From positions 1 to 39,738 of the forward strand of contig JAJDBS010000225.1 in NCBI GenBank assembly GCA_029261235.1: a DNA stretch of 39,738 bases, written 5' to 3'. This stretch comes from Nitrospirales bacterium. Lineage in GTDB: Bacteria > Nitrospirota > Nitrospiria > Nitrospirales > UBA8639. This document shows positions 1-39,738 of this stretch, one piece after another. The translations under genes and the position numbers were made by a program. A model generated the notes under the pieces. The model was not told where the DNA came from. It saw only the letters and a list, made by a program, of their open reading frames with translations, and did not search any database. Positions within the stretch are counted from its first letter, which is position 1, and each line of letters starts with the position of its first letter.

Positions 1-141
1 GACACTCACGGCAGGGTGGATCACCATCTATAATGAACAACGACCGCATGATGCGCTACAGGGGGCGGCTCCGTGTGCCTATCACAAACCAACGCCGGAA
101 AACTCTACGTATGAATTGTCCGCTTGACGGGGAAGCTTACA
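1..141 (+). mobile_element. 3' end of an IS3-family insertion sequence
   Basis: The window opens inside an IS3-family element. The transposase reading frame closes at 127. Its stop codon lies inside a terminal inverted repeat at about 117-141, which contains TGTCCGC and GGGGAAG blocks and ends in CA. The element at the right edge of the window starts with TG and carries related CTTCCCC and CGGACA blocks, though offset by two bases. The two are therefore probably different IS3-family elements rather than copies of one. The left part lies outside the window. Confidence 0.75.
2..127 (+). CDS. IS3-family transposase OrfB, C-terminal fragment (cut by window edge)
   Basis: Reading from base 2, the frame gives an IS3 OrfB C-terminus with the segment WITIYNEQRPHDALQG, ending in YELSA and TGA. 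The YN-x-RPH-x-AL signature is the conserved tail just after the last catalytic Glu of the DDE integrase core; that Glu itself lies outside the window. The enzyme cuts and joins the ends of its element. Only about 41 codons are visible, so it cannot be said whether the gene is intact upstream. The stop falls within the terminal inverted repeat, as is usual in this family. Confidence 0.8.
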   Translation, partial: TLTAGWITIYNEQRPHDALQGAAPCAYHKPTPENSTYELSA

Positions 142-929
142 GGTCCATCTTTCGCCGCTTTCTTGGCCCACAGTCCCACTTATGGCCTGGGCGAACTCGT
201 TAAAATTTAACCTTGCTCAGCCGCTTTTTCGCCTTCGATTCCCAAAGCCCAACAGGATCCTAGGCTCTGAGTCAGAACGGGTGTTCCTAAGCCAGACGAG
301 AAGACCGCGTTAAATATAGTTGATAGGGTGTCCTCAAAAAGGCCACATTGAATCATGTAGAAGCGTTGAATTCTACTAAACGTCATTGACCATAACATTT
401 ACAAACCCGCTACATATCAGCGCCACTGGTCAGTTCATAAAAGTCTAACCAGCAAGAAGGCCACGACTCTTGCTTATTGCGCCAGAAAGGGCGGAACTCT
501 TGTCTTGCACGGGGCGTTCATGCCGTAAGTGAGCCTTGCTTGATTCATTCTGGAAGGTGACTCGTTTGTTTTCACTATTTCACAGACAAGCAGGAGGCCA
601 GATACTGCGATAGGTGATTGATTCGAGCGGTACTCCCTTGGGTTAGACCGCAGGCGTTGGACTATGGGAGCCATGTATTGCGGGGATACGGAAGGAATCA
701 TCTATGCTGTCTGATTCAAGTTTCTTCTTTTGATGGAGAGCGGAACTTTAAGTTCCAGACGGAAGTTGAGGGTGGGTGGGATCTTTGTACTCGCATAGGG
801 AACTCAAAAAACTCGCGGTCAACTTACGGGTCATGAGATATATGTTGAGCGTTTTTGGGCCGTTGAAGGTGGAGCTCTCAGCGGCTACATAGGGCCAAGG
901 GGCGGGCGGAGATTCAAGGAACAATGAGC
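142..929. other. Spacer without a recognisable gene
   Basis: About 790 bp between the IS3 end and a terminator. Only short open frames (under 80 codons) occur. None shows a recognisable motif, and their frames and strands conflict. No RNA gene or repeat was recognised. This is probably decayed DNA beside the insertion sequence. Confidence 0.5.
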
Positions 930-968
930 AAAAAAAACGGGTGAGGAAATTTCCGCACCCGTTTTTGA
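930..968 (-). terminator. Strong bidirectional Rho-independent terminator
   Basis: An inverted repeat pairs AAAACGGGTG (about 934-943) with CACCCGTTTT (about 956-965). The spacer contains the palindrome GGAAATTTCC, so the hairpin can be nearly continuous. A-runs on one side and T-runs on the other let it work in both directions. It lies about 45 bp past the stop codon of the minus-strand PEP-CTERM gene and most likely ends that transcript. Confidence 0.8.
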
Positions 969-1010
969 GTACCAAGCTAGTTAGGTCTAGTTGGGTATTT
1001 TCTTTACTGC

Positions 1011-1712
1011 TTACTTCTTGAACCGTCTCCAGAGACCTAAGCCCAAGAGTCCGCTACCCATGAGCATCATGGTGCCTGGTTCTGGGACTGGTGTGTGGTC
1101 AACAATATCAATTGACAAATCTAACGCTGGAATAGAACCACCGGCAACCGTGACTTTCGCCCCATCAATTGCCGCAAAGTTTGCGCCGGCCGAGAGACCA
1201 GCTGAACTAAAGACGATCTGTCCAACACCATTAATAATTGCACTGGCAGATGAAGTACCCGCGCCGAAAAGTTCTAGCGTGATTGTAGGATCGATCGCTG
1301 AAAGGCCACAAAGGTCACAAAACGTCACATCAACGACAACAGAAAATATTCCAAGCCCTCCACCAAAGTCGACGGCGTCAAAGGCCCACGTTACCATGCT
1401 CACTCCTTGGGCAGTAGGGGCGTCTTGTGAATGGTTGTAAGTCCCACCAGCTATAGAAGCAGAAGTATGGATAGCGTTGAGAGCACAGCCTGTAAGACAG
1501 TCGGCCATAATCTCTCGAGTTGCATTGGTTAATCCGGTTCCACCGACCAGCGCAACAGCACCAGAGCTGACTCCACCCGCGCCATTTACGGAGTCCCCGA
1601 CCTCATTCTGGCCTTGGGAAAAATCATCAATTAAAATTGCCTGGGCATTGGCCCCAAGCCCTAGCACAAAGGCTGCCGTTGCAACCAGGATTGTTTTCTT
1701 AAAACCGTTCAT
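1011..1712 (-). CDS. PEP-CTERM sorting-domain surface protein
   Basis: A 233-residue secreted protein. The N-terminus (MNGFKKTILVATAAF...NAQA) is a signal peptide. The C-terminus carries the tripartite sorting signal: VPEP at about residues 209-212, a hydrophobic helix rich in Gly, Leu and Met, and the basic end WRRFKK. Proteins of this class are processed by an exosortase and exported to the surface or exopolysaccharide matrix. The middle is low-complexity, rich in Ala, Gly and Ser, with a short Cys pattern (CLTGC, CDLC); no enzymatic domain was recognised. The ATG at 1710-1712 follows a clear AAAGGAGG. A sigma-54-type promoter lies about 87 bp upstream and a strong terminator follows, so the gene is a single transcription unit. 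No exosortase gene is in the window. The exact role is unknown. Confidence 0.88.
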   Translation of the reverse strand: MNGFKKTILVATAAFVLGLGANAQAILIDDFSQGQNEVGDSVNGAGGVSSGAVALVGGTGLTNATREIMADCLTGCALNAIHTSASIAGGTYNHSQDAPTAQGVSMVTWAFDAVDFGGGLGIFSVVVDVTFCDLCGLSAIDPTITLELFGAGTSSASAIINGVGQIVFSSAGLSAGANFAAIDGAKVTVAGGSIPALDLSIDIVDHTPVPEPGTMMLMGSGLLGLGLWRRFKK

Positions 1713-1717
1713 AAGAA

Positions 1718-1725
1718 CCTCCTTT
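1718..1725 (-). promoter_or_regulatory. Ribosome binding site of the PEP-CTERM gene
   Basis: AAAGGAGG on the minus strand, five bases before the ATG at 1712. It is among the strongest Shine-Dalgarno sequences in the window and fixes the start codon. Confidence 0.8.
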
Positions 1726-1798
1726 AAATAATGAATCCTAAATTTATTGATAGGATTCTGTCAGTTATAAATTTCAGCATCGTATTGTTTTTAATTAA

Positions 1799-1813
1799 GC
1801 AATATAGATGCCA
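1799..1813 (-). promoter_or_regulatory. Sigma-54-type promoter (-24/-12) of the PEP-CTERM gene
   Basis: The minus strand reads TGGCATCTATATTGC. This matches the RpoN consensus TGGCAC-N5-TTGC with one mismatch and has exactly ten bases between the invariant GG and GC. It points at the PEP-CTERM gene and predicts a leader of roughly 75 nt. RpoN-dependent control of PEP-CTERM genes by PrsK/PrsR-type two-component systems is known in other exosortase bacteria; that this applies here is inference. No equally good site was found upstream of the other genes. Confidence 0.65.
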
Positions 1814-2834
1814 AAGCGTGATGATTCCGATTTATTTGTCATCTATGTCATTAAAATTAAATTAAAACAATGCTTTATAGAATGGTGCTCTTAATGACAC
1901 AGTGAGCAAGAATTTATCTGAATAGGTCTAAGTGGTAAATTATCTGACTATTTTATGAATCTGTTTTTTATCTGATTTGCGCATGTCGATCATTCTCTCG
2001 GTTTGCAGGATGAGAGGTCTGGTTCATTTGCTAGAGGTTACTCTATATTATATTATATTATGCTTTAAAAACAATATGTTAAGGTGAAGTTTCTTGATGG
2101 TTTTATGGTGTTGGGGTGGTTTGCAGGCTTCTTATTTTTGGAATTCTAAGTGAATTTACGTGATTTTTTGCATGTCGAATTTTTTAACATTTACAAAACC
2201 AATAAAAACCGTATGTAATTGATTTATTGGGCATGGTTTATACAGGAAATAAGGCAAAGCTGATTGGCTTCAATCGGTTCATCTGCATTCTGGGATTCCT
2301 CTGAAGGGTTCATATCAGTATTGTTCGCTAGTAATGACGTGGAAATCTTGAATCACACTGTTCTCCATGGGCAAAGAGGTTGCACCTTGTCTTCGCGCAG
2401 TTGTTCTGCCGAAGGTCGGTCACACAGCCAATTTCTGTCGCGATGCGTACATGGTGAACGTGAGCACTTGAAATTGGTGTGAACGTTGCTAGTGGTTTTT
2501 TTAGACACTTTCTTGACTCTAGGTTGCTTGGCTAGCATCACACAGTGTGTGATTGGGGAAATATGTCCTTGGATCTCTAGGTTGATGGATTATATATGGC
2601 GATCTTCAGCGCCCTTCCGCGTTCTTCGCGTAACAGTTGTGCTATTCCACGGCGAGCTACATGTGAGGTCCTGCTTGATTTTATAGGAGAGGATGGGGCG
2701 AAGTTGAGGAGGACGCGGGCCAACTTGCAGAGTCTGTACTGAGGTTTGGCCGAGGAGTTCAGGCGAGGTCAGCCATATGAGCCGCGCATCTGATCCTTTC
2801 ATTACACCATGACAGGCGTCGTTAGAAGCAACGG
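1814..2834. other. AT-rich spacer with no recognisable gene
   Basis: About 1 kb between the PEP-CTERM promoter and a higA relic. The first half is very AT-rich and includes a short ATATT-type tandem run near 2041-2060. Any enhancer site for the sigma-54 activator would be expected here, but none could be picked out by eye. The second half has short conflicting open frames without motifs. Confidence 0.45.
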
Positions 2835-3045
2835 GTGAGGCCGTCGTCAGTCGCACTTTACGCACCTTTTTGAGCGTGACGTGTTGCCTGCCTGGCTGAG
2901 GTCATCGTTATATTGCCTGGCCAGCCAACTTTACGGAGAACGACCAAGCGTTTTCGACAGGCGTAGAGCCATTTCCTGGCTGATGCCGCTCATGCCCCTC
3001 AGGATACGATTCAGTGTGAAGCCGACACAGCAAGCTAAGTAGCCA
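2835..3045 (-). pseudogene. higA: higA-like antitoxin relic
   Basis: Minus-strand translation from about 3040 gives an XRE/HigA-type antitoxin segment: TLNRILRGMSGISQEMALRL, then SKTLGRSP, an in-frame TAA, SWLARQYNDDLSQA and, after a frameshift, HVTLKKVRKV. HigA antitoxins carry the same order (helix-turn-helix recognition helix, GISPEMALRL core, SxxFWLxxQxxYDL). The stop and frameshift show it is broken. No HigB toxin could be recognised upstream on the same strand (above 3050). The segment is more GC-rich than its flanks, consistent with imported and decaying DNA. Confidence 0.7.
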
Positions 3046-3660
3046 GTTGGCGACCCCTCGGGTTATTGGGGCCAGATACACCTCTAATCTTCCCTCGGTG
3101 TTGTGGGCCTGTCAAAAAGATATAACATTAACAATCAGTTATGAATTTTTCATTGCATTTTACGAAATGAGTCGTGTCGTCAAGGTATCCTATGCAGGAA
3201 AGGTTCGTTGAGGTAAATGGAGGTTGTTTTGCTGGAAGGTTGCTAGGGGTAGGCGGCATTATCTTTTCTCAGCGAGGGATCATGTGATGATTTGACTCCA
3301 ATTTGAAATGAATCAGATGGAGTCGTTCTGTTTATTGGTACGTTTTCAGAATGGAGCCTAGAGTGGATGAGGAAGAGTCCTGAATGGCCTCGGCATCAAG
3401 GGTGCGAAGGCAGTATTTCGTGTGTTGTACCTTTATCGTAGAGGTCTGAATCCGGATTTTCGCTCGATTTTTAGCTGAGATTATGAGTAGAGACAACCTC
3501 AATACACTCCTCGCATTTCAATAGTGTTCCAATAAGAGAGACAAACTTTGATTTTCCCTTGCTTGATTGGGGTAGATTGTTGCTAAATAACTGATCATTC
3601 TTCTGATTTCTTTCTGATTGTTGGCGATACTATGTTGTTTGTCTTTCTGTTTAATTCCTC
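3046..3660. other. AT-rich spacer with no recognisable gene
   Basis: About 600 bp between the higA relic and the first copy of the 164-bp element. No open frame with coding character, no clear hairpin and no RNA gene was recognised. Confidence 0.45.
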
Positions 3661-3824
3661 GAGGGTCTATTCCCCGCTGCTTGCGGTGTCAATTCCTCGG
3701 GTGAGAGTGGACAATCATTGGGGACGCATGTGAGGCAACAAGGGACTGCGTTCATGAAGTTAGATGCAAATCATCAAGTGGAACTCTTCTAATACCCCGT
3801 TGCTTAGGGCGGGGTTCTTTATTA
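3661..3824 (+). repeat. 164-bp REP-like element, copy 1
   Basis: This segment recurs at 7247-7410 with the same length and no gaps. By eye about 17 of 164 positions differ, and a central stretch of more than 60 bases (about 3740-3790) is nearly invariant. Each copy has two CTTG-loop motifs in direct orientation: one near the start (CCCGCTGCTTGCGG) and one near the end (CCCCG-TTGCTTAGG-GCGGGG, then TTCTTT). The end motif folds as a hairpin, though its loop is altered in this copy. The core resembles REP-type palindromes mobilised by REP-associated tyrosine transposases, but no such transposase is present. It ends about 110 bp before the beta-barrel gene. Confidence 0.8.
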
Positions 3825-3932
3825 AACGGTTATTTTTTGATTTTTTCTTCGGTTTCAAATGTTTATGATAGGGCCCTGGCGTAACTAATTAAATAGAAAA
3901 ATTGATATCCGATCTTGCTTGAAAGGGTAGAT

Positions 3933-5237
3933 ATGAGTCATTGGAGCGCATTGAGAAAGCTTACTGTGGGTTGTGGGGTTTTGGTGGGGTTGCTCTCAGC
4001 TCATCCAGTCGTCGCTGCGTTGAGTTTGGAAACCTCTTTCAGCGTGACTGGTACGTATACCGATAATTTATTTTTTGCGAATGAGGATGCTGAAGAGGAT
4101 GTTGGAACGCTTTTTGGACCAAATTTGACCCTTTTGTTTGAGAATCCGGATGTTAAGATTGGTGCGACCTATAGTGGGCAAGTCTCTCTTTATGTCAATA
4201 ATTCTCAAGCGAATCGTTACAACCAAAATGCCAATATTATTTTGGATCTTCCATTTTTGACGAAGCAATATCGAGGGTTAACGGTGACGATTGATGAGTC
4301 TATGAGTTTTACCCCTCAGTTAGATGCCTTTTCCCTCACGGAGGCCCAGAATACTTCAAATTCACGGGGCGACGGGGCGGGTGGTGGAACTGGTGGGACA
4401 CAAGGAGTGTTTACTAGCCGATCCAATGCTTTTCTTAACCGGGCCGGTGTGACGCTTGGCTATGCCTGGACCTCTCGGCTGCAAACGTCGCTTGCGTATT
4501 CGAATCAATACCGTCATTTTTTTTCTAATGGCTTCCAGGATTCTTTGCGGCATACGGGAAGCTTTTCGGGTTCGTATCGTGCAACCAAGTACACCACGGT
4601 GACATCGTCGTATTCGTATGGACAAACGGAATTTCTTGGGAAATCGACTCAAGGCACATCTGCTGATCGAATTATTACCCACAGCCCTAGCTTGGGTCTT
4701 ACTCATGCTTTTACGCCGTCATTATCAGGAACGATTTCTGCTGGCGTCTCGTTTGTGAAACAAGTGGGAGCAACTGAGCAGGTGCCTGTGGCTGGTGGCG
4801 GGACTCAGGAGCGAGCAGTTGGTGGAAAATTTATGACAAGCTATATTGGAGGTGTAAATCTGACAAAAACCTTTCAACGTGGGTCCATGGGTGTATCCGC
4901 CAATCAAACAATTGGAAGCGGAGGGGGCTTGGCGTCTCAGGCGACCCGGACTCGAACCATCACCGGGCAAGGGGATTATGCGGTGACCCCTCGCATGAAT
5001 GCATTTGCCTCGGTCGGGTGGGCCCAAAATGATTCGATTGGTGGGAACGCGTTGGACTCGATTACCTACAGAGTCCAGACTGGACTGGTATATTCCTTGA
5101 CGCAATGGCTGTCTGGGAATATCAGCTATTCTCGAATTGATCAACGCTCAAAAGGGACGATTGCGACAGACGTGGTCGTGAATCAAGTGTTTTTGAGTTT
5201 AACCGCAGTGGCAGATCCCTGGTTTTTGATGAGATAG
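3933..5237 (+). CDS. Outer-membrane beta-barrel protein, PEP-CTERM/exopolysaccharide-system type
   Basis: A protein of 434 residues from the ATG at 3933, which is preceded by AAAGGG at a good distance. A TTG at 3915 would add six codons but has no such signal. A signal peptide (MSHWSALRKLTVGCGVLVGL...VVAA) is followed by alternating hydrophobic and polar strands. Repeated short segments (TGTYTDNLFF, IGATYSGQVSLYV, LGYAWTSRLQTSLAYS, GNISYSRID) alternate with Gly/Ser/Thr-rich loops, as in outer-membrane barrels. This resembles the PEP-CTERM-associated barrel family found beside exopolysaccharide genes, thought to act in export across the outer membrane. It lies just upstream of the FemAB-like gene on the same strand. 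The family assignment is from general pattern and order, not a search. Confidence 0.72.
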   Translation: MSHWSALRKLTVGCGVLVGLLSAHPVVAALSLETSFSVTGTYTDNLFFANEDAEEDVGTLFGPNLTLLFENPDVKIGATYSGQVSLYVNNSQANRYNQNANIILDLPFLTKQYRGLTVTIDESMSFTPQLDAFSLTEAQNTSNSRGDGAGGGTGGTQGVFTSRSNAFLNRAGVTLGYAWTSRLQTSLAYSNQYRHFFSNGFQDSLRHTGSFSGSYRATKYTTVTSSYSYGQTEFLGKSTQGTSADRIITHSPSLGLTHAFTPSLSGTISAGVSFVKQVGATEQVPVAGGGTQERAVGGKFMTSYIGGVNLTKTFQRGSMGVSANQTIGSGGGLASQATRTRTITGQGDYAVTPRMNAFASVGWAQNDSIGGNALDSITYRVQTGLVYSLTQWLSGNISYSRIDQRSKGTIATDVVVNQVFLSLTAVADPWFLMR

Positions 5238-5418
5238 AAATTCTAATATAGATCAGGCTTGGTCATCTCCGCAGAGGTTTCATCATGCTTTTTTGGTCAA
5301 ATTTACTTAAGTATGATGTTGGCCTTGTCCGATGATATTTTATCGCGAACGCTTTCCTGCTTGAGTTCTCTCTCAATTTTTTTGAACATTTTAGTCGTGG
5401 CGGTGTTTGCGGATCTTG

Positions 5419-6450
5419 ATGGATATTGTCGTCTTTGATGAAACGCGAGATTTCCCCCTATGGGAAGCCTATGTTGCCTCTCATTCGCAGGCGACTAACT
5501 ACCATCAACTTGGCTGGAAAACGGTTATTGAGCGAAGTTTTGGCCATCAGACGCGGTACTTTTTGGCTATGAATGATGGAGTGGTAGTCGGGGTCCTTCC
5601 CTTGGCCATCTTGAAAAGTTGGTTATTTGGTCGGAGTGTCGTGTCCTTGCCTTTTTTGAATTATGGCGGCCTGTTAACTAATGATGAGCAAGCTGAAAAA
5701 GAATTAGTGTCTGCTGCTTCAGAACTTGCGATTGATGAAGGTGCAGGTTCTGTTGAGTTACGCCATTGTGAGGCGCACGGCTTAGGGTTGATCCCCAAGG
5801 AGCACAAAGTCTCGATGTTGTTGCCTTTGGCCTCAGATACGGATACGCAGTGGAAACACCTTGATGCCAAAGTGCGAAATCAAATTCGAAAAGCCGGGAA
5901 ATCCGGGTTGACTGTTCAAATTGGGGGCAAAGAATTTCTCGCTGATTTCTATGCCATGTTTGCCAGAAATATGCGTGATCTTGGCACACCCGTGTATGGA
6001 CGTGTCTTTTTTGAAACGATCCTTGACGTGTTCCCTTTACATACCAGAATTTTTGTTGTGAAACTTCAAGAGACTCCGGTGGCTGCTGGTTTGAGCAGCA
6101 TTTTCAATGAGACGATGGAAGTGCCGTGGGCAGGGTCTTTAGTTGAATATCGTTCCCTGTGTCCGAATATGTTGTTGTATTGGGAGGCCATACAATTTGG
6201 GATTCAACATGGCATGAAAGTATTTGACTTTGGGCGCAGTACACCTGGTGAGGGCACGTATCGATTTAAGACGCAATGGGGAGCCAAGGCTGCTCCGCTT
6301 GTTTGGGAATATTGGATGAAAGATGGTGGGCCACTACCGAATATCAGCCCTACCAATGCGAAGTTTGCGTTAGCCATAAAGTTGTGGAAAAAGCTTCCCT
6401 TGTCGGTGGCCAATCTGATTGGTCCGCCCATTGTTCGATCCCTTCCCTAA
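5419..6450 (+). CDS. FemAB-like GNAT-fold protein, PEP-CTERM-system associated
   Basis: A protein of about 343 residues with FemAB-type features: an N-terminal FPLWEAYVASHSQATNYHQL region, a central KVRNQIRKAGKSGL segment, NMRDLGTPVYG, and a C-terminal GMKVFDFGRSTPGEGTYRFK block. This matches the FemAB-related family that co-occurs with PEP-CTERM/exosortase loci. FemAB proteins transfer amino acids from aminoacyl-tRNA in cell-wall synthesis; the substrate of the exopolysaccharide-associated branch is not established. The start is uncertain: the ATG at 5419 lacks a good ribosome site and a TTG at 5407 is also open. It follows the barrel gene by about 180 bp. A decayed paralogue lies at 34545-34986. 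Confidence 0.82.
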   Translation: MDIVVFDETRDFPLWEAYVASHSQATNYHQLGWKTVIERSFGHQTRYFLAMNDGVVVGVLPLAILKSWLFGRSVVSLPFLNYGGLLTNDEQAEKELVSAASELAIDEGAGSVELRHCEAHGLGLIPKEHKVSMLLPLASDTDTQWKHLDAKVRNQIRKAGKSGLTVQIGGKEFLADFYAMFARNMRDLGTPVYGRVFFETILDVFPLHTRIFVVKLQETPVAAGLSSIFNETMEVPWAGSLVEYRSLCPNMLLYWEAIQFGIQHGMKVFDFGRSTPGEGTYRFKTQWGAKAAPLVWEYWMKDGGPLPNISPTNAKFALAIKLWKKLPLSVANLIGPPIVRSLP

Positions 6451-7246
6451 TAATTCAGAGGTACTGTAGTTGATTTGAGATGGACGTCTGGCGCTTAGAT
6501 CTCAGCCTTGCTCGACACCTTCATGTTTGGGATATCTCATGAATTTTTGTTATCCCAGGCATCCATTGAGAGAGAGTTATCGTTATTCGAATAATTAAAT
6601 ATAGCCATTGATCATATAAATAACTGAATCTACTCTATATTACAGATACTTATTTGATCAAATTACTATAAAGGTACAGAGAGGCATGGGTTATCTTCCC
6701 ATCGCCATGATAATAGTTGTCATGTCTTTTTTCTGAATCAGATATCATTGTGAGCAACTATTCGAATTGAAAATTTAAGCTTCTGAATTTTGGGACCGAA
6801 GGAATGAATCTATAGAATTGGGTGTTAGGATCAGGGCTCTACTTTTTTCATGATTAAAGCATTTCCCCAAAATGACAAAACCAGGAGGATTTTCGCATTC
6901 CAATTTTTGACGTCCGCTGATTTCCAATAGCTTGAGCCTGAAATCATCTACATCAATACGCTATATAGAATTCTGAAATTAACCCTCTTAAAAGAAATGA
7001 AAATTTCTGATTGTTTGGTGAAACAGAATGCGATTTTGTGAACGGAGCGTTTGCGTGGAAATATCAGCTTTCCACAGAATGCCAAGCAATTAGATTCTCC
7101 AGTCTTTTTATCCTATCAACGTTATGAGTAGTTGGTTTTCTCACCTTGAATGATTGTCGATGGCCTATTCTATTCTTTCATCAGACATTGTTAATGCCAG
7201 AGCATTGTTAATTTTTTTATTAGCCTTTATCAGATTTAAATCCTTT
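6451..7246. other. AT-rich spacer with no recognisable gene
   Basis: About 800 bp between the FemAB-like gene and the second 164-bp element. It is strongly AT-rich, with no open frame of coding character, RNA gene or convincing terminator. The length suggests that the glycosyltransferase gene beyond it has its own promoter. Confidence 0.45.
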
Positions 7247-7410
7247 GAGGGTCTATTCCCTGCTGCTTGCGGCGTCAATTACTCTCGTGAGCGGGGACAA
7301 GCATAGGGGAAGTCTGTGAAGCAACGAGGGACTGCGTTCATGAAGTTAGATGCAAATCATCAAGTGGAACTCTTCTGATACCCCGTTGCTTGCGGCGGGG
7401 TTCTTTATTA
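7247..7410 (+). repeat. 164-bp REP-like element, copy 2
   Basis: Second copy of the element at 3661-3824, the same length and about 90 percent identical by eye. Here the terminal hairpin is intact: CCCCGTTG, loop CTTG, CGGCGGGG, followed by TTCTTTATTA. Like copy 1, it lies close to a plus-strand exopolysaccharide-type gene, ending 87 bp before the GTG start of the double glycosyltransferase. Confidence 0.8.
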
Positions 7411-7496
7411 TATTCCCTTATGAATTATTGGTAAACTTAAACGTGACGCCAAGAAATAAAAAAAGAAAGTAGAGCAGAGGAATTGAGGCGATAATC

Positions 7497-9899
7497 GTGA
7501 ATCCGACTGAGACAATAATTTTTGAATTGATTTTTTGGGGAAATGCTTTTCTCTTTTTTTATGTGGTTGTCGTATACCCTCTTCTTTCCATTGCCCTAGG
7601 AAAGGTTTTCCCGAAACCACGTATTTTGGATGAACAGTACCATCCAACAGTGACTCTTATCATTTCAGCTTATAATGAAGAACAAGACATTAGAAAGAAG
7701 TTAGAAAATGCTTTAGCCTTATCATATCCCAAGGATAAATTGGACATTGTCGTAATTTCCGATGCTTCCAGTGATGCGACTGATAATATAGTCCTCGAAT
7801 TCTCCAGCCAAGGGGTGAAGCTTCATCGAATGGAACAGCGAGGTGGAAAGACCGTTGGACTTAATGCCGTTGTTCCCGAGGTTCAAAGTGAAATTGTCGT
7901 TTTTTCAGATGCGAATGCTTTTTATAAACATGATGCCATTGAAAAATTTGTCCGAAATTTTTCTGATCCCCAAGTAGGGTGTGTCACTGGTGATTCCCGA
8001 TATGTTGATGTCAAGAAATCGAGTTCTGGTTCGAATGAAAAGATGTATTGGGATTATGATCGAGAGTTGAAGGTGGGGGAGAGCAGCTTTGGATCTATGG
8101 TTGGCTCAGATGGAGCCATATTCGCTATCAGGAAATCCTTATATTCGGATTTAGGTCCGCAAGACATTAACGATTTTGTGTTGCCTCTTCGTATCGTGGG
8201 ACAAGGGTTTCGGTGTGTGTTCGAAAAGGAAGCGATTTGTGAGGAAGAGAGTACGGTTCAAATGGCTCAGGAATTTTCAAGAAAAGTTCGAGTGGTGAAT
8301 CGAAGTTGGAATGCCTTATGGAATATGCAATACCTATTAAACCCTTTTGCCCATGGATGGTTTGCTGTTCAATTGTGGTCGCATAAGGTGTTGAGATGGT
8401 TGTCTCCTCTTTTCCTTCTTTTCGTTTTCTGCTCCTCTCTGGCTTTGTCGTTTTCCTCGAGTTTCTTTTTGATTGTTTTCGCTTGCCAGTTACTTGTCTA
8501 TGGTCTTGGGTTGGTCGCTTGGAAGATTGAATCTTTCAGCCGCGCCCATTGGATTTTCTCTGCCTGTGCATATCTTCTCTCAATTAACGTGGCCTCGGTT
8601 TTAGGTGTGAGTAAGAGCTTGAGAGGGCAGTCGATAATTGTTTGGGAGCCAATCCGAGCCTCAACTTCCAGTGTGAATATCGAATCGAAAAGTCCTACAT
8701 TCATAAGCGGATTTATCTTTATGTGCAGTTTGCTCCTGCTGGGAACCTGGAATTTCCCTATCTGGAGTTTTTGGATTGGGACTGTCTTGCTCTTTCATGT
8801 GTATGCGGGGTATCCCCTTCTTTTAAACCTTCTTGCCTCTGTTAAAAAGAAACCGTGGGCCCAATCATCAATTTCTCCATCAGTGACTTTGCTTGTTGTG
8901 GCGTATAACGAAGAGGAAGTGTTGAGGCAAAAGATAGAAAATTGCTTAGCCCTGGAATATCCCAAATCGCAATTGTCTATCTTGGTCTGTTCTGATGGAT
9001 CCACTGATCGAACCACAGAAATTTTAAAGGAATATCAAGAACAATTATCAATAATCTGTTTCCCTGAACGGTCAGGGAAATCTACGGTGATTGAAAAAGT
9101 GGTTGCTACCATTACTTCCGAAATTATTGTTTTTTCAGATGCGAATACCTTTCTGGAAATGGATGCGATTGAGAAGTTGGTGAGAAATTTTTCCGACGAT
9201 TCTGTCGGGGCTGTGAGTGGGAAAGTCTCTCTTGTTTCTCATGCGACGGTTCATGGTGAGCCAGAGCATTGGTACTATCGATACGAATGGCAGATCCATA
9301 CACTTGAATCACAGATTCATTCACAAGTTGGAGTGGATGGAGCTATGTATGCCATACGAAGAGAATGTTTTCCTAACAACGTAGGCACTGTGGTAAATGA
9401 TGATTTTTATATTGGGTTTCAGATTGCGTTACAAGGAATGCGTGTCGTATTTGATCCTGATGCACAAGGTCGTGAATCGTCAGAAGGAACGTTGGAAAGT
9501 GAGTTTTTTCGTAAGGTTCGAATTACTTCTCTTGGGATTAAATCATTTTTAGATTTTGATTTTTGGCCAAAGCTGTCGCAGCCGTTTCTCCTTTTTCAAT
9601 TAGTTTCTCATAAAATACTCAGATGGTTTACACCGTTTTTCATGGGGAGCGTGTTCCTGTCTTCAATTATGTTGATTGATGTGCCATTTTTCAGGGCTAT
9701 GTTCCTGATCCAATTTATTTTTTATGGATATGCCATTCTTGGGTATTTTTTGAAATCTAAGGCAGTTTGGCTTGCACTTCCTATGTATTTTTGTCTGGTT
9801 AATCTTGCGGCTGGAGTTGGTGTCGTGAAGGGATTTTTATTTGAACAGACAAAAACTTGGGATAGGATTTCATCGCGTCGCTGGGCCTCACAACAATAA
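7497..9899 (+). CDS. Tandem double GT2 glycosyltransferase, membrane-bound
   Basis: An 800-residue protein built as an internal duplication. Each half has a short N-terminal membrane segment ending in a YPLL motif, a GT-A family 2 catalytic domain, and C-terminal membrane helices. Half one has ISAYNEEQDIRKKLENALAL, an SDAN acidic motif near residue 138, NDFVLPLRIVGQGF, and RKVRVVNRSW. Half two (from about residue 405) has VAYNEEEVLRQKIENCLAL, SDAN near 548, VNDDFYIGFQIALQGM, and RKVRITS. Such proteins use sugar nucleotides at the inner face of the cytoplasmic membrane for polysaccharide or lipid-linked glycan assembly. Half two keeps an NDD acidic pair where half one has only ND-F, so the halves may differ in activity. 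The GTG at 7497 follows GAGG. The substrate is unknown. Confidence 0.85.
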   Translation: MNPTETIIFELIFWGNAFLFFYVVVVYPLLSIALGKVFPKPRILDEQYHPTVTLIISAYNEEQDIRKKLENALALSYPKDKLDIVVISDASSDATDNIVLEFSSQGVKLHRMEQRGGKTVGLNAVVPEVQSEIVVFSDANAFYKHDAIEKFVRNFSDPQVGCVTGDSRYVDVKKSSSGSNEKMYWDYDRELKVGESSFGSMVGSDGAIFAIRKSLYSDLGPQDINDFVLPLRIVGQGFRCVFEKEAICEEESTVQMAQEFSRKVRVVNRSWNALWNMQYLLNPFAHGWFAVQLWSHKVLRWLSPLFLLFVFCSSLALSFSSSFFLIVFACQLLVYGLGLVAWKIESFSRAHWIFSACAYLLSINVASVLGVSKSLRGQSIIVWEPIRASTSSVNIESKSPTFISGFIFMCSLLLLGTWNFPIWSFWIGTVLLFHVYAGYPLLLNLLASVKKKPWAQSSISPSVTLLVVAYNEEEVLRQKIENCLALEYPKSQLSILVCSDGSTDRTTEILKEYQEQLSIICFPERSGKSTVIEKVVATITSEIIVFSDANTFLEMDAIEKLVRNFSDDSVGAVSGKVSLVSHATVHGEPEHWYYRYEWQIHTLESQIHSQVGVDGAMYAIRRECFPNNVGTVVNDDFYIGFQIALQGMRVVFDPDAQGRESSEGTLESEFFRKVRITSLGIKSFLDFDFWPKLSQPFLLFQLVSHKILRWFTPFFMGSVFLSSIMLIDVPFFRAMFLIQFIFYGYAILGYFLKSKAVWLALPMYFCLVNLAAGVGVVKGFLFEQTKTWDRISSRRWASQQ

Positions 9900-10634
9900 G
9901 ATAAGTGACTCCTGACTCCTGTGATTTGTCCTTGGATTTTGCCGCTCATATATGCACCTCTTACTTTAGACGGTGAGCCAAACTCACGATGTAATTGTAT
10001 CTACCCCGCCCAACCAAGAGCTCGAGTTGCTCGTACAAGTTGAACTCAAGACTTTATTTTAAATTGCTACCAACCGAAAAAGTTATAACCAGTAAAGGCC
10101 AGGTTGTGCATGGTTCGATGCGCCTTGGGAATACAGCGTGTCACCATTGCACCGAATAAGTGGGAAATTTTGTGGGGAACAAGGATGAATCAGGGATTGT
10201 CTGACAAGTTCTTTCCTGGTGGAAATCTTTAAGTTTCATCATGAGACGGAATTTTCTGCATTTATAGTGAAATCTTAGTATCCACGAAGCATAGTAGAAA
10301 AATATAGAGAAAAATTCAGAAGTATGAAGGTGGGGACAAAATAAGGAATTCTTATTCTCGTTTTAGGAATTTGTGACATCCACCGCACGATTGAGCCGGT
10401 TGCTTTTGGAATTTTTTGAGTAAGTGCCTAGCCTCAGATTCGACTCCATTCAACCTGTGGACTTTTGATTGAGGATATGTTCCGATCCAAATGCATAAAT
10501 TGAGTCCGTGGATCGATAGGAGTACGAAATGTATATTATGATATTTCCACGTCAGTGTTGGCACTGGCGAAGAAGATTCCTATTTCTTGCCTCTTGGGAA
10601 ATTGTCAAGCCAAGCTTAGAACAACAAATAAAAA
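9900..10634. other. Spacer with no confident gene
   Basis: About 735 bp. A 70-codon minus-strand frame at 10352-10564 ends in SCGGCHKFLKRE, a CxxCH haem-type motif, but it has no signal peptide or other cytochrome features and is probably chance or a relic. No hairpin or RNA gene was recognised. Composition becomes more AT-rich towards the carboxylase gene. Confidence 0.4.
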
Positions 10635-12200
10635 ATGCTGAACATGGAGATTAAAAAATTGAATCAGAATAAAGATATATTGAAACAAAGAGAACAAAGC
10701 AAATTGGATGGTGGGAAGGATAGAATCAATTTCCAACATTCAAAAGGGAAACTTACGGCGAAAGAACGAATAGATCTATTATTAGATGACAACAGCTTTA
10801 CAGAAATAGACGCATTCGTCGTACATAGATGTAACTATTTTGGCATGGAACATAATAGAATTCCTGGTGATGGTGTTATTACTGGATATGGATCAATAAA
10901 TGGCAGATTGGTCTATATATATGCGCATGATTTTACTGTATTTGGTGGTACAGTAGCTGAAATGTTTGCAAAAAAAATTGGGAAAATTATGGATTTAGCA
11001 TTGAAAAATAAAGTACCAATTATAGGATTAAATGATTCTGGTGGAGCAAGGATTCAAGAAGGTATTACTGCTTTAGAAGGTTGTGCAGAAATTTTTTACA
11101 GAAATGTTCGATGTTCCGGGGTTGTTCCCCAAATAACGGCTATTGTTGGACCTTGTGCAGGTGCAGCCTCTTATTCGCCGGCCATCACAGATTTCATCTT
11201 TCAAGTAAAAAATATCGGCAGTCTCTTTATTACCGGACCTGATGTCGTCAAAGCAGCTATCGGAGAAGAAACCACTATTGAAAAGTTAGGTGGATGGGAA
11301 ATCCATGGGAAAAAAAGTGGATTATCTCATTTTGTTGAAGAAGATGAAGTTGAATGCTACAAAAATATTAGGAAATTATTGTCATATCTACCTCAAAATA
11401 ATCAAGAAAAGCCCTGTAAAATTAATGCCGGTGATAAGAGAAGTAGATTGTCAAAGGGATTAAATAGCATTATTCCGGAAGATCATAAAAAACCTTATGA
11501 TATGAAAAAAATCATTGAAATCGTTTTGGATAAGAGTAGTTTTTTTGAAGTTCATGAGTTATGGGCTATGAGTATTATCTGTGGATTTGGTCGTTTAGAT
11601 GGATATTCTGTCGGGATAGTTGCAAACCAACCACAATTTTATTCAGGAGCTATTGATAATTCTGCTGCAATTAAAGCAAGTAGATTTATTCGCTTTTGTG
11701 ATTGTTTCAATATTCCTATCATTACCTTCGTAGATGTTCCTGGATTTCTTCCTGGCACGCAACAAGAATCTTCCGGGATTATCAGAAATGGAGCAAAATT
11801 ATTGTATGCATTTTGTGAAGCCACAGTCCCAAGAATGACAGTGGTGACAAGAAAAGCATACGGTGGCGCGCATATTGTTATGAACAGTAAAAACTTGTTT
11901 GCAGATCTCAACTTCGCCTGGCCAAGTGCTGAATTTGCGGTTATGGGACCGGAAGGAGCAATGAATATCCTTTATAAAAAAGAAATGAAAAATGCAATAG
12001 ATCCAAAATCTCAAAAAGAATTATTTATTCAAGAATACAAAGATAATTTTGCCTCTCCATATGTTGCAGCTGAAATGGGATTTGTTGATGAGGTCATTGA
12101 GCCAAATGAAACCCGAATTAAATTAATATGCGGATTAGAGAGTCTGCAAAATAAAGATGTTGTCAATGAAAAAAGAAAACATGGAAATATTCCGCTTTGA
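10635..12200 (+). CDS. Acyl-CoA carboxylase, carboxyltransferase beta subunit (propionyl/acetyl-CoA type)
   Basis: A 521-residue protein of normal length for PccB/AccD-type carboxyltransferases. It has two crotonase-like halves with GLNDSGGARIQEG near residue 137, GPCAGAASYSPA near 170, and VDVPGFLPGTQQE and GGAHIVMNSK in the second half. It transfers CO2 from carboxybiotin to an acyl-CoA, making malonyl-CoA or methylmalonyl-CoA. It lies about 260 bp before the polyketide synthase on the same strand, so precursor supply is a sensible inference. The synthase AT looks malonyl-specific, so malonyl-CoA would be the useful product. No biotin carboxylase or biotin carrier is in the window. The gene is markedly more AT-rich than the synthase, suggesting separate acquisition. 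Start ATG 10635 or 10644. Confidence 0.88.
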   Translation: MLNMEIKKLNQNKDILKQREQSKLDGGKDRINFQHSKGKLTAKERIDLLLDDNSFTEIDAFVVHRCNYFGMEHNRIPGDGVITGYGSINGRLVYIYAHDFTVFGGTVAEMFAKKIGKIMDLALKNKVPIIGLNDSGGARIQEGITALEGCAEIFYRNVRCSGVVPQITAIVGPCAGAASYSPAITDFIFQVKNIGSLFITGPDVVKAAIGEETTIEKLGGWEIHGKKSGLSHFVEEDEVECYKNIRKLLSYLPQNNQEKPCKINAGDKRSRLSKGLNSIIPEDHKKPYDMKKIIEIVLDKSSFFEVHELWAMSIICGFGRLDGYSVGIVANQPQFYSGAIDNSAAIKASRFIRFCDCFNIPIITFVDVPGFLPGTQQESSGIIRNGAKLLYAFCEATVPRMTVVTRKAYGGAHIVMNSKNLFADLNFAWPSAEFAVMGPEGAMNILYKKEMKNAIDPKSQKELFIQEYKDNFASPYVAAEMGFVDEVIEPNETRIKLICGLESLQNKDVVNEKRKHGNIPL

Positions 12201-12239
12201 GGCCCAAGCACCTCTAAATAATAAATTGGCAATATCCAA

Positions 12240-12400
12240 TGTGCTGAGCAACAAATGAACGTCTCGCGAAAAGCTCTCCCTATTGTTCTTTAATATATTG
12301 AGTTCGTTGCTATTACCCGGGCAGTCACCGTAGGCAGCTATAAGCTGCGGAGTATTTTCATCATAGACTTTGCCCGAAGGCTTGTCTGCCAAAGTCTTGC
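12240..12400 (-). pseudogene. Possible HAD-family phosphatase fragment
   Basis: Minus-strand translation gives SGKVYDENTPQLIAAYGDCPGN. It resembles motif IV of HAD-IB phosphatases (AAYGDSxGDxxML) with the acidic residues partly replaced. Only this patch is recognisable and there is no complete domain, so if real it is a remnant. The alternative is a chance match. Confidence 0.25.
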
Positions 12401-12460
12401 TGAATAGACAGCCGATATGTCACGAGCCGAATTGATTTTTTACTCAAGAGGAAATTGAAC

Positions 12461-15400
12461 ATGGAGTTCTCTACGCGAGATCTTGAACGCTTTGCCGAAT
12501 GGTCAGGAGACCGTAATCCACTTCATCTAGATTCAACATTTGCGGGACGAACATCTTTTGGGCGACCGATTACTCATGGAATGCTGACCGTAATCGAAGC
12601 ACTGCGTTCTGTAAGCAAGGAATCCTACCAGTCGTTCAAGAGTTTGGAAATCGAGTTTCATGGTGCGGTTTATCCAAATGAGAGTTATCAGGTTAAATCG
12701 GCTTTCGAAAAAAAACAGCTTTCTGTCGAGGTACTCGGTGGCGTCAAGCCCGCACTAATCATTCGTGCTGATTTTGGAAAGGAAAACTCCTCACAGCAGG
12801 ATAGGGATCTTTCCTGGGTTTCTGACTTGAAGCTCGGCCAAGATTTAGCAGCGGGCCAAAGTCGGAAGTTTCCCGCCAATCGCAAATTCGAAGAATTTCG
12901 GAATAAATTTGAACTTGTAGGCGTCTACTCAACGGAGCCTCCACCTGACGATTACATAACTCAAGGACATCTTTCCCCGATTGTCATAAAAGTTTTTGGC
13001 TTCTGCAGCTATCTCGTCGGAATGGAAGTTCCGGGGTTGAGATCACTATTCACCCGGCTTCGTTTGCAGTTCCATGAAACAACCGTGGCTTCGAAAGACC
13101 TTGTGTATCGCGTCAATACGTCTCGCTTCGACCGAGAGTTTCGGATACTGGATACGGAATTAGAAATTGCCACTCCAGACGGTATCCTGGTCGCAACTGG
13201 TGATGTGCGTAGTTATATCCCCTTCAGCCCTACTGTCACAGATCTGGCCGAACTCGGTTCTCGGTTAGAACTTGGGAACCGACAGCATGAAGGGAAAGTC
13301 GCTCTTGTCTGTGGAGGAAGCCGTGGGCTCGGTGCTGATCTAGCATCAGCTCTAGCACTTTCAGGATACCATGTCTATGCAAGTTACCGGAACTCTCGGG
13401 AAGATGCTGAAGAGCTTGCTGATAGAATTACCAAGCAGGGAGCTCATTTGGAGCTTCTTCAAGGTGACGTTGGTGACCCGAACTGGTGCTCCGCAGCAAA
13501 AAAAACCATACTTGAACGACATGGTCGCCTCGACCTTCTTATCCTTAATGCTTGTTCTCCTCCCGGATCCTTGCGTATCAGTAGTGATTCTGCAGAAAAA
13601 TTTGAAGAGTACATTTTCCGAAACCTTCGCCTAGTGCAGCTTCCCCTGGCAGAGTTTCTCCCTACACTTAATTCTCATCAAGGGAGTGTCGTTGCGATAT
13701 CATCTTCGGCCGTCGAAAATCCCCCAGCAGATTGGGGTCACTATGTTGCCTTAAAGCAGGCAATGGAAGGAATAATTCAATCTGCTTCACGAGAATTTGC
13801 CAATCTTTTCTGTCTCATTGTTCGGCCACCCAAGCTTCAAACGGCTTGGAATGACAGCCCAACTCATGTGATTGGTGCTATTCCGACAGATCTAATCGCA
13901 GTGCACACCGCCAATCGTCTTGCTAAAAACATCACGCGTGGTCAGGTGGAGGTCCTTTCAAATTTTCCTGTCCTCGATCTACCGACTTTGACTACATCGG
14001 AGGATAAGAAAGCCGATTTCAATATCGTTCTTTCAGCCAGTTTTACAGCGGAACCCTTTCTGCCTGCACTACGTTTCTGGTTTTATGAACTCGGCCTGCC
14101 TGCCTCCGTGGAAATTTCTCCTTACGGTCAGGTTCTACAAGAACTTATCAATCCTGGGAGTGCTCTCTCCTCTAATTCGAGTGGTATAAGCGTTGTCATG
14201 CTTCGAATACGCGATTGGTTACGAGAACTGTCCCACGATGCAATGAAGACGAGTGAAGGCCTGAGAACCTTTCTTGGAAATACCTCGGAAGAATTTGTAC
14301 GAGCAATGCGATCTCACAGGGCACATGCTTCTGTTGACACAATTTTTGTTCTTTGCCCTTCGATTAATAATACATTGAAGGAAGAAGACAGGGAGCTGCT
14401 TAACGCAGAATCGAATTTACTCCAAGAGCTCACCACTATTCCTGGCCTACAAATTATTGCCGCTAAAGATTTCAATGATCGTTATGATGTGAACCCTGAT
14501 GAAATTAATGATCCATTGCGTGAGGAAATCGCTCATATTCCCTACAAAGATGCATATATCTATACACTAGCTACCCTTTTAATGCGAAGCATTTACCGGA
14601 AATTTTTGCCAGTACGAAAGGTGGTTGTGGTGGACTGTGACAATACCCTTTGGGCCGGTGTCGTTGGTGAGTTAGGTGTTGAAGGTATCAAATTCGATCT
14701 TGTCCATAAAGAACTTCATGCAACGCTTACTAGATTAGGTAAGAGTGGGATGCTTATTTGCCTCTGTAGCAAAAATGAGGAGGTTGACGTTTGGGAAGTT
14801 TTTGAAAGCCGGAAAGATTTCGGATTAAGACGAGATCAAATTGTTGCTTCTATGATTAACTGGAATCCGAAATCAGAAAATATCCGCTTGCTTGCCTCAC
14901 GATTGAATGTGGGTATAGATAGTTTTATTTTTATTGATGATAATCCAGTCGAATGTGCCGAGGTACGTTCCGGTTGTCCTGAAGTTCTTGTTCTCGAGTG
15001 GCCTCAGGAGGACAACGCTGCCACGCGTCTCTTGCAGCATACCTGGGAATTTGATCTCCTCGAGGGTACCAAAGAGGATTCAAAAAGGACCAAGCTGTAT
15101 CGTGACGAATTCCGACGACAAGAGGCCAAAGACGATACATTTACCCTGCGAGAATTTATCGAAAGTCTTCAGTTACAAGTCGATATTATCCCTCTGTCTA
15201 AAGAAGATGTCCCTAGGGCTTCCCAACTTACATTGCGGACAAACCAATTTAATTTCACCACACGTCGCCGTAAGGAAAATGATTTGAAATCGCTGTTTGA
15301 AAGCGATTCGTATGTCGGTTCTACAATACAAGTTCGTGATCGGTTTGGCGACTATGGGTTGGTCGGTCTTGTCATTGCTGAAAAGCAGGGAGCGTTCCTA

Positions 15401-18400
15401 CTTGTTGATACGTTTCTCCTCAGTTGCAGAGTTTTAGGCCGTGGTGTTGAACACGAGATGGCTGCCGAACTGGGACGAAGAGCCATGGAATTGAAAAGAG
15501 AGACCGTAAGGTTTCTAATAATACCGACAGAGAAGAATACACCTGCGCGCTCATTTTTAGAATCTATCTGTTCTTCAGAACAGAAAAAAGTGTTTGAAGG
15601 ATCTTTTCAATGCGATATCCCGGCAGCTGAACTATCAAATCTTAAATTTGAGCCTGCTGAGCAGAAAGAAGACGATTCTCAAAAGCAACAAAAGGAAAAA
15701 CAATCTACGCCGGACAAGGTCCAGGTAATAGACGGAAAACAACAGCGGTCACGAGAAAGACAGATCGTTCGTGCAGCCTCAGAGCTGTCATCCATTAAAC
15801 AACTTAATACTGCGATCGGTGGTAGTACCGATAATCAAAGCTTAAGCCCGCTTGTCGCCCATTCAGACGAACAATCAGACGATATTGCTCAGCAAATATA
15901 TCAAACCTTTTCTGCAGCGTTAAACATCCCCATAAGCAACCTCAAAGAAATTGACCAACTTGAACAGCTTGGTTGTAGTTCCTTTAAAATTGTTGAAATC
16001 ACGGTTTCTCTAACAGACAAATATTCGTGGCTACCCAGTACTCTGTTGTTTGAGCATCGATCAATTTCGGAGATCATACAAAATGTGACTGATCTTCTAG
16101 GTAAGACAGATGAAAGGGAGCCAGCCTCGACTTCAGAAAAAACAATAACTACCGTGGCAGATCCAGGGAATAAGAATTCTCAGAGTGACATAGCCGTAAT
16201 AGGAATGAACTTGCGGTGTGGAGGTGCAAACTCACCTGATGAATTGTGGGAGCTATTGAGTTCTGGAGGTACTTCGGTAGGTCCGGCTCCGCCGGACCGG
16301 GGTTACCCAGATAATGTTCAAAATTGGGCCGCTTGGGTGGATGGTGTGGACTCTTTTGATGCTAATTTTTTCGGCATATCTCCTCGTGAAGCCGAGTATA
16401 TGGACCCTCAGCTACGATTGTTTCTTGAAACAGCCTGGTCTGCACTTGAAGATGGCGCATGTATGGGGGATAGAAGTGATGTGGACACGGGTGTCTATGT
16501 GGGTGTTCTATACGGAGACTATGTGTTTCATGCGAATTGCCTTGCAGGTAAAAAAGACCAGCCCTATCGGTGTTGGGAAGGATTTAGCTTAGCCAACCGC
16601 CTGTCGCAATTTCTCGGATTTCGTGGTCCCAGTCTCGCTGTCAACACAGCCTGCTCGTCTTCGGGAACGGCATTGCATATCGCCTGTAAAGCTCTAGCAG
16701 CAGGTGAATGTACAACTGCTATTGTTGGAGGCGTCAACCTTATTCTTGATGCCGATCGATTGTCTCAACTAGGACGATTGGGAATTATATCGCCCACAGG
16801 TAAATGCAGTCCCTTTGGAAATGAGGCGAATGGAACGATTATAGGAGAAGGTGTGGGAGTCGTTGTGCTTAGGCCATTGCATGAGGCACAACAACGCGGC
16901 GACCATATTTATGGCGTGATCAAGGGAACCGCTCTTAGCACGGGTGCGGGTACCGTTGGTTTTACCGCGCCGAACCCAACCGCTCAGGCGGAGGCAATAC
17001 GAAAGAGTTTGATCGTAGCAAATGTTGATCCACGTACGATTACTATGGTGGAGGCTCATGGGACTGGGACCGCACTTGGTGACCCCATCGAGGTCCGAGG
17101 TCTGACTCTGGCGTACACTGATAAGAAATTGTGGGATAAGAAAATTGATGGAACGCACACATGTAAATTGTCCGCAATCAAACCGAATATAGGTCACCTG
17201 GAGGCTGGCGCCGGGATCATGGGGCTCATCAAGGTGCTGCTTCAATTTGACCGAGGTTATCTTTTGCCGACGATCACCTCTGAACAACCCAATTCTCAAA
17301 TTCCGTTTGAAACCCTTCCATTCAAGATTCAACGAAAGCTCGAGCCATGGGATCGAGCCATAATGAAAGTTGCTGGAGTACCCACTACATTTCCAAGGCG
17401 TGCAGGATTGAGTTCTTTTGGCGTTGGTGGTGCAAATGCCCATCTCATTTTAGAAGAGCCACCGGAGGCATCTTCATCAGACAATAAGCTTTTTGTCCGA
17501 CCTTTTCATATTCTGACCCTTAGTGCTCGCAACAAAGAAAGCCTAGATAACCAAGTTCTTAGGGTTCAGGAATTTCTGGGATCAAATCAAGATCTCGCCC
17601 TCGAAGATATAAGTTATACCGCCAATATTGGTCGTAAGCATTTTGAGCATCGTCTGGCATTTTTGGGAAGTAATCAAACAAAATTGATGGGTTCACTCGA
17701 GGACTATGTTGCTGGAGAAGACCCTATCGGGTGCGTTCAAGGAAGGAGTCCCAAATCCACTGGGCCAACAAAGATTGCTTTCCTTTTCACTGGTCAAGGG
17801 GCGCAATATTTGGACATGGGAAAAGCACTATATAAGACCCATCCAGTGTTTAGAGAAACGCTTGATCAATGCGTGGAAAATTTGAAGCCGTGTATGAATT
17901 GCTCAATTCTTGACGTGATGTTTGCTGAAAAAGAGAGTTCGGAGGCCCTCCTTCTGAATCAGACTGGCTATACCCAACCTGCCCTGTTTGTCATCGAATA
18001 TTCTCTAGCAAAGTTATGGGAAAGTTGGGGAATTCACCCGGATATCGTTATAGGACACAGTGTAGGTGAAATTGCTGCCCTATGCGTTGCGGGCGGGGTT
18101 TCACTTGAGGATGGGCTCAAATTAACCGCAGCAAGGGGCCAACTTATGCAAGCCTTACCTTCCGGAGGGGGTATGGCTTCTGTCCGAGCAGGAGAGGCCG
18201 AGGTAAAGAAGGCCATATTGGGCTATGAGGACCGTGTGTCCATCGCGGGGTTCAACAGTCCGGAACAGACGGTGATTTCAGGAGATGGCGATGCGATTAA
18301 CGAAATTTTAGCCCAATTGGAAGTTAATGGGATCAAAACCAAAGCCTTGTCTGTTTCCCATGCATTTCATTCGCATTTGATGGATCCCATGATTGATAAG

Positions 18401-21400
18401 TTTAAAGAAGTCGTTAAGGAAATTAACTTCTCCCTTCCAAAAATACCATTTGTCAGTTGCGTAAAAGGCACGCTGGTCACTGATGAGATAAAGGATTCCG
18501 AATATTGGGTACAGCAAGTGCGCAACCCGGTCCGGTTTACTGAAGGGATGAAGAGGTTAGAAGAACAATCTGTCACGACATTCCTTGAGGTTGGTCCTCA
18601 GCCAGTGCTTTTAGGGATGGGAAAGCATTGCTTGCCAGATGAAGAAGTTGATTGGTTACCTTCTCTGAGGGGGGGTGCCGACGAGTGGCAAACTGTTCTG
18701 GGAAGTCTGGCTAAACTTTATGTGAGGGGTGTTTCAATTGATTGGAAGGGATTTGATGCCCCTTATAGTTACAAAATTGTATCCATTCCCAATTACTCGT
18801 TCAGACGCAAACAATTTTGGATTGATATTCCCAGTGAGCAGACTTTAGGCATAAACAAGGCTTTACCCGCACGTTCCGCATTAGATGAATTATTAAGCAG
18901 CCAAGATGAATCCGGGTTTTCAGATTATGTTCGGAATGCCATAAAACTCTCGACGGAAGAGGCCATGGTTCTTCCAAAGGTTTTCAAAGCCCTATCTTTG
19001 GAGGCGGAACGGGAGCAAGATGAGGTTCAAATTGGAGAAAAGCTGTATCAGGTTGTTTGGAAAGAAAAGTTACAGGGAATAACCGAGAATTCAAAAAAGG
19101 CCGGTGGGATTTGGATTATTCTCATGGATCAAAATGGATTCGGCGAGATACTGACAAAGGTGCTTGCAAACAACGGCACAGAATACACGTGTGTTTGGCG
19201 GGATACTCATTTTAAGCAAAAGGATGCCGACAATTTCTTTATAGATCCTCAGCAAGCGGAACATTTTGAAAAATTGTGGCAATCTATTTACGCTCAAGAT
19301 AAGCCAATCAACGGTGTCATCCAACTTTGGGCTCTCGATACTCCGCTGTCGAGTGAATTGAATGCCGAAGACTTTGATTCTTACCAAAAAAATACTACTG
19401 AAAGTGCGCTCCACCTAGTTCAAACCCTTGCGAAGCGTTCGGAAGCAAACAAACCAGCCATATGGTTGATTACTCGGGATGCAGTGAAGACAGGGGAGGA
19501 TGTATCCAACGAAGTTGTATCGGTCGCGCAGACCCCCCTTTGGGGGTTTGCTAGGACAATTTCGCTTGAACACCATGATCTCTGGGGGGGGATACTGGAC
19601 CTTTCGTCAAATGGGGATCTCACTGACCAAGCGGAAATGCTTTACACTGCGCTTTCCAATACCAGTACGGAAGATCAACTGGCATTGAGAGGTGGAAAGC
19701 CGTTCGTGCCTCGGCTCATAAAGCACAATGGCAAAAGAGTCAGCGACGTGGTCCTTGATGACAAGGGGAGCTATTTAATCACTGGTGGTTTAGGTGCCTT
19801 GGGTCTTCATACCGCCGGATGGTTAATCAAAAAAGGAGCCAAAAATTTAATTTTGACCAGTCGGCGTGGAATGGAGTCACCTGACGCAAAAGAGATCGTC
19901 GTCAGGCTGGAGAAGCAAGGTGCCAATGTTAAGGTGATTGCTGCTGATATTTGTTGTACAGAGGACGTAGACAAGCTTTTTACCGAAATCAAAAATTCGA
20001 AGCTATTCTTACGAGGTATTGTTCATGCTGCAGGAGTAGATGCTCTTGTACCCGTGGCTGAAATGAGTGTGCACGAGCTTCGAGACTTACTGGCTCCTAA
20101 GATGAAAGGGGCCTGGTTACTGCACAAACATACTCTTGATGTAGATCTTGATATGTTTATTTGTTTTTCCTCTATTTCCTCCATCTGGGGTTCGAGTGGA
20201 CGCGCTCATTATGGCGCGGCTAATGCTTTTCTTGATGGTCTTGCTTACTACAGACAGAGCCTTGAGTTGCCTGCCCTTAGTGTTAACTGGGGGCCATGGA
20301 AAGGTGGAGGTATGGCCAACGAAGAGCAGCTCCAACTTTTGGAGAGGATGGGTAATCACGGCCTTGACCCAGATGTGGCAGTGTTAGCGCTTGAGTATCT
20401 GCTTCATAATGCAGACGCGCAGGGCATCGTTGCCGATATTGATTGGGCTCAATTTCGCTCCGTTTTTGAGGCGCGCAAAGCACGTCCCTTGTTTTCAGAG
20501 TTAGAGGGAATTCCGAGAGGGGATACTTCCGATCTTGTAAATGAATGTCCACGATGGATTACCCTACTCCGGGAAAAATCTACAGATCAGCATTCGGAAT
20601 TGCTTACTAAACTTTTACAAAAAGAAGTGGCTAAAACTCTTGGGTTTGAAAACCCCGAAGAAGTTCGACTGGACCAAGGCTTATTCGACATTGGAATGGA
20701 CTCACTGATGGCCATTGAGCTTGCTACCCAATTAAATAAATGTCTTGGAATCCGAATATCGGCAACCGATTTCAGTCAGCCAAACTTACGCATCTTGTCA
20801 GAGCATTTCTTGAATCAGTTGAATTTGGATGTGGCACTGAGTCCTGGAGGGAAAAGTAAAGGTGAAGGCTGTGTTTCTCGGACAGAGGTAAAAGGAAATG
20901 GGCTTCAGTCCAAGTGGATGGAACAAATAAAGGAAGCTCCTTCTGAAGAAAGGGCAATAATTCTGGTGGAGTTGTTGCGCAAAGAGGTAGCAAAAACCCT
21001 CGGACTTGAAGATCCGGAAGAAGTTCGCTTAGATCGAAGCTTATTCGAAATTGGAATGGATTCTCTTATGGCGGTCGAACTTGCCAATGGTCTTAAAAAG
21101 CGTTTTGGAATTCAAATATCTGCTTCTGATTTTAGCCTTCCACACTTGGAGGCCATTGCAGCCCATCTACTTGGACAGCTACCCGTTGCTAAAGAACATC
21201 AGACTGGGGTTATTCATTTTAGCCCTGACCTGGAATCAGAGACATTTGAGTACCATCGAAAAGCCTTCCCAGGAAGGAGAACCGATTGGGTAGAGCCGCG
21301 TTGGCGATGGATGTTTTTAGAATCCGCCAAAAGATTAAATATAGACCCTATGATTTGGCTCTATCGGGACTCAGATTCAATCGTTTCACATTGCGGTGCT

Positions 21401-22276
21401 ATCCCAGTGAAGATAAAAATAGGTGAGAGAGAATGTAGTACTTCATGGTTTGCGGAATCAATGACCCTTGAATCTCACAGATCCAAAGGTGTCGGAGGGA
21501 TGATTTTAATGCAGTCGAAAGAGGATGTCCCTTTTAATTTGTCCCTCGGTCAGGAAGAATTCATGCGAAACATGCAAATAAAGCTTGGATGGACACTTAT
21601 TGGTCCTTTAGGGGTATATTTCTATCCGTTACGGCCTCAGAATATTCTTCAGGGCAAGCTACCGAAAGGTCCGGTTTCTTGGGGGGCTTCTGCAGCACTT
21701 TCCCTCACCACGGAAATGAAGCGTGTTATAGGACGCCCTTCCCATAAATGGAAACCAGAGATCTGCTCAATCAACCGTTTTGACGGTGAACACGATGAGC
21801 TGTGGAAATCTGTCAGTAAAGAATTGACATGTACAGTTGTTCGAGATGCATCTTTTCTAAACTGGAAATATGTGGATCAACCAGGGCAGAACTTTAAAAA
21901 ACTTGAAATCCGAAAAGAAGGAGAAGTCCTAGCGCTGGCGATCATTTCCATTGAAGAACCATCGGATGCATACCCCTATCGGAGAGCTTTTCTCGTGGAT
22001 TTGATTGTGAAGCCTTCTGATTCTGAAGCAGTTTGGGCTGTTCTTGATGCTGTTCGAGCCCATTCAATCCATGAGGAAGCTGACGCGATTATTTGTTATC
22101 TCTCGTGCCCTGCACTAAAGAATCAACTTGTAAGTTTTGGTTTCCGCTCCAGAGAGGCTACTCGATTCTTAATCGCCTCTACTGAGGGGGTAGAAGAGTC
22201 GGAGGTCGAGCTACTCTCGTCTATGGACAACTGGTATCTTACGATGGGCGATTCTGACATCGACCGACCTTGGTAG
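12461..22276 (+). CDS. Giant type I polyketide synthase: MaoC-hotdog-SDR-FkbH-ACP-KS-AT-KR-ACP-ACP-GNAT
   Basis: About 3271 residues from the ATG at 12461 (AGAGGA eight bases upstream). Domains in order: MaoC-type dehydratase with SGDRNPLHLD (about 3-110); a second hot-dog-like region (about 150-270); SDR with GGSRGLG near 284 and YVALK near 428; FkbH-like HAD domain with DCDNTLWAG near 725 and RTNQFNFTTRR; ACP with GCSS near 1173; KS with TACSSSG near 1398, EAHGTGT and NIGHLEAG; AT with GHSVGE near 1865 and HAFHSH near 1967, the malonyl signature; KR with GGLGALG near 2442 and a Ser-Tyr-Asn set; two ACPs with GMDSLM near 2747 and 2867; and a GNAT-like region (about 2917-3257). FkbH domains load glyceryl units from 1,3-bisphosphoglycerate onto ACPs. 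No thioesterase is present; release may involve the GNAT-like end (inference). All visible KS, AT and KR catalytic motifs look intact. Confidence 0.92.
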   Translation: MEFSTRDLERFAEWSGDRNPLHLDSTFAGRTSFGRPITHGMLTVIEALRSVSKESYQSFKSLEIEFHGAVYPNESYQVKSAFEKKQLSVEVLGGVKPALIIRADFGKENSSQQDRDLSWVSDLKLGQDLAAGQSRKFPANRKFEEFRNKFELVGVYSTEPPPDDYITQGHLSPIVIKVFGFCSYLVGMEVPGLRSLFTRLRLQFHETTVASKDLVYRVNTSRFDREFRILDTELEIATPDGILVATGDVRSYIPFSPTVTDLAELGSRLELGNRQHEGKVALVCGGSRGLGADLASALALSGYHVYASYRNSREDAEELADRITKQGAHLELLQGDVGDPNWCSAAKKTILERHGRLDLLILNACSPPGSLRISSDSAEKFEEYIFRNLRLVQLPLAEFLPTLNSHQGSVVAISSSAVENPPADWGHYVALKQAMEGIIQSASREFANLFCLIVRPPKLQTAWNDSPTHVIGAIPTDLIAVHTANRLAKNITRGQVEVLSNFPVLDLPTLTTSEDKKADFNIVLSASFTAEPFLPALRFWFYELGLPASVEISPYGQVLQELINPGSALSSNSSGISVVMLRIRDWLRELSHDAMKTSEGLRTFLGNTSEEFVRAMRSHRAHASVDTIFVLCPSINNTLKEEDRELLNAESNLLQELTTIPGLQIIAAKDFNDRYDVNPDEINDPLREEIAHIPYKDAYIYTLATLLMRSIYRKFLPVRKVVVVDCDNTLWAGVVGELGVEGIKFDLVHKELHATLTRLGKSGMLICLCSKNEEVDVWEVFESRKDFGLRRDQIVASMINWNPKSENIRLLASRLNVGIDSFIFIDDNPVECAEVRSGCPEVLVLEWPQEDNAATRLLQHTWEFDLLEGTKEDSKRTKLYRDEFRRQEAKDDTFTLREFIESLQLQVDIIPLSKEDVPRASQLTLRTNQFNFTTRRRKENDLKSLFESDSYVGSTIQVRDRFGDYGLVGLVIAEKQGAFLLVDTFLLSCRVLGRGVEHEMAAELGRRAMELKRETVRFLIIPTEKNTPARSFLESICSSEQKKVFEGSFQCDIPAAELSNLKFEPAEQKEDDSQKQQKEKQSTPDKVQVIDGKQQRSRERQIVRAASELSSIKQLNTAIGGSTDNQSLSPLVAHSDEQSDDIAQQIYQTFSAALNIPISNLKEIDQLEQLGCSSFKIVEITVSLTDKYSWLPSTLLFEHRSISEIIQNVTDLLGKTDEREPASTSEKTITTVADPGNKNSQSDIAVIGMNLRCGGANSPDELWELLSSGGTSVGPAPPDRGYPDNVQNWAAWVDGVDSFDANFFGISPREAEYMDPQLRLFLETAWSALEDGACMGDRSDVDTGVYVGVLYGDYVFHANCLAGKKDQPYRCWEGFSLANRLSQFLGFRGPSLAVNTACSSSGTALHIACKALAAGECTTAIVGGVNLILDADRLSQLGRLGIISPTGKCSPFGNEANGTIIGEGVGVVVLRPLHEAQQRGDHIYGVIKGTALSTGAGTVGFTAPNPTAQAEAIRKSLIVANVDPRTITMVEAHGTGTALGDPIEVRGLTLAYTDKKLWDKKIDGTHTCKLSAIKPNIGHLEAGAGIMGLIKVLLQFDRGYLLPTITSEQPNSQIPFETLPFKIQRKLEPWDRAIMKVAGVPTTFPRRAGLSSFGVGGANAHLILEEPPEASSSDNKLFVRPFHILTLSARNKESLDNQVLRVQEFLGSNQDLALEDISYTANIGRKHFEHRLAFLGSNQTKLMGSLEDYVAGEDPIGCVQGRSPKSTGPTKIAFLFTGQGAQYLDMGKALYKTHPVFRETLDQCVENLKPCMNCSILDVMFAEKESSEALLLNQTGYTQPALFVIEYSLAKLWESWGIHPDIVIGHSVGEIAALCVAGGVSLEDGLKLTAARGQLMQALPSGGGMASVRAGEAEVKKAILGYEDRVSIAGFNSPEQTVISGDGDAINEILAQLEVNGIKTKALSVSHAFHSHLMDPMIDKFKEVVKEINFSLPKIPFVSCVKGTLVTDEIKDSEYWVQQVRNPVRFTEGMKRLEEQSVTTFLEVGPQPVLLGMGKHCLPDEEVDWLPSLRGGADEWQTVLGSLAKLYVRGVSIDWKGFDAPYSYKIVSIPNYSFRRKQFWIDIPSEQTLGINKALPARSALDELLSSQDESGFSDYVRNAIKLSTEEAMVLPKVFKALSLEAEREQDEVQIGEKLYQVVWKEKLQGITENSKKAGGIWIILMDQNGFGEILTKVLANNGTEYTCVWRDTHFKQKDADNFFIDPQQAEHFEKLWQSIYAQDKPINGVIQLWALDTPLSSELNAEDFDSYQKNTTESALHLVQTLAKRSEANKPAIWLITRDAVKTGEDVSNEVVSVAQTPLWGFARTISLEHHDLWGGILDLSSNGDLTDQAEMLYTALSNTSTEDQLALRGGKPFVPRLIKHNGKRVSDVVLDDKGSYLITGGLGALGLHTAGWLIKKGAKNLILTSRRGMESPDAKEIVVRLEKQGANVKVIAADICCTEDVDKLFTEIKNSKLFLRGIVHAAGVDALVPVAEMSVHELRDLLAPKMKGAWLLHKHTLDVDLDMFICFSSISSIWGSSGRAHYGAANAFLDGLAYYRQSLELPALSVNWGPWKGGGMANEEQLQLLERMGNHGLDPDVAVLALEYLLHNADAQGIVADIDWAQFRSVFEARKARPLFSELEGIPRGDTSDLVNECPRWITLLREKSTDQHSELLTKLLQKEVAKTLGFENPEEVRLDQGLFDIGMDSLMAIELATQLNKCLGIRISATDFSQPNLRILSEHFLNQLNLDVALSPGGKSKGEGCVSRTEVKGNGLQSKWMEQIKEAPSEERAIILVELLRKEVAKTLGLEDPEEVRLDRSLFEIGMDSLMAVELANGLKKRFGIQISASDFSLPHLEAIAAHLLGQLPVAKEHQTGVIHFSPDLESETFEYHRKAFPGRRTDWVEPRWRWMFLESAKRLNIDPMIWLYRDSDSIVSHCGAIPVKIKIGERECSTSWFAESMTLESHRSKGVGGMILMQSKEDVPFNLSLGQEEFMRNMQIKLGWTLIGPLGVYFYPLRPQNILQGKLPKGPVSWGASAALSLTTEMKRVIGRPSHKWKPEICSINRFDGEHDELWKSVSKELTCTVVRDASFLNWKYVDQPGQNFKKLEIRKEGEVLALAIISIEEPSDAYPYRRAFLVDLIVKPSDSEAVWAVLDAVRAHSIHEEADAIICYLSCPALKNQLVSFGFRSREATRFLIASTEGVEESEVELLSSMDNWYLTMGDSDIDRPW
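20585..21185 (+). repeat. Tandemly duplicated ACP-coding segment in the polyketide synthase
   Basis: Two ACP domains lie exactly 360 bases apart, measured between their phosphopantetheine serine codons (near 20701 and 21061). They remain similar at protein and DNA level: both have KEVAKTLG, a PEEVRLD segment and GMDSLMA. The spacing and similarity indicate an internal duplication more recent than the split from the first ACP near 15977, which has a GCSS motif instead. Confidence 0.75.
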
Positions 22277-22478
22277 TAATTGTACGTTTTCAAAAAACTT
22301 TTACGGTCTAAAAAAAAAGGCTTGTAAATCCTATGGTGGTAGGCTTGCTGTGTTGAATGGTGTCCCGGGAGCACGGAAGTAGCAACCCAATCATTGCCAT
22401 ATAATTCCATGGTAAAATAAATGTGGTGTTCAAGAATAAACACTTATCCTTCTTGCAATTGGTCTTGTTTTGGGAATA

Positions 22479-22643
22479 ATGGGAAGTCTGGAAACTATAA
22501 GTATTGATTCCGAATTTCCGTCTAAAATAAAATCCCCCAGGAACCTTTTAGAATTTCTCCAATCATTTGAATTTCATGCACTTCCAGGGGGGCATGAATA
22601 TTTCATTGAGCCTGGGATAGAATTCTTCCAACTACAATTGTGA
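22479..22643 (+). CDS. Small hypothetical ORF
   Basis: A 54-codon frame starting MGSLETISIDSEFPSK and ending FFQLQL with TGA. The open frame extends upstream through a hydrophobic stretch (LILLAIGLVLGI) back to a stop at 22437, so it may be the tail of a lost membrane protein. A second weak frame starts at GTG 22640 or ATG 22649 and runs to 22912 with a hydrophobic centre. Neither has a convincing ribosome site or recognised family. Confidence 0.22.
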   Translation: MGSLETISIDSEFPSKIKSPRNLLEFLQSFEFHALPGGHEYFIEPGIEFFQLQL

Positions 22644-22925
22644 TTTACATGACAGAGGTAGAGGGAAACTTGATTGACTGTTGGAACAGGGGTATCACAA
22701 AGAATAATAAGAGGGCTATCTTCAATAACCTACCTCTAAGTCTAGGGATTTCGAGTAGCTTCCTATTTTTGTTCATGATCGTGCCTGAATTGAGTTTAGT
22801 CAGAATGTTGTATGAAATGTTCATGTGGAGTGGAGCTACGATGTTGAATTTTATAAGTAACACCTCAGCGGGACTATGGTGTACGGACAACATCATCCGT
22901 TCCGGCCAATAATCTTTGTTTCATT

Positions 22926-24008
22926 ATGAACCAACTAGGCGTCCATCATCTTAAGGAATCTGAAGAACTTCCTGATTCCTTCAGAGAAGCCTTATCGCGC
23001 TTAATTGACGATTGGGCTGAAAGCTATCCGGGAACACGAATCTCTCCACTGTCCATCGATAAACGGGAAAACTCCACGATCTTGCGCGCTCAGTGGGAGC
23101 AAAACAGCAAGGAAGGCTTTCTTCTGATTAAGCAATATTCGATAACGGGTGATATTTCTAATAGTCACTCCCACGATTCCGCGAAACAAATCCTGGAGGA
23201 CAGACTACGGAAAGAATTTGAAGTATCTAGAAGACTGTTCAAACTTCTTGAGGAATCACCCCATTTGCATGTGTCGCATCCACTAGCCAGCTATCCGGAG
23301 CTGTTGATCTTGGTGATTGAGGAGTATCCCGGCAAAGACCTATCTGAAATTCTTCGACGAAAGGCTCGGTTCTTCCCAGGCGACGACACGATGCAGTACC
23401 TTGAGAACCTTTGCCGTATGTGTGGGGAATGGTTAAAGCTTCATCACGAAAAAACTGTTGTCCCTGGAGGATCTGACTCCAGCTATCTGGATGAATTCCC
23501 CAATTACATTGACGAGCGAGTGCGCCCGCTTACAAAGAGTCCAATTATACCAATTGATGAGCCTTTTAGAGCCGATATTTTTCGGTATCTTGATCGCAGA
23601 ATTGAATCACTTGATAGAGAATCGAAGCAAACGGTTGATGCTCATGGAGATTTTGCACCTGGAAATGTTCTGGCCAACGGTGACCAGCTCGTCGTTATTG
23701 ATCTTGATCAATACGGGCCGGGGACAATCATGCAGGACTTGAGCCGATTCTATCATCAATTGGATATGTACCTATGCAATCCCATATTTCGACCGAAGGT
23801 CATAAGGCATCTTCAACGAGCACTCATGAAGGGCTACGATCCAAGGCTAAGAATCGAAGACCCCTTATTTGAACTCATGCTTGTTAAACACACGGTTTGC
23901 CACTTGGCTGGATTGGCTAAGCTTTCATCTGCGCCCGCTTATCAGAGATGGTATAACCGACGAATCGTTGAAAAGCACATTGACTTTCTAAAGCGTACCT
24001 GTCTCTAA
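22926..24008 (+). CDS. APH-like phosphotransferase (small-molecule kinase fold)
   Basis: A 360-residue protein of the aminoglycoside phosphotransferase/choline kinase fold. The catalytic loop is HGDFAPGN near residue 240, followed by VVIDLDQYGPGTIMQDLSRF. These supply the catalytic Asp, the Mg-binding Asn and the Mg-binding Asp. An N-lobe with GFLLIKQYS could contribute the ATP-binding Lys. The fold phosphorylates hydroxyls on small molecules such as sugars, aminoglycosides or polyol and choline groups. It lies about 650 bp downstream of the synthase on the same strand and could act on a product or sugar of the locus (inference). There is no evidence for antibiotic resistance. The start at 22926 has a weak ribosome site. 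Confidence 0.75.
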   Translation: MNQLGVHHLKESEELPDSFREALSRLIDDWAESYPGTRISPLSIDKRENSTILRAQWEQNSKEGFLLIKQYSITGDISNSHSHDSAKQILEDRLRKEFEVSRRLFKLLEESPHLHVSHPLASYPELLILVIEEYPGKDLSEILRRKARFFPGDDTMQYLENLCRMCGEWLKLHHEKTVVPGGSDSSYLDEFPNYIDERVRPLTKSPIIPIDEPFRADIFRYLDRRIESLDRESKQTVDAHGDFAPGNVLANGDQLVVIDLDQYGPGTIMQDLSRFYHQLDMYLCNPIFRPKVIRHLQRALMKGYDPRLRIEDPLFELMLVKHTVCHLAGLAKLSSAPAYQRWYNRRIVEKHIDFLKRTCL

Positions 24009-24148
24009 TACGGTCTTGGACAGGTGAAGTCTGACACGAAGATACTTCAAGCATTCAACTATTCGCTGTCAATAGAGGAGGGCGTTTTTTTTGATTTTCT
24101 ATCTCACAACAGAGCACTAGGTTTTCATAGGTACTAATGACCTGTCCC
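24009..24148. other. Convergent intergenic gap with flanking 8-bp inverted repeats
   Basis: GGACAGGT at 24018-24025 and ACCTGTCC at 24140-24147 form an inverted pair spanning the gap between convergent genes. No T-tailed terminator hairpin was found. The pair may be chance or the ends of a tiny decayed insertion. Confidence 0.3.
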
Positions 24149-25417
24149 CTAAAAATAGTTGTGCAATCGTAAGACTTTGCTTACCTCAACGGTATAGTTT
24201 TTTCGAACGTGGTGCCAGATATGGGTTGAATCTTCGTAATCTTCTGAGATATGGCTGGGCAGTTCGTCAGTAATCAGATGTACGTTTGAGAATTTGTTGG
24301 TTACTTCTTGGAGAAACCTTTCGAAATCAATTCTCATCGACGGCGGTAAATGGCTCGTAACCTTTGGGTTGATTTGTCCCTGTATGATTATCACTCGTAT
24401 TCCCAAGTCTTTCGCCTCTTTTATAAATCGGACGAACTCTGTTTTTTGAATGTTCTGATCTTTGTTCATACTCAAAATACGAGCCCGCTTTTCGAATTTA
24501 GTGATAGTTGGTTTATCGGTTGGCCTTCGTTTTTTTACAGGAACAGAGAAGTTTTTCTCAGCTAGCCCTCCAAAAAAAGCGAGCTCCACTGCACGTCGCA
24601 ATTGAAACATTGGTAAAACAGCAGCTAGAGTTCCGTAACGTACCTTGGAATCCAGCCCATCGACTTCCCTCGCCAATGATACAGCCCACGGAACCCTTCG
24701 CAATTTGAGAAGCGGGAGGAAACGTGAGGCCGAAATATTTTCGTAGAAGTTGATCTCGCTCACATAGCAAATGATCGTGTTCGCTCCCGTGGTCGAGATA
24801 TGATCCAGGATCAATGGGAAATCAGATGCCGCTGCGCCGGCGTAGCTTAAGTTTCCGAATCGTGCTCGACCCGAAAATATTCTATCCAGTTGACCGGTGT
24901 CGATCTGAGATCTTCCTTGACTCGATCCGATGACAACGACCTTTTTGCGTGTAACAGGTGTGGCTGCCAACAGATTCCTTTCGAAATGAAAAGCGCTTTG
25001 CTTCAGATTCGGATGCGCGAAGAAGATGCCACCCCAGAACAGCGTTGTATCGCGGGCCACGACAATCCAAGCGTTTAGTAAAATGAGCACCAGAAAAGCT
25101 GCGAACAAGCCTCTAAGCTTGGGGTGCACAATCGATTTCGCTGAGACATAAATCCATCTCATGAGGCCGGCAATAACTATCGGAGTTGTAAGAAGTTGCA
25201 GAGTTTCTTTTTCAATCTGGAGAAAGAATAATCGCGCATTGACTATTCGTCCTTTGCCAACCCCCTCAAGCCATGTTCCGATTTGAGCATTGAGAAAATC
25301 TGATAGAGGCACAGCGCCAAGCAAATGGCCGAGCCACATGAGGCCGATCCCAGCGGCTAAGGCAGACCAAGTCAGGCTTTCTAGCTTAAAATGCGAAGTA
25401 GATGAATTGTGTTCCAC
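24149..25417 (-). CDS. SGNH-hydrolase-like membrane protein, partner of MBOAT O-acyltransferase
   Basis: About 422 residues. An N-terminal membrane region (SALAAGIGLMWLGHLLG and further helices near 90-120) precedes a periplasmic-type domain beginning VVVIGSSQGRSQID near residue 163. The GSSQ block fits the nucleophile block of SGNH/DltD/AlgJ-like proteins, and a terminal DSTHIWHHVRKNY near 398 supplies a plausible Asp-His pair. Such proteins accept acyl groups moved across the membrane by MBOAT proteins and place them on glycans. The GTG at 25415-25417 is chosen because GGAG lies six bases upstream; a TTG at 25429 is also open. Its start overlaps the end of the upstream MBOAT gene by about 32 bases, implying translational coupling. 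Confidence 0.72.
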   Translation of the reverse strand: MEHNSSTSHFKLESLTWSALAAGIGLMWLGHLLGAVPLSDFLNAQIGTWLEGVGKGRIVNARLFFLQIEKETLQLLTTPIVIAGLMRWIYVSAKSIVHPKLRGLFAAFLVLILLNAWIVVARDTTLFWGGIFFAHPNLKQSAFHFERNLLAATPVTRKKVVVIGSSQGRSQIDTGQLDRIFSGRARFGNLSYAGAAASDFPLILDHISTTGANTIICYVSEINFYENISASRFLPLLKLRRVPWAVSLAREVDGLDSKVRYGTLAAVLPMFQLRRAVELAFFGGLAEKNFSVPVKKRRPTDKPTITKFEKRARILSMNKDQNIQKTEFVRFIKEAKDLGIRVIIIQGQINPKVTSHLPPSMRIDFERFLQEVTNKFSNVHLITDELPSHISEDYEDSTHIWHHVRKNYTVEVSKVLRLHNYF

Positions 25418-26828
25418 TAAGTACTCCAAATACGGCTATCCCGGCAAAACAGGCACTCAGAACCAAAGCCTGAGTAGATGGACGCCATTCGTAGGCCTGT
25501 TCCAATTCCTCATGATATAACTGCAGTACAAACACTAGCACTCCTATAGGCACAATCGAACGAAGAACGTCGATAGCCGTGCCAGAAATTTCCAAGATCC
25601 ATAGGCTTTGAATACTGGTCAGCAGAAAGCTCACTTGATACTCGTCCGGAACACCACCCACTCGAAAGACGAGCCACCCCAGACAGCAGAGGTGAAAAAA
25701 CAAGAAGGTCTTGCCTATGGCCGATGGGCGTCCAGACAGAAACGCTCTAGATTTCTGAGTCCTTGGCGAGCGTTGGGTGGATTCAATCAAGCGGTGCCCG
25801 GCCAGTAGGATGCCCTGGTATGCTCCCCACAGTACAAAGGGCCACCCAGCTCCATGCCACAATCCGCCGAGAAGCATAGTGAGCATAAGATTTCTGTAGG
25901 TTGCAACTTCTCCATCTCTGTTGCCTCCCAGTGGAATGTAGAGGTAATCCCGAAGCCATGTCGATAAACTAATATGCCAATGACGCCAGAACTCACTCGG
26001 GTTGGACGATAGGTATGGTGCTTTGAAATTCATGCGCAGTTCAAAGCCCATCAACTTTGCCGTACCTCGAGCTATATCCGAGTAGCCTGAGAAATCTCCA
26101 TAGACCTGAAACGCGAATGCATAGACGAACAACCAATTAGAAATCCCATCGTCGGGTAATGCAATGCCAGAAAATGCCGGATCGACGATTTGCGACATTC
26201 GATCCGCAATGACCAGTTTTTTGAAAAAACCAATAACAATTAAAAAAAATCCGCCCACAATCTGGTTTATGTCAAACTTGCGAGGACTGAGAACTTGGGG
26301 GAGAAAGTGTGTTGCCCGTTCAATTGGGCCAGCGACCAGTTGAGGGAAAAATGACACGTAGAGAGCCAGATCAAGAAAGTTGTCCGTAGGTTTCAACTGG
26401 CCTCTGTATACGTCGATGGTGTAGCTGAGCGTCTGAAATGTGTAAAATGAAATGCCCACGGGAAGTATGATGTGGAGCGTCGGAAAATCTGCTCCGAATC
26501 CTACGGCAGCGAGAGCCTGTTCCGCAGAGTCAATGAAGAAGCCGAAGTATTTAAAGAATCCTAGGCAGCCTAAGTTTGATGCCAAACTCAAAGACAACAG
26601 AAGTTTCTTTCTTTCGGGATGTCCCGAGCTTGAAATCGCGCGCGCGACGAAATAGTCCACCGTCGTGGAGAACAACAGCAGCGTCAGGAATCGATAGTCC
26701 CACCAGCCATAGAAAAAATAACTTGCTACGAGCAGAAACCTGTTCTGCAGGACTCGAGTACGGGCGATGTAATAACCCGTCAAGACTACGCAAAGAAAAA
26801 CCAGAAAAATAAAAGAATTAAATAGCAT
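25386..26828 (-). CDS. MBOAT-family O-acyltransferase (AlgI-like)
   Basis: A 480-residue multi-pass membrane protein with classic MBOAT features: start MLFNSFIFLVFL, ASYFFYGWWDYRFL, ISFYTFQTLSYTIDVYRG, FFPQLVAGPIERA, DFSGYSDIARG, EFWRHWHISLSTWLRDYLYIPLGGN, and the catalytic His in GGLWHGAGWPFVLWG near residue 324. AlgI/DltB-type MBOATs move acyl groups, usually acetyl, from a cytoplasmic donor to extracytoplasmic glycans with an SGNH-type partner, which is encoded immediately downstream. In this locus it probably acylates the exopolysaccharide or a lipid-linked product (inference). The gene is more GC-rich than its neighbours. The ATG at 26826-26828 has a weak ribosome site. Confidence 0.9.
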   Translation of the reverse strand: MLFNSFIFLVFLCVVLTGYYIARTRVLQNRFLLVASYFFYGWWDYRFLTLLLFSTTVDYFVARAISSSGHPERKKLLLSLSLASNLGCLGFFKYFGFFIDSAEQALAAVGFGADFPTLHIILPVGISFYTFQTLSYTIDVYRGQLKPTDNFLDLALYVSFFPQLVAGPIERATHFLPQVLSPRKFDINQIVGGFFLIVIGFFKKLVIADRMSQIVDPAFSGIALPDDGISNWLFVYAFAFQVYGDFSGYSDIARGTAKLMGFELRMNFKAPYLSSNPSEFWRHWHISLSTWLRDYLYIPLGGNRDGEVATYRNLMLTMLLGGLWHGAGWPFVLWGAYQGILLAGHRLIESTQRSPRTQKSRAFLSGRPSAIGKTFLFFHLCCLGWLVFRVGGVPDEYQVSFLLTSIQSLWILEISGTAIDVLRSIVPIGVLVFVLQLYHEELEQAYEWRPSTQALVLSACFAGIAVFGVLSGTQFIYFAF

Positions 26829-27409
26829 GTAACGCTAGATCTTCCAGGATTCTGCCTTGAGAATTATTGGTTTGGCCGTCTCCAGTGCAGCTGAAGCCTT
26901 GGCATAGCGTTCCAACGCCATAATCGAAATCATGCAGGTTTAGTTAGTAATACTAACCATAAAAACAAGAAATACATCTAAATTCAGTAGGAGCAGTGGA
27001 AGCACGCATTTCATGCGTTATGCAACTGATTCGATTATGCAAGTACGTCTTCAAAACGAACACAATTCTCCTTTGGGACAAAGAGTAGGTATGACCAACC
27101 ATGCTCGTCAGGATCGGTCCATTAAAAATGAATCAGGGATTGAGGATCCGTCTTGGCACGTTTCAGATTAAAAGGAATGACGACTCCATAATCCTGATCT
27201 AGATGAGCTGTCCCTGTTCGTTGGCCGCGTAAAGATGTTCAATTTTTCAAGGAATAGATTGCTCAAATTCACCGCGAACAACTGCTAGCTGAGTGCATTC
27301 TGGGGTCTGTCGTGATTATATTACGGTCTTCCGCCTTCGATTAATACCGTAGTCTCAGGAATCACATCATCATGCTTCAAGGAGTGTCCCACTTCAATGA
27401 CTCAACAAA
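26829..27409. other. Upstream region of the MBOAT gene, no gene recognised
   Basis: About 580 bp without a convincing open frame. Two 15-bp inverted repeats with three-base centres lie about 45 bp apart: GTTAGT-AAT-ACTAAC at 26943-26957 and ACGCAT-TTC-ATGCGT at 27004-27018. They lie roughly 115-190 bp upstream of the MBOAT start and could be operators, but they match no named regulator. The remainder looks like decayed DNA next to the IS3 relic. Confidence 0.35.
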
Positions 27410-27975
27410 ATCGAGTAGGGGGCAAGCACTATAATGGCTCCCTTTGCCATACGAAGCATGTCCAAAATCTCAACTCCAGACATCGTGTGGGTAGGCTGCA
27501 TAGTGCATCTAGTGCGAACCTTTCTACGACTTTTACGGATTGGGATTTCTCGCCCCTGTTCTTGCACCCGTGGTGAACCCGTTGGTGATTCACTCGTCAA
27601 CCACAGTCTTGGAGCAGTTTCCCGGCTAGCCGATATCCTCATTGCGGATAGCGATCGTCCATGCCGCGTAGTGCTTGCCTCAACCGCGCATTCTGCCGGA
27701 TTATTTGTGAAGTATAACCTTGGCCGGAGCGTGGAATTGAGCAGAGACCGGTGGAGCGGAAAATTCGAAGCTCACGAGCACAAGCGGCCTTGGCCGCATC
27801 CCGCCGTTTCCGCACATCGGTGACCTCTATCTTTCCAAATTGGCACTTCCATCGATAAATGGATTGGAGCGAGCCTCCATGTTGGTGAGCAGCCTGCTCA
27901 ATCGTCTTGGCTTTGGCCTCTCGGTGAATACACACCATCTGTTCATCGTAAATCGTTCTTTCTTTATCTAGATCA
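27410..27975 (-). pseudogene. Degenerate IS3-family transposase (orfA plus orfB remnants)
   Basis: Minus-strand translation from about 27975 gives an OrfA-like segment: KERTIYDEQMVCIHREAKA, then SLQSIYRWKCQFGKIEVTDV. This matches the IS3 helix-turn-helix (EEQIVxILREAEAG, ATFYRWxxKYGGMEVS). Downstream, after decay, comes an OrfB-like start: NARLRQALRGMDDRYPQ, a stop, GYRLAGKLLQDCG, a second stop, RVNHQRVHHGC. OrfB proteins carry YGYRRI-x-LLxxxGxxVNxKRVxR at this place. Two in-frame stops, a frame change between the halves, and loss of the DDE core show it is dead. Confidence 0.78.
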
Positions 27976-28273
27976 TCCCCAGCTTGAGGGTAATCTATTG
28001 ATACCTGTGGTCAAAAATTCTGGGAGAACTCCAACTCTAGACAACGAAGAGCACCCTGACATGATTTCCACGCACTTCGTGTTGTTTCTTGATTTCCGCA
28101 CTGTAGAAGTCGCCAAATAACAAGGTATTTTGGCTGTGTGCGAGAGCCTTGGATTTTGGAAAGATGTGGCAGTCGACAACGGCACAACTGTAGAGGGTGA
28201 TCCCGGGTGTAAGATGAACGGTGCAACTGGTTACCACGACTGGTATGGTTTACGACACCAAAAAAATTAAGGA
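27976..28273. other. Spacer with an unassigned short minus-strand frame
   Basis: A 66-codon minus-strand frame at 28037-28237 includes LTPGITLYSCAVVDCHIFPKS. This has a faint hexapeptide-acyltransferase (LpxD-like) look, but the Ile/Val periodicity is too short to support it. It has no ribosome site. It is best regarded as unassigned, possibly relic DNA beside the dead IS3 element. Confidence 0.25.
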
Positions 28274-30445
28274 TTAGAAATATTCGGACATATCAATATC
28301 TACCGGTTCACCTGTCTTGGCACTTTCAAATATTTTGAGGCAGCAAACGGTACCTCTAATGCCATCACGGTGGGTTATTTTTAAGGGTTCTTTTCCTCTT
28401 ATTGCATTTGAAAAATGGGCAAGCTCTGCTGTATGACCCTTATCCATTTTTTTGTTTTGAGTGTCAAAATATTTTTTCCCTCTAATTGTGACTTCTTTAT
28501 AATCGTCAAGGACCAGGGTGCTACCGTCCGTAAAAATTTCCATCCTCTCTTTTGCATAAGATGTTGTCCCTAGTGCCGTGTAAATGAGATTGGCAATAGA
28601 TCCATCACTAAATTTAAAACAGGCGGAAATGTCCTCCAGGCCGTTGATTGATGGAATTTCGCCCATTGATTGGGCAAAAACGCTGATGGGTTCGCAATCC
28701 AAAAGGTAATAGAAAAGGTCGGTAAAATGACACACTTCACCGATTACACGTCCGGCAGCATAATGAGGGTCAAAGACCCAGTTATCTTTTGGAAGTGGCC
28801 CAGCGTTAACCCGGTAGTGAATGACCCGTCTTCCCTTGCATTCAGATAAGGTATCTTTTATAGGGACCATCAGTGGTGCAAACCTCCGGTTAAACCCTAC
28901 CATGCAAAGAGGATTGCCGTTGTCCGAGGCCTTTAGGATTTCAGCACATTCTTCATACGTTGTTGTGAGGGGTTTTTCACAAAATACGTGCTTACCTGCT
29001 TTTAAGGATTCTATGGCAATATTTGCATGAGAGTTATCTCGAGTAAAAACCATGACGGCGTCTATCTGATCATTTTTGAGCACTTCCCGCCAGTCGGTTG
29101 AACAGGAACTTGCGCCATAGTATGCCCCCATTTCCTTTGCATTTTGGCTTGAAGATGTCACCAATGTGCTTAAACATAAATCAGGACTGTCCTTCACGTA
29201 AGGGAGATGGAATTGACGTGCAAAATATCCACAACCGACAACCGCTATGTTTGCTGGGCTATTTTTAGTTTTAATCTTTGATGTTGGTGATCCAATAACG
29301 ATACTTCTCGAAGGGGGCTCTGGTATTTCGTCATACTTTAACAAAATCGCAAGGCACTCATTCGGTTTGGTAATCAGTAAGTCGTAGGCTTTATCTACTT
29401 CATTTAAACTAAAATCATTCGTGATAAGAGGGGTGACATCAAGCTGTTTCGATTGAATAAGTCTCAGGAATTCCTGCATATTGCGCTTTTCAGTCCACCG
29501 AACATAACCAAGAGGATAATCAATCCCATGCTGTTCATATTGAGGATCATAACGTCCGGGGCCATAGGACCTTGAAATGCGAAGTTCTAACTCCTTGTAA
29601 TAGAATTTCTCGTGGGGAACATCTAACCCAATAGCTCCAACTACTGTAATTCTCCCACGCTCCCGACACATCTCGACCGCTTGATTAATGACACTATTGC
29701 TAGCTGTAGATGCACAAATAACAACATGATCGACCCCAGCCCCTCCGGTATACCGCATGATGTCCTTAGGAAGCTGATCGCTAGATGTGAATCCTTCCTC
29801 GGCACCCAGAGACTTTGCCAGCTTGATTCTCTCTTCTATCATATCGATGGCAAGGACACGTCCACCCGATGAAATGAGTAATTGATTAGCAAGTTGTCCG
29901 ACAAGACCCAGCCCAATGAGAGCAACAGTTTCTCCCATTTGGATCTCGGCCCTTCTTACTCCCTGCATCGCGATGCCGCCCAAGGCCACAAACGCTGCTT
30001 CCTTGGTCGTGACACCATTTGGAATGCGTACACAGAGATTTTTTGACGCCCGTATATACTCAGAATGACCTTCTCCAGCATAGGCGACGAGATCCCCTTC
30101 CTGGATTCCTTCAATGTCTTTACCGACCTCTATGGCAATACCCGCGCCGCTGTACCCCAAAGGGGTCCATTTAGTCATTTCAAATTGTACTCGGTCAGCG
30201 GTTTTCTTGATTCCGTCCTGGAAGAGCATATCCTTAAGGGTTTGTCGTATTTCAGGGGCCGTTAGGGCTTTGACGATCATATCTTTTTTATCCCTTTTTA
30301 CAGCGGCCGTTTCAGTCCCAGCACTGATAAGAGAATGCCTGTTGGCCAATATCACAGTGCCGGGGCTGCATTGAGGAACGGGGACATCCTCGGTAGAAAG
30401 GCTAGCCCGTTTTTTTATGTTCTTTTTCATGAAAATTTGTTTCAC
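28274..30445 (-). CDS. Bi-domain oxidoreductase: MDR dehydrogenase fused to Gfo/Idh/MocA
   Basis: A 723-residue fusion. The N-terminal part (about 1-370) is a medium-chain dehydrogenase with NRHSLISAGTE, PLGYSGAGIAIEVGKDI and the Rossmann motif GLGLVGQL. The usual catalytic zinc Cys-His set is absent (SAGTE replaces CGTD). The C-terminal part (about 395-723) is Gfo/Idh/MocA-type with VVGCGYFARQFHLP and the EKP motif (HVFCEKPLTTT near 490), which carries the catalytic Lys. Fusions of this type are found in polysaccharide clusters beside glycosyltransferases and probably oxidise or isomerise a nucleotide sugar; the substrate is unknown. The GTG at 30443-30445 is chosen because AAGGA lies about nine bases upstream. 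It is the last gene of a minus-strand operon. Confidence 0.85.
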   Translation of the reverse strand: MKQIFMKKNIKKRASLSTEDVPVPQCSPGTVILANRHSLISAGTETAAVKRDKKDMIVKALTAPEIRQTLKDMLFQDGIKKTADRVQFEMTKWTPLGYSGAGIAIEVGKDIEGIQEGDLVAYAGEGHSEYIRASKNLCVRIPNGVTTKEAAFVALGGIAMQGVRRAEIQMGETVALIGLGLVGQLANQLLISSGGRVLAIDMIEERIKLAKSLGAEEGFTSSDQLPKDIMRYTGGAGVDHVVICASTASNSVINQAVEMCRERGRITVVGAIGLDVPHEKFYYKELELRISRSYGPGRYDPQYEQHGIDYPLGYVRWTEKRNMQEFLRLIQSKQLDVTPLITNDFSLNEVDKAYDLLITKPNECLAILLKYDEIPEPPSRSIVIGSPTSKIKTKNSPANIAVVGCGYFARQFHLPYVKDSPDLCLSTLVTSSSQNAKEMGAYYGASSCSTDWREVLKNDQIDAVMVFTRDNSHANIAIESLKAGKHVFCEKPLTTTYEECAEILKASDNGNPLCMVGFNRRFAPLMVPIKDTLSECKGRRVIHYRVNAGPLPKDNWVFDPHYAAGRVIGEVCHFTDLFYYLLDCEPISVFAQSMGEIPSINGLEDISACFKFSDGSIANLIYTALGTTSYAKERMEIFTDGSTLVLDDYKEVTIRGKKYFDTQNKKMDKGHTAELAHFSNAIRGKEPLKITHRDGIRGTVCCLKIFESAKTGEPVDIDMSEYF

Positions 30446-30543
30446 GGTGGTTTTTCCTTTTAAACGTGATGTTCAGTATTGGTCTTTAACGTCTAGTTGC
30501 TCTATGAGGCGGGCTTTAAAAAAATAAGCCGACTCTATTATCT

Positions 30544-31629
30544 CTAGACGGACGCTAACACCTTGATTTCGTTTTTCAGAGTATCAATACCCTCAGGCTT
30601 TTTTATTTCAGAAATGATCGTTTCCCGATTCTGGATGACATGGTCCACCTTGTTGATCATATCTTCTAGGTCACCTTCCCGATACAAGATACAACCAGGT
30701 GGCCGGGTTCCATTATCTACAGCGACAACCGGAACGCCCAGGGAAAGTGCTTCCAGGACAGAAGCTGCTACTCCATCTCCGATTGGTGTACGTAAATACA
30801 GGACACCCTGTGCAATGACCGCAAGGAATTCCTGTCTTGGCAAGTTACCTGCTATGAGTATATGTTCCCCTAGGTTTCGATCTTTTATTATTCGGACATA
30901 CTCTTCAGAGAATTGAGTTGACCCCATAATCAAAAGCCCAAGGTCAGGGAATGTAGCGCGAAGTCTTTCTACTGTATGAATCATCAAATCCACGGTGAAT
31001 TCAGAATGATACGTGTGAACATACGAAACCAATAAGGGGCTGTGGTCGGTTGCAAACTTTTTGACTCTTGGAGAGAGGGAGCCTATTTCAGTTTTCATAT
31101 ACTCGGAACAAAAAGCCGGGATTGGGTGAATTTTATTGGGAGCAATCTTGTAGTCCTGCGAAATTCTGTCCTTCATTTTTTGGCTATTACAGATAATCAT
31201 TCGCGGAGTCCAAAAAGTCAGCCACATTAAAAAATCGAAAAGAAACCGTCCGGTTTTTGGGAAATAATGTTGCGTAAGCCCGGCATGGAATGTCAATACG
31301 CAATGCCTTCCGAAAGGAACAGCAATACATTGTCCGATTAATGCCAAAATGGTTCCCTTGACTCCTTTGGCATTGGTATGGGTGTGGAGAATATGTCCTT
31401 TTGCCGCGGCAATTGTTACCTTCAAAATGTAGTCAATGAAGCCCGTGATGTTGAGATATTTGGGATCTTTCAACGTTCGACTTGGTCCGATATTCATAAG
31501 GATGCAATGGTGCCCAAGATTTTTCCAGGCTTCGGCAAGAAATTCGATTCGTAGGGACCAAGAACCCATGGGAGGAGGGAAGCTCGTGATTTCTACAAGA
31601 GTTTTTTTATCCGGCCCAATGACATTCAT
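30544..31629 (-). CDS. GT4-type (GT-B) glycosyltransferase
   Basis: About 361 residues from the ATG at 31627-31629; a TTG at 31644 is also open and neither start has a clear ribosome site. The N-terminal PPPMGSWSLRIEFLAEAW and HTHTNAKG segments fit a GT-B acceptor domain. The C-terminal LVSYVHTYHSEFTVDLMI, LGEHILIAGNLPRQE and GVAASVLEALSLGVPVVA (near residue 290) fit the GT4 donor site, with the conserved Glu-x7-Glu replaced by Asp/Glu-like spacing. It transfers a sugar from a nucleotide donor to a glycan or lipid carrier in the cytoplasm. It lies 98 bp upstream of the bi-domain oxidoreductase on the same strand, a pairing seen in polysaccharide clusters. Confidence 0.83.
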   Translation of the reverse strand: MNVIGPDKKTLVEITSFPPPMGSWSLRIEFLAEAWKNLGHHCILMNIGPSRTLKDPKYLNITGFIDYILKVTIAAAKGHILHTHTNAKGVKGTILALIGQCIAVPFGRHCVLTFHAGLTQHYFPKTGRFLFDFLMWLTFWTPRMIICNSQKMKDRISQDYKIAPNKIHPIPAFCSEYMKTEIGSLSPRVKKFATDHSPLLVSYVHTYHSEFTVDLMIHTVERLRATFPDLGLLIMGSTQFSEEYVRIIKDRNLGEHILIAGNLPRQEFLAVIAQGVLYLRTPIGDGVAASVLEALSLGVPVVAVDNGTRPPGCILYREGDLEDMINKVDHVIQNRETIISEIKKPEGIDTLKNEIKVLASV

Positions 31630-31926
31630 TAAATCATTTTTCAAAATGTATGATTTTTATCTAGCTTTAAACTGCGGTATGGCAAGATTAAAAATAGGTG
31701 ATGATGCTAGACACGTTTGCTCCAGCATAATTAGGCGGATCTTCACGAGCTCATATCCTGTGGGAAATGGATTTCAAAAATTGTAAGGTGTAATGTGATT
31801 CTTTTTCTTTTCTAACCTAAACGTAATATTTCAAGAAATTTAAAGTAGTTATTTTCAGTTGTGGCCTCAGAAAATTGAATGGAGTTCATACCAAGCAAGA
31901 TGTGAAGGATTTTAGCAAAACACCGG

Positions 31927-32958
31927 TTAAATCGTAACGCCTGGAAGGGCCTTTTGTATATTTCCGGAGATTAGTTCAGATATGATTTTTTGCAGATTGG
32001 ATATTCGAATGGGGAGGCCTGCTATTGTTGGTCTCCCAAATTTACCTAAAAGGATTTGTATATAATATAATGATATCCGTAAAGTTATGTATTGCAATAA
32101 TAGTTCTTTTTCATAATCGAAGGTGGATTTATAACTTTCAAAGAATCTAGATAAGGCTTGGGAGGCCGGCTTCCATGGAAAGCCAAAAATTGAACGCGTG
32201 AGAATCATCTGGCTTGCCGGCCATGAAAGGTCTTCGTAAGGTGAGCCATGACCGCAATTTTCGAAGTCAATAAAGCTGATTTTATTGGAACCAAAAATGA
32301 TATTTTCCATTTTTAAATTCCCGTGAATGAAGGAGGTTGAGGGGGCGGGTTTTATGTTGCTTCCATTCAAGTAGGAATCAATTAAATCAAGAATTAGATC
32401 AGATTGATTCACACCTTTTAGCGTTCCTTGCACCTCACCCACAAGGTCACGGGTGGCAACTAGATCCTTGGGGGATACGTCTTTTTTGTGGAGGCGTCCT
32501 AGGGCCTGACCCAAATTACTAAAACCGATCTTTAGTCGCTTCGAGCGGCCCAGGAAAGGGAGAAAACAGTGGCTGTAAAATGCAATATTAAGCTGTTGCC
32601 CTAAGATTTCTGAGTAAAGAACATAGGAGGAATCGACAGAGCCTCTAACTACTGATGGATGATGATAACCCTTTTCTTTGGCGAGGGAATTGGTGATACT
32701 TTGCGCACCTGCAATCTCGCGAAGTATGGGATCTTCTCCGCCACCAGACGGCATTTTTAAATACCATCTATAGTCTTTCGTAATACGATAAACTATATTT
32801 CGATCAGCTTGAACTACACTAAATTGGGCATTATCTATGGAAATTTTTCTACCAAAATCTGCCTTTCGCAACTCTTCTTGTCTTGATTCTATCGAATGGC
32901 AAAGGAGGTTGGCTTCTTGAGCCATCGAGTCAGATTCTTGTAGCGACAAAATATTCAT
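31927..32958 (-). CDS. APH-like phosphotransferase with altered catalytic loop
   Basis: About 343 residues with an APH/choline-kinase-like fold. The N-lobe (RWYLKMPSGGG, ILREIAGAQ) carries a plausible ATP-binding Lys and Glu. The catalytic loop reads FIHGNLKMENIIF near residue 211, and the Mg loop ISFIDFENCGHGSPYEDLSW near 229. In active relatives the loop is HGDLxxxN; here the catalytic Asp is Asn, while the downstream Asn and the Mg-binding Asp remain. It may be inactive, or the substitution may be tolerated. The start overlaps the end of the methyltransferase gene by about 29 bases; an ATG at 32925 just past that stop is an alternative. The substrate is unknown. Confidence 0.68.
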   Translation of the reverse strand: MNILSLQESDSMAQEANLLCHSIESRQEELRKADFGRKISIDNAQFSVVQADRNIVYRITKDYRWYLKMPSGGGEDPILREIAGAQSITNSLAKEKGYHHPSVVRGSVDSSYVLYSEILGQQLNIAFYSHCFLPFLGRSKRLKIGFSNLGQALGRLHKKDVSPKDLVATRDLVGEVQGTLKGVNQSDLILDLIDSYLNGSNIKPAPSTSFIHGNLKMENIIFGSNKISFIDFENCGHGSPYEDLSWPASQMILTRSIFGFPWKPASQALSRFFESYKSTFDYEKELLLQYITLRISLYYIQILLGKFGRPTIAGLPIRISNLQKIISELISGNIQKALPGVTI

Positions 32959-33655
32959 CAATCAACGCGCTTGCCGGTAAATGAGCAGCCTTTTTCATAA
33001 GCCATTGAACTCCATTTTTCCCCAGAATTTTGTGAAATACACGTTCTCCTGCAAGTCGGACTGGGATGGGCTCAAAAGTACCACCAACAATATCTCGAAT
33101 CTCTTTCGCGCTTGGGTAATGGCTAAAATAACTTTCCCATGATTTTCCCTTCCTGCCACCTGTATGAAAACGCAGCCAATGATATCCGTACGCGTAGAAT
33201 TCAAGCACGACAATTCCGCCTTTTTTTGTCACTCGGCCTAACTCCTGATGTATGGTCTTTTTATCTTTGTGATAAAATTGATGGATAAATCTGGTAGCGT
33301 AGACCACATCAAATTGGTGGTTATTAAACGGCAATCCAAAGGCATTCCCCAAAGTTACGGCAATTCTATTCTTTGTTTGTAGAGCCTTCTCGTGCGATTG
33401 CCGCAACATTGTCTCGGAAAAGTCCATACCAAAAAGTTTAGTCGATGAATCTCTTTGTGCAAGAAATTGTAGGGTGAGCCCTGTTCCACATCCAACTTCA
33501 AGTATTTGTAGGTCTTTTTTCTTTCCGTGAACACGTTCAATGATATCAGACAGAGTTTGGCACCGGGTTTCCAAATAGGATTGCATATGTGAGGTCCCAT
33601 AGCGTTCCTCCTCATAACTGCTGCCTTCAGCATTGTAAGTCTCTTGTCTTCCCAT
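32930..33655 (-). CDS. Class I SAM-dependent methyltransferase
   Basis: A 241-residue methyltransferase with motif I LQILEVGCGTGLTLQFLA near residue 57, the motif II acidic residue in LFGMDFSETML, the AFGLPFNNHQFDVVYATRFIHQF segment, and the post-motif GRVTKKGGIVVLEF. It is a Methyltransf_11/25-type enzyme transferring methyl from S-adenosylmethionine to a small molecule or sugar. It is first in a minus-strand operon with a kinase, GT4 and bi-domain oxidoreductase, so a sugar or lipid-carrier substrate is likely (inference). The ATG at 33653-33655 follows AGGGA about ten bases upstream. No membrane segment or signal peptide was seen. Confidence 0.83.
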   Translation of the reverse strand: MGRQETYNAEGSSYEEERYGTSHMQSYLETRCQTLSDIIERVHGKKKDLQILEVGCGTGLTLQFLAQRDSSTKLFGMDFSETMLRQSHEKALQTKNRIAVTLGNAFGLPFNNHQFDVVYATRFIHQFYHKDKKTIHQELGRVTKKGGIVVLEFYAYGYHWLRFHTGGRKGKSWESYFSHYPSAKEIRDIVGGTFEPIPVRLAGERVFHKILGKNGVQWLMKKAAHLPASALIDEYFVATRI

Positions 33656-34544
33656 TATGGATTGTCCCTATTTAGTCAGAGTTCTAGGAAAAAGTACTTC
33701 TTTGAAAAAGAATAGAAATAAACAGGAGGTATTTCTATTGCATCGATCTTTGATAAATTTTTAACTTACTATTCCCAGGTGATTGTTGCAGGGATGCTGT
33801 TTAGGTACCCTCTTTGTTAAATGGTGTTAGGGGGATTTTGAAATATTTTGTCCCCCGAAAGAGTCCGCAGCCTTGCTTCGGAGGTCTTTTATTGAAGGAT
33901 AAGTAACAATTGAGTTTCATCTGGGAATTCAATAGGTGGAAATGTATTCAACAAAAGAGGAAAATCCGATTGGGAAAAGCAACGAACCGCTATTGGAATC
34001 TGCAAGGGATTTAGGCCTAACTATTCTTAGTTTCGAGTACTTTTTTATTCTCCCTCTATTTTTCTTAGGGGTAGGCACAGGAAAATGATATTTTTCAAGT
34101 ACAGTCTGTCTGATTAAATTGCATGAACCCCAGTTATTGTCAGTGTATTCTGGGTTTTTGTACGTACCGCTGAAAAGTTAATCAACATCTATCGCCGCAC
34201 TCCTATCTACTTTTCGAAAAATAATGGGGTTTGTTGGCACCCTTTTGCCTTCTTGTTCTTTATGATTAACGTATCGCGGATAACTGTTTTAGTCAATCCA
34301 ATCATCAACGAGAGGCAACCGGGAGACTACACCATTGCCCCTCCCTAGTAGGTACACTTCAGCTCGTATCCCGGAGGCGAAGTTGCTAGTTCAAATTTGC
34401 TTTCATTTTTCTCGCAACTTACCGTGACATCTGTCATTGGCTTAACCGACTCTGGTGAAATGAATGTAAGAGGAGAACTTCGTATTAAATATTCCCTGTA
34501 GCACAATCGATTACGATCTGCCTTGCTGGCACAGATCCCTGTCG
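33656..34544. other. Divergent spacer with no recognisable intact gene
   Basis: About 890 bp between the methyltransferase operon and the FemAB pseudogene. An inverted pair GGGGGA / TCCCCC near 33830-33860 has a 15-base AT-rich loop and no T-tail. A sequence TGGCACCCTTTTGC near 34236 resembles a sigma-54 site but has one base too few between the elements. The promoter of the methyltransferase operon should lie here but could not be placed. Confidence 0.4.
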
Positions 34545-34986
34545 CATTATTTCGGCAACATGAGGGACCTTGGACTTAGATTGTCAAAGCCCCTATCTTA
34601 TTGAGTTATGATATGGCAAAGCGATTACGTCAATTGTTCTAATTACTCTGATTAGTTCAAAAGCATAAGTAGCCGTGGCTAACAGAAAGGGAGGGGCGAA
34701 TGAGCACTATCTTCTTGGGTTCTATTTTTACTCATGCCCTTTACGTAACAGAATATTTATTGTGAAATCTCAAGACGTGCCGGTGGTGGCCGGTTTGAAC
34801 AGATTATTCAAGGAGGCAATGAATGGCAGTGGGCTGGATCTTTCGTTATATCTCGTTCCATGTTTTTCTAGTATGGTGCTTTATAGGGAAGTTAATAAAG
34901 ACCCCCGCTGCAAGCAACAGGGTATTAGAAGAGTGCCAATTGGTGATTTGCGTATGACTTCTGGTACGCGGACCTTAACATTATGA
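34545..34986 (+). pseudogene. Decayed second copy of the FemAB-like gene (C-terminal half)
   Basis: Several blocks match the intact FemAB-like gene at 5419-6450 in order but in shifted frames. NMRDLG is readable near 34565-34580. RIFIVKSQDVPVVAGL matches RIFVVKLQETPVAAGL, and WAGS (near 34834) matches WAGSLVEYRS. The DNA is also similar, for example around ccggtgg and gtgggc-gg-tctttcgtt. Frame changes and stops show it is broken. An open frame of 103 codons (34675-34986) spans part of it but is only a fragment. It lies about 100 bp upstream of the NRPS on the same strand. Confidence 0.78.
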
Positions 34987-35090
34987 CTCTTATGAATGAA
35001 CTCGATCACGCAAATAATTCGCGCCGCACGCAGCGGAGAATATACCGGCAAGGGATTTAATAATTACAGGGAAGAAAGTATACAGAAATT

Positions 35091-38000
35091 ATGGCTGATC
35101 ATAAATCATTCAGTTGCATTATTTTTGGAGAAGGTGTGCTTCCTATACAGTGCGCAGAAATCTTATTGGAAAGAAGACATACAATTTGTGCCATTATTTC
35201 TGCGGATCCCTCGTTACATACGTGGGGTGATGACCGAAATATCCCATATATGATCCCGAGAACGGGTCCTTTGGAGAATAAAACAACAGTTTCACGACAT
35301 GAAACGTATTCTCAAGCACGAAACGATCTAGCCAATTTCGTACAGAATTTCTCCTTCGATTACCTCTTTTGTATCATTAATTATTACACCCTCCCGGAAG
35401 CGTTATTTCATGTTCCCAAGAAAATGGTCATTAACTATCATGATGCTCTTTTACCAACATATGGCGGTTTTTATGTAACGTCGTGGGCAATTATGAATGG
35501 GGAGAAATCACACGGAGTGGATTGGCATGCAATGAATGATGTCATTGACGGTGGAGATATACTTGTCCAATCCCCACTCGAAATTAGACAAGATGAGACA
35601 GCATACTCCCTAAATGCCAAGAGTTTCGATGCTGCTATCCAGTCCTTCAAAGATCTTACAGACGACCTTGCTTTCGGACGAGTAAAGAAGAAAAAACAAA
35701 ACCCTGAAGAACGAACGTTCTATCCCTTATACCAAAGACCAAATGCAGGGGGCATTATTTCTTGGAAGCATAAGGCAGAAGAAATTGATCGTTTGGTACG
35801 TGCATTGAATTTTGGTCATTACTCGAATCCGCTTGGGTTGCCATTGTGTAAAGTTGGGAACGAATTCGTCATCCTAAATAAACTAGAAAGAGTTCAAGCT
35901 ATATCGAATAAGGATTCAGGAACCATAATCAAGATAGCCTCGGACTTCATTGAAGTTGCTGCTGAGGATTTTCCGGTAAAAATCCAACAGATTTCCGACA
36001 TTTTTGGCCAACCGTTGAAAATCCAGGAATTCGTTGAAACGTTCGGACTTTGTGAGGGAGATCGATTCCCGGAAGTCGAGACGGGTATCCTAGATCGCAT
36101 TTTCAAGCGAGTCTCTGCATGTGCCAAAGATGAGTATTATTGGGTAACGCGATTGCAGACAATCCAACCGATTTTCGTTCCCTTTGCTGAATCGAAAAAC
36201 GGAAACTCGGAGCATCCGAAGCAAGAATGCTGGACATTTGCTCTTCCTGAAAAAGTTATGACAAATCTGGATGGAGTAATTGACCCATCCAATAGGCTGT
36301 CTTTTTTCCTCTCTTCCTTCGGAGTGTACCTATCCCGAATAACCGGACTTACTTGCTTTGACCTTGGATTTAACAATAAGGATGGATTAGCAGAGCTCAT
36401 TGAATTAGACAACTATTTCGAAACAGTTGTCCCTTTAAAATTCGAACTGGATTCCAACCCATCTTTCACCGATCTCGTTGCAGATATACGAGATCAAATA
36501 CAATTTCTAAGGGGGAAGTTGACCTATGCGAAGCATATTTTCCCGCGATTCGAAAAATTACGTTCGTTGGGAGGCAAGAATCTATACCCTGTAGTGATTG
36601 AAATGGTGGAAGGTCTTGATGGTGATACAGCCTTATCTTCTCGTGCTCCGCTGGTACTTGTTGTTCCCAGTAAATTAGGAGAACTCCAATGGAGATATGA
36701 CCCTCAGGTCGTTCAAAATGAAAAAATCATTGAGTTGACGAGCCAATTTACAAATTTCCTCTCAGGAATTCTCGGTGATCGAGATCAACCCGTTTCAGAA
36801 ATTCCTATTTTAGATGCAAAATCACTCAATAAAATATTAGTAGAATTTAACACAACAAAACAAGATTTCCCCAAGGCTGAAAGTCTTCAGCAACTATTCG
36901 AAAGTCAAGTGGAGCGTACGCCCGAAAATATCGCACTGGTCTACGAGAAGAAGCAGTTGACCTATCATGAACTAAATCAACGCTCTAATCGCTTAGCGAA
37001 CTTCCTTCGCCGTTTAGATTTGGGGCCAGAACCCCTCGTGGGTGTATATCTGGAGCGCTCGCTGGAAATGAGCGTGGCGCTTCTTGGAGTATTGAAGGCT
37101 GGTGCGGCGTATGTCCCACTTGATCCGGGGTATCCCAAAGAGAGATTGAAATTCATGATTGAAGATGCCCGACTTCCAGTGCTACTGACCCAAAAAGATT
37201 TGGTCGACAGTATCCCAAAAAATCATGCTTGCCAAATTGTTGATCTTGATTCTGACTGGGAGAGGATAGAAAAAGAGGCGTCCCAAAACCTAGCTTACAA
37301 CGGAACTTTACAAACTACGGCATACATGATTTATACCTCAGGGTCTTCTGGAAAACCAAAAGGAGTATTAGTACCTCATTCTGCAATTTGCAATCACATG
37401 CTTTGGATGAACACCAGATTTTCTATTGGCGATGCAGATATTGTTTTTCAAAAAACGCCTTTCAGCTTTGATGCTTCCGTTTGGGAATTTTATGCTCCAA
37501 TATTGACAGGTGCTCAGCTCATTATGGCACGTCCTGGTGGCCACCAGGATAGTGCTTATTTAGCAAAAACCATCGCAGAAAAGAACATAACTATTCTTCA
37601 AGTTGTACCGTCTATGCTTCAACTCCTTGTAGAAAATCCACATTTTAGTGACTGTAAAAGCCTTCGCATTGTTTTTTGTGGGGGGGAGCCTTTATCTATT
37701 GACCTATGCACACGTTTCTTCTCCGCTCTTCCCGAGACAGATTTGTGCAATCTTTATGGGCCTACTGAGGCCTGTATAGACGCCACTTATTGGCTTTGTC
37801 CTCGCGATATCAAGGAAATTTTCATAGGACAACCTGTTTCAAATGCGCAAATTTATATATTGGATGCTCACCTTAACCCCGTGCCGGTAAGCGTACCAGG
37901 AGAAATTCATATTGCTGGTGGTGGTTTGGCAAAAGGCTATTTAAACCGCAAGGATTTGACAGACCAAAAGTTTATCGATAATCCATTTAACGAAAAACAA

Positions 38001-39476
38001 GGAACTAAGCTTTATAAGACTGGGGATTCTGGTTGCTGGAATAGTGAAGGGAAGATTAAGTTTTTAGGGCGCATTGATCACCAAATAAAGATTCGTGGCC
38101 TGCGCATCGAACTGGGAGAAATCGAATCGTGTCTGATTGAGCATGAAAGTGTCAAAGATTCCGTTGTGGTCCTGCGGGAAGATTCTCCTGGGGATAAACG
38201 CCTGATTGCCTACATTATTCCTGAAAAAGGAAGCAGTCCGAATATTACCGATCTCCGGAACTTTGTCATGAAAAGACTACCCGACTACATGTCTCCGTCT
38301 GGTCTAGTTCTTCTTGATGAATTACCTCTGTTGCCCAATGGGAAGGTCAATAGACAAGTATTACCGAAACCCGGTCAGACAAGGCCTGACATTCGAACAG
38401 AATATGTAGCTGCGAGAACCGAAACAGAAGCTGCGCTTGCCGGAATTTGGGAGGAGATTCTTGGAATATGTCCGGTCGGTATTAATGATAATTTTTTCGA
38501 TCTGGGTGGACACTCGTTGTTAGCGATGCGAATGCTGACCATGATTGAAAAACGCTTTAATCAAAAATTGCCGCCTCTTGCACCATTCCAATCTCCCACG
38601 GTGATTGAACTTTCACCACTTGTCAGCAGTAACGAAGAAGTTTCATTAACATCACAGATCGTTCAGATTCAGTCATCAGGCACCAAGCCCCCATTTTTCT
38701 TTACTGGACTCGGAGGGGGGCAATATCCTCGCAACTTGGCAAAATATCTAGGGGTGGACCAACCTTTTTATGCATTGTTGACTGAGGAGTTAGCAGGCAG
38801 AAAAGTGAACGAGGAAATTGTAAGAGACATGGCCGCACTCTATGTGAACCAGGTAACTTCTGTTCAACCAAATGGCCCATATTACATTGCTGCCTTTTGC
38901 GGTCAAGGCGTCGTTGCCTTTGAAATGGCGCATCAATTGTTGGATAGAGGGCAAGATGTTGCATTCCTAGCCATGGTGGAGGCCCCGGCACCGGGAAAGA
39001 AAAAAATGTGCGCTTACATGCAAGGTAAGATGTATTTTCATTCCAAGCGACTAGTCAAGCATTCGGCAAACCTAATGAAGTCATCAGGTAAAGAAAAGTG
39101 GGAGTATATTACTGAGATGGCTAGAAGCTTCCAGATGAGAACAAAAAAAAATATATCACGCCTATGTGAAAAACTTTATTATAAATGGAATCTTTCTTTA
39201 GGACGACCAATTCCTGAAGAGTTGAAGGAGTCGAGAGCCATGCGTTTAGAGTTCAAAAATGTATACACTCCAAAAATATATCCAGGAAAAATCACAGTTT
39301 TTATGGGAAATCAGGCCGACTACCAGTATGATAAAAGCATGGGATGGGGTAAACTTTCGAAGAAAGGCGCAGAAGTTCACGTAGTGTCAGGCCAGCATAC
39401 AGAAATGCTCAAGAATGAAAACGTGATTGAACTAGCAGGTAAATTGAAAGCATGCCTAGAAAGAATTCAGCCATGA
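35091..39476 (+). CDS. One-module NRPS: formyltransferase - partial C - A - PCP - TE
   Basis: A 1461-residue synthetase. The N-terminus is a formyltransferase-like domain with NYHDALLPTYGG near residue 115 (the Asn and His of the catalytic set) and the Asp in DGGDIL near 155, followed by a Formyl_trans_C-like part. About 370-590 resembles the C-terminal half of a condensation domain and lacks HHxxxDG. The adenylation domain has YTSGSSGKPKG near 748, FSFDASVWE, NLYGPTEA near 889, YKTGDSG, and LPNGKVNR. The PCP has GGHSLL with Ser near 1142. The thioesterase has AFCGQG near 1270, with Cys in the usual Ser position, and a catalytic His near 1435. F-domains formylate aminoacyl-PCP, as in linear gramicidin LgrA. 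The product is probably a formylated amino acid or a conjugate of it (inference). The ribosome site of ATG 35091 is weak. Confidence 0.9.
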   Translation: MADHKSFSCIIFGEGVLPIQCAEILLERRHTICAIISADPSLHTWGDDRNIPYMIPRTGPLENKTTVSRHETYSQARNDLANFVQNFSFDYLFCIINYYTLPEALFHVPKKMVINYHDALLPTYGGFYVTSWAIMNGEKSHGVDWHAMNDVIDGGDILVQSPLEIRQDETAYSLNAKSFDAAIQSFKDLTDDLAFGRVKKKKQNPEERTFYPLYQRPNAGGIISWKHKAEEIDRLVRALNFGHYSNPLGLPLCKVGNEFVILNKLERVQAISNKDSGTIIKIASDFIEVAAEDFPVKIQQISDIFGQPLKIQEFVETFGLCEGDRFPEVETGILDRIFKRVSACAKDEYYWVTRLQTIQPIFVPFAESKNGNSEHPKQECWTFALPEKVMTNLDGVIDPSNRLSFFLSSFGVYLSRITGLTCFDLGFNNKDGLAELIELDNYFETVVPLKFELDSNPSFTDLVADIRDQIQFLRGKLTYAKHIFPRFEKLRSLGGKNLYPVVIEMVEGLDGDTALSSRAPLVLVVPSKLGELQWRYDPQVVQNEKIIELTSQFTNFLSGILGDRDQPVSEIPILDAKSLNKILVEFNTTKQDFPKAESLQQLFESQVERTPENIALVYEKKQLTYHELNQRSNRLANFLRRLDLGPEPLVGVYLERSLEMSVALLGVLKAGAAYVPLDPGYPKERLKFMIEDARLPVLLTQKDLVDSIPKNHACQIVDLDSDWERIEKEASQNLAYNGTLQTTAYMIYTSGSSGKPKGVLVPHSAICNHMLWMNTRFSIGDADIVFQKTPFSFDASVWEFYAPILTGAQLIMARPGGHQDSAYLAKTIAEKNITILQVVPSMLQLLVENPHFSDCKSLRIVFCGGEPLSIDLCTRFFSALPETDLCNLYGPTEACIDATYWLCPRDIKEIFIGQPVSNAQIYILDAHLNPVPVSVPGEIHIAGGGLAKGYLNRKDLTDQKFIDNPFNEKQGTKLYKTGDSGCWNSEGKIKFLGRIDHQIKIRGLRIELGEIESCLIEHESVKDSVVVLREDSPGDKRLIAYIIPEKGSSPNITDLRNFVMKRLPDYMSPSGLVLLDELPLLPNGKVNRQVLPKPGQTRPDIRTEYVAARTETEAALAGIWEEILGICPVGINDNFFDLGGHSLLAMRMLTMIEKRFNQKLPPLAPFQSPTVIELSPLVSSNEEVSLTSQIVQIQSSGTKPPFFFTGLGGGQYPRNLAKYLGVDQPFYALLTEELAGRKVNEEIVRDMAALYVNQVTSVQPNGPYYIAAFCGQGVVAFEMAHQLLDRGQDVAFLAMVEAPAPGKKKMCAYMQGKMYFHSKRLVKHSANLMKSSGKEKWEYITEMARSFQMRTKKNISRLCEKLYYKWNLSLGRPIPEELKESRAMRLEFKNVYTPKIYPGKITVFMGNQADYQYDKSMGWGKLSKKGAEVHVVSGQHTEMLKNENVIELAGKLKACLERIQP

Positions 39477-39598
39477 TTTACGTGGTCGGAGGCGGATAGT
39501 TGGTTGTTTTAGAATTACCCTAAGCCTAAAATCCGTTCCGATAATCTTAGCGAGGAAAGCCTAGGGCACCCCCGCAATCAAGTCCGCTATACGTTTTG
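39477..39598. other. Short gap between the NRPS and an IS3 element
   Basis: About 120 bp with no clear T-tailed terminator or other gene. The NRPS transcript may end here or read into the insertion sequence. Confidence 0.4.
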
Positions 39599-39738
39599 TG
39601 ATCTTCCCCTGGAATATCGGACACCGAGTTAAGAATTATATAATAATTCAAAGTGAGGTGTTGAATGAAGCGAACACGCAGGCATCACAGTCGGGAATTT
39701 AAGCAAGAAGCGGTCGCGCTGGTGGTGGAACATGGCTA
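39599..39738 (+). mobile_element. 5' end of an IS3-family insertion sequence (cut by window edge)
   Basis: A terminal inverted repeat starts TGATCTTCCCCTGGAATA near 39599 and continues with TCGGACACC. The transposase OrfA begins at 39665 behind a GAGG ribosome site. The TG start and the CTTCCCC and CGGACA blocks fit IS3-family ends and partly match the repeat of the element at the left window edge. Confidence 0.75.
39665..39738 (+). CDS. IS3-family transposase OrfA, N-terminal fragment (cut by window edge)
   Basis: The first 24 codons read MKRTRRHHSREFKQEAVALV and end within VEHG at the window edge. KRTRRxHSxEFKxEAV is the start of the IS3-family OrfA helix-turn-helix region, which binds the element ends and is joined to OrfB by programmed frameshifting. 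GAGG lies about seven bases upstream of the ATG. Whether it is intact cannot be seen. Confidence 0.78.
   Translation, partial: MKRTRRHHSREFKQEAVALVVEHG

Follow-up and report, generated by a model that had tools for sequence, protein, structure and literature searches.

Repeats upstream of two exopolysaccharide genes in a Nitrospirales bacterium as probable deletion derivatives of an IS200-type insertion sequence

The window, by which we mean the whole stretch of 39,738 nucleotides analysed here (contig JAJDBS010000225.1 of a Nitrospirales bacterium), carries two plus-strand genes that are each preceded by a copy of a short repeat. The gene after the first copy encodes, by a weak match, an outer-membrane protein associated with PEP-CTERM/EPS systems, and the gene after the second a family 2 glycosyltransferase; a FemAB gene of the XrtA/PEP-CTERM system lies between the two. 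A preliminary description of the same sequence had called the two exopolysaccharide (EPS) genes, which is a fair label given these matches, and had placed the repeats upstream of them, where they indeed end about 90 bp before the respective open reading frames. The features that matter for what follows are these:

3650 to 3655, plus strand: target-like hexamer TTTAAT, directly 5′ of copy 1
3656 to 3823, plus strand: copy 1, a probable 168-bp internal-deletion derivative of an IS200-type element
3669 to 3688, plus strand: candidate left-end hairpin region of copy 1, CCCCGCTGCTTGCGGTG, aligned with the left-end (LE) hairpin of full-length parents
3746 to 3791, plus strand: tnpA 3′-end remnant in copy 1, GTAFMKLDANHQVELF, through the stop codon
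3794 to 3823, plus strand: right-end hairpin of copy 1, closing with TTTATT and terminator-like
3915 to 5237, plus strand: PEP-CTERM/EPS-associated outer-membrane protein gene, after copy 1 (weak TIGR03016/EpsL match)
7236 to 7241, plus strand: target-like hexamer TTAAAT, directly 5′ of copy 2
7242 to 7409, plus strand: copy 2, a probable 168-bp internal-deletion derivative with the junction of copy 1
7332 to 7378, plus strand: tnpA 3′-end remnant in copy 2, GTAFMKLDANHQVELF and stop
7380 to 7409, plus strand: right-end hairpin of copy 2, closing with TTTATT and terminator-like
7497 to 9899, plus strand: two-domain family 2 glycosyltransferase gene, after copy 2
34894 to 35054, minus strand: copy 3, a probable 161-bp derivative, diverged and with a different deletion junction

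Copies 1 and 2 lie where the preliminary description had put them. Compared without gaps (3650-3824 vs. 7236-7410, both on the plus strand), they agree at 154 of 175 positions (88%), and the likeness is not a matter of chance because copy 2, used as the query against the 4.17-Mb genome, returns copy 1 at an E value of 5e-59. The two had been given as 164 bp each; they are equal in length, but the element body is 168 bp when bounded by its conserved ends (3656-3823 and 7242-7409), and over this body the identity is 88-89%. Nor are they just a pair. The third copy, on the minus strand, had been missed, and a copy of about 50 bp that consists of the ends only lies outside the window, on another contig (C250:19892-19941). 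A DNA search of the assembly found only these few copies in the organism's own genome. Copy 3 overlaps a mechanically called ORF of 103 amino acids (34675-34986, plus strand), which is probably spurious.

That the copies are unevenly conserved was also borne out: copies 1 and 2 differ at 3 of the last 75 positions and at 18 of the first 100 (Fisher p = 0.005), although the test is a weak one, as it uses a single pair of sequences and a split picked after looking. Neutral decay by itself does not account for this pattern, which gene conversion or a constraint on the right end could underlie.

The preliminary description had proposed a search for further copies in the genome and its relatives. 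We made this search in 59 genomes, that of the window itself plus relatives at the level of genus, family and order, and found matches to the element in 21 of them. In several relatives, about 350 bp intervene between the left 70 bases of the repeat and its right 104 bases. The resulting full-length element, the parent, is about 520 bp long, is found in related Nitrospirales genomes, and has a single reading frame of 147 codons. Its product matches the Pfam family Y1_Tnp (PF01797; E 7e-36) and, over the curated cut-off, the NCBIfam model for IS200/IS605 family transposases (NF033573; E 1e-36), and contains the sequence HVHF, the HUH motif as read from the sequence. The ends of the parent match both ends of the window repeats, and the window copies are 82-92% identical to a parent in the parts that align. 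Full-length parents are present in Nitrospirales bacterium NPIRA02 (G033:C1), of the same family as the source genome, and NPIRA06 (G003:C121), of the same genus; close relatives of the parent transposase are found across many phyla.

Alignment with the parent offers an identity for each part of the repeat. The nearly invariant core of copies 1 and 2 translates in frame to the C-terminus of the transposase and its stop codon (...MKLDANHQVELF and stop); the corresponding reading is ...SYANHQLALF and stop in copy 3 and ...QLYANHQLALF and stop in the parent. The core is thus the 3′ end of tnpA through the stop codon, and the two motifs that had been described as REP-like are the left-end and right-end hairpins of the insertion sequence. 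Copies 1 and 2 each carry two similar motifs in the same orientation, as reported, but not all have the CTTG loop that had been given for them: copy 1 has CTTA in its right-hand loop. The right-end hairpins fold better than shuffled sequences (z = -2.3 for copy 1 and -2.4 for copy 2), and those at the left end are clearer in the parent than in the window copies, where they are weak or decayed. Outside the known copies, sequences matching the hairpin pattern with one mismatch form no hairpin and look like chance.

The boundaries of the element are sharp. The right end stops after TTTATT, past both ends the sequence varies from copy to copy (right ends from other phyla included), and a TTNAAT-like hexamer lies 5′ of nearly all well-bounded copies, with few exceptions. 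Members of the IS200/IS605 family enter the DNA on the 3′ side of a short sequence that is always the same, and do not duplicate the target (PMC7290912); a constant left flank together with sharp ends is the pattern expected of them. An exact empty site at base resolution did not turn up: the copy 1 region gave partial matches at most, and the joined flanks of a copy in a related genome (L056 in G005) matched only their own source.

About 350 bp of tnpA are deleted internally in the window copies. Copies 1 and 2 have one and the same junction, and the junction of copy 3 retains more of the start of the gene; at 168 and 161 bp, the copies are too short for a transposase. Other derivatives show further junctions (loci L034, L035 and L042), almost no remaining tnpA (L039, L056 and L043) or, on C250, none, the left end there running straight into the right end so that the two hairpins are merged into a single one. 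The core, which the preliminary description took to be part of a maintained unit, is kept, cut or lost among derivatives of the same element. The junction of copies 1 and 2 is seen again in a copy truncated on the right, which three genomes of the genus share at one orthologous position (L036, L038 and L192 in G009, G016 and G018); the three are 92-94% identical there over about 1.7 kb. That it might be a different element was considered and rejected, given the shared junction and the right truncation. Because this copy is orthologous in the three genomes, the derivative of the copy 1/2 type is older than the present species and predates the split of the three.

We prefer the view, with a probability of about 0.95, that the repeats come from an IS200-type insertion sequence with a single gene and are non-autonomous, internally deleted copies of it (PATE/MITE type). 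This view draws on what the comparison shows: the parentage of the copies, the structure of their deletions, the conservation of the ends and of a target-like flank, and the absence of the element at homologous gene positions (below). The parent has a hairpin at its left end and another at its right end, with a gene between them that codes for a Y1 HUH transposase (TnpA); a deletion of about 350 bp inside tnpA has left both ends and the last codons. In the IS200/IS605 family, TnpA recognizes the hairpins of the single-stranded ends; the element is cut out in single-stranded form and joined in 3′ of a short target, which is not duplicated. Since TnpA recognizes the end hairpins, copies that keep both ends would be movable in trans, here presumably by a TnpA that the genome no longer has or that falls outside the incomplete assembly. 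The parent transposase had no match at E 1e-10 in the organism's own assembly (about 83% complete), and DNA and protein searches of that assembly found no autonomous copy of the element; a tnpA partner could be missing from an assembly of this completeness. With the copies diverged and no autonomous partner in the assembly, their current mobility is doubtful. Their location upstream of EPS genes would be incidental.

The preliminary description had offered two readings, non-autonomous mobile elements and shared leader or regulatory units, and it is the former that is borne out, as IS200 derivatives, while the latter is unsupported. On the latter reading, both units would be a common leader, such as an attenuator or antitermination site, through which the two EPS genes are co-ordinated. 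In its favour are the common strand of copies 1 and 2, their similar distance of about 90 bp from two genes of related function, the terminator-like right end of both (a hairpin followed by T-rich sequence) and the unusual conservation of their right parts. The genes themselves speak against it. Homologues of the first gene (3915-5237) are present in nine other genomes of the genus, and in none of these does the element occur in the upstream sequence covered, up to 1.5 kb; for the second (7497-9899), a search of the 19 other genomes of the genus gave nothing at E 1e-100. Copy 3, with its different junction, faces away from the plus-strand gene at 35091, and no gene follows closely downstream of it. 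Copies in relatives adjoin varied ORFs (called mechanically) in varied orientation and at varied distance, the right end with its TTTATT recurs in insertion sequence copies across phyla, and a search of the window with Rfam 15 gave no match above the gathering score. A common leader for the two genes is therefore highly improbable.

A less demanding proposal is that the insertions were co-opted, with the terminator-like right end insulating each gene from upstream read-through but without shared control. The hairpins on the plus strand are directed toward each gene, and the stretch that separates copy 1 from the gene after it is conserved in the nearest homologous locus (in G005) and may hold a native promoter; against this, terminator-like sites are not rare in the region (6 found vs. 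4.7 expected in shuffles). An effect of the elements on read-through is possible, and co-option of this kind is unlikely. That both insertions have become domesticated, as a matched pair of insulators or terminators with an influence on how the two EPS genes are transcribed, is very unlikely; if true, it would also account for the better conservation of the right parts.

REP/BIME sequences are hairpin DNA moved by an enzyme of the Y1 type, and the elements could in principle be of this kind, moved by a REP-associated (RAYT) transposase. The CTTG-loop hairpins in direct orientation fit such an origin, as does the presence of Y1-domain proteins in the genome; there are only two of these, in frames of 243 and 336 amino acids, which by length and motif read as the REP-associated type. 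However, the parent, at full length, belongs to the IS200 type and encodes a short transposase of its own, and neither of the contigs that carry the two Y1 proteins, which are longer (L004 on C72 and L005 on C209), contains a match to the hairpin when up to one mismatch is allowed. Mobilization by a RAYT is thus hardly credible, and the REP-like character that had been noted holds only by way of the transposase superfamily.

As deletion derivatives of an IS200-type element, the repeats have close counterparts. Their parent is like the IS200 group of the IS200/IS605 family in its single tnpA, its HVHF motif, the hairpins at both ends and the target-like sequence at its 5′ side; the window copies differ in lacking most of tnpA and in being non-autonomous. 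Palindrome-associated transposable elements (PATEs) have been described in Haloquadratum walsbyi (PMC3119063) and Halanaerobium (PMC7290912). These too have IS605-type ends and near-terminal palindromes, are too short for a transposase and were made by deletion of the core, whereas the present copies have a Nitrospirales host, a parent with tnpA only (no tnpB) and a very low copy number. The ends-only copy on C250 resembles the terminal-only PATEs of Haloquadratum, and a PATE-like element that retains a gene remnant has been reported in Halanaerobium (PMC7290912). The MITEs derived from IS200/IS605 elements are likewise non-autonomous deletion derivatives with neither inverted terminal repeats nor target duplication (PMC3852290), but those described are archaeal, 341-570 bp long and mostly of higher copy number (PMC3852290), whereas the window copies are bacterial, shorter (168 and 161 bp) and few. 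From REP/BIME sequences with their RAYT, the copies differ in having both ends and a gene remnant of a classical IS200-type element, and no RAYT link was found. Every stage of decay seen here has a described counterpart, and the case is an ordinary one. What looked like a paired regulatory unit resolves to a transposon remnant, and its conserved core to the end of a transposase gene; the series, which begins with full-length elements, passes through deletions of several sizes and ends in a single hairpin, provides a clear Nitrospirales example of staged IS200-type decay.

The nearest homologue of the outer-membrane protein locus (G005) also indicates what lay there apart from the insertion. 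Upstream of the gene, similarity reaches about 3832, shortly beyond the end of the element at 3823, there is no element in G005, and the similarity does not clearly resume beyond the other side of the element. Because the similarity reaches about the insertion point, the ancestral upstream region would lie between copy 1 and the gene. The interval 3832-3915 is conserved with G005 (L158), including ATAGGnCCCTGGnGT, and the native promoter of the gene may lie within it.

The glycosyltransferase gene contains a direct repeat of 77 nt (7890-7966 and 9120-9196; 77% identity), and the two family 2 domains of its 800-residue product may have come from a tandem duplication. Two large proteins are also encoded near the EPS/PEP-CTERM genes: one of 3273 residues (12455-22276) is polyketide-synthase-like, with KS, AT, KR and carrier domains, and the other, of 1461 residues (35091-39476), has an amino-acid adenylation domain. 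The two possibly belong to one biosynthetic cluster.

Follow-up and report, generated by a model that had tools for sequence, protein, structure and literature searches.

A single-protein polyketide synthase in a Nitrospirales exopolysaccharide locus carries a bryostatin-type loading module and a predicted releasing acyltransferase

Bryostatin-type polyketide synthases (PKSs) open with a loading module of collinear MaoC, hot-dog, SDR, FkbH and ACP domains directly ahead of a ketosynthase (KS), and from it they start long trans-AT assembly lines. The starter of bryostatin is lactate, for which we found no confirmation in the literature searched, and among the carriers of the module is Candidatus Endobugula sertula, the bryostatin symbiont. 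The synthase described here shares the collinear order up to and including the KS with Candidatus Endobugula sertula (L106), Ensifer canadensis (WP_203528975) and Streptomyces anulatus (WP_326621725) at ~31-36% identity, but continues in the same chain with one cis-AT module and an acyltransferase. It also shares an FkbH domain and a carrier protein with the glyceryl-ACP enzymes of the methoxymalonyl-ACP and tetronate pathways, where the glyceryl unit is oxidized or condensed directly, whereas here FkbH is paired with MaoC and SDR (PMC7489565). For the polysaccharide setting, the closest described case is the O-polysaccharide cluster of Flavobacterium psychrophilum (wfpC-G), in which an ACP-bound dihydroxy-acyl group, 3,5-dihydroxyhexanoyl, is predicted to be passed by an N-acyltransferase to the amino sugar of UDP-Qui2NAc4N; this system, in the description of which no FkbH is mentioned, differs from ours in that discrete type II enzymes do the work, with a PglD-like transferase and another chain (PMC6519341).

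The window, meaning the whole stretch of 39,738 nucleotides analyzed here (contig JAJDBS010000225.1), belongs to an incomplete Nitrospirales MAG of 4.17 Mb (83%). The exact target of a Nitrospira 16S probe occurs in genomes of this order but not in the window's own genus, so that the placement, at order level, is probable. Its synthase gene is free of internal stops, has a good ribosome site (AAGAGGA, 8 bases upstream of the ATG) and encodes, in order, MaoC, a degenerate hot-dog, SDR, FkbH, ACP, KS, acyltransferase (AT), ketoreductase (KR), two further ACPs and a terminal acyltransferase (Table 1). This is the order given in a preliminary description, which had also claimed about 3271 residues in one frame with the main catalytic motifs intact, and both claims held. 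Specifically, Pfam and NCBIfam located MaoC (residues 5-86, E 4e-13), SDR (279-448, 9e-40), FkbH (TIGR01686, 717-1040), ACP1 (1135-1219), KS (1242-1606), AT (1774-2090), KR (2436-2614) and two PP-binding stretches, while the hot-dog and the GNAT end come from AlphaFold models; in Pfam, the GNAT end reached no more than a hit below threshold (PF13527, E 0.001) and is carried instead by its predicted structure. Every motif checked was intact: GDRNPLH in MaoC, GGSRGLG and YxxxK in SDR, DCDNTLW and FIDDNP in FkbH, GCSS in ACP1, C-H-H in KS, GHSVGE and HAFH in AT, YxxxN in KR and GMDS in ACP2 and ACP3. With KS, AT and ACP and their catalytic residues in one polypeptide, the protein is a type I modular (cis-AT) PKS. 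Its KS-AT-KR-ACP part resembles NCBIfam NF045894 (PKS_plus_SDR) but scores 1438.8 bits against a cut-off of 1740, and that family has neither the FkbH front nor the GNAT end. Neither chance nor a chimeric assembly accounts for the gene, given that its domain order recurs in eight independent genomes. The domain architecture is firm; the chemistry and the acceptor are what we infer.

Table 1. Features of the synthase and its neighbors, in window coordinates.
Feature	Coordinates	Strand	Basis
Whole single-protein polyketide synthase ORF, 3271 aa	12461..22276	+	Uninterrupted ORF, SD AAGAGGA, Pfam/NCBIfam domains
MaoC hydratase/dehydratase hot-dog, GDRNPLH at residues 16-22	12461..12874	+	PF01575 E 3.9e-13; D17, P20, H22 invariant in nine loading-unit homologues
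Second, degenerate hot-dog-like domain (without catalytic D..NP..H)	12875..13246	+	AlphaFold helix and four-strand order; conserved S183, G187, M188, P191, G192
SDR reductase, GGSRGLG and YxxxK (Y428, K432)	13247..13975	+	PF00106 E 9e-40; FabG-like by sequence and fold
FkbH, N-terminal region and TIGR01686 HAD-IIIC catalytic part; predicted glyceryl loader from 1,3-bisphosphoglycerate	14018..15580	+	TIGR01686 309 bits; DCDNTLW, DDNP, TNQFN, SCRVLGRG family-conserved
ACP1, putative starter-unit carrier (GCSS)	15878..16117	+	PF23297 at 1135-1219; serine conserved
Ketosynthase, Cys-His-His intact	16184..17464	+	PF00109/PF02801
Acyltransferase, GHSVGE and HAFH (malonyl-type)	17780..18730	+	PF00698 E 1e-65; HAFH in 9/9 full-length copies
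Ketoreductase, structural and catalytic subdomains	19058..20302	+	PF08659 E 3e-69; catalytic Tyr/Asn conserved
ACP2	20600..20818	+	PF00550; 58% identical to ACP3
ACP3, tandem with ACP2	20966..21178	+	PF00550 at 2838-2903
C-terminal tandem-GNAT acyltransferase, predicted releasing N-acyltransferase, last residues WYLTMGDSDIDRPW	21182..22273	+	Model pLDDT 90; NMT/Eis fold, VIA Z 21-23
FemAB of XrtA/PEP-CTERM system	5407..6450	+	TIGR03019 391.5 bits; marks exopolysaccharide locus; also on contigs of other copies
Double family-2 glycosyltransferase	7497..9899	+	Halves 37% identical; homologues near several other copies
Carboxyltransferase, propionyl/methylmalonyl-CoA type	10635..12200	+	PF01039 E 2e-182
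MBOAT acyltransferase and partner membrane protein	24149..26828	-	PF03062 E 5e-32
Fused Zn-dehydrogenase/GFO-IDH protein	28274..30445	-	Homologue beside PKS of L095

The non-standard order pointed out in the preliminary description is not unique: the synthase belongs to a conserved protein family present in at least three phyla. When 84,980 species genomes were scanned once with an N-terminal alignment and the matches mapped for domains, the complete order emerged as one ORF in eight further genomes, seven from Planctomycetota (L090, L091, L093, L094, L095, L096, L098) and one from a Vicinamibacteraceae (L101). These homologues are 38-46% identical to the window synthase over ~3000 aligned residues and keep the catalytic residues, the exception being L101 with a single C-terminal ACP. 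Broken pieces at contig ends represent at least three further genomes, from Acidobacteriota (L088 and L207; L202) and Pirellulaceae (L089 and L208), and a quick FkbH-domain tree of 106 sequences placed 13 family members in one group (99% SH-aLRT). The family is also rare. The window genome is the sole carrier of the fused synthase among 49 genomes of its taxonomic family; the fused copy of the query genome was the only one in a Planctomycetota sample of 392 genomes, and an Acidobacteriota sample of 396 held two, one being that of the query genome. Such scatter over phyla suggests horizontal transfer of the synthase between them. A scan of viral contigs returned no relatives of the synthase, and literature searches on FkbH together with MaoC, and on FkbH together with glyceryl and polysaccharide, returned no paper describing the architecture, a weak negative in that subscription journals lay outside their coverage.

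The front half is no odd assortment of domains; it is a loading module that recurs among PKSs, in trans-AT synthases of the bryostatin type and in others. Residues 1-1225 can be aligned over their whole length with the N-terminal ends of trans-AT PKSs from Ensifer canadensis, Streptomyces anulatus, Paenibacillus and Candidatus Endobugula sertula. In a tblastn search against plasmids, MaoC-hot-dog-SDR-FkbH-ACP opened PKS proteins of S. anulatus and E. canadensis over 98-99% of the query, and the genome scan added loading-module matches in Paenibacillus, several Streptomyces and Candidatus Endobugula sertula. The FkbH domain lies far above the curated TIGR01686 cut-off (309 bits versus 146.65), with DxDxT and DDNP motifs present, and the window KS, outside its own family, is 42-48% identical to the KS that comes first behind this loading module in other PKSs, closer than to the second KS of those proteins. 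By sequence, then, the half from MaoC to KS is a known kind of PKS loading module, standing as in bryostatin-type PKSs with its ACP directly ahead of the KS. The cis AT, with its intact GHSVGE, sets the synthase apart from trans-AT assembly lines, so that the module is common to both but the system is not. Further PKSs that open with this module occur at L084 (E. canadensis pT173a), L085, L099-L105, L113 and L146. At window positions 14633-14653, the FkbH motif reads DCDNTLW, as in fused or PKS-type FkbH, while the discrete Nitrospirales enzymes have DLDNTLW. Within the module, residues 139-262 had no Pfam match; the AlphaFold model of residues 1-510 places one long helix and four strands in hot-dog-like order at residues 151-252, and on this model we regard the stretch as a degenerate hot-dog-like domain. 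A Foldseek search with residues 1-510 gave only SDR among the matches listed, which leaves the two hot-dogs without fold-search confirmation.

These parts suggest a route that the synthase could complete by itself. FkbH, going by its family, would move glyceryl from 1,3-bisphosphoglycerate to ACP1; MaoC would dehydrate glyceryl-ACP across C2-C3 to enol/pyruvyl-ACP, which the SDR would reduce to lactyl-ACP. The AT would then load malonyl on ACP2 or ACP3, the KS would condense lactyl with one malonyl, and the KR would reduce the keto group to 3,4-dihydroxypentanoyl-ACP, a product we predict because KS, AT and KR are each present once and neither DH nor ER follows the KS. Finally, the C-terminal tandem-GNAT domain would release the chain onto an amine, most likely that of an amino-sugar precursor of the exopolysaccharide from the XrtA-type locus around the gene. 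The HAFH motif in a PKS AT marks malonyl specificity, and its presence, together with the single KS and single AT, supports the one malonyl extension proposed earlier; C3 loading of the FkbH type, likewise proposed, is supported too.

The starter is where we depart from the preliminary description, which pointed to glyceryl loading by FkbH and a C3 starter; what enters the KS is more likely lactyl than glyceryl, because MaoC and SDR appear to belong to the loading unit. In many related Nitrospirales genomes (L026-L036), FkbH and MaoC-hot-dog-SDR are adjacent separate genes, and blastp found no KS match in the DNA surrounding these pairs; Pfam annotation of the L026 locus showed a hexapeptide-type acyltransferase and an ABC-2 exporter as neighbors and no KS. 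A fully split set with FabD, KAS III, MaoC-SDR and FkbH occurs at L043. Since MaoC and SDR adjoin FkbH where no KS is matched, they seem tied to FkbH and not to chain extension, which suggests that their substrate is the C3 unit, taken from glyceryl through pyruvyl to lactyl, and makes the Nitrospirales gene pairs candidate stand-alone lactyl-ACP cassettes. The bryostatin symbiont has the same loading order, and bryostatin starts from lactate, which again speaks against glyceryl as the starter. A glyceryl starter, with MaoC and SDR acting later or on another intermediate and 3,4,5-trihydroxypentanoyl as product, would agree with descriptions of FkbH family members leaving glyceryl on a carrier protein (PMC7489565; PMC13122637), but we consider it unlikely: fusion or adjacency of the two enzymes to FkbH persists where no KS is matched in the vicinity, none of their catalytic residues varies, and the module already has its own KR. 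In published work, a tool for metabolic models and pathway reconstruction encodes FkbH loading as 1,3-BPG + ACP to D-lactate-ACP (PMC7901079), and the FkbH loading module of oocydin has been described as non-functional, the starter there being malonyl (PMC4552970), so that homology by itself is no proof of the starter.

For the C-terminal domain, the earlier label "GNAT-like" stands as to fold and is refined to a tandem GNAT of the N-myristoyltransferase (NMT)/Eis type. Over the full tandem domain, the model matches these N-acyltransferases (Foldseek E ~1e-13; against Eis2, VIA Z 22.2 and rmsd 3.5 Å over 301 residues), although sequence identity is ~10% and the window domain, being fused to ACPs, presumably takes acyl-ACP as its donor. 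The motif DSDIDRP at the C-terminus is invariant in all nine fused copies, and a GDSD-like ending recurs in most of the stand-alone GNAT relatives examined. These relatives (~21-30% identity) lie in loci that also hold homologues of the glycosyltransferase, MBOAT or FemAB genes. At L066, FkbH adjoins a stand-alone GNAT; at L067, FkbH, MaoC-hot-dog-SDR and GNAT are three consecutive genes; and at L072, genes for an ACP and an AMP-ligase come after that for the GNAT domain. Given the company of FkbH and polysaccharide genes, the domain is best read as a releasing, acyl-ACP-dependent N-acyltransferase, a reading that the model fits, with the limits that GNAT folds acylate many kinds of amine and that the fold is silent on acyl-ACP use. 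We recognized no aminotransferase or amino-sugar gene in the window. A decarboxylating GNAT like that of CurA was rejected, as the CurA type is a single GNAT in a loading module before the first KS, whereas here the domain is C-terminal, tandem and after the last ACP. One stand-alone GNAT (L200, genome G1022, 17729-18802) is unusually close to the fused ones (37%), and no PKS or other homologue of window genes was found near it.

The exopolysaccharide context claimed in the preliminary description is supported by the FemAB protein (TIGR03019 cut-off 260), a PEP-CTERM protein (1011-1712) and the double family-2 glycosyltransferase, and the genome holds two exosortases elsewhere, as in XrtA/PEP-CTERM exopolysaccharide loci. 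The window also encodes kinase-like proteins, a further glycosyltransferase and a methyltransferase. Three other copies share their contigs with a FemAB homologue, each of which passes the curated TIGR03019 cut-off, and at L095 the dehydrogenase fusion, methyltransferase and kinase have homologues as well, with a flippase and an XrtA-type amidotransferase that scores below its cut-off also present. For five copies (L090, L091, L093, L101, L202) no homologues of window neighbors were found, partly since the contigs are short. By gene content, then, several copies sit, like that of the window, in exosortase/XrtA-type exopolysaccharide loci. The carboxyltransferase gene is a possible source of malonyl-CoA; we set it aside as a dedicated partner because no homologue lies near other synthase copies. 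Its GC content, 35% against 44% for the window, suggests an origin different from that of its neighbors. Several other observations concern the surrounding DNA: an NRPS (35091-39476, +) that opens with a formyltransferase domain and also has adenylation, carrier and thioesterase domains, its specificity residues, read by eye, resembling a glutamine code; a fragment (34738-34893, +) that matches the FemAB of this locus at residues 210-251 with 42% identity and is probably the remnant of a second copy; short overlapping ORFs with the look, by eye, of transposase remnants between MBOAT and the dehydrogenase fusion (27394-28237); and, elsewhere in the genome, a second, large PKS system (L079) with a 2976-residue ORF containing KS, AT and ACP.

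On balance, we give about even odds to the synthase being self-contained for one C5 hydroxy-acyl group, making 3,4-dihydroxypentanoyl and transferring it to the amine of an exopolysaccharide precursor. Other fates of the chain can be imagined. The C-terminal domain might acylate an amino acid or small amine, yielding a free or lipid-like small molecule as the N-acyl amino acid synthases of PEP-CTERM loci do; a passage citing Craig et al. 2011 links those enzymes to exosortase loci and extracellular polymers (PMC12078418), and the NRPS lies 13 kb from the synthase. That NRPS was not found near other copies, however, and stand-alone GNAT relatives sit near homologues of the glycosyltransferase, MBOAT or FemAB genes, which makes a small-amine acceptor improbable. 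More doubtful still is an ordinary secondary-metabolite PKS that works iteratively or hands its chain to MBOAT or the NRPS, the polysaccharide setting being incidental. Twin ACPs and the proximity of NRPS and MBOAT would suit such a protein, but the synthase has its own putative releasing transferase, which each of the eight other single-ORF copies retains, and XrtA-type genes recur at copies in other phyla, on whose contigs no other PKS or NRPS was matched.

The loading module, FkbH and the NMT/Eis fold are all known; what seems new is their fusion with a cis-AT module in one protein among polysaccharide genes. We tentatively propose, at somewhat less than even odds, that this family of single-protein synthases, which would build an acyl group and transfer it, links the lactyl-starter chemistry of bryostatin-type assembly lines to exopolysaccharide decoration, that Nitrospirota, Planctomycetota and Acidobacteriota have exchanged it, and that the separate-gene forms (FkbH, MaoC-hot-dog-SDR and acyltransferase) represent a general lactyl-ACP route for surface sugars. 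If so, one polypeptide would both make and attach a defined C5 hydroxy-acyl group, its C-terminal domain would be a candidate amide-forming releasing domain, and the glyceryl-to-lactyl step proposed for bryostatin loading would become testable in a compact system with no trans-AT or further module. Further, type I PKSs would serve cell-surface polysaccharides, and uncultured phyla could be searched for acylated exopolysaccharides by means of the domain order.
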